Of a stretch of DNA of 64,000 bases, positions 1-64,000 are shown piece after piece (within the stretch, counting starts at the first letter, position 1; each line of letters opens with the position of its first letter). The translations under genes and the position numbers were made by a program. Where the stretch lies: the NCBI GenBank assembly GCA_011033025.1, contig WFMF01000086.1, positions 62,001 through 126,000 of the forward strand. Direction: 5' to 3'. Source of the stretch: Beroe forskalii. Lineage: Eukaryota > Ctenophora > Nuda > Beroida > Beroidae. The notes under the pieces were generated by a model. The model searched no databases. It was not told the DNA's origin and saw only the letters and a list, made by a program, of their open reading frames with translations.

Positions 1-1645
1 ATACAAAGTTAATTTGCAAGATGCTTTGTCGCCCTTAATACGCCATTGATGTACTCCTAGCTTGTTCTACCTTCTTTTATTAGAATAAAATCATCCACAT
101 AATAAATCTAAAAGTTGCAGTTATAAAACCTGCTTTTCGTGGGCTGTCTTTCAAATAATGCTGTTAAAAATTTCAAGAAATAATCTCAAATATTTTCAAC
201 GCAAATGGAATTATTCAATTGAACCAATCGTGGCTTGTATTATCCAATTTAAGAATCTTGAAATTAAACTCCCATGTGGCTTGTAATGATATAACTGTTT
301 GGATCTCTTGTAGATCCATCTCCCGTTTAGAAGTAATGATATAGCTGAACCGGATTTAGATTGGAGCAAGCTGTAATAAACTGCAGTGATTTGCTGCATC
401 TAAGATTAAGATGTGACAAGATAATTTCATGTACTGAAGTAGATGTAGAAATTACGCCATTTCTTCCGCTATTTACGCCTTGTCCATCACTAAATAGCTC
501 CAATCATCTAATGGCAATCAGTGGCATATATAATACTACATGTAATTTTCCATTGACACTAAATGTGATGGTAATTATACTGGCATGGCAGTTTACAATG
601 GCAGTCCAAGTGTGCCGTGCCATGCCCTAAACTGTAACCGCTAATAACTTAAACTCTTTTCTCTGTTCAATTATATATGAGATTTTATATCGTATTGCTA
701 CGCCCTGAATATTAGCTACATAAAGGTATAGGACGTAGGTATTTATCCTGTTTTAGTTACATCCCTTCAAGTTGCAGACATGATATTTAAGGGAGAGTAT
801 GGTCGGTTTCATTCACGAATCAAATACTTTTGAACGCATAATGTTCAAAAAGGAATGATGAATGAAAAGCATCACATGAATTCAAGGTTCGCTTGGCTGT
901 TTTATTTTGACTTTGGTATGTAATGTATGTATGAAGAAATCGGTAAACAAGCTACCTAATTCCTATACATGTATACATCACGATACAATGTTATTATTGC
1001 TAAATTTAAATATACAGCCACACTGGTATGGGTTCACTGCTATAATAATTTGCACTGTGATTTCCTCTGACTCCAGCTTAGATATATTTATATTACCAGA
1101 CAAATGTATCACGTATGTATTAGAGAAGCGTACAACGGGTAGATTCATTTAACCTTATACGATGTGTCCTTTTATTTTCTTGGTTGGGATAAGAATAGAG
1201 AAGCGTTGCAGTGTTACGCCTAGAAAATCAGAGCATGAACAGCTTTATTTCTTCTGAAATTTTCTCTAAGCCGTTAGATTTTTAATTTTCGTTGATTTTA
1301 CGATTTGGTATGGGTCTTGGTGGAGCAATTTCACATGATTTCATCGCATTTGTGGACGACTGACATGCGATAATGTGTAACTTGCAGGGTTATTGAATTA
1401 ACTTGAAAGAGTTCGAACGCTACTTTATGGAAGGCGCGGTCATATTCATTAGTATTGTTGTGGCGCGGTTCGCGCGTTAAAACGCGCGCGCGCAGCGCAG
1501 TGATGCGCGCGTCGCTCGATCGACGCGCGCATCCAATAATTTGTGCTCGCGCGTAACCAACTGGCAAAGTATCTATCGGGCAAATGATGCAGATGCTAAT
1601 TCAGCCATGATGATTACATCGTTCAATTAACAGCTATTTCTCCAG
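1..1645. other. Upstream intron of the GalNAc-transferase gene
   Basis: No exon is recognisable here. The stretch ends in a polypyrimidine-AG acceptor at 1645 used by the first visible GalNAc-transferase exon. A GC-rich block at about 1435-1550 is made of CGCGCG runs and a GTCGCTCGATCGAC-like palindrome, in sharp contrast with the AT-rich surroundings. A related block recurs at 44625-44695. Confidence 0.6.
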
Positions 1646-4600
1646 GTTTTGGTGTTCCTGGACTCGCACATAGAAGCAACAGAGGGATGGTTGGAGGCAC
1701 TAATTCACAGGATCTACCTAAACAAGCTGATAGTCCCGGCCCCTGCTATCGATAACATCAACTATGAAACGTACGATGTTTACTTTTCTCCCCTTTTCTT
1801 ACAGTGATGTTCTAGGTTGAAAATCGCTGTGTTTGACTCCATCTGATTATGGAATGATTTACTATTCTTATGTTAAAATGTATCTTCATTAGGTTGGAAT
1901 ACACCAAGACTGATGGTAGTAAAGGCGGTTTCAACTGGGCACTGGTTTTTAAATGGGTTCCTATGAATGAAACAGAGAGAACCAAATACTATAATTGGGA
2001 TCCCTTCGAGTAAGTGTCTTACTTTTATGTACTTTAAGATTACTTAAAATGGTACTCACAAGGATTTGTGGTCGAGGAAGATTCAAAACTTCACCAAGTA
2101 AATTTCGTTGCCCATACTAATGTCTCATTGCTGCGGGGACTATCCTTTGAATTTATTTTCCTTGCCAAAAAGATTTAGAAATAATGATGTGATTGTCTCA
2201 AATTCAAATTTCGATTCTCCTACGATGGCTGGTGGTCTCTTTGCCATACATCGCGATACATTTCATGACTACGGTACCTACGATAATGAGATGAGCATTT
2301 GGGGAGGAGAAAATCTCGAGATGAGTTTCCGGGTGAGTTAATTCTACAGTTTTCCTTTATTTTTGAAAACCCGCCATGAAATCACAGTATCACACACAAT
2401 CAGGATATTTGAGCTCAACATTGGAAAATTCAGCACATATACCCGCAGTTATATTAAGGATTCATTTTGTTAGCTCACATCGGCGCCATGGCTTAGTTGG
2501 TTAAAGCGCCTGTCTAGTAAACAGGAGATCCCGAGTTCGAATCTCGGTGGTGCCTTATTTTACCCAATGTTCTAAAAATCCGATTCCATCTAAATTCTAA
2601 GAAAAAATTACGCCCACTTCCTATTTTTCAGATGTGGATGTGCGGTGCTAAGCTGGAAATCGTGCCCTGTTCCCGAGTGGGGCACATCTTCCGCCTCAAG
2701 AACCCCGTTTCCTTTCCCGGGGGCACGAGTAACACCGTCAGTCGGAATAACAAACGACTTGCGGAGGTGAGTTTCAGGGCGAATATATAGCGTAAGAGTT
2801 GGGGTGTTATTTCGAAAATGGTCCAGTGAGGAGGTAGCCGAGTGTAATAATTCGGTTGAAAAGCTTTTTTAGTGATTCACGTTTTCAAGGAGATACTGAA
2901 ACGTGAAAATTTTAGCGACGTAAGCTTCCTGAAAACTGCAATTTTGAATGATGGCCTATTTTCAGTTCTAAAATTGGTTAGATTGAAAATGAGACCGAGT
3001 TTCTAGTCTTTTTAGATAATTTCCAGAATTATTAAAATATTACGCTTGAAATTACTTATTTAAAAATTCTCAACTCTTGTTACAATTGACCGGCCAATTC
3101 CCCATGAAGTTGATTCATTACATATATTAGCATAAATTTATCATAAATAATAACAATACCAAATGTTATAATTTTAGATTAAACCCTTTTGTCTCTTCGC
3201 TAGGAAGATTTATTCTGGAACGATTTATTCTAGACATATTGCTTATAGTTTCATAGCGAAAGTCAAAAGGACACACTTTATTCACGGGTGTATTACACAC
3301 TTGGAAGCCTAACCATGAATTGAGTCTCACGGAATAACGGTCACTGAGAAAAGAGAATGGGGGGAAGGGTTGACCCACGGTAAATAAGCGGTTAAACGTT
3401 ATCAACTCACCGTGTTGAGATAAGATTATGAGGTCATCTTAACAGCACATTTATTGTGTATGTATATGTTAGAGGAGAGGGAGGCGACGAGAAAAGATGG
3501 AGGTTGAAAGGAAAATGTGTGATAGTTCCAAGTATTGGATGCGTTCGCATCCAGAAGTGTTTAGTTTATAGTTATTGATGTGTAATAAAGAACAAAGTGA
3601 GCGCGTGATTCCTATGTTCCTTTACAATAAAGATTTGGTGTCTTGAACTGGTGTTATAAGGGCGGTGGAGTGAATCTATGGTTTCTGTGTTCACTTATTC
3701 GGGGACAATATTTGTCATTTTGGTTTATGACATTTCATTCAAATTTTAATTCCTCCAAATAATCTTACTACAGGAAACAAGGATTCCAGAAATTTAAGAA
3801 TGCACAGAAAATTTGGCAGCACCAAATTACGCATTTTCCATGGGCTTATCGCTTAGTCTTATTTTAAATCAATTTTCACGATAGGAACACCAAATTAAGA
3901 ATTTTGCGGGCCTGGGTGGCCAATTTTCTGCTAATTTTCTCCCATCACATTTGGAAATTTTCAGGCGTGGATGGACGAGTACAAGGAGATGTTCTACTGG
4001 TACAGTCCTGGAATCGAGAAGAAGGATTCTGGAGATATTTCCGGTAATTTGGAAGTTTTTGGAGATCTGCCAGAAATTATTTTAATATGGATTTAACGCT
4101 TGTCAGGAATGATACACAAGCATTTCTGTCCTAATTTCTACTTATCGACTGTAGCAAAGTTTCAAAGTTTACCATTTGTACCAAATTCTGTAGAAAATTA
4201 CTTTGAAATTGATTTAAAGTGAAACACTTCAATTATCATCAGAACAAAGAATAAATTTCAAAACTTCATACTTCAATAAATGAATATTTCATTATTTCAT
4301 ATCGCCATGACATCACTTCTTTACTTCAAAGGAAGAATCCTGGCATTTCTTTAATAGTCCCAAAGAAACCCCCATTGTCCCAGAAAACCATGCTGCTCAC
4401 ATCCAGCGTTGTTACGGAACCAGACAGTGGTATTTCAAGTTGACAACCCCAATGACCCTGGTGCCAATCTCCTCCTTGTCCTTATGTGACACCACAATAA
4501 CCCTGGTGTCAATCTCTTTTTGTGACACCCCCAATAACCTTGGTGTCAATGTCCACTTTCTCCTTTTGTGACACCCACAATGACCCTGGTGTCAACCAGT

Positions 4601-7600
4601 GCTTGGCAGACCCCGACCACGGGTTGACAAGGTTTACAAGGTTTAAAAATAAATATTAACCTCGGGTGTGTGACACCTTGATAGCTTTACCATAATAACA
4701 GAGGGTGATGAGTTACAGGTATCGCAAAGACGAAGAAGACTCGGAAATGAATGAAGATTACGCTGCTGAGGCGGTGTTTTTAAACTTAATTTTCAGGACA
4801 CGCGTTGATGGGAATTGTATTCTTGATTCTTATTGGCTGCTTGCCAAACCACGTGACTACTCTGAACTGTGCAGCGTTTTGAATGGTTGGGAAAATTAGC
4901 CATGGTATCATCATCATTTTTCATTGAAAAATGAAAAATTGAAGCTAATGCACAAATATAATGAAGCTAATGTACAATGGAAATTTAAAATACATCTGTT
5001 TTGAAGATCAGTTTATTTACATCCATTGATACTCAAATGTCTTCGTTCATTAGCTTTCAAGTTTTATAATGATGATTGACCAAAGGCCTTTCAATGGCCA
5101 GTTACCTCCCCCCCCCCCTAATGTAGCAATATTTTATATTCTATTCACTCAGACGAAAGCATCAGAAGAATCTAATCTCATGAAATTGAGGCAGACATGA
5201 CGTAAACTTAAATTGTACCTATTTTGTTTAAAATTTAAATCTCTGGCCTCTATTACGTCAAAGAGCTGATTCAGAGTGTAACTGAGCTGTTTTGTAATCC
5301 AATGGTCGTCAGCGCTGTGTTACTACAATATAACAGCGCGAGTCACGTGATTTTAATGTCACGTGACAGTTGACTTGTCTGACGTCTGTGGTTACAAGTC
5401 GTCTTTGTGTCTGTGAGACATGTCTTGTCTTGAGGATACTAATTCTACGGACACCTGGTAACTCCGGAAAACTTCATTCAAATATTAAAAAGATTTAAAT
5501 CTTTGAAAGAAAAGCTTCATTCAAAGATTTAACTTTTTTTGAAAGATTTACAGATTAAATCTAAGGATGAAATATTTTCAGGTTTACTGCGGAATGAAGC
5601 GAGGCAGTAACCATTCCCTAAATAATATTTGATAAACTTTTTCAGGAAGAAATGGTGCTGAAGAATTTGATGAATATTGCAAAATATATCAATTAACTCC
5701 CCCCCCCCAACACATCTCTGCCCTAAATCATTCAAAGTATCATTACATCATACATGCCCCCCCTCAACCATTTCAATTAAAATAATTACACAAAATTGTG
5801 TAATATCTATATTTTAATTTGCAGAGCCGCGCTTGCCAGTTTTTTATTTACAATTCTGAAATAAAATGTAAGATGGCAAGTGGCATGGCAACCCCCCCTC
5901 TTAGATCTTAATATTGAAATTTAACAAATATCATTGAAATTTCAAAAAAGATCAATTGTATTTCCATTGAAAAAAGTCTGTTATATTCACTACGTTTTTA
6001 TGTGAATAAAAACGTTCTCTCGAGACAAACGTCGTGTGGCGTCATTGCAATGTCGTCCCATAATTTCGAATATTTCTCTTCCCCAAAGGTCGTCTTGCGC
6101 TCCGTGAGCGGTTGAAGTGTAAGAGTTTCAAGTGGTACCTGGACACTGTGTACCCTGATCTGTACGTTCCCTCCCTTAACTACCTCGCTTTAGGATCGGT
6201 TAGTGACAGCGAAGTTTTTGAAGCCCTTATAGAAATTTTATTGAAAGTTAATCGCGCGCACTGTTAAAAGCACGTATTTATCAATCCCTTCATCGATCGA
6301 TGCATGTACACATGCAACGATCGATAAAGGGATTGATAAAGACGTACTTTTTTCATTGCGCGCAACTTACTTTAATCGAATTTCTGTGGATTTGTCGAAG
6401 CTCATGCGTTTTTAGATCGATTGATCCATGTGGGCACATTTTGGGTATATGTAGTGGTGCCACTCGGGTTTTTGATCAATCAATCACATGAAATTGGTTG
6501 GCGATTGATTTTTTTCATTGAATTTCCTTTCTCTTAGATTTTCTCTTAGATTTTTACCACAATTTACCCCCTAACTTTTTATCCGTAGTTGTAAAAAGCC
6601 TCTCATCTTTCAGATATCCAATCCCTCGACAAACTTATGCCTGGATTCCTTCGGCAAGGCAGACCACTACCAAACAGTGAAAGCTGGCCTGTATTTCTGT
6701 CACCACCAGGGTGGGAACCAGGTATCTTGATCCCTCATTTTAAGCTGTGTCAATTGGTCATTAAACGAATGTGAGCAGATTGCTCGATTCCATATGTACG
6801 CGCGTAACTTTCCATATGAATTCGATCGGAAGTAATTCAATTTGTGGGTGTTATCAAGCCCTTCAAGCGACGAAATTTCAGACTGAGGAAGCAGGAATTT
6901 TGTTCATTCTCATTTTATTTTTATTTTTTATCGCAGAATACAAGCTATCCTAGCAATGACAGGCTAGGTCGTGAATACATGACAACTTTCTAGCCTTCCA
7001 AAAATACGACAAAGAGTCTTTGTCGTATTTTATTCTGAATGTCTTACGCTGACACTTACAGATTACAGACTATTACACAGATTGCAGACTATTCTAACCA
7101 CTCTATCATTACTGTGGTCACGAAAGTTAAATATTATAAAGTTTAGAAGCTTATTTACGTGTTTATAATACTATAAACGCGGTAACCCTTGTCACCGAAG
7201 GAATTGTCGTAAGCAATCAACCATTAACTACCCTTTATTACACCTCACCGCTACAGCTCCGAACTCATCAAAGTGAGATGTATGAATTATAACAATCGAA
7301 AAGGGCGCGCGCGAGTGTGTGTAAGCCTTTGTTAACTAACCCCTGAACAGTATGCTGGATGACTACCGTCAGGGCTAAGTGTCCGCATCAAATCCCTGAT
7401 TGCACACACCCAGGGGCTTTGTTTCTAAGCGCACTCACTCCAGGTGACACGTTGAACTGCTGGACTCCGGCAAAGTGACACGTTGGGTTACACGTAGATT
7501 TGGAGCAAAGACATAGTTGAGGAAAATGACAGTAGACATGCACAGTATTACCGGAATCCAGATTATTTAAGCCAAAATTTATCAAAAATCCGAGCAAATC

Positions 7601-10600
7601 TCCGATTTGTTATGTAGTCAGGAAAGCAGAATCAATTCCAAATTCGGTTGAATTAATATTGACCGAAACTTCGCTGAAAATATTAAAATAATCCTAGCAA
7701 TTATTTTCTACAAGCTGTGCACAAAACGTAATCTTCGTGGTTTGATAATTGTTGTTGTGGCCGAATTGTTATTAACAGCTAACCTTTCTAACCCTGAGAT
7801 GTGCACGGTCCAAACTACAGCATTTCTGTAATGCAGTTTGTAGACTGAATTAAATGTGTTAAAGTGAAATAGTCCTGACCTGAATTGGTGTCAATTGAAT
7901 TGGTGTCAAGAAAGACTGGTGTCAGGACGACTATGCGTTTGAATGCGCAATACGTATAAACTGACTAACTGCACCGTTGAAATTGAAAGAATATTTCCTG
8001 CCCTGAAGAATTATAATTAACTAGCAGAACCCATGGCCTCCGGCCATCGTTCACAATTTTTTCGCTTCAGCAATTGGTACAGTATAATGCAGTACTGTAG
8101 TTCTTATCAGTGATGAGGTCATCTTTTAATCGGGTGTGCCTACTCCTCTATGTGATGTCTATATGTCAGGTGGTGTCAAACGTCACTGGTACTCTGGTAT
8201 GAACATTCCGATCATCGGCAATCGGCATGCTTGATGGGGTACTGAGTGGTGTCAGAAAAATCTGTGGCTATATATAAGCCACCGGACAGACAGAAATCAT
8301 AAACTGGACAGACAGATATATATTCATTTATTTATTTATTTATTTATATATTTATATATGAGGAAGAATTATAAGTAGTAAGATTAGAGATTAATCAGGT
8401 GAACTCTGAAATCGTTCCCAGTGTCAGGCGTAACCAGATTTTTGAAAAGAAGGCGGCGAGTTACATTAATAAAGCCTATTGATTTTTTATTTTGCTTGGC
8501 TCAAACTTCAAAGCTCTCATATTAACACTTTAACAAGATTCTCACGTCTGTTCAAAAAGGGGAGGCAGCCGCCTGTGTCGCCTTCCCCTGGCTACACCCT
8601 TTCCCAGTGAAACTGGTACGATGATGGCCACATTTCAGGGCCATTCTCCGTACTTCCACGTAAGTTTTACATTTTACACGCTTCTCTGAAGCATTTGAAA
8701 CACCCTCCCCCAATTCACGTGTGACTAGTCTGTGATTTCCTCTGCGCGCCTTAATTCTGCCTTCCCTTTTCGCATGAAAATTGGGGGCTATTCTTTCCAT
8801 GCAGAGGGCTATTATGTGCTTGGATGGGTTTTGTCTGTTTGCGTGTAAGGGGTGTCGAACGTCGGATCTAAATGTACATCGTTCCGTGATGATACGTTTT
8901 ATAGTTGCCTGCTCTCATCTACACACATTCACAATTTTTTCTTCATTGCTTCTCTCGGCCTCCCTTCAATCTCCCAACGCTATATTTTTTTCTAATATTT
9001 CATGGGGTTAAGTTAAGTGTGTTGTTATAAACTGTCCATAATCATACCAAAGGTCAATTATCTTCTGACTTCGTAATTACTATAACCTTTAGGAAAAAGT
9101 TATATTATAACTGAAATTAAAAGCTTAAACTTAAAGAGATTGATATTCATATTCTAAGCTCCAGTCCGTTAGTGAATTGACAAGTTACTCATGGTTAATT
9201 AACTGCCATGTTATTGTCACGGGCAAAAAGTTTATAGTTATAGGTGTTTAGTCCAATGATTGATGTGGCCTTTAATCAACCATGATCAGCCTTATTAATT
9301 ATGTAGCTGCCCCTCAAGCAACGCAGTCAGCAATTGGCAACTTCTGTTAATTGTTCTCATATGACAATTTCTACATTAGTAATTTTAAGCTTCATGATAT
9401 AGATATTAATAATAAATACTGCGCCTAGGTGTTGTTGATAAATAGGACCCACTATTTGATGATAATTAATAAACTATTGGAGCTACTTTCAGTTCGGCTT
9501 TAGTTCATATTAATTGAAGGAAGGTATGATATAGGCGTAGGTCAAATAGTTAGCCTTTCATTCTTATCATTTTCATGTTGTTTTCATTAAACTGAGACGA
9601 TATTTATATCATCGAGGTTCCATTCATTCATTCGAATACTCAGACCTTCACATTGAATTTGTCCTCTTTTTGATACTTCATTCTAAATCCAGTAAAATTT
9701 CCCTAGTTCTTCCACTCCTAGACTGTGCTTGCTGTTACTTTTGGCATTTTGCCATTCCCTCCCTTCAGATTTCGTTGTAGAGCTTAGATGTTAATAAAAT
9801 ATTTTTTTAAAATATCGTAAACAATAATCCTTTACCTCCCTATCTAGATCATGATGAAGTACTTCATCGCCGTTCTTCTGATCGGCGTGGTTGCTGCCAA
9901 TGGTCTCCTCAAGCTCTCTGAAAAGGACAAGGCCCAGATCAGGGGACTGAAAGCTCTCCTCACCAACTTGGACGGAGTTTTCCCCACCTGTAACCTGGTC
10001 CTCTTCAGTGAAATGGTCGACTACGATACAGCTGATGCCAACTGCAAGAGCTTCGACCTTGGAACGGGCGGTGATGTCAAAGGTAACTTGGCTACCGTGA
10101 ACACAGACGAGAAGAACACCGATTTGAAGATGCTGCTCGCCATGGCCTACCCCACCTCCAGTGGCAAATGGGCTCCGGATGAGTGGGTCTGGGTGGGTCT
10201 CAGAAAGATGCTGAACAACGACGGCAGCAAGAAAGGCAGAGAATATCACGCTGAGGATTGGGCCTGGGCTGATGGATCCAAACCCCTGGACTACTCAGGA
10301 TGGCTCAGAGGACAACCCGACCAGAAGCCCACCAAGCAAGACGGAGTGAAGTACCTCCAGAATCAGATGAGGATCAACCACGCTGGAAAATGGGACGATA
10401 CCTTCGCCTTCAAGGAACATCCCTATGCCTGTGACTACCAAGGAAAATACATTCTCTCAGGAAACCTCAAATCTTGGGGACACGCCAAGGAAGCCTGTGA
10501 GGCTGCCGGACTTATCATGGCTAAAGTAAGGAACGAAGGGGAAGTCGAGGAGATCAAGTCGGCTGCCAAGTACTTCCTTGGGGACGCTCATGAGAAGACC

Positions 10601-13600
10601 TGGGAGGCCACCAACTGGATCTGGCTGGGAGGAAACGACGAGAAAGAGGAAGGTACCTGGGTCTGGAATGACGGAGAGCCCATTGAGTGGTTCGACACCA
10701 TGCCGTGGAGAGCTCCCAACCCTGACAACTCCGACAGGATCCAGGGCAAGACCACACAGAACTACCTGTCCATCTCCAAGTGGGGAGAATTCGACGACTC
10801 CTTCGACCACAAGAGACGAGCAAGGCCCTTCGCTTGCCAGTGCCCCGACACGTAAACTTCTGACTGATTATTTCATGGATAAGAAATCATTTGAAGGACT
10901 AAAAATTATCTGATTATTATTTCTTTATCTCTGATATTTTCGTGTTAGTGACATATCATGTAGAAACCTCATATGTAAATGATAGAGTTGTAATAAGTTT
11001 TAAATCTGAAAATGAATCTAAATGATAGAGTTGTAATGAGTTTTAAATCTGAAAATGAATTTAACGAAATGTATAGTGGTGTAAAGTGTAATTTAGTGTT
11101 ATTGTTTAGTGTTAACTTGATAGCATTATAAACTTCAGTTAATTTGTGCTTCGTCTTATTTCAAAAAATTTTCCTATTTCTGCGTCAACGCATAGCCCCT
11201 GAACAGTTTTGTGAGGTGTACCATTAGGGCTGAGAGTGGGGGGGCAACGCTCTTTTAGGCCCGAGGATATTAAAAATCCAAAAAGAGCCCTAGAAATAAA
11301 TAATCTGGAAAGAGCCTTAGAAAGTGGGGCCTAAAAGAGCCTAAAAGAGCATTGGCTCCCCCCCCCCCCTAAGTGTCCGCATCAAATCCCTGATGGCACA
11401 CACACAGGGCCATTGTACTCTCCTTCAGGAATTGTTTCTAAGCGTACGCCGTAATCACTTCAAGGTGACACGTTGAACCACGGTATTTGGAATAAGTGAC
11501 ACGTTGAGTTAAACCCAGATTCGGAGTATATACATATTTGAGAAAAAATGACTGTAGCCTTGCACAGTACTACCGGAATCCAGATCAGCTAGATCACTCA
11601 AACCAAAACTTATCAAAAATCCAAAGTAAATTCTCGTTTTGTAGTCAGGAAAACAAAATCAATTCCTAATTCGCTTAGAGCTAAAATGCATTGCTCAAAA
11701 TAATCCTTGCAATCATTTTCTACATCTACATGATTTGGGGCATTACAGGCTGCGCTTTGCACACGAATTCTTATGTTTTTATAGTTTGTTGGAAAAACTT
11801 TGAAAATGTTTCTAAAAAACTTTACTAATTGCCGTGGTTAAAAACTTGGGTGGCCTCCTGAAGTCAAATCGCTGCATATTTCCCTATAAATATGTTGAAA
11901 TATTGTCTTAAATCGATGTCAATTGAACTTGTGTCAAGAACGACTGGTGTCAGGACGACTTAACATCTGAATGCGCAATACAGATAGACGGACTTACTGT
12001 ACCTTAGAGAATTTAAAAAGAATATTTTCTGTCATGAAGAAATGGACCTTGGAGGCATGAAGATTGAAGGGTGAACTCTGAAATTATTGCCAGTGTAACT
12101 GGTTCGATTATGGCCACATTTTAGGGCCATTCTCTGAAACTTCCGTAGTTCCACGTACTTTCTACACGCTTCCAAAAGCATTTGAAACACCCTCCCCAAA
12201 TTCACGTGTGTCTAAGCCTGTGATTTCCTCTCCGCGTCTTAGTTCTGCCTTTCCTTTTCGCATGAAAATCTGAGGGCTGTTCTTTCTATGCGGAGGGCTA
12301 TTATGGGCTAGGATGGGTTTTGTCTCTTAGCGTGTAAGGAAGGCAGAATCTAAATGTACATCGTTCCGTGTTGAAACTTATTATATTTACTTGCCCCCAT
12401 CTACACACACACTCAAAATTTATTCTTTATTGCCTCCCTTCAACCTCCCCACGTTATAATTTATATTTCATGGGGTTAATTATGTGTGTCGTTATAACCT
12501 GTCCATAATCATGTCAAAGGTTAATTATCTTCTTGACTTCGTGATTAATATGTCCGTAAGGAAAAAGTTATATTATTATAACTGAAATTAAAAGCTTAAA
12601 CTTGAAGAGATTGATATTTATGTTCTAAGCTCCAGTCCGTTAACGCATTGACAATTAATGGATAATTGACTGCCATGTTATTGTCACGGGCAAAAAGTTC
12701 ATAGTCATAAGTGTTTAGTCCAATGATTGATGTGGCCTTAAACCAACCATCACCATTAATAATGTAGCTACCCCTCAAGCAACGCAGTCAGCAATTGACA
12801 ACTTTTGTTACTTGTTTCCTCAAGTACAACTTCTATACCAATAATTTTAAGCTTCATGATATACCTTATCGGACATTATTGTCACGGACATAACTTTCAC
12901 GCTGAGCATCTCTGCGTGAATATTGATTTCCGTGAAAATTATTTCTGCGTGATACTAATGTCCGTGATTTTCAAGTCTAGTATTTCCTCTCAACATCTCT
13001 TGGGTACAGTCGCAAATTTTCTGACTTCATCTCTTTAAACGCACAAATAATGAAATTTTTCGTTAAATTATACTTCGTTTCCATGCTTATACTTAGTAAC
13101 TGCAATATGGAAATTGATCAGTATCATTATCAAAAACATTGAAAAATCTCCAATTCAAGTATACCGATTGCGGAAGAAAATGGGAAAAACGAGCGGATAA
13201 TTTCAATTTTTATGAAAATTTGAAGTGCCTGCCACTTCAATCAAGCGTGAATATTTATATCCGTGAAGTTTTAGGTTCGTGAAACTAAAGTCCGTGATAA
13301 TTATAATCACCACCTTTATCTTCCCGAAATTGAAAGTTTTTCTTCGGGTTTTGTGATGAAATTTTTGGACCATTTAACCCCATGAGCATATCGAAAAAAT
13401 TCATAAAAAAACAAAACTACAAGGCCTACTCGCTTTGTTCACAAAATTTACCCGATATGATTGGATTGGATATTTCATTTGTGCTTGGATTGAGACCTTG
13501 AAGACATTGACGAATCGCAATATAAAGAATTAGAATATTATGGCGGTATACAAAATCGCAATTAAATACCTAATTAGAATATAATAAGGACACACAAGGG

Positions 13601-16600
13601 TCTGGAGGCAGCATCCCCCAGAAGCCAGACGTCCCGAGCTCATAAAATCGTCGCACAAATATGATTTGAGACTCCTTTTTGAATTATGGAATGACAAGCA
13701 GTGGTCTGGGGCGACAGCCCCCTGAAGAAACCAGACGTCACAGATGCGTATAAAATTATCGAGCTAATATATGATTTTGAGAGTCATTACTGTTTATTTG
13801 TGAAGTCGAAGACATGAACGAATCACAATATAATGGATTATAACAATAGAATGCAGCCCCCAGAAACCAGATGTCCTCAGTAACTAAAATTGTCACCCTA
13901 ATATATGATTTCGTGACTCATTTCTGTTTGTCTCAGATAGAAAATTTCAATGCACTGTACTCAAATTTTGGAGTTAGCTTTCAAATATGTGGAGCCAGTT
14001 TTTTTGCTCCACTGCGATGTCTAAAATATTTCAATTAATTTTCACTAAGATTGGAAGAGATGATTGCTAATCTTCGGTGTTCGTGCTCCTGTAGCTTGTC
14101 TATTAAAACAAGCTTCTCTTCTCAAAACTTGCTTCTCTTTGAGCTGAGTATCAATCAATGAATGACCAAAAGAGCAAAAGTGATGATAATCTCCGGATAT
14201 CTTCCGTTAGTTATTTTCTAAAAATAAGAAATAAGACTTTATTAATTAAATAGTTCTGATTCAAACTTAGTTGCGCCTGAAAAATAATAAATGGAGCTCA
14301 AAAGCGAAGATGATCCTCGGATTGGGATCATTTTTGCATGAGAAACTTCAAAGCTTATCTTCGCTTCAATCTGAGCCTTATCTTCCCTATGGGATTGAGT
14401 TTGGACCAAGTATGAAGGGGTGTCATTCTTATTAAACTGAGACGATATTTATATCATAAGGTTTCATTCAGTCATTCGAATACTCAGACCTTTAGATTGC
14501 ATTTCGTCCTCTATTTGATACTGCATTCTAAATCCAATATAATCTTTAAGTACTCCTAGACTTTGCTAGCTGTTTCATTTGGCATTTGGCCATTCCCTCC
14601 CTTCAGAAGGCGTTCAAGAGCTTAGATTTTAACAAAATATTTGTTTTTTGTCAATATTGTAAACAATAATCCTTTACCTCCCTATCTAGATCATGATGAA
14701 GTACATCATCGCCGTTCTTCTGATCGGCGTGGTTGCTGCCAATGGTGGTCTCCTCAAGCTCGATGATGATAAAAGGGCTCAGATCAAGGGACTGAAAGAT
14801 CTCATCACCAACTTGGATGGGATTTACCCCACCTGTAACCTAGTCCTTTTCAGTGAAATGGTCGACTACGATACAGCTGATGCCAACTGCAAGAGCTTCG
14901 ACCTTGGAACTGGCGGAGATGTCAAAGGTAACTTGGCTACCGTGAACACAGACGATAAGAACACCGATCTAAAGATGTTGCTCTCCATGGCCTACCCCAC
15001 CTCCAGTGGCAAATGGGCTCCGGATGAGTGGGTCTGGGTGGGTCTCAGAAAGGTGCTGAACAACGATGGCAAAATGAAACGCAAGGAATTAAAGGTATAT
15101 CAACCTGACGATTGGGCCTGGGCTGATGGATCCAAACCCCTGTACTACTCATCATGGCTCAGAGGACAACCTGACCAGGCACCCACCAAGGAGGACGGAG
15201 TGAAGTACCTCCAGAATCAGATGAGGATCAACCACGGTGGAAAATGGGACGATACCTTCGCTTTCAAGGAACATCCCTATGCCTGTGACTACCAAGGAAA
15301 ATACATTCTCTCAGGAAACCTCAAATCTTGGGGAAAAGCCAAGGAAGCATGTGAGACTGCTGGACTTATGTTGGCTAAAGTAAGGAACAACGCCGAAGTG
15401 GAGGAGATCAAGCAGGCTGCCAAGTACTTCCTTGGCGACCGTGATGAGAAGACCTGGGAGGCCACCAACTGGATCTGGCTGGGAGGAAACGACGAGAAAG
15501 AGGAAGGTACCTGGGTCTGGAATGACGGAGAACCCATTGAGTGGTTCGACACCATGCCGTGGAGAGATCCCAACCCTGACAACTCCATGAAGATCATGGG
15601 CAAGGACACACAGAACTACCTGTCCATCTCCAAGTGGGGAGAGTTCGACGACTCCTTCGACCACAAGAGACGAGCCAGGCCCTTCGCTTGCCAGTGCCCC
15701 AACACGTAAACTTCTGACTGATTATTTCATGGATTAGAAATCGTTTGAAGGACTTAAAATTATCTCATTATTATTTCTTTATCTCTGATATTTTTGTGTT
15801 AGTAACATATGTAGAAACATATGTTAATGATAGAGGTGTAATAAGTTTTAAATCTGAAAATGAAGTTAATGTATAGTGGTGTGAAGTGTAATTTAGTGTT
15901 ATTGTTAACTTAATATCATTAAACTTCAGTTAATTTGTGGTTTTACTTGTAACTTTCCTATCATATGAATCCACTAAAGACATCAATCCACTTAAAAAGT
16001 TATTAAAAGTGAAAAAAATAAGTAAAATGATTACCGTTCAAACCCAATAAATATATGAGTAGCTAAAAATTTCCCAAATTTACAAATCAAATCCATGAAT
16101 ATTCTGGGGTTTTGAAAGCTCTGCAGTTATTACTGGTAGGTCAAAGCGTCATTTCTCCAACATTTTGGAGTCCTTTGGGTTGGGTATTATCATAGGCCAC
16201 TGATTTTCACGTCTCCCCAACTATAGTCAAAGAGAACTCAAAATTAAAGAACCTCCTTAGTCCTTATCTTTCCTTCCCCTGACCTGATCTTTTCTCTATA
16301 GTTTTATCCTGATCCTCCCTCTTGTCCTTTCCTTGACTTTCCCATAGGACCCCAATAACCAAAATCTTGTCACCTCTTCCTATCAACGTTCGAGTTGGCT
16401 GTTGAACGCTGATTTGTCAATCTGAGAATCCGTGATCATTTCTCTGGGAGACAATTCTGGGAACCTCATATGGAACTATATGACGTTCTCACTTCTCATC
16501 GGTGTTTATGATAGTACAATTAGACACTTGCCTAATCGGGTCAATATTGGTTTAGACCTTAGCCCTTCTAACCCGCAGCCTGAAGGGCCTGAAGGGCTGC

Positions 16601-19600
16601 GAGTTAGAAGGATTTCTCCCATCCCTAGCGTGCAACACTCAGAAATTTGGAGGATTGTGCTGCAGTAAAGTGTTGACGACGGAGGATAGAGTTAATAACT
16701 CCTACTAGCTGTGGGTCCAAACCGGGCCGTATCTCAACATGGATCTGATGGGCGCCTGACGCATGTCTTTGTATTTAATAGATGGATATGATTATTTTTA
16801 ATGACTTAATGCCCGAGAGTATACTTTTAGTTTTAGGTGAATAGTGAAAGATACCCTGCAGATTGACTTCCAGTTCCTTGATTAGGAAGGACCTCAACTG
16901 ATAGCTTCTCTCCAACCCTTCATATGCACGAATGTTGCTTATATTAAACCAAATGAAACTCCAGCATGAGGTACATTAGAAGCCTTACCACTTCTTGGGA
17001 TGTTTAGATATACATGGTTCACATTTTGTACCTGAATTATAAGACATGAAAATATATAATAATACTACTCTACAGAAAATATCAACAACGCAACAAATAT
17101 GACATATTAAAAGAAATTTAATAAAATTAATAAAAGAAAGCGTCTTATATCGGATTAAATTACAAAATTCATACTAAAAGAATATCTACAAACTATTTAC
17201 ACGGCTATGTACAAAATATTCACAAATTATTTTACAAAATCCAATACTAAAAGAAAATATTTAAATTTTGCTCCTTTATAAATAAAATAAGCATATTACT
17301 GATAACAAAATTTGTCAAATAAACATTTGTATCTTAATTGTCGACCACAATTTAAATACGCACGGATGATTCCTATTAATAAACTTCTTGATAAAACTTA
17401 CTAATACACACTTTTCAAAATTTTGCTTACTCAATTTGTTAACCAATAATTTAACATACTAGCAAAACCCACGACCTCCGGTCGGGTGCTCGATTGGGTT
17501 GCGAGTGATGTTAGACCGGACAGACTGGGTCCTGCTAGAAATCAGTACCTAAGACTTTATTTCAAATTATTCATAACAAACTGTGAATTTGCTGATGAGA
17601 CAGTGCTTTACTATCCATATACTCTAGTTAACCGGTGTCAAGGGTATAATTTCACGTCTTCTGATACTTTTGGGAGTGGTGTCAGACCGGACAGACGCCA
17701 GACAAACATAATTACATAGATAAATATATATATATGATGAAGAATTATATATAGTAAGATAATACTGCCGTAGCATAGGAAATATTTCTTTGTGGTTTGG
17801 AAATGACCCTTCCACAGGAAATATTTCTTTGTGGTTTGGAAATGACCCTTCTACAGGAAATATTTCCTTGTGGTTTGGAAATGACCCTTCTACAAGAAAT
17901 ATTTCCTTGTGGTTTGGAAATGACCCTCCTACAAGAAATATTTACCTCCTACAGGAAATGTCCTACTTCCAAGTCCACTCAGCAGTTTATCATCTCGGTG
18001 GGGGTCTTGACGCATGACAGACAGCACTTCACTTTACCTGCTCCATGTCAGAGGTGTAGCCAGGAGGAAGGCGACACAGGCGTCTGCCTCCCCCTTTTTG
18101 GGCAGAGAACTTTCAACCAAGCAAAATAAAACAATAATTAATAGGTTTCAATGTAACTCGCCGCCCCTTTACAAAGATCTGGCCAAAGATAAAGTATTAT
18201 GTCTCCCATAAAAGGGGTGAACATGCCAGCCTAACATTAGCTCATACCCAATTCAGAGCAATATTTCACTCATAGAAGGGGTAAAAGTGCCAATTTATCA
18301 TCATCTTATATGCTCTTAGATTCAGAGTATTATATATCGCCTGAAGACGGCCATTTTTCGCTGTTTAGTTTTATTTGCCATGGAGGTCTCATGGGTGACC
18401 ACTGACCAAATGAAGGTTAATATCGCGTCAGTATCATGCCAGTAGCACGCCAGTAGCGCGCCAATAGCACGCCAGTAGCGCGCCAATAGCACGCCAGTAG
18501 CACGCCAGTATCGCGCCAGTATCACGCCAGTACCGCGCCAGTAGCACGCCAGTATCGCGCTAGTCGACACTTACTTAAAGCCAGGACGCCAGTAGCACTA
18601 GCACGCCAGTATCTGATCATATACTGGCGTGTTACTGGCGTCCTTGCTTTAAGTTAGTTCGACTGGCGTGATACTGGCGTGCTACTGGCGCGGTACTGGC
18701 GTGCTACTGGCGCGCTACTGGCGTGATACTGGCGTGATACCGGCGTGATACCGGCGCGAAGTAGGCCTGATACTGGCGCGATACTGGCGTGCTACTGGCG
18801 CGGTACTGGCGTGATACTGGCGCGATACTGGCCTCGACGGATCGCTCAATTTACCTTTTGTCTTTTATGGGGGAGAAAAATTGCGTTTTTCGGCCCATTA
18901 AAATGGTGAAAGTGCTCACTTTTTCATCCAAAGCAATTTCCCGAGTTTTCTAAAAGCGCCCTGTCTGTGTCCCATTATCTTACACTTACTTCGGTGTAAG
19001 TTCATACAGGTTTCATGCCTCAATAAGAGGCTCTGTTAAAATAACACAGCCTCTCGATAAATTGTGTTTCAAAGAGTGCAAAACAATTTACCTCATGGAT
19101 AAATGTCAGGAACACTTTCAATTAGTGATGAATTTCACGCTCGGTGAATCTAAGAAACTGTATGTGGTGCTTTTTACGGATAGAGAAAATTTTCAGATTT
19201 AATAATGGATGTAATTTTTGTCTGCACAGAATCCCATGAGGAAATATTTAAATTTCATGGCGAAAAAATGAATTTATTCCCATCATGCATGCACCGCATA
19301 GGTTTATGCTTCTCTCATAAATGCCTTCTGATAGCGGACCGAGATGAGCATTTTGCCATCTTAGCATTTTCTGTGCCTCTTGATCCGTTGACGATTCCTC
19401 TACAGCTCCACAAAATTTCTTCGAACTTTCATGTCGTTGATTTGGGCTCAGTATAACAGTTTTTCAAAAACCTTCTTATTCAGTTTTTCAATGTTATCAA
19501 TATCTACGTATAAAGGGCTGTTTGTAAATTTTTAATCATGAATTCATTTGTCTGCTAAATTCCATTCTTGCAACAAAAAATTTAGTATTGTACTGGAGTG

Positions 19601-22600
19601 TCTTAAATTGTGAATTGATGATTCTAATAGTAATATTAATCTTTAGAATCATGGAGCCACATAAAATCGCCTTTTGAAAATCTGCATCATATAAGAATAC
19701 TAGAATACTTCAATACTCTGATATCCATGCACGTAACGCCCGACCCTTGGGAGGGTGTTCCTGGGCCATCAAAGTGAGAAGGTATTATTTTTTTTATAAT
19801 GCTCCACGGTTTTCGGTAGTTACGAGTAACATCGGACCAAGCAAGTCGAGAAATTTGGTTGGCATCTCCAGGGCATCAAAATCACTCGGAGAGTATCATA
19901 AAAACTTTGAATATATCGCTGACACTTCCCCATATTGAGATCATGAATTTACCGATTCTCTTGGTCCTGATCGTGGGTTTGGTTGTGGCTGACGCGCTGG
20001 ATGAGGAGAAAATAAAGCAGATTCATGGCATGCAGAAACTCCTTGCCAACATGACGGGGGTCTACTCCACCTGCAACATGGTGCTGTTCAGCAAGCTCTC
20101 CGACTACACCACCGCTGATAACGCCTGCAAGAACTTCAAGGTGGGAAGCAGCCAGAACGTCAAGGGAAACCTGGCAACGGTCAACAACGATGCAAAGAAC
20201 ACGGACTTGAAGTTGCTGCTGGAGCTGGCTTATCCCAAGAGTGGAGGGAAGTGGGCGGATGATGAGTGGGTCTGGGTGGGGCTCAGGAAGGTGAAGAACA
20301 ACATGAAGAGGAAGAAGGGGAAGAACAACAACAAGTACATCCCCACAGACTGGGCGTGGGCTGACGGGTCTACACCCGCCAACTACTCACAGTGGATGAA
20401 CGGCATGCCGGACCAGAGGCCCAGTAAGATCCAAGGGACCACCTACCTGCAGAACCAGATGAGGATAAACCACAAGGGAAAGTGGGACGACACCTACATC
20501 TACAAGACCCACCCCTACGCCTGCGACTACCAAGGCAAGTACATCCTCTCGGCTGACAAGATGAGTTGGAGCAATGCCCGGACAGCCTGTGAAGATGCTG
20601 GTCTGATCCTGGCTAAAGTACGGAATGAGGCGGAAGTCGAGGAGATGGAGGCTGCTGCCCTCTACTTCCTAGGTCCTCGAGACCCTGCGCTCCGGGAGTT
20701 TGACCCTGACAACTGGATCTGGTTGGGAGGAAACGATGAAGCCGAGGAAGGTACCTGGGTATGGAATGACGGTACTCCCATTGAGTGGTTCGACACCATG
20801 CCATGGAGACCACCAAACCCTGACAACGCTGCTAGACTCAACGGAGGAAAAATCACTCAGAAGGTGCTGTCAATTTCCAAGTGGGGACAGTTCGATGACT
20901 CCTACGATGACTGGAAGAGAGCTAGGGCTTTCGCTTGCCAGTGCCCTGGGACGTAGAGGAGCCAATGGATTCGGCCATCTTGAACAATGTAGCCATATTA
21001 TGTGATCAGATGTATTGTGAAAATATACATTTAATGATTATGGAACTGTGATGAAAAATGGATTTTATTCTGATAAAATTACTTTTAAATTATTTGTCGT
21101 TGATAATATTTGTCGCTATTTGATGTGTAATACTTATTTAATTTTGTTGTAAATGTAAAATAGATTAATACAATTATTGTTGTTATGTTGTAAAGATTAT
21201 AAAACTTCCAAAATTGTTCTGCTAGTTATATATAGCATTTCATTTGGTGAAAATCTGAATTTGCCAAGCTGAGGGTTCGCGATAATAATTATCATTATGG
21301 CGGGAATAAATTTCAATCTGAAGTCCAATACTTAAAAATTGCTGTGGGAGTTTCAAATTGTAGGTCAAACGCGGAGGCATCAAAATGTGAAAAATAAGTT
21401 TTATCCACAACACTTTCCTACTCTACTTGGTACTTCAGCCCTTCACACTTGACAGCAACCCCTTGTACTTGACACCACTGCTGACTGCAACACTTGACAT
21501 TGACACCAAGTCGTATACATTATAACTTGATACCATCACAACAGTCAACATTTCATAAATTGACACCATTTCACTTGACACCATTTAACTTGACACCATT
21601 TCACTTGACACCATTTAACTTGACACCATTTCACTTGACACCATTTAACTTGACACCATTTCACTTGACACCATTTCACTTGACACCAGTCCATCACTTC
21701 ACCAATATCTCCCAGGTTTGGGTATTCAGTCCCGATTGTCGGATTCTCCAGGGGGACTTCTGTCTGGAGAGCTCCCATTCCCGGAGATCTGAGCCTGTTT
21801 TAGGGCTCTGTAAGAAGAAGAGCCAGTACCAGACCTGGAAATACGATCACGAGGTATGATACAAATGACAAGTGATTAATGAATAAATTATTTAAAAACA
21901 TGTTGTCTTCCAAGTTTCATTCTGTATAAGTATTGACCCTGATTTGCCACTAATTTAACCCTTCTCCTGTCCAGTAAAAGTTCTACCCCGTAATCAAAAT
22001 CTAATCATAATGGTGCTTTTACCAGTGTGATTCTTGCAGAATTAAGTTATTTCATGAAATTTACCTCATCTCATGCTCAAATTTCCCAAAATACAAATCT
22101 TCTCAAGTAAACACTGTTCCAAGTAAGCCGAGGACAGTATGACTATGTAACCTTTTATACCGAAATCCTCCCCCAGACGAAGTCTATCCGTAACGTGTTC
22201 TCTGGGTTGTGTCTGGACCAGGCGGGGAGGAAGTCTGATGAGTATGTGCTGGTCAGCAAGTGCACCAACACTCCGTCACAAGTCTGGGATATCGATAACT
22301 TTAGTGGGTAAGTAACTGTTAACGTCTGGGATATCGATAACTTTAGTGGGTAAGTAACTGGTAACGTCTGGGATATCGATAACTTTAGTGGGTAAGTACT
22401 GAGCCTATCATCTGGGATATCGATAACTTTAGTGGGTAAGTAACTGCTAACGTTTGGGATATCGATAACTTTAGTGGGTAAGTAACTGCTAACGTTTGGG
22501 ATATCGATAACTTAAGTGGGTAAGTAACTGCTAACGTTTGGGATATCGATAACTTTAGTGGGTAGGAAACTGGTAATGTCTGGGATATCGATAACTTAAG

Positions 22601-22698
22601 TGGATCAGTTCTGAGCCTACCGTCTGATAATTCTCTATTTCTCTGGAATTCTAACCTCAGTTTCCTCATTCCTCAGTTTCTCGCAGCAAGAGTGTTGA
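1646..22698 (+). CDS. GALNT: Polypeptide N-acetylgalactosaminyltransferase (GT27), 3' part, ten exons
   Basis: Transfers GalNAc from UDP-GalNAc to Ser/Thr, starting mucin-type O-glycans in the Golgi. Exons: <1646-1770, 1893-2009, 2179-2332, 2632-2766, 3965-4043, 6089-6198, 6614-6721, 21716-21853, 22177-22307, 22677-22698. Phases agree at every junction and give 372 codons plus TGA. Visible motifs are the metal-binding DSH (exon 1), [38 protein letters not shown] and FPGGT. The ricin-type domain follows, with CLDS, HQGGNQVW, CLES, YQTW, CLDQ and SQVW marking three repeats. It resembles the GALNT1/13 group most. The 5' exons (TM anchor, stem, first half of the catalytic domain) lie left of the window. 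The last exon (residues FSQQEC, then TGA) is the least certain, because the donor before it lies in a tandem repeat. The intron after exon 7 is about 15 kb and contains three lectin genes. Confidence 0.92.
2482..2555 (+). tRNA. tRNA-Thr (anticodon AGT)
   Basis: The sequence folds into a full cloverleaf of 74 nt including the discriminator base. Acceptor arms GGCGCCA and TGGTGCC pair with one G-U. The D-loop contains AGTTGGTTAAA. The anticodon stem CCTGT/ACAGG encloses CTAGTAA, giving anticodon AGT. The T-arm is CCGAG-TTCGAAT-CTCGG, a canonical B box. There is no intron, and a short T-rich stretch (TTATTTT) follows as a Pol III stop. It lies inside a GalNAc-transferase intron on the same strand. 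It looks functional. Confidence 0.95.
2767..3964. other. Intron with a decayed short repeat
   Basis: No exon is seen. At about 3795-3950 the text contains ACCAAATTAAGAATTTTGCG and neighbouring pieces that resemble, in decayed form, the interior of the MITE at 42044-42234 (CACCAAATTAAGCA and TGCTTAATTTGGTG). This is probably an old member of that family. Confidence 0.4.
4044..6088. other. Intron with short repeats and poly-C tracts
   Basis: No exon is recognised. Contents include a TGACACC/GGTGTCA repeat cluster (4430-4680, listed separately), two poly-C tracts (near 5107 and 5698), a pair of GTCACGTGA palindromes at 5341-5368 (E-box-like CACGTG) and a small inverted repeat built on AAAGATTTAAATCTTT near 5490. 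The open frame at 4705-4899 has no family resemblance. Confidence 0.5.
4430..4680. repeat. Imperfect tandem repeat of TGACACC..CCTGGTGTCA
   Basis: About four imperfect units of 50-60 bp, each containing TGACAC(C), AATAACCCTGG or a variant, and GGTGTCAA. The unit ends are inverted copies of each other. The same TGACACC/GGTGTCA heptamer returns at about 7880-7920, 11920-11950 and 21430-21690 within this gene. Confidence 0.6.
6240..6365. repeat. Inverted repeat centred on CGATCG
   Basis: Left text ATTTATCAATCCCTTCATCG and right text CGATAAAGGGATTGATAAAG are near-complementary around a short centre with ATGCATGTACACATGCA. Outer flanks CGCGCACT and TTGCGCGCA extend the symmetry. The foldback lies in the GalNAc-transferase intron 6199-6613, 42 bp after the donor. 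Confidence 0.65.
7001..7031. repeat. Perfect 14-bp hairpin
   Basis: AAAATACGACAAAG, a three-base loop AGT, then its exact reverse complement CTTTGTCGTATTTT. A small stable palindrome near the start of the 15-kb intron; no gene is attached to it. Confidence 0.7.
8021..8400 (+). repeat. Dispersed repeat, copy 1
   Basis: Begins ACTAGCAGAACCCATGGCCT and contains GGTGTCA, TATATAAGCC, CCGGACAGACAG, (TTTA)n and GAAGAATTATA..AGTAAGAT. The same order of blocks recurs at 17459-17770 in the same orientation, in both places followed closely by a copy of the CAGGGGCGTAGCC MITE. Confidence 0.6.
8424..8605 (-). mobile_element. Decayed hAT-like MITE (CAGGGGCGTAGCC family)
   Basis: The interior and ends match, in reverse, the well-preserved copy at 34713-34875: GGCGTAACCAG, AAGGCGGCGAGTTACATT, TTGCTTGGCTCAAA, AAAGCTCTCATA, GGAGGCAGCCGCC and CCTGGCTACACCC. 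The ends have drifted and no target duplication is evident. Confidence 0.65.
9851..10855 (+). CDS. Secreted double C-type lectin-like protein 1
   Basis: Intronless 334-aa frame inside the 15-kb GalNAc-transferase intron, same strand. Residues 1-17 form a signal peptide ([14 protein letters not shown] core). Two C-type-lectin-like domains follow. CTLD1 (about 45-200) has Cys47, Cys65 and Cys194, WVWVGL at 112-117, the galactose-type QPD at 155-157 and WDD at 181-183. CTLD2 (about 201-334) has Cys216, WIWLGG at 256-261, PNPD at 289-292, EFDD at 313-316 and C-terminal Cys329/Cys331. QPD plus WND-like motifs suggest Ca-dependent sugar binding by CTLD1; CTLD2 has an unusual PNPD. No membrane anchor is seen, so it is probably secreted. 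The start was chosen for its signal peptide and conservation with the neighbouring copy. An acceptor-like CTATCTAG lies 3 nt before the ATG. Ligand and role are unknown. Confidence 0.93.
   Translation: MMKYFIAVLLIGVVAANGLLKLSEKDKAQIRGLKALLTNLDGVFPTCNLVLFSEMVDYDTADANCKSFDLGTGGDVKGNLATVNTDEKNTDLKMLLAMAYPTSSGKWAPDEWVWVGLRKMLNNDGSKKGREYHAEDWAWADGSKPLDYSGWLRGQPDQKPTKQDGVKYLQNQMRINHAGKWDDTFAFKEHPYACDYQGKYILSGNLKSWGHAKEACEAAGLIMAKVRNEGEVEEIKSAAKYFLGDAHEKTWEATNWIWLGGNDEKEEGTWVWNDGEPIEWFDTMPWRAPNPDNSDRIQGKTTQNYLSISKWGEFDDSFDHKRRARPFACQCPDT
11230..11372. mobile_element. Short inverted-repeat insertion with an empty site in the sister copy
   Basis: Ends are inverted: GGGGGGGCAACGCTCTTTTA on the left and AAAGAGCATTGGCTCCCCCC on the right, and GGGCC/GGCCC-TAAAAGAGCC lies inside. 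Unit A at 7370 reads AGGGCTAAGTGTCC with no insert, so it serves as an empty site. Flanking CTGAG/CTAAG could be a 5-bp target duplication. No ORF. Confidence 0.65.
12864..13320. mobile_element. Decayed MITE with TACCTTATCGGACATT end
   Basis: The left end reads TACCTTATCGGACATTATTG followed by TCACGGACAT and TTTCACGC. The right side carries the partial reverse complement (TTCGTGAAACTAAAGTCCGTGATAATTATAAT). The insertion is absent from sister unit A at about 9400. A solo end of the same family is at 54610-54700. Right boundary uncertain. Confidence 0.55.
13590..13930. repeat. Three imperfect ~140-bp tandem units
   Basis: Each unit contains TCTGG-GGCAGC-CCCCAGAA, CCAGACGTC, then AAAAT(C/T)GTC and ATATGATTT(G/C)(A/G)GA. 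The third unit is shorter. Present only in unit B of the lectin duplication. No coding potential seen. Confidence 0.6.
14693..15709 (+). CDS. Secreted double C-type lectin-like protein 2
   Basis: Intronless 338-aa frame, near-identical in architecture to the gene at 9851 and located at the same relative position in the second unit of a tandem duplication. Signal peptide about 1-17, then two C-type-lectin-like domains. CTLD1 keeps QPD (RGQPDQ) and KWDD. CTLD2 keeps WIWLGG, PNPDN and EFDD. Differences from copy 1 cluster in the N-terminal linker ([14 protein letters not shown]), the loop after VGLRK ([19 protein letters not shown] versus a shorter loop) and near the end of CTLD2 (SMKIMGKD), which are surface or ligand-side loops by family knowledge. 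The promoter-proximal 270 bp and the CTATCTAG-ATC-ATG start context are conserved with copy 1. Probably secreted; ligand unknown. Confidence 0.93.
   Translation: MMKYIIAVLLIGVVAANGGLLKLDDDKRAQIKGLKDLITNLDGIYPTCNLVLFSEMVDYDTADANCKSFDLGTGGDVKGNLATVNTDDKNTDLKMLLSMAYPTSSGKWAPDEWVWVGLRKVLNNDGKMKRKELKVYQPDDWAWADGSKPLYYSSWLRGQPDQAPTKEDGVKYLQNQMRINHGGKWDDTFAFKEHPYACDYQGKYILSGNLKSWGKAKEACETAGLMLAKVRNNAEVEEIKQAAKYFLGDRDEKTWEATNWIWLGGNDEKEEGTWVWNDGEPIEWFDTMPWRDPNPDNSMKIMGKDTQNYLSISKWGEFDDSFDHKRRARPFACQCPNT
15961..17458. other. Intron stretch, mostly featureless
   Basis: AT-rich, no ORF with family resemblance. At 16515-16622 there is an inverted-repeat relic: AGACACTTGCCTAATCGGGT followed by CCCTTCTAACCCGCAGCC and its near complement GGGCTGCGAGTTAGAAGG. 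The left end matches the TIR of the MITE at 47438-47570. Confidence 0.5.
17459..17770 (+). repeat. Dispersed repeat, copy 2
   Basis: Matches the repeat at 8021-8400: ACTAGCAAAACCCACGACCT at the start, GTGTCAGACCGGACAGAC in the middle, and GATGAAGAATTATATATAGT at the end. Same orientation as copy 1. Confidence 0.6.
17779..17960 (+). repeat. 39-bp minisatellite
   Basis: Between four and five units of GGAAATATTTC(T/C)TTGTGG followed by TTTGGAAATGACCCTTC(C/T)ACA. Because 39 is divisible by three it stays open in several frames, which creates spurious ORFs. Confidence 0.85.
18020..18180 (+). mobile_element. Decayed hAT-like MITE (CAGGGGCGTAGCC family)
   Basis: Contains GAGGTGTAGCCAGGAGGAAG, CCCCCTTTTGGGCAGA, AACCAAGCAAAATAAA, TTTCAATGTAACTCGCCGCC and TCTGGCC in the same order as the copy at 34713-34875. 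Ends have drifted. Confidence 0.65.
18420..18838. repeat. Foldback of two opposed decanucleotide arrays
   Basis: The left half (18420-18620) is an array of about 10-bp units CGCCAGTA(G/T)C(A/G). The right half (18625-18838) is the same unit reversed, (T/C)ACTGGCG(T/C)G. They meet at a near-perfect palindrome (CGCCAGTAT-CTGATCAT-ATACTGGCG), flanked by ACTTAAAGC on the left (in ACTTACTTAAAGCCAGGACG) and GCTTTAAGT on the right. The structure could form a hairpin with ~200-bp arms. Confidence 0.85.
18839..19942. other. Stretch upstream of lectin gene 3
   Basis: No family-level coding signal. Contains ordinary AT-rich DNA with an unassigned 83-codon open frame at 19205-19456. The frame that runs into the lectin from 19859 lacks a signal peptide at its N-terminus and is treated as 5'UTR or intron. 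An acceptor-like CCCCATATTGAG lies 3 nt before the lectin ATG. Confidence 0.4.
19943..20956 (+). CDS. Secreted double C-type lectin-like protein 3 (diverged paralogue)
   Basis: Intronless 337-aa paralogue of the two upstream lectin genes, same strand, same intron. I chose the ATG at 19943 instead of the upstream in-frame ATG at 19859, because it starts a proper signal peptide ([17 protein letters not shown]) and keeps the shared AG-ATC-ATG context. CTLD1 has WVWVGLRK and KWDD, but the QPD of the paralogues reads MPD (NGMPDQ). CTLD2 keeps WIWLGG, PNPDN and QFDD. Two loops are longer: a lysine/asparagine-rich loop after VGLRK, and [12 protein letters not shown] before NWIWLGG. The codon mix is more GC-rich than in copies 1 and 2. 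The QPD-to-MPD change may alter or abolish sugar binding in CTLD1. Ligand unknown. Confidence 0.92.
   Translation: MNLPILLVLIVGLVVADALDEEKIKQIHGMQKLLANMTGVYSTCNMVLFSKLSDYTTADNACKNFKVGSSQNVKGNLATVNNDAKNTDLKLLLELAYPKSGGKWADDEWVWVGLRKVKNNMKRKKGKNNNKYIPTDWAWADGSTPANYSQWMNGMPDQRPSKIQGTTYLQNQMRINHKGKWDDTYIYKTHPYACDYQGKYILSADKMSWSNARTACEDAGLILAKVRNEAEVEEMEAAALYFLGPRDPALREFDPDNWIWLGGNDEAEEGTWVWNDGTPIEWFDTMPWRPPNPDNAARLNGGKITQKVLSISKWGQFDDSYDDWKRARAFACQCPGT
21425..21700. repeat. 15-bp minisatellite TTGACACCATTTCAC/AAC
   Basis: A core array at about 21545-21690 of TTGACACCATTTCAC alternating with TTGACACCATTTAAC (30-bp higher-order unit), preceded by looser TTGACA(C/G)C units from 21425. It ends about 25 bp before the acceptor of the GalNAc-transferase exon at 21716. 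Confidence 0.85.
22281..22612 (+). repeat. 42-bp minisatellite that copies an exon end and its splice donor
   Basis: Eight units of about 42 bp. The first is the real exon end encoding VWDIDNFSG and its donor GG|GTAAGT. Following units repeat GGGATATCGATAACTTTAGT plus GGGTAAGTAACTG. Six or more units preserve the donor; the last two are mutated (GGGTAGG, GGATCAG). Confidence 0.92.
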
Positions 22699-22784
22699 CG
22701 CTATTTCTACAGATCAGTAGGCTTCCTCTCCTTCTCATCTTGGTGAGGGACGACTCGAATCGGGGCGGATGGGACCATTTCCCA

Positions 22785-23450
22785 TTCATTTGAGTATTTG
22801 GGACCATTTCCCGTTAATAATTTGGGACCATTTCCCGACTTATTTATCCCAGGGTCTCTGGCAGGAGGCATTACCCTGTTATCAGAACAACACCCACCCT
22901 GACACTTGGGGTGTGTCACTATACCACACCCTTACACTTGGGGTGTGTCACTATGCGACACCACACGATGAGACTTGGGGTGTGTCACTATGAGACACCA
23001 CACGATGAGACTTGGGGTGTGTCACTATGAGACACCACACCCTGAAATTTGGGGTGTGTCACTATACCACACCCGCCCTGATACTTGGGGTGTGTCACTA
23101 TACCACACCCTTACACCTTGGGTGTGTCACTATACCACACCCACCCTGACACTTGGGGTGTGTCACTATACCACACCCACCCTGACACTTGGGGTGTGTC
23201 ACTATGCGATACCACACCCTGACACTTGGGGTGTGTCACTATGCCACACCCACCCTGACAAATGAAAATTGGATGTGTCACTTAACAACACCCTGAAACT
23301 TCGGCTGTGTCACTTTACAACACCCTGACACTTCGGCTGTGTCACTTTACAACACCCTGACACTTCGGCTCTGTCACTATACCACACCCTGACACTTGAG
23401 GTGTGTCACTATGCCACACCACCCTGACACTTGGGGTTAGTCACTATGCG
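22785..23450. repeat. Two tandem arrays downstream of the GalNAc-transferase gene
   Basis: A short array of TGGGACCATTTCCC units (22788-22840) is followed by about fifteen units of around 36 bp built from CTGACACTTGGGGTGTGTCA and CTATACCACACCCA, degenerating at the right end (22890-23450). GTGTCA/TGACAC is again the core. Confidence 0.85.
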
Positions 23451-24364
23451 ATAACTGCTGAATCTTGGATTACGCATAATATCTCGAATCTCATCATGAA
23501 ATTGAATTAAATAGGTAGGTAATTAGGTGATAATTCGGACTGTGATCTCAATCTTTTTATTACGGCTATAATTGTTAACGTTTAAATTCACAAGACTAAA
23601 GTAGTGGTAAATAGTTCAATAAATCATAAATCCTGCCCAAAAGTTAATTCTGTTTTGTACATGCATTAATTTTGTTTTTTATAGTAACTACCACCGCAGC
23701 TCTTTAAAATTGAAAACCCCCTCCATCCCCTTGCTAATTGCGTTAATTAAGATTATTCTCCGCCCTTCGGGGCATTGTCCGTTTCAGTTTTCTGTTTGAA
23801 TTTGATTGCCAATGACCAGACCCGCAGCTGCAGCCGCGGAGGATCTATCAACGATATAACTATAAGAATAAGATAACTGTTTTTAAGCGGGTATGCGGGA
23901 ATTGTTCAGTTCTACACTGTTGTAGGTTTCAAAATTATTTAACAATATGACACTGACGTAGAGAAGTTTTCGCGCTCAGAGAAGTTTTCCCCATAAAATT
24001 TTACCCGCTCTGTGTTTCCATAAATATAAATATAATGATTTTTAAAACTTAAAGCATTTGCATTTTGACACGAATAATAATCAAAATATGACTAACTCTA
24101 GGACTTAGGAGTGACCTTGGTGTCTCGACCTTTCGAGGCGCAGTCAGTAAATTTTCACACCACGACTCAAAGTCAAAAGTAGAGACAACATGGTCAAACG
24201 ATGTTGCTGCAATTGTTAGTGTTAATCTTGTATAAATATTAATAATAGTTGTATTGTAAATCTAATTAAATTCGAACGTTCTAATTCTATTTAAGTATTT
24301 AACAAAATTTGTTAAATGTGTTACAAAATCAAAAAAGTTTATGATAATACTTGTGAATGGCTAA
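23451..24364. other. No feature recognised
   Basis: AT-rich DNA without a supported gene, RNA or clear repeat on either strand. Confidence 0.4.
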
Positions 24365-25405
24365 TGTCACTGTCAGACGTTGTCTGACCCCTTCGGCGGG
24401 CGCGCGCGTCCGCCGAAATAATGGTCAGACAATAAAAATAAAATATAAATGGCTATTGTGTATTGGTTGTCAGGTGTTGCCTGACCCCCTCGCGGCTGAC
24501 AATGAATGGCACGTTTGTCGTACGATGTATGACTCGCTGACGCCAGCCGCGGCTTTCATTCTCGAGATTGTCTGACGTTGACACTGTCAACGTCAGACAA
24601 TCTCGAGAATGAAAGCTCGCGGCGCTAGCTGATTCTCGAGAGGGTCTGTCATTGACAGACCCTCTCGAGAATCAGCGTGGCGCTGGCGTCGTCAATCTCG
24701 AGAGGGTCTTTCAACGTCAGACAAATGGCACGTTCCTAAGCCCGCATAGGTGTGTGTACGCGCCGCGCGCTTCTCTACTGGGGAAGCAAGCCACAGGGAT
24801 ATACCTTTTTAGCACTAAACACGTATACCTTGTCAGACGTTGTCTGACCATTATTTCGTTGTCTGACCATTATTTCGTTGTCTGACCATTATTTCGTTGT
24901 CTGACCATTATTTCGGCGGACGCGCGCGCTTCGCGCGCGCGCCCGCCGAAGGCTAAGGGGTCAGACAACGTCTGACAACGTATACCCCTGTTATCGGCGC
25001 GCTTCCTCAGAAGCGCGCGGCGCGTACACACACCTATGCGGGCTTAGGTGTTAGGAATTGTACGCGCCGCGCGCTTCCCTACTGGAGAAGCACGCAAAGT
25101 TACCTAGTCTGACGTCGTCAGACCCATTATTTAAATGGCGCGCGCGCTTCGCGCGCGCGAGGGGGTCAGGCAACGCCTGACAAAAGTTACCCTAACCAGC
25201 GCCCTGGTTTTGCCCGGCGCGGCAAGCCGCTGGTTAGGTGGACGCGCGCGCCCACCGAAGGCGAAGGGGTGAGACTTGCTAAACACGTATATCCCTGTCT
25301 GCGTTGCGCGGCGCGCTTCCCCGGCGCGCTTCCCCGTAGGGAAGCGCCGCGCGCGTACACACACCTATGCGGGCTTAGGAAGGGTGAGACAACGTCCGAC
25401 GAAAA
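24365..25405. mobile_element. GC-rich composite foldback element
   Basis: Outer ends are inverted: GTCAGACGTTGTCTGACCC on the left and the complement of GTCGGACGTTGTCTCACCC on the right. Inside are two almost perfect palindromes, with 31-bp arms at 24553-24583/24585-24615 and 23-bp arms at 24629-24651/24653-24675, each with a 1-nt centre. There are also five 19-bp units GTTGTCTGACCATTATTTC (about 24836-24918), CG-rich hairpins, and both orientations of a block CGCATAGGTGTGTGTACGCG. The GC content contrasts with the AT-rich flanks. No transposase ORF. Probably nested non-autonomous foldback transposons. Confidence 0.75.
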
Positions 25406-28200
25406 ACATTGCTTTATAAATAGATACCAAAATTTGCATGGGCCATGGATACAGTTTTTTCATCGACACTAAAAGTGGCCGGCGTAGGATGGAAACGAAT
25501 TCCGTTTACCATCAGGGTCATGTCTGACAACATGGATTCCCAGTGAACACAGTACACTCGTCAGGGTAGCCAGACGTTGCCTGCCCCATATTTTTTTCAA
25601 AATAAGGGCCAGAACTTTAAGTTGAGAATCGGGAAAAGCCGCGCATGGGTTAAGAATAGGAACTCGCGTGCGCGGATTACAGCCCGCGCCGTACGTTGCA
25701 TTGAAGGTATAGACAATTAAATGCCAATATGCATCAAAATTGCTCAAGATTAAGGATAATTGATTACAGTCGACACGTATCATATCATATGAATTCACTA
25801 AAAGTAAAATATAATTATTAATTAATTGGTTACGCAAATATAAAAGACAACTGAATAATAACACAGAATTCTGAGAACAATGTTATAGTATTATAGACCA
25901 ATCTCCACGCTCAAACAATATGATACTAGGTCCTTGGACTTAAATTGCCATAGGTTGCATCATGAGCTGAGTGATAAAAGCGGTTGAATCTCATGAAGCC
26001 AACACTTAAAAGGAGGAAACAACTACTACTAGCAATAGAGGAAATATGCAACCCAAATATAAAGTATTGATCAAAATGCAGCTTTAGAAACGCCTCAGGA
26101 CGTATTGAATTTTTGATTGATTTTCCACCAGTACCGTCCACCAGGTCTATGTCTATATAGAAGTGTTATTGATATTACAAGTGTCCTTACTTCAGTCGTC
26201 TGTCGGATACATGAAGTACAAGAGCACAAGGTATGAGGTATAGTGAGCAAGTAAAGGCCTAATCCCCCTATTATTTTCTAGCTTTTTGGTCTAATGGGAT
26301 ACCATCCGGTAGATCCAGCGATCAACGAATTTGATGACGACGTATCTGTGTGTTCTGCATCGTCAAAGATTCTTTTTATACTAACGTATAGAGATCAACA
26401 TGATACAAGATCTTTGGAACCAGGTACCTAAAGGTACCAAACTAGAGTACTTTTAGGAACTGCTGCAAGATATTTTGATCTTCAGATTCTTAATAGGTTC
26501 TAATATTATCTAAATTTATAAAGTGTTTACCATATTATCATTACTACTTTAGTAATCCCGGCGTCGAAAATCACAAAATATCGTTGCTTTGTGACGTCAT
26601 AAACCTTCCGGAAATTATATTTCTAGTGTAGGGCTTCCTTCATACCTACGTATTAAGCTATAATATATTCGAGTTTCAGGGGAACAAAGGGTGGTTAAAT
26701 ACTCTAATCATAGTGTAAACGATCAAGTTTATTCCTATATGATCAAGTATTTCTTTATATATAAGGCTGAGAGATTTAAGCCTAGGGATAAGGTACTCAA
26801 GCTTCGTCGAGATACTTTTAAAATACGGTATATATAAGGCTATTAGTATCTTAAATACAGTGTGGTAGGGGAAATTCTCAGTCATTTGCACGGATAAAAG
26901 AAGCATCAAAGGGAAAAGAATACTCATCATCTATATTTTATGGTATAAGCGATAGGAAATTATCCGAAGGAAACCTAAGGTTTTAGAAACATTGTGTTTC
27001 GGAGACCTTTTAAAAAGTCTACATTTTGAAACATTTGTTGAAGCCAATATGGTATCCCCAAATAAAGAAGCCAATTATGTAGATGCTTTCAAATTCATAT
27101 ATTATCTTGAATTTCAAGTAATTTAAACGCATTTTCATGGCTCTGGAAGCTGTGAAAATTATGAGATAATTTTTACCGGTATTACAAATTATATTCAAGT
27201 ATTTGACGACTTTGATCCCTGTTTAAAGTGGTCCCTTCAACCTCTTATCTGATGATGAAACCATTTCAATAAAACTTAACATTCTAGATTGTTACATGTG
27301 CCTTAATTGTTCTCCAAAAACCTTCTCACGAACCAAAAAACACAGCTGTCCAAACTCATAATTAATTAGTGTGGGCTGCGTTAATTGGAGTTTGGATAGA
27401 AGGTATCTACTGTCAAATAATTGTCGGGGTACCTTTCATTAAATGGCACTTTCACATAATTTTTGTTAGTTTTTAATTTCAACTAACCAAATACCAATAC
27501 AACGTAATTGAAGCACGATATTGTGCGGAAACACAAATTCTCAAGGGGCTTCCAATGATCCAAACAACCTAATATCATTTGTGATTAATTTATAGTTTTA
27601 ACTTGATACGAACTACCATGATATCCATTATCCAGATATGATACCGTGGGAGAGATACATTCACTTTAAAAGATAATTAAGAATCTAACAGCCTTATTTC
27701 ACATTTGAATTGTGACACCACAAATTTGAACCATATTAGCATATTCGGACCTGGCAAAAGTTTAACATTTTCAAATGTTTTTCAAAGATTTTTTGAGGGT
27801 CGCCAAAACATATCCCAGCTAACATTGAAAGTGGCAGTTATTTAAAACACCCATTTGCAGGAATACCCATTTCCTGCACAGTTAACATCCACAACAGCTG
27901 TTTAACACAGACTAACGCAGGACTCAATTCAAGAAATGCTGTCATAGGTCATCAACTCACAACTTTAAATTATGATAATGACGTCACAGTTTACAGCCAC
28001 TGTCTGAACACGGCTTGGTATAATTTGGGCCACCCCCTGTAACACAAACATATTATATAGTGTCGAGACAAATGTTCGTAAAGTCTATCCAATCAGAAGC
28101 CTTGGAAGTGATGTGGGAAAAAGAGGACGCAGCTTCACCATTTTATATGGTCAGTGGGCGAGCACAAAAACTGAGTGAAGTCATCAATTGAACAGTTTTA
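25406..28200. other. Stretch without a supported gene
   Basis: Mostly AT-rich and unassigned. Items noted are GGTACC-rich inverted words at 26420-26450 (AGGTACCTAAAGGTACC), a TATGATAATGACGTCAC word at 27971-27987 (listed with the TGACGTCA repeats) and an open stretch after TTTTCTAG at 26281-26370 with no family match. No RNA gene seen. Confidence 0.4.
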
Positions 28201-29437
28201 ATGATAGCTGTCTGTGTAATCTGTACCCTACAGGGTACGTTTTGGTAGTGTTTTTGAATAACATCTCCTGCCATTTACAAATATCAGATCATCATCAGAG
28301 TACTTTCCACTTGGAGTCACTTCATTACATAGCTGAATGAATATCCGTTATTATAGTTCTGATGATCTGTTTTTCTGGAAATTGAATTCAAAAAATTATC
28401 TTTTTTCAATTTTTGGAAAAAATAACTTTTTCATCAAATAATTGGTCATAAATCCAGTTCTAAATGACTAGAGCCTCCAAGAAATGGTTCACTGCAATTT
28501 TGCACTATAGAGATGGATATTTTCAATTATGAACGCCAATGCATATACATGAAGGGAATTACAGAACTTTACTTTCGAGCAAGAAATGGGTCCTCTAGGG
28601 AACTTTTTGGTAGTAGGTATTAAACAGCTGTTTAAGGTGATAATATTCTGATTCATCATGATACGAGATAACCAGTATTCAGTATCAGTGTATTGTACAA
28701 GTTATGTAATTCAAATTGGAGGCTTTGTTGTGTTAGAAAATCATAAAATGACAGATAATGCAATAAATTTATAGCTAAGATAATTTCAAACTGTGCAATT
28801 GGATGAAAAAGTAAGGTTATTCATGAAAATGCATTTGGATAGGATAACTTATTTATCTGGCATGATATTTCAATGCAAATTAGTTCAGCTGGTCAATCCC
28901 ACACCAAGTTTTCAGCATAAACATAAAGTAGGGAAATTGTACCTTCTAAGACCCTTTTTTATAATTTATTACTTTGGACCAATTTTTCAGCGATAAAAGC
29001 AATTACACAACTAGATAAGATTAAAACTTTATTTTTTAGCATCCCTATTATCTTCAGGAAATAATATTGTCATACAAAACATTCAATTTTAAGAAATTTG
29101 ATATTAAAAAGTAAAAAATGTCCCCTGTGGGGTACTTTATCAATATATACAGCTAAAATAAGAAATGGGAAATCTAAGAAATATAAATTCTGCTACTGGA
29201 TATCATTATAAAGTGTAATTAATTGAAATATAGTACAAATTTCCTCCATTCTATACAAAAAATGCAATTTTTTCAAAAAAGTCCCCTTGAAGGTACATTA
29301 TCACAATATTTAGATATACTGAGTAGTTAAGGAGGCAGAGGACCAAAAATATGGAATAAAATCCCTGTTATATGAATTATAATAACTAACTGTCTATCAC
29401 ACTGCTAAATATCCAAAAAAAAGTAAAAATGTACCTT

Positions 29438-32400
29438 CTAGGGTACACTCTTCCTGTAAACCTTAGAGGGAAACTTTCCAGTGTCAACATGTTGTGAGAA
29501 ACAACTTCTTCCAGTGTTGGGAGAGCATAGAGGCCTCTTGATTCCAGCACAGGTACAACACCATATTGTTTTATTATCCTTTCTGAATTGTCCACCATTA
29601 GAACAAACAAAGCACTTTCTCCGAGAGTCCATTTTCATAAGATTGTGGGATTGTCCCTCGCACCCAACATTTGTTGACAGCTTGGGGCGTAGAATTAACT
29701 TGCCTGGAGCATGAACTGAATCAAAATTATTATTCAGCAACTGATTCGCCAGTTGTCTTCTAAAGCCAGCATGATCAACCTTGGAAAGTGAGCTGTCTCC
29801 AAAGAACTGATATGCTAGGAAAGCATTTGTTTCTATGAATCCACATAAACCAGCCAACTGACAAAGCTTTGGGCTCAAAGTCCTCCAAGTGTCTTCAAGC
29901 CCACTCATACCTGTCCTAAAATGATTAAAAACGTCAATGGCTCCTGCTGCCTTGCAGTATTCTGAGAAAATCTTTGGACGAGGTATTTCTTCTTTCAAAC
30001 CAGTTCTCCTTGAGACTTTAACCCTGGGTTCTCCAGGTAAGGTTGTAGAGCATGATGAAATGAGCTGTTTAAGTTTTTTGTCCTGGTAGTTAACTGCTAG
30101 GAGCTGATGTTTCTCATGGATCATGCTCTTGTGTTCACCAGTTTTAATTGTACCCATCTTTCCTAAGAGCTCTCTTGGATAGTTTTTATGGGCTGTTTTC
30201 ACAACACAAGTGCTATATAAACCACGGTTTTTAAGTTCAAGTACCGTTTTCACACTCCCAAACCAGGAGTCACCAAAAACAGTGCGTCCAGTGCCATGAT
30301 AGCGTTTGGTGAGTCTCAGAGTACATGCAGTGGTTGCCCCTAATTCAGCATGGTATTCCTTGGCTGCCATTTTTGCCTTATCCTCATTCTTTTCAAGGAC
30401 TAGATTAATCTTAGAGGAAGAGTCTGCAAGGTTTTTGATTTCTACACCCACAGGTCTGGGCTTCCTTTTTATTTTTTTCTTTCCTGCCAACTTAGCATGT
30501 CTGGACGATATCATGCTCTCATCCACGGTTAAAGAAGACCCAGGAATGATTGCATCAGTGAACGTTTCATTTAGTATCTCAATAAACATGAGTATTTCTT
30601 GCTCTTCACATTCTGTTTGGGCAACTTTCAAGGACCTGTTTATTTGGAAAAACCTTTCTTTACTCATATAGGGTAAAGTGGGGTGAAGTGGGACAATTTG
30701 AGACATATTCAGGTGCCACAGTCACACTTTTAACGAAAAATTAATTTTTGGTTGATGATTTTAGCAATGAACCCTTCCTCTTTCCATAGAATTGGCCGAA
30801 AAAATCTCAACCAATGGTTTTCATATAGAAAAAGCTGTCCATCTTTCCCCGCAGCATGTCCCACTTCACCCCCTCATGTGGAGGTAAAGAGGGACAGTCT
30901 CTGTAGCCCTGAGATAACCATTTGAGAAGTTTTTTCTTCATTGGACATGTACAGTTCTTTAGAATAAGTCGAATAAACCACTTTGGAACAGAGAAAGATT
31001 GAGTCTAATTGGGCAAATTGGAGAATTGAATGAATTGGTCCACTTTACCCCCAAAAATTATTCTTTTAGATTTAAACTTTCAAATTTCATAAAGAGGTTC
31101 ATATATGGCCAAACATGGAAAATAAGTACCTCTTTTGGCAAGAATTTTGGTTTTGGTCATTTCACAGCCTTTTAAAAATGTCCCACTTTACCCGCGCTCA
31201 CCTAAAAACTTTGTAAATTTGTTGTATGGGAACCATTTATCGATTTTTCTCCATTCCAACGGTTCAGTTGCCATCTGAGTGAAGCCCAAAATGACGAAAT
31301 TTAATGAGAAAATGTAGTTACCTATAATTAACACGTTGTGGGGGAAAGAGGGACACTGATAGTTAACAAGGATAATTATCACAATATAAGCAATAAAAGC
31401 ATTTGCAACTCATAATTTGTTTACTAAAACATCCCTTATAAGTTTCTCAGGCATGAAATTTTATTTTCATTGAAAATCATGTTAATGGGGAAAGTGGGAC
31501 AGTCAAGTCAGATCAAATGAAATCATGTATTCCTAAGGAAACAGTTATGCTATGCAGGTTGTTTTTCATCAAGATTTTTCACTTTGGTTGTAGTATAATT
31601 TATTTTTCTTGAAAATAGCACTAAATGATATGGTATAATAAATTTGGGGGGAAAGTGGGACAGTTGCGCAAAAATTGTCAAAAATTCAATAAAAATCAAT
31701 AATTTTAATTCGTGATGCTGAATTAAAAGTTTTAATAGGCATTATTGATATTCTCACATACATAAGTCACAAAAACAGGGCGATTTTCGATTAGTTCCAT
31801 ACTTTTATCAATTGTCCCACATTACCCCATTATCCAATAATCAAGATTAAATTCCTGTTCCACTTTCCCCACTCACCTGTAAAGTCTTGTTGGCAATAGC
31901 ATTCCATCTAAATTATAACAAATAAATGTCTAGATCATCATAAAAATCAATTGTTATTGCTGTACCACTTTACCCCACAATGGGTAAAATATACAAAAAT
32001 ATGACTGTCCCACTTTACCCAGTGGCTTTTATTGCATGAAATACTGTTGGGGTGTTGCTTTGGAAAATTTTCGAAAATTTGTCCCACTTTACCCCATATC
32101 GGTCTTATGCATAATTTTGACAGTGTTCCTCTTTACCCAAAGTGTAGTCTTCACCATAGCTTTGCATAGATGTAGGTTTTTGAAATTTCGTTAAGTGTCC
32201 CACTTTCCCCCCAGGTGTTCCATTTCACCCCAATTTGTCCCTCTTTACCTCCTGTCCCACTCCACCCCGTTTTACCCTAACGAGCCATATTCATCGCAGG
32301 AAAGACACCTTCCACTTCAGTTTTCCAATAATCATGTATAGAAGGTAATGTTATGTAAAGCTGGACATATCTTATACCAATCCATGAGCAGAATTCTCCC

Positions 32401-33509
32401 ACAGTAAGATTTCTCCATTTATTATTATACAGTTCTTGACCACACTTGTTTGTCTCTGGTAAGATCACATTTCGTAGATGTTTGAATGGAAAAAAGTGAA
32501 CAAAGTAATCAAGAGCATTCTTTGCTAGAGGACTGAAGTTCTTGAGCCTAGGGCCATAGCCAACAGCTGCTGCCCCTCTTACATCGAAAGATCGATCTCC
32601 CTCTTTCCATCCAAATTCAACTTCTTCAGCGACTCTTTTTTCCAGTCGCTCTTCTGGTGTCATTTTCTTCCCTTTCACTGTACTTGATTCTGCATTTGAT
32701 CCTATCCGATCAGTTTCACTCTCATTGTTACTTTCTGAAGTGTTACTGCTTGAACTCGTGTTGCTATCTGATTCAGTTTCTTGATCATGAATGTTATCAA
32801 TCATCAGTGGTTGTTTGATGGATGCTTTAACACAAATTGATGGATTTTCTTTATCAGTATTCCTTGATCTAACAGGTCTTGAGGCTGACGATCTTGTTTT
32901 TCCAGATGCTGAAGGCCCAGGTTGTTGAGAGGCTTTGCCACTCTTTTTCTTTTTCGAAGGTGTGGTTTCCAATCTTTTGGCAGGTCTTTTCATCTTTTGA
33001 CTCTTTGATAGTTTACTGAATATGCTCGTACGTTTTTTTAATAAAGCTGTTGTTTTGATTGGTGACAAATGTATTTCTTGATTGTCTCCAGAATCATCAG
33101 ACTCACTTGTATTAACTACATCTGCAAGCCTTTCTTTGCCCTTATTAAGAACTTTGTTTTTGCTCTTCATAGAGCTAAATTCTTCTTCTTCTTCAATCAC
33201 CAATAATTCATCAGGGTGAACTTGAGATGGAGTATCTCTGGGAATGTGAGTAAGCTTACTTATTGGAACCTGAGATGAGCCTTCATCCAAATCCCAATAA
33301 ACAATAGCAGAAATATCACCAATCACTTTAATGACAGTGCCATAGTATTCTTCAACATCACGCTGCTCTTTGAACCATGTGCTGAAGTGAGTTTTGACTC
33401 GGTCATCTTTGTTGAATATCATCTTTATGCACTTCTTTCTTGTCCATAGGGTCTGATCAGTAGATGGTTCCTGTTTCTGCTCACAGGAAGGACGTTCTTC
33501 ATCAGCCAT
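29438..33509 (-). pseudogene. piggyBac-type transposase, split by an inserted element
   Basis: Two halves on the minus strand: 33509-32280 (410 codons) and 30670-29438 (410 codons plus stop), separated by a 1607-bp TA-flanked insertion. Across the TA target both halves are in the same frame, so the pre-insertion protein was about 820 aa. The N-terminus (about 30-90) looks like a small beta-barrel reader (Tudor or chromo-barrel-like: YYGTVIKVIGDISAIVYWDL). Then comes an acidic Ser-rich linker, and from about 290 the DDE_Tnp_1_7 domain. The three expected acidic residues are visible in LTVDES, FGDSWF and AIDVFN. The C-terminus has a cysteine cluster (CFVC, CCTC, PLC, CFSQH) typical of piggyBac zinc fingers. 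As it stands the first half stops at TAG on entering the insertion, so it is disrupted, apparently recently. No splice pair removes the insertion cleanly. Confidence 0.88.
30671..32277. mobile_element. 1.6-kb TA-flanked inverted-repeat element inside the transposase
   Basis: Terminal inverted repeats of about 25 bp starting GGGTAAA (left GGGTAAAGTGGGGTGAAGTG, right complement GGGTAAAACGGGGTGGAGTG, both ending GGGACA). TA duplicated at 30669-30670 and 32278-32279. The interior has no ORF but roughly twenty copies, in both orientations, of a word close to TGTCCCACTTTACCCC. TA target choice suggests a Tc1/mariner-type mobilising enzyme, but the class is unproven. Confidence 0.88.
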
Positions 33510-34712
33510 GTCACTAAAAAGTTGATTTGATCGATTATCAAAAAGTTAACAGCATCATTTTGTGAAAAGGTACCTTCTGGGACCCATTTTATATTTATAT
33601 CAAAATCATAACAAACTGGCTGCAAACTACGTTGAAAGAAGTAAGTACTAGTGCCTTTTAAGTATTTCAACAGGCTGCTTTCACTATCCTATGATAGCAC
33701 CAAAGAAAACATGAACTGAGATTAAAAAAGTGACAAATTTCAAGATTTTCTAGAAAAATACAATGCATCACAGGATGTGTACAAATTTTGAATGGGCCCA
33801 TACATGAAATAATGCTAAAAACACTTAAGCAGGATCACACAACAATTAAAACCTTAGTATAACCTTCAAACAGCTATACAGGGGCACTAAATAATACTAG
33901 AATTAATACCACAAGAAATGTCCCTTCTAAGGTACTCTTTTAGAAATTATCATATCTCTTTCAAATAGGAGAAATGATTCATGGCACCTTAAAACAAATT
34001 ATTGTATCTTAAATTCTGGTGAACTGTGCAACGAAATGAAAAAATTGCAGAGGCTCCTTACATCTACGAACCTAGCAAGAAGCAATCTAAATAATTTATT
34101 GATTGGAAATACGACAAATCTCGACGAATAAGCAAATTTTCAATGCATTAAAATACACTGCAGCCTGTGAATTTGTTTTATCCTTAAAATTTGGTTATCA
34201 TTAGAACATATACAACTAATCAAACACAAGCAAACTGAACAATACGGGTTCAACAGCCCATGAAAATGAGATCATAATGTGTTGCAGAATCGGAAAGTGT
34301 AAATAAAGGCAATGTATTTACATCTAAAATCTAATCAGGTAATCAGGATTTGAATATTGAATTATCATCAGAAAAGACATGAAAGTAACACAAACCGTTT
34401 ATATTGTGTGAGTGAGGTAATTTGGTCACGATTAAGTGCCCCATAACAATGTATACCCTGTAAGGTACACTTTAGTAAAAATGTCCCTTCTAGGGGACAC
34501 TTAGACAGCTATCATTAATATCATGATAATGATGTAATTTTCATATCCGCCAAATTTCTGTGTACAGACTCCCCCTAGAGAAGACTATATTATCAATACT
34601 GATAGGGTAAATCAACACTATTTGTTGGGGTGTTTACATACTTACATGTGCTATCTCATCTGGTAAAAGTGAGGTGTTTGGAGGAAATGTGGTAATGGAC
34701 ATTGGTGCCAAC

Positions 34713-34875
34713 CAGGGGCGTAGCCAGGGGGAAGGCGGCTCCCCCTTTTGGACAGAAAATGTGAAAATATTGTTTATTTTGTAACAATGAGAGCTTTGAG
34801 CCAAGCAAATTAAACATTCAACAGGTTTTGAATGTAACCCGCCGCCTCCTTTTCAAAAACCTGGCTACGCCCCTG
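34713..34875 (+). mobile_element. hAT-like MITE, well preserved
   Basis: 163 bp with inverted ends CAGGGGCGTAGCCAGG and CCTGGCTACGCCCCTG. Flanking 8-bp target duplications are GTGCCAAC and GTGCCTAC (one mismatch), the 8-bp length expected for hAT. Two older copies lie at 8424-8605 and 18020-18180. Confidence 0.9.
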
Positions 34876-35544
34876 GTGCCTACTGTTTTCACCGTCGTCT
34901 CAGAGATAGCCACCGTGTACTGGCTCTGGTATTCATTCATAAATGTATCACCCTGAAAAGCTCAGATGGGTCTCATTAAGTTTTCCTCAAGGTCACGAGT
35001 TGCCTATTTTCTTGTTTAGCTATAATTTTAACGAACAAAACCAAGCTTTTCTCTGTAGCTGGAAAGTTGAAAATTCCAGGAATTACTGTAAAACCCACCA
35101 AAGACTCAGACAAAGACCCTCGTGTTTGGCTATACTCATCATTCAGTGAAACATGGGAAAATATACAAACAAACAGATTAAAATAGACCATAACATAATA
35201 TTATTTCAAAATAACAATGTTCAATTAATAGTCACTCAGCGTGAAATTTCATTTTGAAATCTCATTTTAAAGCGCCAAAATGATGACGAAATCCCGCCTA
35301 TATATTCATATTCAAACCAGTGGGAATTATACAGATTGTAGCTAGATCCATAGGATACCATTAGGAGGGTCCCTAAGAAAGAATTAGCTCTGTCTCCAAG
35401 AAGTCGCACATTGCGGAGGTGTTTACAATTGCCTGAGTCTTTCAGAGACTCAAGGTGTCCTTAAAACCCTTACAGTTCAACTTATACAGTGTATCACAAT
35501 GTGTGTTCGTTAGTTGAAAAGGGGCGCAGAGAATGAATAGGCGG

Positions 35545-36425
35545 TTATAATGTCGTCATTATCATTGCACCAGGCAGTGAGATGATGACGTTAAAACTCC
35601 TATTTTTCGCGCCCGGAGTTCAGAAAGGGGCGTAATCTTCAGCCAGTTATATGATTGGTGATCGAACGTAATCAATTCGCTAGTGTAAACTATGATAATG
35701 ACGTCACTCTGAACCGCCTAAAGAATTCATATATCGCAATTGGGGCGTTACTCGTTAGTAATACGGGTAAAACCTTGTGATAAAAGCAGTTAAATTGTGA
35801 GATAATGTGTAGTGTACCTCCTGGTACTTTCTTTAGAAACAAACAAACTTCAACATATTATCAAGAAATTCTCCTGCTTATAATAAGAAATTTATGATTA
35901 TCATAATAGAACCAGTTTGAAATTTAGAAAAAGAAAGAAAAAAAAAATCTTCAATTTTATAATTTTGGATTCGAATGATTAGCTGATAAGGTTATAAAAA
36001 AAGAAATGCCCATCTTATCAGTTTATCAGCCCATCTTAGCCAGTTTAAGTGGCTAAATTGATATAATACAGTACAGAGTCCAAAGATTGTTCACGGAGCA
36101 TACCAAGCTCTAATTAATTAACGGAATTACAAGCAGCGCACGCCTGAAAAGCGCCATGCGCGATTACCCATCAACAACACCCCATGTTAAGCTATGATAA
36201 TGACGTCACATTCAATATACTATTGTACTGGAAACAAGCCCGCTTTACACACAAGCTCGGATTAATTAGGCGAATTCTCTAATGGCAGAATTACAAACCG
36301 TAAACCTGACCAGCATTGAGACCATCATGATATATATTTACTCTGACGAATTATAAATACCATGAAAATACGCGATTCAACGTCATCAATTCACTATTCT
36401 AACGTATGATAGTGACGTCACTATG
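35545..36425. repeat. Cluster of TATGATAATGACGTCAC-containing units
   Basis: Three direct units of about 60 bp with ATCAATTCACTA-like text followed by TATGATAATGACGTCAC (35691-35707, 36193-36209, and 36405-36421 with one change), plus a reversed relic at 35551-35564. Further copies lie at 27971-27987 (direct) and 53408-53423 (reversed, inside a MITE). The core TGACGTCA is a perfect CRE-type palindrome. Confidence 0.65.
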
Positions 36426-36530
36426 ATGAGTTTACTAATCACACGCGCGTGCGTTTTGTTTAGAGTGCGCGCTGTGTAGTACGTGCTTCCCACGGTTGAT
36501 TCTACAGAATTACTGAAGCAGCAGTAGATG

Positions 36531-38415
36531 AATCCCCAAAATTGCCAACATTTGTAACAAAATGTGACAAAATTGAAATCCGTGTTTCTGGCCTATTTCT
36601 GGTGTTCTGATGGGTTTAGATGATCAAGTATGGTAGTAGGAGGTCATTAGACACTGTGAGAGCCATTTCAGAGTCGGTGATGACTCAGTGATGACATGAT
36701 GACATCATGATGTCTCAAAAAAATTTCTGCAAAAACTTCCAAATTTGTTCGAAATTGCTTGAAAACCGTTTAGTTAGTCACAATATGTTACAAAAACATG
36801 ATTTTGAGTGAAAATTTTCGATCTCGTCGGGAAAATCGCGATATTGACATAGCCTGAAAATACGGCAAAAAACCAAAAAATCGGTCATCACAGACGAAAA
36901 ATCAAGATTTTTGTTCAACTGGCGATTGATATCTTCTAGTTACCATTTAACTGACGTGCCTGCAAAATTTGGTGCTTCTAGCTACTCCAAAAGTCGAGAT
37001 ATGACACTTGTCACCATTTTCATGACCTCAGAGTATCCCCAAAATTGCCAACATTTGTAACAAAATGTGACAAAATTGAAATCCGTGTTTCTGGCCTATT
37101 TCTGGTGTTCTGATGGGTTTAGATGATCAAGTACGGTAGTAGGAGGTCATTAGACACTGTCAGAGCCATTTCAGAGTCGGTGATGACTCAGTGATGACAT
37201 GATGACATCATGATGTCCCAAAAAAAAATTTCTTCAAAAACTTCAAAATTTGTTCGAAATTGCTTGAAAACCGTTTAGTTAGTCACAATATGTTACAAAA
37301 ACATGATTTTGAGTGAAAATTTTCGATCTCGTCGGGAAAATCGCGATATTGACATGGCCTGAAAATACGGCAAAAAACCAAAAAATCGGTCATCACAGAC
37401 GAAAAATCAAGATTTTTGTTCGACTGGCGATTGATGTCTTCTAGTTGCCATTCAACTGACGTGCCTGCAAAATTTGGCGCTTCTAGCTACTCCAAAAGTC
37501 GAGATATGACACTTGTCACCATTTTCATGACCTCAGAGTATCCCCAAAATTGCCAACATTTGTAACAAAATGTGACAAAATTGAAATCCGTGTTTCTGGC
37601 CTATTTCTGGTGTTCTGATGGGTTTAGATGATCAAGTATGGTAGTAGGAGGTCATTAGACACTGTGAGAGCCATTTCAGAGTCGGTGATGACTCAGTGAT
37701 GACATGATGACATCATGATGTCTCAAAAAAAATTTTCTGCAAAAACTTCAAAATTTGTTCGAAATTGCTTGAAAACCGTTTAGTTAGTCACAATATGTTA
37801 CAAAAACATGATTTTGAGTGAAAATTTTCGATCTCGTCGGGAAAATCGCGATATTGACATAGCCTGAAAATACGGCAAAAAACCAAAAAATCGGTCATCA
37901 CAGACGAAAAATCAAGATTTTTGTTCAACTGGCGATTGATATCTTCTAGTTACCATTTAACTGACGTGCTGCAAAATTTGGTGCTTCTAGCTACTCCAAA
38001 AGTCGAGATATGACACTTGTCACCATTTTCATGACCTCAGAGTATCCCCAAAATTGCCAACATTTGTAACAAAATGTGACAAAATTGAAATCCGTGTTTC
38101 TGGCCTATTTCTGGTGTTCTGATGGGTTTAGATGATCAGGCCACGGTAGTGAGAGTCATTAGACACTGTCAGAGCCATTTCAGAGTCGGTGATGACTCAG
38201 GTGATGACATGATGACATCTGTGATGTCTAAAAAAATTTCTTCAAAACTTTAAAATTTGTTCAGTTGCATTGTTTCCAAGTTAGTGCAATATGTTACAAA
38301 ACATGATTTTGAGTGAAAATTTTCAGATCTCGTCGGAAAATCGCGATATTGACATGGCCTGAAAATACGGCAAAACCAAAATCGGTCATCACAGACGAAA
38401 AATCAAGATTTTACC
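36531..38415 (+). repeat. 504-bp satellite, about 3.7 units
   Basis: Unit starts near 36533, 37036, 37541 and 38045 (spacing 503-505), each beginning TCCCCAAAATTGCCAACATT. The first three are nearly identical; the fourth has many small deletions and is truncated at about 38415. Each unit holds the word GATGACTCAGTGATGACATG followed by ATGACATCATGATGTC. No sustained ORF. Confidence 0.93.
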
Positions 38416-39040
38416 CTTTTGACCTTTCCTCTTAGTAGACAATGCACGAGTAAATTAGCCCAATAGCTCTTAAAAGTTCATAAATTATTTAATCATATTG
38501 TGCTCTAGAGCAGCGAACGCCTCTTCACTTGGACTAAATTTGCCTCTTTGTGCTATGATTGTAGCAGCATCTCAACCACAACCATTATAACAAAGGGACC
38601 CAAGATTTGGAAGCTAATTCCTGCTCTTTAACAATTGGTATGCTCATGATAAAATATTCATTTATAATTATAACTTATAGTGCGTAAAAGTGAGTAATAA
38701 TGGGTGTCCCCAAAGGTGCGAATAGAACCATTGTTACGAACCGCATGACGTACTATTACTGGCATATCTGGCACCATCCTTGGCATATCTGGCAACATAA
38801 CTGGCTGATACCCTGTCACGTGACATTGCCACGTGAATGTCACGTGATCTAGGGGATGGATGGTGCAGTATTATTCATGAAATAGGGAAATGGATTCTCG
38901 GAGGCATCACTTCGATAATCATGATTTTCTTTTGCCGTGATTAGACATCATGAAGTTTTAGTTACTATTAATCCGTAGTCGGCGTAAAAATTACGATTTA
39001 AAAGATTTGAATATAAGGCCTTAAATCATTAATATAATAC
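38416..39040. other. No gene recognised
   Basis: AT-rich DNA with a cluster of three CACGTGA words (38818-38848) and two GGCATATCTGGCA(A/C) repeats (38760-38793). Nothing else is supported. Confidence 0.4.
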
Positions 39041-39467
39041 CTTATTGGCCCTTATTTAACCGGCCCTTAAGGACAAAAACGACTTATTTGTCCAAAGGGC
39101 CGGTTAAAAAAGGCCGGTTAAAGTGGGGCCGATTAAATTAAAGGCCAGTTGATTTATTAGGTCAGATGGAAATTTTATTTCTTGGCTTATGTACTGTTAA
39201 ATTCATTTTGCCGTCATTATATAACACAGATAATTACCTAAATAATGATATTAGACCGGGATTTAGGTTTTTGATGCAATTTGCTCAGTATAAGTTATTT
39301 TTTGGCTGTTTTCGAGAAATGTTTTTTGCTTCGGCAACTGTTTGAATAAGTTTTGTCCAAGGGGCCGGTTAAGATGGTCCGTGAATGATTCGATTTTTGT
39401 CCATAGGGCCGGTTAAAAAAAGGGCCGGTTGAAAAAGGCCGATTAAATCAAGGCCAATAAGGTATAG
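39041..39467. mobile_element. MITE with TACCTTATTGGCC ends
   Basis: Left end TACCTTATTGGCCCTTATTT and right end AAGGCCAATAAGGTA are inverted, with TA at both edges. Subterminal GGGCCGGTTAAAAA(A)G blocks occur on both sides. A right half of the same family is at about 45370-45522. No ORF. Confidence 0.8.
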
Positions 39468-39808
39468 ATCATATAAAATTTTTAGGTTTTTTGGTTTGCA
39501 ATGATTTTCATAATAGCATGCAATTATGGATGCAATGGATGCATTATTAATATTACTGTGAAATTGTTACTGTGATTATAACACTCGGCTTCCCCTCGTG
39601 AGATGAACACAATAATTGCACTCGGCTACGCCTCGTGCAATTATTTCCCTAATCACATTTCTAGGAACCCTATTACTATATACAATAATTTGTCACCACG
39701 TGGTCGCCCAGTTAAACACTGTACAGTGCACGAAATGCTGGAATTCGTGTACTTTTATTTTAGATCTACTAATTTTATTTAGATCTTATTAAATACTACT
39801 ACTAATAG

Positions 39809-39814
39809 TATAAA
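39809..39814 (+). promoter_or_regulatory. Possible TATA box of the kringle gene
   Basis: TATAAA about 100 bp upstream of the signal-peptide ATG at 39912, leaving room for a 5'UTR of about 70 nt. Position and sequence fit, but the word is common in AT-rich DNA. Confidence 0.35.
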
Positions 39815-39911
39815 CTCAAGAAAGGTCAGCTACCAACACGAATTCTAACCTCGAATCCTTGCAATAAGCAGTAAGCCCTAACGTGAGTTGTGGTTTTTGA
39901 AAGTTACAGGG

Positions 39912-40689
39912 ATGATAAGCCTCCTTTTCCTGCTGATCATTATCTTCAAAGCTGCTCAAGGTTCTGGTGAAGGTGAGTACCTGTTTGATCATATCCTTGA
40001 ACACAGATGAAGAGGCAAGATCAAGTCACATCCGGTCATGACGCGCCCTCAGTAATCGGTGCATCATCATTTCCACTATTTGCTCTTCTATTCAGTACTG
40101 TGTGATGTCTAACAGTTAGATGCCATGCCTTTACACACTTTTTCGAGCAAGTGCGGGCCAAGGCCTCCTAGATTTCTCAACATATTTTTGAGTCTCGAGG
40201 TGACACGTAGCAAGCCATTAATTCCCTCTGTTCGGGCATAAGAAGCATTTTCCTGACAAGTTATTATAACCTGACAGAGTCTGTGGAAGAGTGCTACAAT
40301 ATCTTGTTGGATCCAAGAGGCCTCCAGTACAGAGGCACAATAAGTGTTTCGAAGGAAGGGTTCACGTGCCAGAGATGGGACTCACAAACCCCTAATTCTC
40401 ATTATAAGACAACAACGTAAGTGAAGTAAAATGATGAATTTTGATCACGTGATTTAGCTGGAATTGAGTGGAATTGAGCCTCTGCCTAGCACCCAGTGAG
40501 TCACTTTTCAGGGACAATCCCTCACTAGCTAGTAATGTAACATTTATTTTAGTTACTTTCCGCACCACGGATTGGGAGCACACAATTACTGTCGGAATCC
40601 TGATAATAGGGATGAACCTTGGTGCTACAATAGTGAAAGTCGGAATCCCAGATGGGAGTATTGTACAATTCCAGTCTGTCCTGACAATG
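39912..40689 (+). CDS. Secreted kringle-domain protein, first three exons
   Basis: Exons 39912-39972, 40278-40416 and 40553-40689, with GTGAGT, GTAAGT and GTATGT donors, AG acceptors and consistent phases. Exon 1 gives a signal peptide ([19 protein letters not shown]). Exons 2-3 give one complete kringle: [31 protein letters not shown] and [10 protein letters not shown], with all six cysteines in the canonical spacing and conserved aromatic/charged core. Exon 3 ends in phase 1 after CPDN, so more coding sequence should follow, but no convincing further exon was found before the tetraspanin exons at 43127. The protein is therefore partial here. Kringles bind lysine-rich or lipid ligands in secreted proteases and other extracellular proteins; nothing catalytic is visible. 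An acceptor-like TTACAG lies 2 nt before the ATG. Confidence 0.82.
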
Positions 40690-40960
40690 GTATGTAACTG
40701 AGGCCAAGTTCTGAGGGAAAACTGAGGGAAGAGTTGGCCAAGTTCTGCTCTTAATTAGAGGGTAGAGTTTTAGAGTTGAAGTCAAAATACTAATCACAAT
40801 CCTTTTTGCCACCGATTTTTGCCCGTCTTGCACCATTTTCTCGCTAGAATTGTTTCGATGTGTTACTTCTGCCTGATTGCCTTTCAACTTTTCAACCACA
40901 AAACCTGAAAATATCGCAATTTCAACAAAATATAATGAATCTTAACTCAGATCACCCAAT

Positions 40961-41148
40961 AAACCAGAACAGGAATTGCTTCTCCTGACAACCATATTGG
41001 CGTCAACAAACCAGAACAGGAATTGATTCTCCTGACTACCATATTGGCGTCAACAAACCAGAACAGGAATTGCATCTCCTGACTACCATATTAGCGTCAA
41101 CAAACCAGAACAGGAATTGCTTCTCCTGACTACCATATTGGCGTCAAA
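40961..41148 (+). repeat. 47-bp minisatellite, four units
   Basis: Units of AAACCAGAACAGGAATTGCT followed by TCTCCTGACTACCATATTGG and CGTCAAC, differing at a few positions. Confidence 0.92.
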
Positions 41149-41589
41149 TTGGTGCTGTAGTGGTGGAGCGATGTCAGTGTATACAATTTGCACTGTTACT
41201 CTGTGCCAAAGATATCTAATCTACCAGTACCAGTAGTGTGTGGTACATTACGTACACGTGTGGTTCTAACCACATCGCTTGTACAGTGTACACAAAACGC
41301 ATTATTCAGAAGCTATTATCCCTTTCAAGTCAATGCGTGGACCTGATAACTCATGAATGGTGGCAGCCCCAATTAGCCTTCATTGTGTACTTCTTATAGC
41401 CCTTATTTTGGATATTGTAATACTGTTAGGTGAGGGATGCTAACCATTTTCAATTAATCACAGTAATAACATATATATTTGACATTTGTGTGTTGTGTGA
41501 CATGACACGGTGACCATTTACAACGTTTACTCTTTTGTGTGTATATTGAGACTGAGTGTATAGCGGCGTATTGTATAGAGAGCTGGTCT

Positions 41590-41775
41590 AGTGTGTCTGT
41601 ATGTACTTCTGTCGGTCTGTGTGTACCTCTGTCTGTATAGAGTCTGTCTCTATGTACTTCTGTCTGTTTGTGTGTCCTTGGTATTTCTGTCTGTCTGTGT
41701 GTCCTTGGTATTTCTGTGTGTCTGTGTGTTCTTGGTATTTCTGTCTGTCTGTGTGTCCTTGGTATTCTGTGTATA
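41590..41775 (+). repeat. CTGT-rich microsatellite and 27-bp minisatellite
   Basis: CTGTCTGT/GTGTGT text grades into about four 27-bp units of CTGTCTGTGTGTCCTTGGTA-TTT. Overlapping open frames on both strands (Cys/Val-rich, or Tyr/Gln-rich) are products of the repeat. Confidence 0.85.
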
Positions 41776-42043
41776 TCAATGTGGTTACAAGGCAGCGAAT
41801 CTTGTGTGGGGGTATTGTTATATGCGGCTACTTAGTCTATTTATGGTTATGTATGCTCTTTATAACTGTACGTTAAAACACACCGTGATTCTTCGAACAA
41901 ATTTAGGGAGGCAATTAAAGGCCCCCGACCGAGAAATTTCAAATTTTAATTTTCCATTTTTTATGGTGGAATGTGTTCTTATAGGTGAAATATCAACAAA
42001 AAGAGCGAAAATCCGGTTTCTATATGATGCTCCAAGCCGCTAA

Positions 42044-42234
42044 TACCTTAGTACATGAAATTAAGTAAGCAGAAAATTAAGCACTCAGGCCGCAAAAAAT
42101 GCTTAATTTGGTGTAACGTCAAAAATTGATATGATAGATAATAAGCAAAATAGCTATGAAAAATGCTTAATTTGGTGTTGCCTAATAATGTGCGTTCTTA
42201 ATTTTCGGAGTTCTTAATTTCATGTACTAAGGTA
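42044..42234. mobile_element. 191-bp MITE with TACCTTAGTACATG ends
   Basis: TACCTTAGTACATGAAATTA on the left and its exact complement at the right end, with TA at both edges. Two inner copies of AAATGCTTAATTTGGTGT. A decayed relative is at 3795-3950. Confidence 0.9.
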
Positions 42235-43126
42235 GCTAATTTAGTTACGAAATTCCTCAAAGGGCAGCAGAATTTTCCCTGTAGTACGGCGGATATTTCT
42301 CCGTACGTGATGATGATACGTATCACATTACAGTGCATGTTACGTGTTATTCTAACAAAATATATATAGGGCAACAGTGGATATTCATGCGGTAAATTAA
42401 AATGCAATTATTCATCGGTAAAAATGATTTAACATACTCGGCAACCATTTTATCATCTAGACAATGTTTTGACCCACTCACCAAAAAAACTTTGGTCAAA
42501 ATTGATTGTTCAGAAGTCTTATTATGAGGCATCAAAGATTGCCGTTTATCCAAATTATGGTATGTAAACATGAATTCTCTGCTGCCCTACCTATTTTCAA
42601 TCGCTCATAGCAGCTAAACTAATTAGAGTTAGAGGGTGGGACAAAGTACATTGTACTTCACGCCCTAAGATCTATAGAATTAGCCAAAGTCAAAATTTTG
42701 CGTTCGGGGGCAATTAACGGGCAAAGATATAGTATAGTACATGAATTTGAAATTAGGAAGGGAATATAGTTTATCACAAAATGAAGGATTCAAAACAGCA
42801 GATTTACTTAAGACCTCTGCTCTTACTATAATATCATGTGACATAATATAAATGGACGCATTTGAAGTTTGAAGCTGAGGATTTTACTGATTTTACTGAT
42901 TATACTGATGGACTTCCTACAGTTACATGCATCTCAAGAGAAGGATCGAAGCTAACATGTATCCAATTATAATCCAGTCTATGTTCTTATGTAGCTTATT
43001 AAGTTATTTTAATCTACGAACTACAGTAGCTTATTATGTAGCTTATTAAGCTTATTATTAAGCTACACTTTTGACGTATTTAACACGCATTTCAACAACA
43101 ACTCGGCCCTTGTTTTTCCTTAACAG
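42235..43126. other. No feature recognised before the tetraspanin exons
   Basis: AT-rich DNA with repeated GTAGCTTATTAAG(C/T) words near 42990-43065 and the polypyrimidine-AG acceptor at 43126. Confidence 0.4.
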
Positions 43127-44877
43127 CTCTCTCCAGTACATGGTAGTTCTAGGTTTGCTGTGTACCGTGCAATTCTTCTCATCCATTACGTTGGTGGCCC
43201 TCAATGACAACCAGCGAGACAACATCCTCAACAAGACCTGGACTCACGCTTCCAACCAGAGGTTACTGCCATGTGTTATATTGGGTTCATGATAAGGTTA
43301 CAGGTATTGTGATGTTATTGTCATGCTTTTAAAGCGTGATTACTCGAGATATAATATCCGAACTCCATGATCTTCATTGACTTGAGTAGAGTTATCTCAT
43401 TGCTTGCTTCCTCGTCATTTCAAATATTTCAACTTTCCTTCTAACCCGTCTCCTTATTTCTTCCTCCCTTCTAACCCGTTATTTCACATTATTTCTACCT
43501 CTCTAACCCGTCATTTCACACTATTTCTACCTCTCTAACCCGTCATTTCACACTATTTCTACCTCTCTCACCCGTCATTTCACACTATTTCTACCTCTCT
43601 AACCCGTCATTTCACACTATTTCTACCTCTCTAACCCGTCATTTCACACTATTTCTACCTCTCTAACCCGTCATTTCACACTATTTCTACCTCTCTCACC
43701 CGTCATTTCACACTATTTCTACCTCTCTAACCCGTCATTTCACACTATTTCTACCTCTCTCACCCGTCATTTCACACTATTTCTACCTCTCTAACCCGTC
43801 ATTTCACACTATTTCTACCTCTCTAACCCGTCATTTCACACTATTTCTACCTCTCTAACCCGTCATTTCACACTATTTCTACCTCTCTAACCCGTCATTC
43901 CACACTATCTCTACCTCTCTAACCCGTCATTTCACACTATTTCTACCTCTCTAACCCGTCATTTCACATTAAGACATTATTTCCCTCTCCCTTAACAGCC
44001 GTGTCGAGGTACAGAGCGCGCTGGATTGCTGTGGGTTCGACCACAACGTTACTGACACCTACTTCCCTCCCATGAACTGCTCTGCTCTCCCCTGCTGTGC
44101 TAGGTTAGTAAGTTAGTAGCAATACCTCTTATTTTTCTGGGTGTAAAGTGACAAGACCTCTTCGTTTTCTGGGCTTGTCATGATTTGATAGTCCTTTAAT
44201 CAAAGATTGAGGGGCGTTTTACTTTTATTGTTCTCCACCCTACAGCGTCTACAAGGCAAGCGACACGGATTGTTTTAAGCCTGAAGATACAGACGAAAAA
44301 GACGAAAGCTCAGCTGAGGATCAGGACAGCCCTGCCATCATAGCCGGATGTTACGCATGTAGAGATAAGGTGTCAGAACAGTTCTCCTATGCGGTCAAGG
44401 TGTCGGGCGCTGTAGGGCTATTCTTCTCCTTTACTGAGGTACGTGTATAGTCAATGATATGGAGGGTTAATGAGCTTCTTGAAGCGGTATAATCACCTAC
44501 CTTTGACAATGCTATGCAAGGTATAGGTGTGTGATCTCGTATTCGGAATGGTTTGCTGTCATTTTACCGCACGCGCGATGTCCTCAATGTCATCACGAAT
44601 GCGCTGAGCAAGATATTATGTCGCGCGCGCGGATTGGATCGCGCGCGCGGATTGGATCACGCGCGCTCGGTCGATCGAGCGACCCGATCGATTAAAAAAA
44701 CGATTCTAAATAATTTAGCAATACTCACTACGGAACTTTTCCTGTCACCCCTTCTCCGTATTATTATCATTTCCTTCCTTTCAGCTGATTGGGATCATCC
44801 TCGCTATCCAGTACAGAAACACCAAGGATCCCTCGCGGAACTACGGATTTCCAGGTCACACCGGCTTCGCTAAATAG
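43127..44877 (+). CDS. TSPAN: Tetraspanin, TSPAN13/31-like, last four exons
   Basis: Exons 43127-43261, 43999-44103, 44246-44438 and 44785-44877 join in phase and end at TAG. Exon A encodes TM3 (LQYMVVLGLLCTVQFFSSIT) and the start of the large extracellular loop. Exon B has the diagnostic CCG motif (LDCCGF) and a second PCC. Exon C has the remaining loop cysteines (DCF, GCYAC) and runs into TM4 (SGAVGLFFSFTE). Exon D finishes with LIGIILAIQYRNTKDPS and a short tail. GLFFSFTE plus YRN-KDP at the end matches the TSPAN13/31 subgroup. The loop carries an extra acidic insert (EDTDEKDESSAEDQD). Exons for TM1-TM2 should lie upstream and were not found, so the entry is partial; exon A needs two bases from a preceding exon. 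The donor of exon A (AG|GTTACT) is weak but is the only one that fits the phase. Confidence 0.87.
43436..43975 (+). repeat. 32-bp minisatellite in a tetraspanin intron
   Basis: About 16-17 near-perfect units of CCTCTCTAACCCGTCATTTC followed by ACACTATTTCTA. It ends about 25 bp before the acceptor of the exon at 43999, so it contributes pyrimidine-rich sequence near the splice site. Confidence 0.95.
44620..44700. repeat. CG-rich palindromic block in a tetraspanin intron
   Basis: Three repeats of GCGCGCGCGGATTGGATC-like text followed by the palindrome GGTCGATCGAGCGACC. Similar to the block at 1435-1550. Confidence 0.6.
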
Positions 44878-46185
44878 CCATTCCTGCCACAGCATATGCC
44901 GTTTTTGGTTTTGTCTGTATTCGACGAAACGTGGATAACTTATTCAGCAAATGGAGTGATTGACGTTATATATGATAACTGATTTTTTCCCTCTTCGATA
45001 TCATGGAAATTGTGCCCTTATTAAGTTAAGAATTTATTTTTCGGTTCTGTCATCAGACATCAGTTCCTAGATTTAGCTGTCCCGCCAATATATTTCTTGA
45101 TTAATGACGCATGATTGTGAACTTTTTGAAATCGTTCTCAGAGGTGGCAACACCTGATCCTGTGAAAATTATCAAGAATTGCCATGCTTCAGAAAAAGTA
45201 TCAAATTTTGGAGGGGGCAACCCCATAACTTTTGGTGGATAAAAAACTTTTGGTGAATATTTTGTTCTTTGACTGACTCAGAATTTAATGTATTTTAATG
45301 ACATGAATCATGAGATTGCACCGGGAATTGGGTCCTTAGATGCAATTTGTTGAATGTTAGTTTAGTTCAGTGGTTGTTTCAGAGCATAAGATCCTTGGCA
45401 TGGTGCCATGGCTGCCATCTTCAACCAAGGGGCCAGTTAAAATGGTCCAAAATGTTTCGATTTTTGTCCATAGGACCTGTTAAAAATGCCTTAATAAAAG
45501 CCAATAAACAATAAGGTACCTACTTCCAATTGCAGCACGAAATATCTGGGTGTTTATTTGAATTCGAATTATATCAATTGTTATTATTATGCTGGAATTA
45601 TGAACTTTATTTTTGACTGTTGTTCCTGTTTTTGAAATCAATATTTTGAAATATTATATTCCGCTGACGTATATTGTGTTTGCTGTAAGCTATTTACTTT
45701 GAAAGTCTGTTTTAACAAATGTTGGAAGATTCTATTATCATTAAGTTTAACTAATTAATCAATGCATGGATGAATTTATTTATTCTAATTCTATTAACTG
45801 TCTTCAAGAGACTGAACCGGAGAATGACATTTTTGTGCATCAAAATATGCACATGTCTCGAAGTTGAATTTACATCGGGGGGTCGAAAAATACGTTCGAT
45901 TGAGAAAATTCTTACGGATAATTTTAATGATATTCAATAATGGCTTCCAGCGTTTATTCGTGTGGCAATAATTGTGTGAACGAAAGTCGACGTATTTTCC
46001 GATCCCCTTGACATTCCCATTATTTAATATCGATAGCTGTACTTATACTACGCATATTTTTGTGCTATTTTTAACTTTATGCGTGTTATTATAATTTATT
46101 TACTTTCAGCCCATTAATTTTCCGTATTGATGATAATCACATATTTTCTGATCAAAATACTTCTGGTATCACCATAGCTTCATCT
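44878..46185. other. Downstream of the tetraspanin; MITE relic
   Basis: Tetraspanin 3' flank, then AT-rich DNA. At about 45370-45522 there is a right half of the TACCTTATTGGCC MITE family (GGGGCCAGTTAAAATGGTCC, TTTTGTCCATAGGACC, GCCAATAAACAATAAGGTAC). No gene recognised. Confidence 0.5.
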
Positions 46186-46189
46186 GGGT

Positions 46190-46505
46190 CAAACCTCTGG
46201 AAATTTCAACCCCCTCTTTGGGGCCATCCATAAAGGACGTCCGCAAAATTTCGGCCATTTTAGACCCTCCCCCCTTGTCCGCAAACGTCCGCAATCCAGA
46301 AACCCCTCCCTCCCCCCGGACGTCCGCATTTTTCCTGGAAATTTTTTGGTTCATCATTTTTGGTTCATCATTTTTGGCCCCGAAATTGCATGATTTTCTA
46401 GTGAAATAGCCGTCAAATCGCCCACTATTTTCCATGAATTGCGGACATCCGCATTTGGCCAAACACCCCCTCCCCCCAACGTCCGCATTGGCCAGACCCC
46501 CCCCT
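46190..46505. repeat. CGGACGTCC-rich dispersed repeat with poly-C tracts
   Basis: Contains GGACGTCCGCA several times, C-rich runs and two copies of TTTTTTGGTTCATCATTTTTG. It abuts the TGACTCA array directly. No gene. Confidence 0.5.
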
Positions 46506-46507
46506 CC

Positions 46508-46995
46508 CCCTAGTGACTCACTGGTTAGTGACTCACTAGTTAGTGACTCACTAGGTAGTGATTCACTAGTTAGTGACTCACTAGGTAGTGACTCACTAGG
46601 TAGTGACTCACTAGGTAGTGACTCACTAGTTAGTGACTCACTAGGTAGTGACTCACTAGTTAGTGACTCACTATTTAGTGACTCACTAGTTAGTGACTCA
46701 CTAGGTAGTGACTCACTAGGTAGTGACTCACTAGGTAGTGACTCACTAGGTAGTGACTCACTAGGTAGTGACTCACTAGGTAGTGACTCACTAGTTAGTG
46801 ACTCACTAGGTAGTGACTCACTAGGTAGTGACTCACTAGGTAGTGACTCACTAGTTAGTGACTCACTAGGTAGTGACTCACTAGGTAGTACCTAGTGAGT
46901 CACTAAAGAGTGAATCATTTTAACTAGTTGGTCACTAACTAGTGAGTCACTGCCTAGTGTTCCACTAGCTAGTGACTGTGACTGTGAGTTACTAA
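46508..46995. repeat. 15-bp palindromic array, each unit with TGACTCA
   Basis: About 25 units of TAGTGACTCACTAG(G/T), from 46508 to about 46888, then a shorter looser stretch in the other orientation (AGTGAGTCACTA, ACTAGTGAGTCACTG). Each unit is itself the interrupted palindrome TAGTGA-C-TCACTA and contains TGACTCA, the consensus AP-1 site. The frame through it (Ser-Asp-Ser-Leu repeats) is a by-product of the 15-bp period. Confidence 0.93.
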
Positions 46996-47276
46996 CTAGT
47001 GAATGTGACATTGCAGCAGTCGCGTTCTTTCTCATTAAGGATATTAATTATGTAATTGAATATGTGAAAATACTTCAATTTTGTTTCTAACTCATAAAAG
47101 CTGTTTCACTTTACCCCTCCCTGCTCCCATGACATCAATATATTGAATATGATCAAATCGAATTTGAAAGTCAAAAGTAAAACGATCTGAATCATATTGA
47201 AGAGAGAAAAATGAAATAATTCAAGGCTTCATCATCATGTGATTGTGAAATTGGATTCAAAAACTTCCTTACCGGT

Positions 47277-47427
47277 GACAGTTCGAACTGCAGTTTGCGC
47301 GTCTTTTGTGCGCGCGGTTTAAGTTTGCGCGGCGTACTTGTTATTCATATGTCTGTACGCCGCGCAAACTTTCGCCGCGCACACAAAAAATAAAAGACGT
47401 GCAAAGTGCAGTTCGAACTGCCACCGT
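47277..47427. mobile_element. Foldback MITE
   Basis: Long inverted arms: GGTGACAGTTCGAACTGCAG, TTTGCGCGTC and TTTGCGCGGCGTAC on the left, matched by GTACGCCGCGCAAA, GACGTGCAAA and CTGCAGTTCGAACTGCCACC-like text on the right (47359-47427). The loop is about 20 nt. No ORF. Confidence 0.8.
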
Positions 47428-47437
47428 TATCAAATAC

Positions 47438-47570
47438 ATAGACTCGCGCCTATCGGGTCCATTTTGGGATACTTCCAGAGGGCGTAAGCCCGAGGGATGT
47501 ATCCGGTTTTGGCCCGAGCCCGTAGGGCGAGGGTTTAAACCAATATGGACCCGATCAGGCAAGTGTCTAT
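47438..47570. mobile_element. MITE with ATAGAC..CGGGTCC ends
   Basis: Inverted ends ATAGACTCGCGCCTATCGGG and the complement of ATAGACACTTGCCTGATCGG, with an inner palindrome GGGCGTAAGCCCGAGG. A half copy is at 16515-16622. It lies about 10 bp from the foldback element on its left. Confidence 0.7.
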
Positions 47571-48548
47571 ATATTATAGACCCGCATGAAAACGTCAGAG
47601 GGTTCTATAATTAATTAGGACTAAGTTTACCGCATGAAACTGACTGAAATTGATGAAACTGAAAGCGGACAATAATTAATAAATTCATGATTTAAATGAA
47701 TTAAAACTTCAACATGGAGGAGAATGTGCAAGCTGATAAGGATAAGATGAAGTAGTAAAAACCCATTCATCTTTAACTTGACAATTTAAGTAGAACTTTA
47801 AATCAAAATCAACTGAAAAATGATATTCCCCCTCTATTCGAATAATACATTTGCTGTAATCTGTGCACAGCTGTGCTTAATTATAATATTTTTCGTGATA
47901 AGATTTTTAGAATCAACTAAAACTAAAAGGCCATATATCAATATGTGAAGGCCAAAACAAGCATTCGGCCACATCCAAATCCCAAGTCTCCTGTCTCAAT
48001 AGTATAAATGCGCGAAAATGTCACAAATCAGTAAAAAGCTGGGGGATTTGAGGCGAAATATCAATCCAAAATTCCAATTCCAAATGTCGCATAGCTTTTT
48101 ACAGATTTGCGCCGACAATTTTTAGGCGCAGGGGATGGGAATTTTGGCCATTAAATTCAACCCCCTTTTCCTCCCCCTCGCATTTTCTGTTTCAGATGTT
48201 ATCTGCAAAGCAAATCTCCCAAATCCCCAAGTAACAAGTCTCGAAAAAGGTCAACTCAGCTGCAGTTTGCGCATTGCGTTATTCCAACCCTTCCAATCAG
48301 TCTGCCTCGAATTATCACAATAAAGTCGTTAGATTTCATATTCAGGTTCAAGTTTTAACGATTTCAAAATCACTTAATCAGTTCCGGATATTTCGAGATC
48401 CACAGATTGAACTTGAATATAAGGTTGTGGATTCAGGTGGAATGTGTGACTTCGCGGTCTCAGAACAAGTCGGTCTGATGATATTCAGGATTCGGGAAGG
48501 ATGAGATAATCTGGTTAATCCAGATCGGAGTCTGATCAGGTTTCTATA
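47571..48548. other. Intergenic, nothing recognised
   Basis: AT-rich, no supported gene. This is the 3' flank of the uridine phosphorylase gene on the minus strand. Confidence 0.4.
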
Positions 48549-51500
48549 TTATGAGGTGACAACTTGGGGCTGCGCTGGAGGGGTGGACGATGCTTGTGTT
48601 TGAGCCGCGAGCTGCTTGCTTTCCTTGATCTTGAGACCCAGCTGTCGCTTTACGAACTTGACAATGAGTTGGTGGGGCCGTCTCACCAACTCGTCATACC
48701 TGACAGGGGGAGTAGTGCAGATAACTGATTTCTCTTTCACGCTTTCACTCCAAGGATTATCTAGCGCTCTATTGAAGTTGAACTTTGGCTGGCGGCTTAA
48801 TTTTAATTACATAAATTTGATGGCAAAGTTTTTGTTACCTCTGGACATCCGCAGCCGTCATCAAGTCGGATTGTAGTCTGTCTATGAGAGTAACACACAC
48901 GACGGCACCTCGCACCCCTGAAAGTTGACATGAACTATTGAGTTAATTGACAATATAATATGTTAATCTCATTATAATTATATTATGTTAACCTAAGTCC
49001 TTATTGAAAATGTTATGCCCACCTCATGTTATGCCCACCGTCAAGCAATATAGTTTGATCTCTACGAAACCCCTGATCATTTTCAATATATCCACTGACT
49101 ACTGAGTTCGCCGGACAAGGCTCGTTTGATCAAGTTCTACGACACAAGTTCAAGTTGTAAGTAATCATTAAAATAATTGGTTAATTAAAGTGACAGAAAT
49201 AATGAAAAATAAGTAAAATCACGATAATAGATAGTTAAAACGTCTGCACCTGCTCGATGGCAGAGCGATGCGAAGGAGCAGGACTCCATCTCGATGTTCC
49301 TGCACCCCAGCTGGTAGGCTCTCCTCAGGTACTCTATCTTATCGTCCTCTGTGTAGTCACAGAATGCTCCGTCCAGCCTGCCCTGACCTGGAATCATGAA
49401 AGTCTTAGGAATCCCCATGGCTGTAAACTAAACCTTCCCTGACCTAGAATTAAAAATCAAGGCAAAAATACGAGAAATGTTTTCTGAAAATTGCCGTATT
49501 TTTTGGGAGTGCAATATTCAGTCAAAATGTATTTTTAAACCTTATCCTTATGATTAATTTGTATTGTCATCTGTGTAAATGTCGCGCACCTTAAAGTTAA
49601 ATGTTAACGATATCAAAATGTTATTAGGTAGGGCGACGCGCGTACTTTTTCACGTATTTAACAACCCCTATTCAAACTTGGTTGACACCTGTGTAACTGT
49701 AAGTTGTAACATATAAAATTGTGTGACACGCGGCCGCAGATACTGAGGCAGCATTCTGTTTAATTTCTCATGAAAATAGAACACCTTATAAGGTCTGAGG
49801 AATGTGCTGACCTTCGTAGAAATCATCTGCACAGAGGGTACTAGCTAGGAGTGTAGGTATGTTGGGGTCGTTCTGGCACATGAGGACCGCCTGAGCCAGC
49901 ACCTGGTCCAGTATGGTGGGTCGGGATATTTCCTGCCCCAGAACCACCTGATACGAGAGGAATTCGTATTACTTGTTATGTCTTCATGCCTGGCAAGAGC
50001 TTGACAGGAAAACAACAAATTTGAATGCTTCAAAAGCTTTGAAATTTAGGTACAGCCAATATGCTAAGAAACGGTCCAACGTTCATCAACCACTAAATAT
50101 TATACACTATTTTATCATGACGCTACGTCGCTACTTGCATGTGATAATCATCCAATATCATTTTAGGGGGTAATAGTTGAAAACGTTTAAATGATACGAG
50201 AAGTTTTAGAATCAGGAGTTTTCGAAAATCATGTGATTATCGATCACTAATTATCTACAGTTCTGATACCTGTCTATGCTCCTTCCTGAGTGATGAGTTA
50301 AGTGCGTTCTCCGTTACCACCACTGTACCAGGTGCTACTCCTGGGATAGAGATCAGGTGATAATGATCTGGTGACAGAGATCCGGTGATAGAGATCAGGT
50401 GATAGAGATCAGGTGATAGAGATCAGGTGATAGAGATCAGGTGATAGAGATCAGGTGATACAGATCAGGGGATAGAGATCAGGTGATAGAGATCAGGTGA
50501 TAGAGATCAGGTGACAGAGATCAGGTGATAGAGATCAGGTGATAGAGATCAGGTGATACAGATCAGGGGATAGAGATCAGGTGATACAGATCAGGTGATA
50601 GAGATCAGGTGACAGAGATCAGGTGATAGAGATCAGGTGATAGAGATCAGGTGATAGAGATCAGGTGACACAGATCAGGTGATAGGGATCAGGTGATAGA
50701 GATCAGGTGATAGATATCAGGTGATAGAGATCAGGTGACAGAGATCTGGTGATAGAGATCAGGTAATAGAGATCAGGTGATAGAGATCAGGTGATAGAGA
50801 TCTGGTGATAGAGATCAGGTGATAGAGATCAGGTGATAGAGATCAGGTGATAGAGATCAGTTGATAGAGATCAGGTGATAGAGATCAGGTGATAGAGATC
50901 AGGAGATAGAGATCATGTGACAGAGATCAGGTGACAGAGATCAGCTTCGAATAGACGTACCTATGCCGGCGGAGGTTCCCACCCTGACGAAGATAACGTT
51001 AGTAGCGTGGCTGTAGTGTACCAGTTTAAACAGCTCGTGTAGTAGGATCGTGATAGCTGTACCTCCAACACCGTGCTGAGGGAATAGTGGTATTTGAAGA
51101 AGTTTAATACTCAGCAACTGCTATCAAAAACATATTTGGATATGTGGTATTGTAGTAAAACTGCTCTAAGCCCCAGCGAATAGCGCAGTTTTGCACGCCC
51201 ACAAGCACCATCGCCCATCAAAACAGGCTATATCTTCCATCTAGTTCTACTAACGTATTGCGAGATGCTAAAGCAATCACATTTCAAATGTTCATTTGAC
51301 ACACATTTCAAGTGGTGTTCATTTATTGACACTCACCGCGACAACAAGGAGCGGCCCCACTTTCCAGATGCCGTATCTCTCTGACCGGCACAGGTTCTCC
51401 AGTCGTTCAGTGGGCAGGTACAGCTCAGTCCGGGCATACTTAGCCATCTCCAACATCGTACTGGTCGAGCAACCCATCACGATAAACTGAAAGGGATTTA

Positions 51501-51846
51501 AACTGAGCCTGGATAATTACTGAGAATTAATGCACATAATTATGCCGTGATATTTCTATTGTACACACCGCGAACGTTTCTAATTCTAATTCTAATTCTG
51601 ATTCTAATTCTAATTCTAATTCTAATTCTAATTCTAATTCTAATTCTAATTCTAATTCTAATTCTAATTCTAATTCTAATTCTAACTCTAATTCTAATTC
51701 TAATTCTAATTCTCTGCACATACCTTGATATCGCCGAACATCTCAGCGAGGTTGTCGTGAGTGGAGAGTCCGAGGTGGTAGAGGAAGTCCTCCGATACCT
51801 CCGTAAGGTGCGGGTTCGGCAGGGCTAGGCGCCGGTTGTTAACCAT
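48549..51846 (-). CDS. UPP1: Uridine phosphorylase, complete, eight exons
   Basis: Catalyses uridine + phosphate to uracil + ribose-1-phosphate in pyrimidine salvage, in the cytosol. Exons on the minus strand, 5' to 3': 51846-51724, 51486-51337, 51075-50961, 50340-50270, 49947-49812, 49387-49250, 48917-48839, 48741-48549. All junctions have GT-AG and matching phases, giving 334 aa, close to the ~310-317 aa of vertebrate UPP1/2. Family signatures in order: NPHLTEVSEDFLYHLGL, HGVGGTAITILLHEL, phosphate-contacting RVGTSAGIG, APGTVVVTENAL, DDFYEG-QGRLDG across an exon junction, NIEMESCSFASLCHRAG, then VVCVTLIDRL. A further in-frame ATG lies at 51885; I chose 51846 because an AG-rich acceptor-like site precedes it and the length fits, but the choice is open. 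The C-terminal Gln/Ala/Pro-rich tail (QTQASSTPPAQPQ) is extra. Confidence 0.93.
50345..50945. repeat. 14-bp minisatellite in a uridine phosphorylase intron
   Basis: About 42 units of AGAGATCAGGTGAT with small variants (ACAGATC, GATCTGG, GGGATAG). It fills nearly the whole intron 50341-50960, from a few bases after one exon to about 15 bp before the next. Confidence 0.95.
51580..51713. repeat. (TTCTAA)n hexanucleotide microsatellite
   Basis: About 22 units of TTCTAA, nearly pure, in the first intron of uridine phosphorylase. It ends about 10 bp from the minus-strand donor at 51723. The Leu/Ile or Leu/Glu-repeat frames over it are artefacts. Confidence 0.95.
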
Positions 51847-51889
51847 CCTACCTAGGTATCGAGAGAAGGTTCGGTTAATAACCATGCAG

Positions 51890-52685
51890 TTATGTAATCC
51901 AGAGTCCTGATATTTTAATCGAAAAATAACAGAAATATTAATTATAGATAATCGATGCTGTTATCGGTTTAATGCTATTTATAATCGGTATTAGAATCGA
52001 AGTGGAGGAAATTTGGCAAATGAAGTTAGTTTTTGTTCGCTACATTTTGACAGGCCCTAATTAGTGCGTAATATTCAGCTTTATTGCCATATTTATTACA
52101 TCAGGTAGGTCTAAACCGGTTCGAAAATGATCAACATTTCAAAATAAATATTAAAAGAATAAGTCAAATTTGAAATCATTCTATCATTACAAACGTCAGT
52201 GTTAAAATCAAATCAAAATCTAATATTCTATTAAATTCATCACTCCACTTAAATAAAGTCAAGGATGTCAAATTATCTGAAATGATGGGTTAGGTTATGC
52301 CGAAGTAAATTTTTGAAGCTTATCAGGGATTAATTAGTGATCAAAAGAACTGATCTGAAAAGCAAGAAATCTACTTTAATCTCAAATTCCTAATAAATTA
52401 GTGCACATCAAACAAATATTATAGTTATCAATATCGGGCACACAATAAATTTAACCAGTACAATAAAAGCTCATAACAACCTATTCGGGTCTCGGGTTAC
52501 AATAAAAAATTGTTAAAAATTGCCAAATATCCTATGTTTGAAAACTTCCCTTCTTCTGCCAACTAACACTACTAAAAGGGTCTTCTAAGATTAACTGCTA
52601 ACATCACCAATCCACTGCGGGTGCTTATTAACTCCGCCTCGCTTTCTTGCGCCCCCTCCCAAAGCCGCCCTTGGCCTTGGTTGGC
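51890..52685. other. Gap between SLX4 and uridine phosphorylase
   Basis: About 800 bp between the SLX4 stop (minus strand) and the uridine phosphorylase start (minus strand). AT-rich; it must hold the SLX4 3' end and the uridine phosphorylase promoter, but no specific element is identifiable. The duplicated SLX4 tail (52625-52745) enters its right edge. Confidence 0.45.
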
Positions 52686-52745
52686 TTAACTCCGCCTCGC
52701 TTTCTTGCGCCCCCTCCCAAAGCCGCCCTTGGCCTTGGTTTCCGA
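52625..52745. repeat. Tandem duplication of the SLX4 stop region
   Basis: A block of about 57 bp, AACTCCGCCTCGCTTTCTTG, CGCCCCCTCCCAAAGCC and GCCCTTGGCCTTGGTT, occurs twice in direct order. On the minus strand the first copy met is the coding one and ends the protein (KKARRS-stop); the second copy is 3'UTR. Confidence 0.9.
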
Positions 52746-55700
52746 GTTGAAGTACGTTATCCCCTGGTCATCCAGCACTTGTGCTATTAGCGGGACACTC
52801 GTCCTACGTTTCAGGAGACTCTGAGGGGAAATTGCAGTTTCAAAGGGATTTTAGGAATCATTCACATTTGAAAATAACGCCTCCCCCTAGATGATTACGT
52901 AATAATGATAATATGTGAACGACCCTGCTTATTGTACTGTCTAAGAACTTTTGATATATCCTCACATACCACACGCATTGTCGTGAAACATACACTTGAA
53001 ATAATAACACAGTGAGATAATAGCTGAACCATGTCGCTATTTTACCTTGATCTGCAGAATGTCAATCGGTTCGTACTGAAGGACCTTACAGTAGAGATCC
53101 TCAGTAGATATTATCAGTTCCCTTATCATCCGAGAAACCTCCGATAAGGCGGACTTCTGTACCTTTCCCGAGATCGTGATGTCACCCACTGGGCACTCCT
53201 TCTCTGAGCTGAAAGGAATAGTTAACGTTGCATTATGATGTTTGTAAGACTTGAGAATAAGGAGAACGACCAAGTTAGAGGTCAAAAAGTTCATCACGAA
53301 ACAAATGACACAAACGTGCTACCTTAGGAGGTTTATTTATATTAAGGATGTAATTTGGGGATTTTTCAGAAAAATCACCATTTTTCATCCACCATGAAAG
53401 TTAGAAATGACGTCATTATCATATGTTAACAAGAGTAATGACTTGAAAAATCCCCATATTTTCAATTTACCATAATTTGAAACACCGAAATTTTATCCCA
53501 AATAAATACACCTCCTAAGGTATATTTTAAGTCCCTAGATACCTTGCAGATATAGGAATATGGTATTTAATACTAAATCGTCGTTACTGGCACGTTCCAA
53601 GGGTGAATTGGAACTCTGGTGGTTTTTTGATTTTCTAGCATTATAGCAACTGGATATTTCATTTTAGAAATCATACTGACACGCAGACAAACACGGGCAA
53701 AAAAGCCACAAATACGTCTTCTTTGCTTCAGAAGAACAATATCCTATTTCACTACAAAATAGCCGACTTGGGATGAAAACGGAAAATTTTGATTCGGGTT
53801 GACGGGTTGTAGAACACGCGAAAAATATGAACAAAAATACGCGAAAATATTAAAACGATCATCTTCAATTCATACTGCGATGGGTCAACTGTGTATCTTC
53901 ATGTTTTTTTTTGTTTTTTTTTTGGGCAATGTTCACTGGCCACCCCCTCCCCTTGCGGGGGTTGATGGCAACTCTCCACAACGGAGAGCTCGACTGGAAC
54001 CCACCTTGCTGCACTAGAGAAATAGTAACCCCTTAACTGGGCTACTAGGTGATTGTGTAGGTCACGCTCGCGTCCAGGCCAGCTGGCCGGCACTGTTATA
54101 CGCTTTAAACATCGCAGGGAATACGCTAAAGAGAATTATTGAGTTATTGCACGAGGCGCAGGCTCAAAATTGGCAAATGAGTCAACTTTTTAGGTACCAG
54201 TTTTTGATGTGATATTATGATAAGGTATATTGAGTATTTATTTTTCAAAGGGAAAGCTCCATTTGATTCCTAGCAGAGGTCGAGTGTAACATTTAATTCT
54301 GATAGGGGCTCAGTTGACTTTGTTTAGTATTTGATATCCCATTTCCCGATCTGGATGCGTATAGTATCTCACTAAATGCCTTCGTTCAAATATCTATATT
54401 AACAATTTCAAAGTGTTCGTGCGTCTGTGTATGAGTCTGTAATGCATTTTTGATCTTTTTTTCTGGAACATCTCCTTATATTCAAGTATTTAGCAAGTCT
54501 CGTAATCTGAACCTTCTGCTAGAGCTTGTTTATAATATGACCCAGGTGTGTCTCGTGCCCGAAATGTGCCGAGATGTGCCCGAGGTTGTGGTTGGGCACA
54601 ATAATTTTCATAGACATTAATTATTTGAATATTCACGCTCAGCGTGACTGTTATAGACTTTGAATGTAATGTCCGTGATAATAATGTCCGATATTAGGAA
54701 ATTACCTGTTCAAACTACCACTTCCATTTAATTGATATTTCAGAATGTCATTCAAAGCTAAAAGGTGGTGGCTGCCACTGCTACTGGTATTCTCTATAAC
54801 GATTATTCGCATGCTGCAGATCAGATGTACCTTTTCAAACGCCGAATTTCTGCTTCCAATAACAGTGCGCGATGATAATACCGAACTTTCTCAAACTCCT
54901 GAACAGCCGTCCTACTTCCTGGTGATTGCTATACCCAGCACACCGCAAAGTTTTGCCCAGCGAGCAGCTATTCGGTCCACGTGGCTCAACGTCAGCCGCT
55001 GGTCAGATCCCCCGATACCAGGGATTCTGCTCTCATCAGATCTCCCAATACCAGGGATTCAGGTCTCATCTGATCCCTCAATACCAAGGATTCAGGTTTC
55101 ATCAGATCTCCCAATACCAGGGATTCAGATCTCAGATTCCCCGGTATCGAGGATTCCGAACCAGGTTGGTAGAATCAAGACCATGTTCATAATAGGGGCT
55201 GCTAAGTCGTCGACAATAAGACTGGAAAGAGAACTGGAAAGGGAAAATTCAACTTATCACGATATTTACGTGATAAAGGATTTGGAAGAAGGACGGGATT
55301 CGCTCAAGTATAAAGTATTGTGGGCTATGAAACAGAGTCTCTCTCACTCCAACTACACCTTCTTCTTCAAGACAGATCAGGATGTCCTGGTGAACTTGCC
55401 GGTGCTGCTGAGTCAGCTAAGGAACTCCCTGCCACACCAGCGACTCTACACCGGGCACTGTCAATTCCATACACTTGGAGAGGATGTTGAAAAGTACCCC
55501 TTCAAGTACTGTTCAGGAGCCGGGCTATGTGATGTCACGTGACGTTGTCAGGGGTGCCATGGAAACGCTCCCGGACGACGTGCTCTCGGAGCCAATCAAG
55601 CCAGAGGATCGTTTTTGTGGGTGGCTGGTTTACAATCTCAATAGGACGTATGGAGTGGATCCGTTGCATCAGCATCATGCATTAGAACTTGAGGGGTACA

Positions 55701-58700
55701 AAAGGTGTGGGCCCTTTGATGAGACTTGGTTTTTGCACCAGGCAAAAACACCGAAGAGAATGGAAGAAATGTTTGTGAGGGTGCACTCGAATCAGTTGAG
55801 ACCGTGCCTAAATAACATTAAATAATATTCAAAACATGATGAAATTGTTTTTGTCTTCCACTTGCATTACACCACATCAAACTGAAGTGGATAATCTTTG
55901 ACAGATAATTTTGCTCAAATTACTTCCCAGTCAACTATGTTAGGTATAAAAATCAATTTTGTGACTGTATTTTGATAATTCAACAAAGGGGTGCTCAAAG
56001 AGTTGTGATTCCGAGAATTTTTCTGAAATCTCCACCAGCGCCCTTTCTACGTTATTTAAACTGACAGTCACCATCGTACACGGAGTACGAGACTAGGAAA
56101 ATTCTGAATGTCTAGACAGCCTTCGAATTTGTTTAGACTTAAAAAAAACTCAACTTTATAGGGAAATGTCGCATAAGTGATATAGGAGTATTGGATAACA
56201 TATTACGGTTTTAAAAACCAAGTTGATCCATACCTGGATTCATCATCCGATTCATTCTTCCTTTTAGAAGTTTTGGACGTGCCGTTAAGTTTATAAGCTT
56301 TTCCATTTCTTTTCCTGAAACAAACACCTATTAAAACCCATGTATTTGATATGATTATATTTCATTCCTCACTCACTAAACACCATAATAATTAGTCATT
56401 GTAAAGTAAATTAAAAAAGATTCCAACTCACTGTATTTTATCAGGAATATCGACACCGGTGTCTGGAGCATTTCCTTCTGGACACTTGAGAAACTTCTTG
56501 TTAGTAAACCTGTGGATCTCCTCAAGTTTTGCTATCGCTTTCTTCTTAGTTAACGGCTTCATTCCGAACTTATTGACCTCGGAATTGAGACGCGGCGTAT
56601 CGAAGTCCTTGAAAGCTGGTGTCTTCTGATAGACAGAGGTATCAGCAGCACCGTGACTCTGCTCTGGTGTTTCAGCATTGTGACTTAGGTTTGGTGTGCT
56701 AGAGTCAGACTTATTCTTCCTTCGGTAGGTTTTTCTAATCGGACGAGAAGATAGGGAGGAAGAAAGAGGAGGAGGAGGGGGAGGGGTTGATTCTGATAGC
56801 GAAGAGAAGTTGCTGATGTCAATGACGTCAGGTTTCTCATCTGGTGGTAGGCGGGAGGAGGAGGGGGTTGCGGTGTTGGGACGGAAGTGGGTGTTGTCAA
56901 GAGTTCCGCCGTTCGGCAGGTCAAGACGATCAAGGAGGGAGAGCGGGGTGCTGACAATGATGTCGTCCAAGTTGTTGACAAGGTCGAGGAACTCCACGTC
57001 TTCGATCAGCATCTTGGCTCTGAGAAGGAGCTAAGGTTACTAGAAGACTAACTCGAGATTGAAACACTTTTTATAACTAACAAAGCAAAAGTAGGAAGCT
57101 CTATAGGAGACATCTGATTGTTCCATTTTCTGATGTCCTTCATCCTTAATTATGGCGAAGTATGAACAATTGAACTTACTTTCGGTCGGCATCAGTTAAG
57201 ACCTCTTCATCTTTCGACGAGTTTTCTGTGGTCTTATCCTTGCCAAAGTCAGCTAATAATCCTGAAAATAATATCCCTGATATCAAAGCGGCATAATTTG
57301 CTATATCATACATTGACTCATTAATTTGACTGCCATCGTAGTGTGTATACATATTTAGTTAGAATATTTGTACCATAACTCACCACCTCAACTATATAAG
57401 CTGATTCACCACACACCCAAAACGCAAACTAACCAGTTGAAGGCAAGTCATCCTGATCATCCTTCACAGCAGCAGCTGGTGAGGAAACCCTTCCAAACCG
57501 GGACCCTGGTGACGTATTCCCGTCCACTGCTAGGGTAGGACTACGGTCACGTGATGACGATGTCACGTTGTCAAGCGACGGGGTCGTGTTGCCAGGGATA
57601 CCCCCGAACTCCTCGGATATACTCCAGTTATTGTTGCCGAATGTGTGCTCTTGGAACGATGGGAACCCCTGAGAAAACCTGCTTCCGTCCATGGAATCAC
57701 CCCCATTAAGGTGGTAATCACTGCTGACATTGGCACTACATTGCTGCTCCCTACTGGCATCATCACAGTGTTCCCTCCTGATGTCAGCATTGAGCTGATC
57801 CTCGCTAATACTACCCCCTAGAGCCTGGTCGTTGACGTTGATGTGACTCAGCTGCTCGTCCTGGATACTACGATCATTACCACCCATCTCCTCCTCCTCC
57901 TCCTTGTAGTTTCCTTGAGTGAAGTTGCCCGCGGAAGAGGCAGAGAAGGACAGGTGAGGTTGCTGGGACATGAGCTGTTCAGAGAGGGACAGCACCTCTC
58001 TGGTAGAAAGGTTGAGGTAGAGTGTCCCTCCTGTCTCCCGCTCCAACCTGATCTCAATGTTCTCATTGCTCTCTTTCTCGTGGAGGTGACGTTTTAGCTC
58101 CGACATGGAGTACCTGAGGAAGAGGAGGAGGGTTTCAGTAGGACAGCAAACTGCAAATCAGTTGTCCATTGATGAGTTAAGAAACTTAGGGAGTTGGGGG
58201 TTATTCATCAAATCAATCCAGAGAGTGTCACCCAATTCTAAACAAAAATAAGGGGCGGTCATGAACCAATACACCATTCTATCCATGTATTCCCCCCCTA
58301 TTTCTAAGTCCATCCCACCTTATTCCCCCTATTTCTAAGTCCATCCCACCTGTCAGCCACTCCGTGGAGCTCCCTCAGCACCTCCTGACCCACCCACTCC
58401 TTCTCTATCCTGTGAGTATACAGGTACTCCAGGAGTAGGTCTGTACCCTCCCCACTCAGCCCAACCTCCAGAGTCTTCTCCGAGGACACCTCCACCAGGT
58501 CCCGCAGCAGGTTCGGGCAGGACAGCTCCAAGATCACACGGTGGGCGTGTCTCTGCTGCCCGTCCGAGCAGAGCACGGTTACGTTGGAGGAGGAGGCGTG
58601 GTCCTTGAGGCGTGCCATCATGGATATGAGACTCCGGTTTCCTGTAATGGGAGGTAGTGAAATACACGTGCTACAAGGTAGCGTGGTCCTTGAGGCGTGC

Positions 58701-61700
58701 CATCATGGACATGAGACTCCGATTTCCTGAAGAGGGGAGGTAGTGAAATACACGTGCTACAGGTGTACAGTAACTTACAATTGTACAGTTGGCTTTCGCG
58801 AGATTTAAATTTTAAAACCACGTATGGTGACCTAAATAAGGAATGAACTTGAATTCACGACTTTCAGATTCACAAATCCATATGAATTATACTCAACTTT
58901 GACATTATTATTAGGAGATTTGTAATAAACTTGAATTATTGACCTTGAGAACACTATTTGAACAGAGATTAAATTTTCCATATTACAGAAATATGTGGAT
59001 GTAAGTATATTTTAGCATAGTCATTATGCTAGTCACGATGATGATTTGATACTATGTTAGAGATCATAGGTCCAGTTCCCGGCTAAATATTTCACAACGT
59101 TAGCAATTAGTCATTTTCTTTTTCGAATTCATCTTCGAAAACATTAAACAACATACCGTTAGCTTGAGTTTCGGCGCTGATCTTTGATACCGGCTCCGTG
59201 TTACATTCCCGTGACCTACATTCCACTTCGTTAGTCTGGCTACTCCTGGAAGTGTGCTGTACCGCTGCTGTGTTAGTAGAGGAGTACCGAGTAGTGACCA
59301 CTGCTTCGCAGGACCTGTTGTGGGTTTCAACACACGCCTGGGTGCTCTTACTAGAGGAGGTGGTGATGGTTGAAATCTCAATCTCACGGGTTGTGGAGGA
59401 GCAGAGTTTGGGTTGGTAGATGGGGGATGAGTGTCGAGGCGCAGGGATAATGCGAACACTCGTGTCTACACCAGCAAGAACCGGTGATTCTAACGGCAGA
59501 GAACTCGGTATAACAGGTTCTGAAGAGATGGGTTCTGTCAGGACAGATTCTGACAGAATGGGTTCTGTCATGACGCATTTGGATAGGACAGGTTTTGGCA
59601 GAACAGGGACCCTCTCCTCCACCTCCTCCTCCTCTTCAGCTAGACCATGGTCTGTGATGGGCGACACGTTTAGGAGGGACCTGTCGAACTCTCCGACCCG
59701 AGCCTCTGAAACAGAAATATCAGCGTAAGAGTAGTAAATATCATGATTAGGCAGGATGACATATCTTAGAGTCATAGTACATATCAGACATACGAGTGAT
59801 AACCGACAGCACCATCCTGAGCTGCTCCGGCAGGGTGGCCAGTGGGGAGGAACGGGACTCTCGTCAGGTAGCCTGCGAGCATGGAAGCCGTTGCCTGAAG
59901 GTCCCTCTCCTGGGCCCTCGCTGGCCTGGGTCCTCGCTGGCCGACCCCCTTCTAGTAGTGGATATTCAACAGAATGACAGATTGACTTGAATAAATTACC
60001 TGTTTCGTCAGCGAAAAGGTCCATGTTCGAGTCCTCGTTGGAAGGAGACTGAGGGTTAGAAACAACGAGGGGCGAGTCCACCCCAGGAGACGCCACCTCG
60101 GATACAACCGCCGTCCGAACAGCAACCGTACTGTTGCCAAGCACCGAGATCTCGGAGGGGTTGGGAGATCTGTCCTCAGTCTTACAACTGGCTGCTCCTT
60201 CTTCTTCTTCTTCGTCCGCTTCTTCAGGCATTGCAACTTCTGGCTCTGGGTCTACAGTTATCTCTGACACAGGCATGGTTTCACTGCTCTTCCTATCATG
60301 TGACCGGGACGAAGTTTCCACTGATCCCGATTCCTCGCATTTCGATTGGGAGTATGCATCAGTACCAATAGAGACATTACTCTTGTTATCGTCACTACTC
60401 TTGTTATCGTCACATCGGTTCTCGTCCCCCGACTCACTGCCTCGCTCTGTTTTAACCTTCGACGGGCTGAGATGGATGAGGGTACTCAGTCGTTCCTTCA
60501 TCTGGTTATCTCGACCGAGATCAGCCAGGAACTGTGTTAGCTGGGTTATATCTGCCTGGGAGGGGAGAGCACTTCGTTCCACACAAATTGACATGTTGTC
60601 GGGTGCCGTGGTAGACAGGTCTTCCTGAGATGCCGGCTCAGGTTTAGGAGGAAGTTGAGTGTTTATCAGGGAGTGGTCGTGAGACAGAGCGGTGGGGTGG
60701 CTGGAGGCTGAACTGTTTCCGGCTAAGTTCCAGATGGAGTTACGTTTAGATCGGTAGGTGGCGAGGGCGCTGGTCTTCAGGGCTGGCGTAGCAGGAATGT
60801 CACCTGATTCCTGGGATACAATGAGGGATGGTTCAATGATATTAGGGAGGAGGGGTAAAAGTGATTGGATTGGGAGTATTAGCTATTGTGCTTACATAGA
60901 ATTTTGAAATCCCTTTTCCCAACCATAGCGGGGCTTATTTCAAGCTTTCTTGTAATTAAGTATTGCATAGTACACGTTATATTACAAGTACAACAACTGC
61001 AAACATGATTACGGAGGGGTTGGCAATCCGCCAATGATTTATCGCGATACCTGCAAACGATAGTGCTACATTAATGTACAGTAAGTGTATACCTTAGTGG
61101 TAGAAATTATGATGCGTACTAATTATGATTATTTTCGCAAAATGATCATAATAAGTACGCATCATAAATTCTACACATCATAATTTCTACAGATCATACA
61201 GTAATTTATACTTTCTCAAAATTCAGCCATTATTTAAACTTTTAGAAAACATGTTGAAACAACCAGGATGACCATGTTGCCCAAAAATTATGGTTGGCTC
61301 CAAGGCCCTTTTCACTTCTTTGTAATACGTCTTCAATCAGCAAATTTTCAAAATCAAAGGTTGCGGTGCTATCATATTGACATGGCTGAACAGACTACGG
61401 CAATTCTGTACTGTTGTTTGAAGATATGAATACCATGGAGTTGTCATAAATTACGGAGTTCCACTAACCTTAGTTGATACCGATAATCAAGGCCCTAACC
61501 TCCAAATAACCTCCAAATAAGCTACCTTACTGCCACACCTTATCAAAGACCAAATTTACATTTGATCAAAAATGAAAACACAGAAAACATCGGTCGAAAA
61601 ACAATATGTGAATATGCAGGCATGATATTCACATAACATTAACTTCCCAATCACCATGAATCATGATGTTGAAAGTTAGCACAATTATGGATGTAAATTA

Positions 61701-64000
61701 TGCTTAAAGAAATGAAATTTTGTCAGAAAATAGCCGGCATCAAAGCTTATTTTATGATCTTTGATCAAATTTCGGAGGATTCTGGACTATTTTGGTTCGT
61801 AGGGACGGGTAATGGTTTAAAAAATAATGAAATTTAATTCCACTGGTTGTTCGCCAAAAAGGTTTGTTTTTACCCCAAAATTTTTTCATCATAATTAGTA
61901 CCGATCATAATTTCATTCGTCATAATAAGTACACATCATAATTTCTACCACTAAGGTATACTGTAACTTAAAATGGTCTATACTCTATGTAGTGATCCGC
62001 TTAGGAGTCAATTTCAAAATAATGCCTCATTCTCGCCTCACGGTTTTGTGGTCATCGCTTTTTGGGGATAATTGCCCAATGCTCGAAGCTAGCAGATTAA
62101 ATTTCCCACGGTAAACTTGACCGTACGTATGTACGCGCGTGAGGTTTCACATTCAATTCGTACGTTCAAATTGGCGCTCGCGCGCTCAACAGACTAGAAA
62201 TACTTTGAAGCGCGTTACATGTTGAGAAGACCCTTTCGTATAATACATTTATACAACAAAGAAGTGTCCCAAATGGTACACGTTACCTGTTTGGCGATAA
62301 CATCAAGTATTCGGTTTTGGGCTTGATTAACTGCTCCTTCCTTCTGTAGGAGAATAGCGGGCTCGGCCTTCTCTTTCTTCACAGAAGGTACTCTGAAAGA
62401 AAGTGTTTTCGGTTAACTTGGAAGGAACCTGGATACAGGAAAATTTACACAAATCATTACACAAATTATTACACTGAAATGGAATAGAATTTGGAATGCA
62501 TGCGTCCACCTGCCATTGTGGGTCTGATAGTTGCGGAATAGTTCAAGAATATGACCCACAAATAAGACCCAGTGGAAAATTCTGCCAATGGAGTATGGAC
62601 TTAAGTCTCTTAACTAGACCCCATCATGAGTAACACTCAAGCAGTTGTGTGTAAAATGAAGCTTACTTCAAGTCTTGCAGGACTGTTTCCAGGGACTTGT
62701 CGTGCTTCTCGCAGCACCTTGTAAGGTGTCGTTTCCTGGATGTTGTGGACGCGAAAGACTTACTGCACAGAGGGCAAACAGGTCTACCGTCGTCTGCCTT
62801 GCTGGGCCTGTGCATGATAGCATCAGATAGCAACATTAGATAGCAACATCAGATAGCATAATCAGATAGCATTACATAGCATATCATAGCAATACAGCAG
62901 GTGTTGAATGATACCAGTCAGCTAATATAATGTATCGAAATATAAAGCAAAAGACAGTTTGTTTATCAGTGAATGTCATACTTCGAGATGGAAGATTCGC
63001 GATTTGAAGGTTCGGCAGGGGCTGAAGCATTTTCAGCATTCTCTGATGGAGCCTCGATTTCTGACGACCCAAAGTTATTGACTTTTTCCAAAGCATCACA
63101 GCACCTGGACAATTGCCGTGTTAGCCGTAATAATCTAGGCGTCAAAATCTTGATCATAACCAGGGAGTTTGCTACAACAACAAATAACAGTTAATCACAA
63201 TACTCAATAGTCTTCATGTTCAATACTAAGCAGAAAATAATGAGGAATCCGGTGCACCAAGTCAGCCCTACTCTGCAGTAGCTAGGGGGTCCAAAAAGCG
63301 TACCGGGGTGGAGGATTTGATAATTCCGCGCTAACGGGGGAGTCGCAAAATATTAAGTTGGCCCGAACTTTTTCCTTGTAAATTGCTATCGCCTCCCCCC
63401 TGCTCATTAGCTACTGCAGAGTACCTAGTACCTGTTGACATGGGATGTCCTCCTCTCAGCACTGTACGACGTGATGTTCTTCTGACAGATCTGACAGAAA
63501 GAGTAGCCAAGGGTCTCCGAACTATTCCGCGTGCTAGGCCCCTGTAACGTGGGTCTGGGCCTGTCCTGGGTAGAAGCACACGGTTCGGGTTCCGTTTCTG
63601 AGGGTAAATCAGTCGTTGATGGGGTCGCTGTGGAAGCCTTTTCTGAGGATACGGCTTCAGAAGAGCTGACAGTTTCTGAGGAAGTAACAACTGAGACAGT
63701 GGTAAGAGGGGCAGGAGATTCTGATGATCTGGTAACAGTAGCTGGTGAGGGTTTGTTAGAAGAATCACTATCACATGTCTGCGATACCACAGGAGGTGTT
63801 TCAATCAAGGAATGGTTGGGTGTGTTAAGAGGAGCTGACTGTATCGACACTGACTTATCCACCTTCGATAACAAAGCTGCATTCGAGGTGCTGTCTTGCG
63901 TACTGATATCAGGGATATGATCAGTGTTCACAGGGTCCGTTACTTCTCTCTGAATCTGAAAGCTAGGTTGCTCTGAGTGGGTGGTGTTAGAGTTCACAGG
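52686..64000 (-). CDS. SLX4: SLX4 structure-specific endonuclease scaffold, partial at 5' end
   Basis: Nuclear scaffold that binds SLX1, XPF-ERCC1 and MUS81 in crosslink repair and Holliday-junction resolution. Minus-strand exons, 5' to 3': >64000-63432, 63104-62982, 62807-62667, 62392-62287, 60810-60000, 59705-59157, 58641-58350, 58113-57434, 57261-57180, 57019-56432, 56314-56234, 53208-53046, 52820-52686. All phases agree; 1439 codons plus stop. Domains: UBZ4 finger 1 (CQIC..HVNRC, split by an intron), UBZ4 finger 2 (CPLCSKSF..HLTRC), long acidic Ser-rich linker, BTB (exon 58641-58350: VTVLCSDGQQRHAHRVILEL), SAP (FDTPRLNSEVNKFGMKPLTK, then EEIHRFT), and the C-terminal SLX1-binding domain (LYCKVLQYEPIDILQIK, then PLIAQVLDDQGITYF). 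The N-terminus lies beyond the right edge. The intron 53209-56233 holds a GT31-like gene on the opposite strand. Confidence 0.92.
53320..53522. mobile_element. 203-bp MITE with TACCTTAGGAGG ends
   Basis: Ends TACCTTAGGAGGTTTATTTA and the complement of TACCTTAGGAGGTGTATTTA, with TA edges. The interior holds AATGACGTCATTATCATA, the TGACGTCA word also seen at 27971 and 35691-36421, and a paired GGGATTTTTCA / TGAAAAATCCCC. It lies in an SLX4 intron. Confidence 0.88.
53900..54110 (-). mobile_element. Probable tRNA-derived SINE with A-tail
   Basis: On the minus strand an A-box-like TAGCCCAGTTAAGGGG (54044-54029) and a B-box-like GGTTCCAGTC (54001-53992) stand about 27 nt apart, as in tRNA promoters. 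A short body with two small hairpins follows, and then an A-rich tail (T-run on plus, 53904-53923). No target duplication was found. It has not been checked against known SINEs. Confidence 0.45.
54610..54700. mobile_element. Solo end of the TATCGGACATT MITE family
   Basis: Contains ATTCACGCTCAGCGTGA, AATGTCCGTGATAATAATGT and CCGATATTAGG, the reverse of the left end at 12864. It lies just upstream of the GT31-like gene. Confidence 0.5.
54745..55825 (+). pseudogene. GT31 (beta-3-glycosyltransferase)-like gene with one frameshift
   Basis: Intronless type II membrane protein gene inside an SLX4 intron, opposite strand. Residues 7-22 are a TM anchor (WWLPLLLVFSITIIRML). GT31 features: YFLVIAIPST, QRAAIRSTW, IKTMFIIGAA, DSLKYKVLWAMK, FFFKTDQDVLVN (the DxD region, reading DQD), then KYPFKYCSGAG. 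There the frame breaks: GGGC at 55522-55525 has one base too many, so frame 1 stops at 55542, while YVMSRDVVRGAMETLPDD continues in another frame to 55825. The pieces are collinear with GT31 enzymes. Between STW and IKT lies an in-frame minisatellite of about 36-nt units (PIPGIQVSSDL, about 55005-55160), unusual for the catalytic domain. It is either a recent pseudogene, an allele, or an assembly error. The TTTCAG just before the ATG could be an acceptor. Confidence 0.8.
55826..56233. other. Rest of the SLX4 intron after the GT31-like gene
   Basis: AT-rich, no further feature. It contains the 3' flank of the plus-strand gene and, at the right end, the minus-strand donor of the SLX4 exon 56234-56314. 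Confidence 0.5.
58642..58775 (-). repeat. Duplicated splice acceptor and start of the SLX4 BTB exon
   Basis: Reading the minus strand, a first copy at about 58745-58682 has CACTACCTCCCCTCTTCAG, then GAAATCGGAGTCTCATGTCC and GCACGCCTCAAGGACCACGC. A second copy at 58665-58595 has CACTACCTCCCATTACAG and the matching exon start. Only the second continues into the full BTB exon. The upstream copy is a decoy acceptor plus about 46 bp of exon. Confidence 0.88.
58776..59156. other. SLX4 intron, featureless part
   Basis: AT-rich intron between the BTB exon and the exon 59157-59705. No repeat or gene seen. Confidence 0.45.
61088..61961. mobile_element. ~870-bp MITE with TACCTTAGTGGTAG ends
   Basis: Left end TATACCTTAGTGGTAGAAAT and right end ATTTCTACCACTAAGGTATA are exact complements over at least 27 bp, and similarity extends past 40 bp with ATTATGAT-type words repeated inward. 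TA target. The interior has no ORF. It occupies a large part of the SLX4 intron 60811-62286. Confidence 0.9.
63269..63423. mobile_element. 155-bp MITE next to an SLX4 splice donor
   Basis: Perfect 16-bp inverted ends TACTCTGCAGTAGCTA and TAGCTACTGCAGAGTA, TA at both edges, C/G-rich interior without an ORF. Its right edge is 8 bp from the exon end at 63432, leaving only the donor GTACTAGG between them. Confidence 0.88.

Follow-up and report, generated by a model that had tools for sequence, protein, structure and literature searches.

Results

A GALNT gene with a long intron in its ricin-type domain

The window, a stretch of 64,000 nucleotides, contains a forward-strand gene at 1646–22698 that is assembled from ten exons. 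Each of its nine introns has GT/AG borders, and the joined exons read as a single open frame, with 372 residues ahead of the stop codon; the exon borders were placed by hand, from homology and frame. The first seven exons (1646–1770, 1893–2009, 2179–2332, 2632–2766, 3965–4043, 6089–6198 and 6614–6721) encode a portion of the catalytic domain and the beginning of a ricin-type lectin domain, and were identified from GT/AG borders, phases, Pfam and alignment to GALNT structures, GALNT1 among them. The last three (21716–21853, 22177–22307 and 22677–22698), placed by GT/AG borders, GALNT1 alignment and Pfam, complete the ricin-type domain and contain the stop codon. The joined protein aligns to GALNT1 over residues 1–363 of 372 (E = 7.6e-99). 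Within this alignment lie DSH, WGGEN and CSRVGH, which we take to be the catalytic motifs DxH, WGGEN and CSxxGH of a polypeptide GalNAc-transferase (GT27). Pfam reported Glyco_transf_7C above its cut-off and Glycos_transf_2 below it. The protein is collinear with GALNT1 and other polypeptide GalNAc-transferases (PDB 1xhb, 6e4r, 2ffu) over nearly all of the length present in the window, but its first residue corresponds to number 204 of the 559 in GALNT1 chain 8v9q; exons upstream of 1646, for the N-terminal transmembrane anchor and the first half of the catalytic domain, were not found within the window. We conclude from these similarities that the host is a GALNT gene, visible from the middle of its catalytic domain to its stop codon.

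The ricin-domain coding region is interrupted by a phase-0 intron of 14,994 bp (6722–21715, forward strand; donor CAG|GTATCT, acceptor CAG|GTT). The initial annotation had assigned the exons on either side of this intron to one GalNAc-transferase. This is borne out by the frame, which continues in phase 0 across 6721|21716, and by an alignment that is free of gaps at this point, against GGNQ|VFSYT of GALNT1. Unspliced read-through past 6721 would give GGNQVS and then a stop, and the open frame ahead of 21716 contains no Met, so neither half resembles the end or the start of a gene. Ricin_B_lectin scored 79.2 bits on the joined protein (cut-off 29); the first 276 residues by themselves gave no match to this family at E up to 0.01, and a 53-residue piece containing exon 8 reached 27.2, below the same cut-off. 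When the host protein was compared with the window by tblastn, the best match wholly within the intron had an E-value of 4.4.

The intron contains or overlaps 25 ORFs of at least 80 aa, a limit below which shorter exons would slip. Three are the lectin-like genes described below, scanned from the ATG, ten others were scanned with Pfam, and the frame of exon 8 was scanned in part; of the 11 ORFs left out of the scan, ten share DNA with the lectin coding sequences but in a different frame, and one runs antisense to exon 8. None of the ten further ORFs reached the Pfam cut-off, the strongest being an ORF in a minisatellite (24.3 bits against 27).

Three lectin-like genes within the intron

Three intact ORFs, which we call A (9851–10855, with an ATG at 9851 or 9854), B (14693–15709, ATG at 14693 or 14696) and C (19943–20956), encode proteins of 333, 337 and 337 aa, all on the forward strand and thus on that of the host. 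Three related ORFs of more than 330 codons are not due to chance. The coding sequence is wholly inside the host intron in all three cases, and a tblastn search of the window with the three proteins returned only these copies, other matches having E-values of 0.46 or worse.

Each protein consists of two CTLD-like halves. Pfam Lectin_C exceeded its cut-off in all three, with two matched stretches in A and in B and one in C, the best stretch being CTLD2 in every case. CTLD1 of A is closest to CEL-IV (PDB 3als; E = 3.5e-8). CTLD1 of C is supported by its similarity to A and B; it gave no stretch of its own in Pfam, nor in a PDB search up to E 0.1. Two invertebrate C-type lectins, CEL-IV and CEL-I (PDB 3als, 1wmy), have chains of 157 and 140 residues, the size of one CTLD, whereas the proteins described here have two CTLDs and different motif letters. 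AlphaFold2 models were too poor to use, both for whole protein A (three-sequence alignment; mean pLDDT 31.4) and for its CTLD1 (six-domain alignment; mean pLDDT 41.9). Pattern searches for relatives gave 79 matches in viral contigs and 79 in prokaryote genomes, none of which was confirmed by tblastn. There are six cysteines in each protein, three in each half, rather than the canonical four per domain. Four cysteines characterize the canonical CTLD, and are not required, the inner pair often being lost. All three proteins have hydrophobic N-termini and are probably secreted.

The predicted sugar sites differ between domains. In CTLD1 the motifs are QPD and WDD in A and B, and MPD and WDD in C, while CTLD2 has NPD and FDD in all three. 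Since calcium-dependent sugar binding by C-type lectins goes with EPN or QPD plus WND at the calcium/sugar site, these letters lead us to call A, B and C lectin-like rather than proven lectins. QPD is the galactose/GalNAc-type motif of C-type lectins. In CTLD1 of A, it stands where CEL-IV has EPN, with WDD at the WND position; CEL-IV binds galactose though it carries EPN. The GalNAc-specific CEL-I was matched at E 2.3e-5 with a profile of the six domains, and at E 0.014 with A alone.

Candidate signals around the lectin-like genes

A pyrimidine-rich, acceptor-like TAG (9828–9847, forward strand; 14 of 16 pyrimidines) is separated by three bases from the first ATG of A, and the same arrangement (14670–14689, forward strand) recurs at B. 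These are two of the 12 sites that pass a simple acceptor rule among the 813 AGs of the intron, a rule that is no splice predictor, since it passes only 2 of 10 host acceptors. A possible intron in the 5' UTR of A and B, trans-splicing and splicing from the host would all be compatible with these two strong sites. The initial annotation had described three nested, same-strand, single-exon genes for double-CTLD proteins. Nesting, strand, domain organization and a one-exon coding part hold in all three; the term intronless should be confined to the coding sequence, given the acceptor-like sites.

The sole strong donor-like site upstream of a lectin-like gene and outside coding sequence is at 8660 (8 of 9 positions); the other two in the intron, at 10083 and 14928, lie within the coding sequences of A and B. 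We rejected 8660 as a partner for the acceptor at 9847, because the match is lost in the second copy of this region (unit B, below) through a 7-base gap. Near 8847 there is a weaker site, GTAAGG, whose letters are unchanged in unit B.

Putative promoter and poly(A) sites of the guest genes are consensus matches only. A possible, weak promoter element, TATTTATA, lies at 9601–9608 on the forward strand and is kept in unit B at 14446, these being two of 16 TATA-like matches in the intron; the same consensus scan found no such match a short way upstream of C. The putative AATAAA sites at A and B lie outside the sequence by which the two duplication units were matched.

Duplication and selection

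Comparison of the intron with itself by blastn revealed two tandem forward-strand units, unit A (7375–11151), which comprises gene A and parts of its upstream and downstream flanks, and unit B (11369–15942). The pieces of unit A at 7375–7712, 7883–8010, 8601–9401 and 9586–11151 match 11369–15942, for a total of ∼2.8 kb of which ∼1.8 kb is noncoding; 1,567 bp of unit B (12864–14430) occupy the place of 184 bp in unit A (9402–9585). Identity outside coding sequence, with gaps left out, is 0.81, 0.89, 0.90 and 0.95, as against 0.92 in coding sequence. Because the tandem units match in noncoding DNA, A and B were copied inside the intron, and we regard them as a recent local tandem duplication in place. 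The lectin set had been proposed to be expanding, and the paired units uphold this as expansion in situ. C, with a dS above 1, is older.

The dN/dS values were 0.56 (A–B), 0.19 (A–C) and 0.19 (B–C) by NG86, and 0.60, 0.24 and 0.25, respectively, by LWL85; YN00 gave 0.46 for A–B. Values near 0.2 for C against A and B indicate purifying selection in the lectin family. Between A and B, 19 of the 60 changed codons are synonymous, as compared with 20% in a simulation (4000 runs, all changes placed on one lineage; P = 0.0085), and the stop-free outcome had P = 0.0265 in the same simulation. For A–B, a ratio of about 0.5 could also reflect a relaxation of constraint on one of the two copies.

Discussion

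We think it highly probable, from the sequence features above, that the locus is a GALNT gene whose ricin-domain intron houses a few related double-CTLD genes with probably secreted products. Each guest would have a promoter and a poly(A) signal of its own, and its product would be a secreted protein that binds glycans, in defence or in the matrix; the host pre-mRNA would be spliced over the entire 15 kb. The nesting would then be tenancy rather than shared function. Because nesting on the same strand invites transcriptional interference, expression of the host is probably separated from that of the guests, either in time or between cells.

A functional tie between the guests and the host enzyme is conceivable. 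Nesting might be kept because enzyme and lectins act on the same glycan under shared regulation, with the GALNT adding GalNAc to Ser/Thr and QPD-type CTLDs binding GalNAc/galactose glycans on the same secreted proteins. QPD with WDD in CTLD1 of A and B is consistent with this, as are the presence of GalNAc-specific CEL-I among the six-domain profile matches and a galactosyltransferase-family ORF 32 kb downstream. We nevertheless consider it unlikely: the family does not retain the motif, C having MPD and CTLD2 of all three NPD with FDD; sugar binding by A, B and C is only predicted; and galactose binding by CEL-IV with EPN shows that the motif alone is not decisive. By analogy, expression of the TipE cluster correlates poorly with that of its host (PMC3240667).

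Splicing of 6721 to AG|ATC ATG at 9848, 14690 or 19940 would instead turn the lectin ORFs into alternative 3' terminal exons of the transferase gene. The phase at the end of exon 7 is 0, AG|ATC ATG precedes each lectin ORF in frame, and the sites at A and B are among the 12 selected by the acceptor rule. If so, a double C-type-lectin module would take the place of the ricin-type domain and give a glycan-initiating enzyme a switchable lectin head. However, agreement in frame has a one-in-three chance, A and B are copies of each other, and most host acceptors fail the rule; C has a GAG site absent from the strong list, and the signal-peptide-like stretch would be buried in mid-protein. We regard this reading as very improbable. 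The 15-kb gap between the halves might also suggest two different transferase genes, or one broken gene, and to this we give still less credence: phase and homology agree without a gap at the join, neither the stop after GGNQVS nor the lack of an in-frame Met before 21716 has the look of a separate gene, and the window holds no competing exons except 42-bp array copies of the end of exon 22177–22307.

Genes within introns are a known arrangement, to which the GALNT locus adds a neat further example without being novel in kind. The nesting had been presented as unusual, and is less so than stated, as paralog clusters in one host intron have been published for insects (PMC1891103, PMC3240667). 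A cluster of GMC oxidoreductase paralogs resides within an intron of insect flotillin-2, and its authors also weighed a functional link to the host (PMC1891103). This resembles the present case as a paralog cluster in one large host intron; in Drosophila, however, the host is opposite to the GMC genes, whereas A, B and C share the host strand, and the GMC cluster is conserved between four insects, whereas the lectin nesting is known here from one genome. Several TipE-like paralogs likewise share one intron, the last of CG18675; measurements showed that these guests are expressed in a coordinated way and correlate poorly with their host (PMC3240667), whereas the lectins are known from sequence. 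In titles and abstract openings retrieved by our term searches of an open-access collection, we found no report of a GALNT intron that hosts C-type lectin genes, and a search of this collection on the motif returned no paper. The GALNT6/SLC4A8 locus was set aside as a precedent because it is an overlapping pair and not an intron nesting of lectins (PMC6746723).

The locus offers a clean case of a gene family duplicated within a host intron on the host strand, and could test how cells keep guest promoters and poly(A) signals from disturbing a conserved host. If the enzyme and the lectins were co-expressed and had a glycan in common, it would exemplify a host and guests that are functionally linked, a relation that is seldom clear. 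Human and mouse nested pairs also place a protein-coding gene within a host intron. Of the simple pairs, 220 of 296 in human and 193 of 248 in mouse are on opposite strands, and same-strand nesting is said to be selected against (PMC8467205). Here, in contrast, all three guests are on the host strand and, being paralogs, may represent one nesting event.

The two sides of the long intron appear to form one transferase gene

The host, a polypeptide GalNAc-transferase (GALNT) gene, comprises 10 exons between 1646 and 22698, with borders set by us; all nine introns are GT/AG, and the joined frame encodes 372 residues and a stop. A match to polypeptide GalNAc-transferases spans almost the full length of the protein (E 7.6e-99 against GALNT1 over residues 1–363; E 8.7e-89 against a transferase 9, which we take to be Drosophila PGANT9). 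The join of 6721 to 21716, across an intron of 14,994 bp (6722–21715), is in phase 0 inside the ricin-type domain, and the GALNT1 alignment runs gap-free through it (GGNQ|V). The joined protein scored 79.2 bits against Ricin_B_lectin (cut-off 29); the part preceding the intron had, on its own, no match to this family up to E 0.01, a 53-residue piece that includes exon 8 (21716–21853), the first after the intron, reached 27.2, under the cut-off. If the intron were retained, the protein would stop at GGNQVS; the open frame preceding exon 8 contains no Met. A tblastn search of the window with the host protein returned no second exon set, its only further matches being array copies that repeat the last part of exon 22177–22307. 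The continuous frame, GALNT alignment, ricin score, intron-retention stop, lack of a Met and lack of a second exon set together argue that the 6721–21716 join is correct, as proposed in the initial annotation, which had assigned the exons before 6722 and after 21715 to one GALNT gene.

The array, a 42-bp tandem repeat at 22282–22603, copies the 3′ end of exon 22177–22307 and its splice donor, giving six copies of AGTGGGTAAGT counting the exon's own. A later donor, if used, would bring in an in-frame TAA at the cost of the last six residues only. A 15-bp array (21560–21688) lies immediately before the long intron's acceptor and has inverted relatives at 7850–7924, near the intron start. The host intron at 2333–2631 holds a fourth nested gene, a same-strand tRNA-Thr (2482–2555, anticodon AGT, Rfam tRNA 69.8 bits).

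Three lectin-like guests

The long intron contains three ORFs, A (9851–10855), B (14693–15709) and C (19943–20956), all on the host's strand. Lectin_C scored above its cut-off in each (two stretches in A, two in B and one in C), and all three begin with a signal-peptide-like hydrophobic stretch, as read from the sequence. The first C-type-lectin-like half (CTLD1) of A was closest to CEL-IV, a sea-cucumber lectin (E 3.5e-8), and the second half (CTLD2) of C to DC-SIGN (E 7.2e-5). None of the 46 PDB sequences listed (E up to 0.1), each represented by its best-scoring stretch only, covered CTLD1 of C, whose assignment rests on likeness to A and B. A six-domain profile matched many C-type lectins, among them CEL-I. 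Each half has three cysteines, against the canonical four.

CTLD1 of A has QPD, a galactose-type signature, where CEL-IV has EPN, and WDD at the WND position. B has identical letters and C has MPD; CTLD2 carries NPD and FDD in all three. A GalNAc theme common to A, B and the host enzyme would be testable but is not probable, because the QPD-type motif is absent from C.

Origin and constraint of the guest set

In a self-comparison of the intron, 7375–11151 (unit A) and 11369–15942 (unit B), which carry genes A and B, were mutual copies. The matching pieces in unit A (338, 128, 801 and 1566 bp) total 2.8 kb, and because this shared sequence is mostly noncoding (about 1.8 kb), the copying took place within the host intron. 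In unit B, 1,567 bp (12864–14430) occupies the position of 184 bp in unit A. Identity, gaps left out, is 0.921 in the coding part; the close flanks reach 0.899 and 0.949, and the pieces farther upstream 0.888 and 0.814, the 0.814 piece being gap-rich. C matched A and B in its coding part only, apart from short dispersed matches, and its dS to them (1.47 and 1.55 by NG86; 1.11 and 1.12 by LWL85) is near saturation; C is much older than the A/B pair. A foldback-like element at 18414–18834 of the intron has two oppositely oriented arms of ~150 bp composed of 11-bp repeats.

For A–C and B–C, dN/dS was 0.19 each by NG86 and 0.24 and 0.25 by LWL85, YN00 giving no value; for A–B it was 0.46 to 0.60 over three methods. 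A and B differ at 60 codons, 19 of them by synonymous changes, compared with an average of 20 percent in simulation (P 0.0085); a stop-free outcome under simulated neutrality had P 0.0265 (4000 simulations, every change assigned to one lineage). The guest genes look to be in use, with constraint weaker within the young A/B pair.

Predicted expression of the nest

The guests had been described as single-exon genes, which stands for the unbroken coding part but not beyond it, where acceptor-like sites precede the ATG of A and B. A simple rule (C/TAG and 13 or more pyrimidines out of 16) was passed by 12 of the intron's 813 AG dinucleotides. Five of these, not independent since A and B are copies, lie in the 140 bases preceding the first ATG of A or B; for two, the distance to that ATG is exactly three bases. 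The rule is no splice predictor, 2 of 10 host acceptors meeting it. C likewise has AG|ATCATG, but as GAG, and is off the strong list. Upstream, no strong donor conserved between units A and B was found. The sites may mark a 5′ UTR intron or trans-splicing, or may be chance.

Most likely, each guest is a conventional nested gene with a promoter and poly(A) signal of its own, and the host pre-mRNA would be spliced across all three. The candidate marks are weak: the intron has 16 TATA-like matches, two of which are TATTTATA (9601 and 14446) and none of which is near C, and AATAAA lies 439, 336 and 348 bases beyond ORFs A, B and C, for A and B outside the matched duplication unit. In mammals most simple nested pairs are on opposite strands (220 of 296 in human, 193 of 248 in mouse), and the author reads the same-strand minority as interference avoidance (PMC8467205). 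Because same-strand nesting is the less common orientation there and so read, separate expression of host and guests would be expected by analogy; against this, the expression comparison in the same study gave no statistical difference in divergence between nested and unnested mammalian genes (PMC8467205).

Paralog clusters inside a single host intron are described for GMC oxidoreductases in Flo-2 (PMC1891103) and TipE-like genes in CG18675, the latter correlating poorly in expression with their host (PMC3240667). As these are published, and among the open-access papers listed no title or abstract beginning described lectin genes clustered within a GALNT gene, the nest adds one more example to a known type of arrangement.

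Other features of the window

A minus-strand ORF with a BTB/POZ domain (58304–58702, E 2.9e-6) is flanked on both sides by long minus-strand ORFs, none reaching a Pfam cut-off. A Galactosyl_T (Galactosyltransferase family) ORF at 54736–55825 contains a 33-bp minisatellite; its apparent continuation near 55530 is in a different frame, with no Pfam match of its own, which a frameshift, splicing or a misread sequence may explain. On the minus strand at 29438–33545, two ORFs some 1.6 kb apart resemble a DDE_Tnp_1_7 transposase of piggyBac type, one matching its N-terminal part and the other its C-terminal part.
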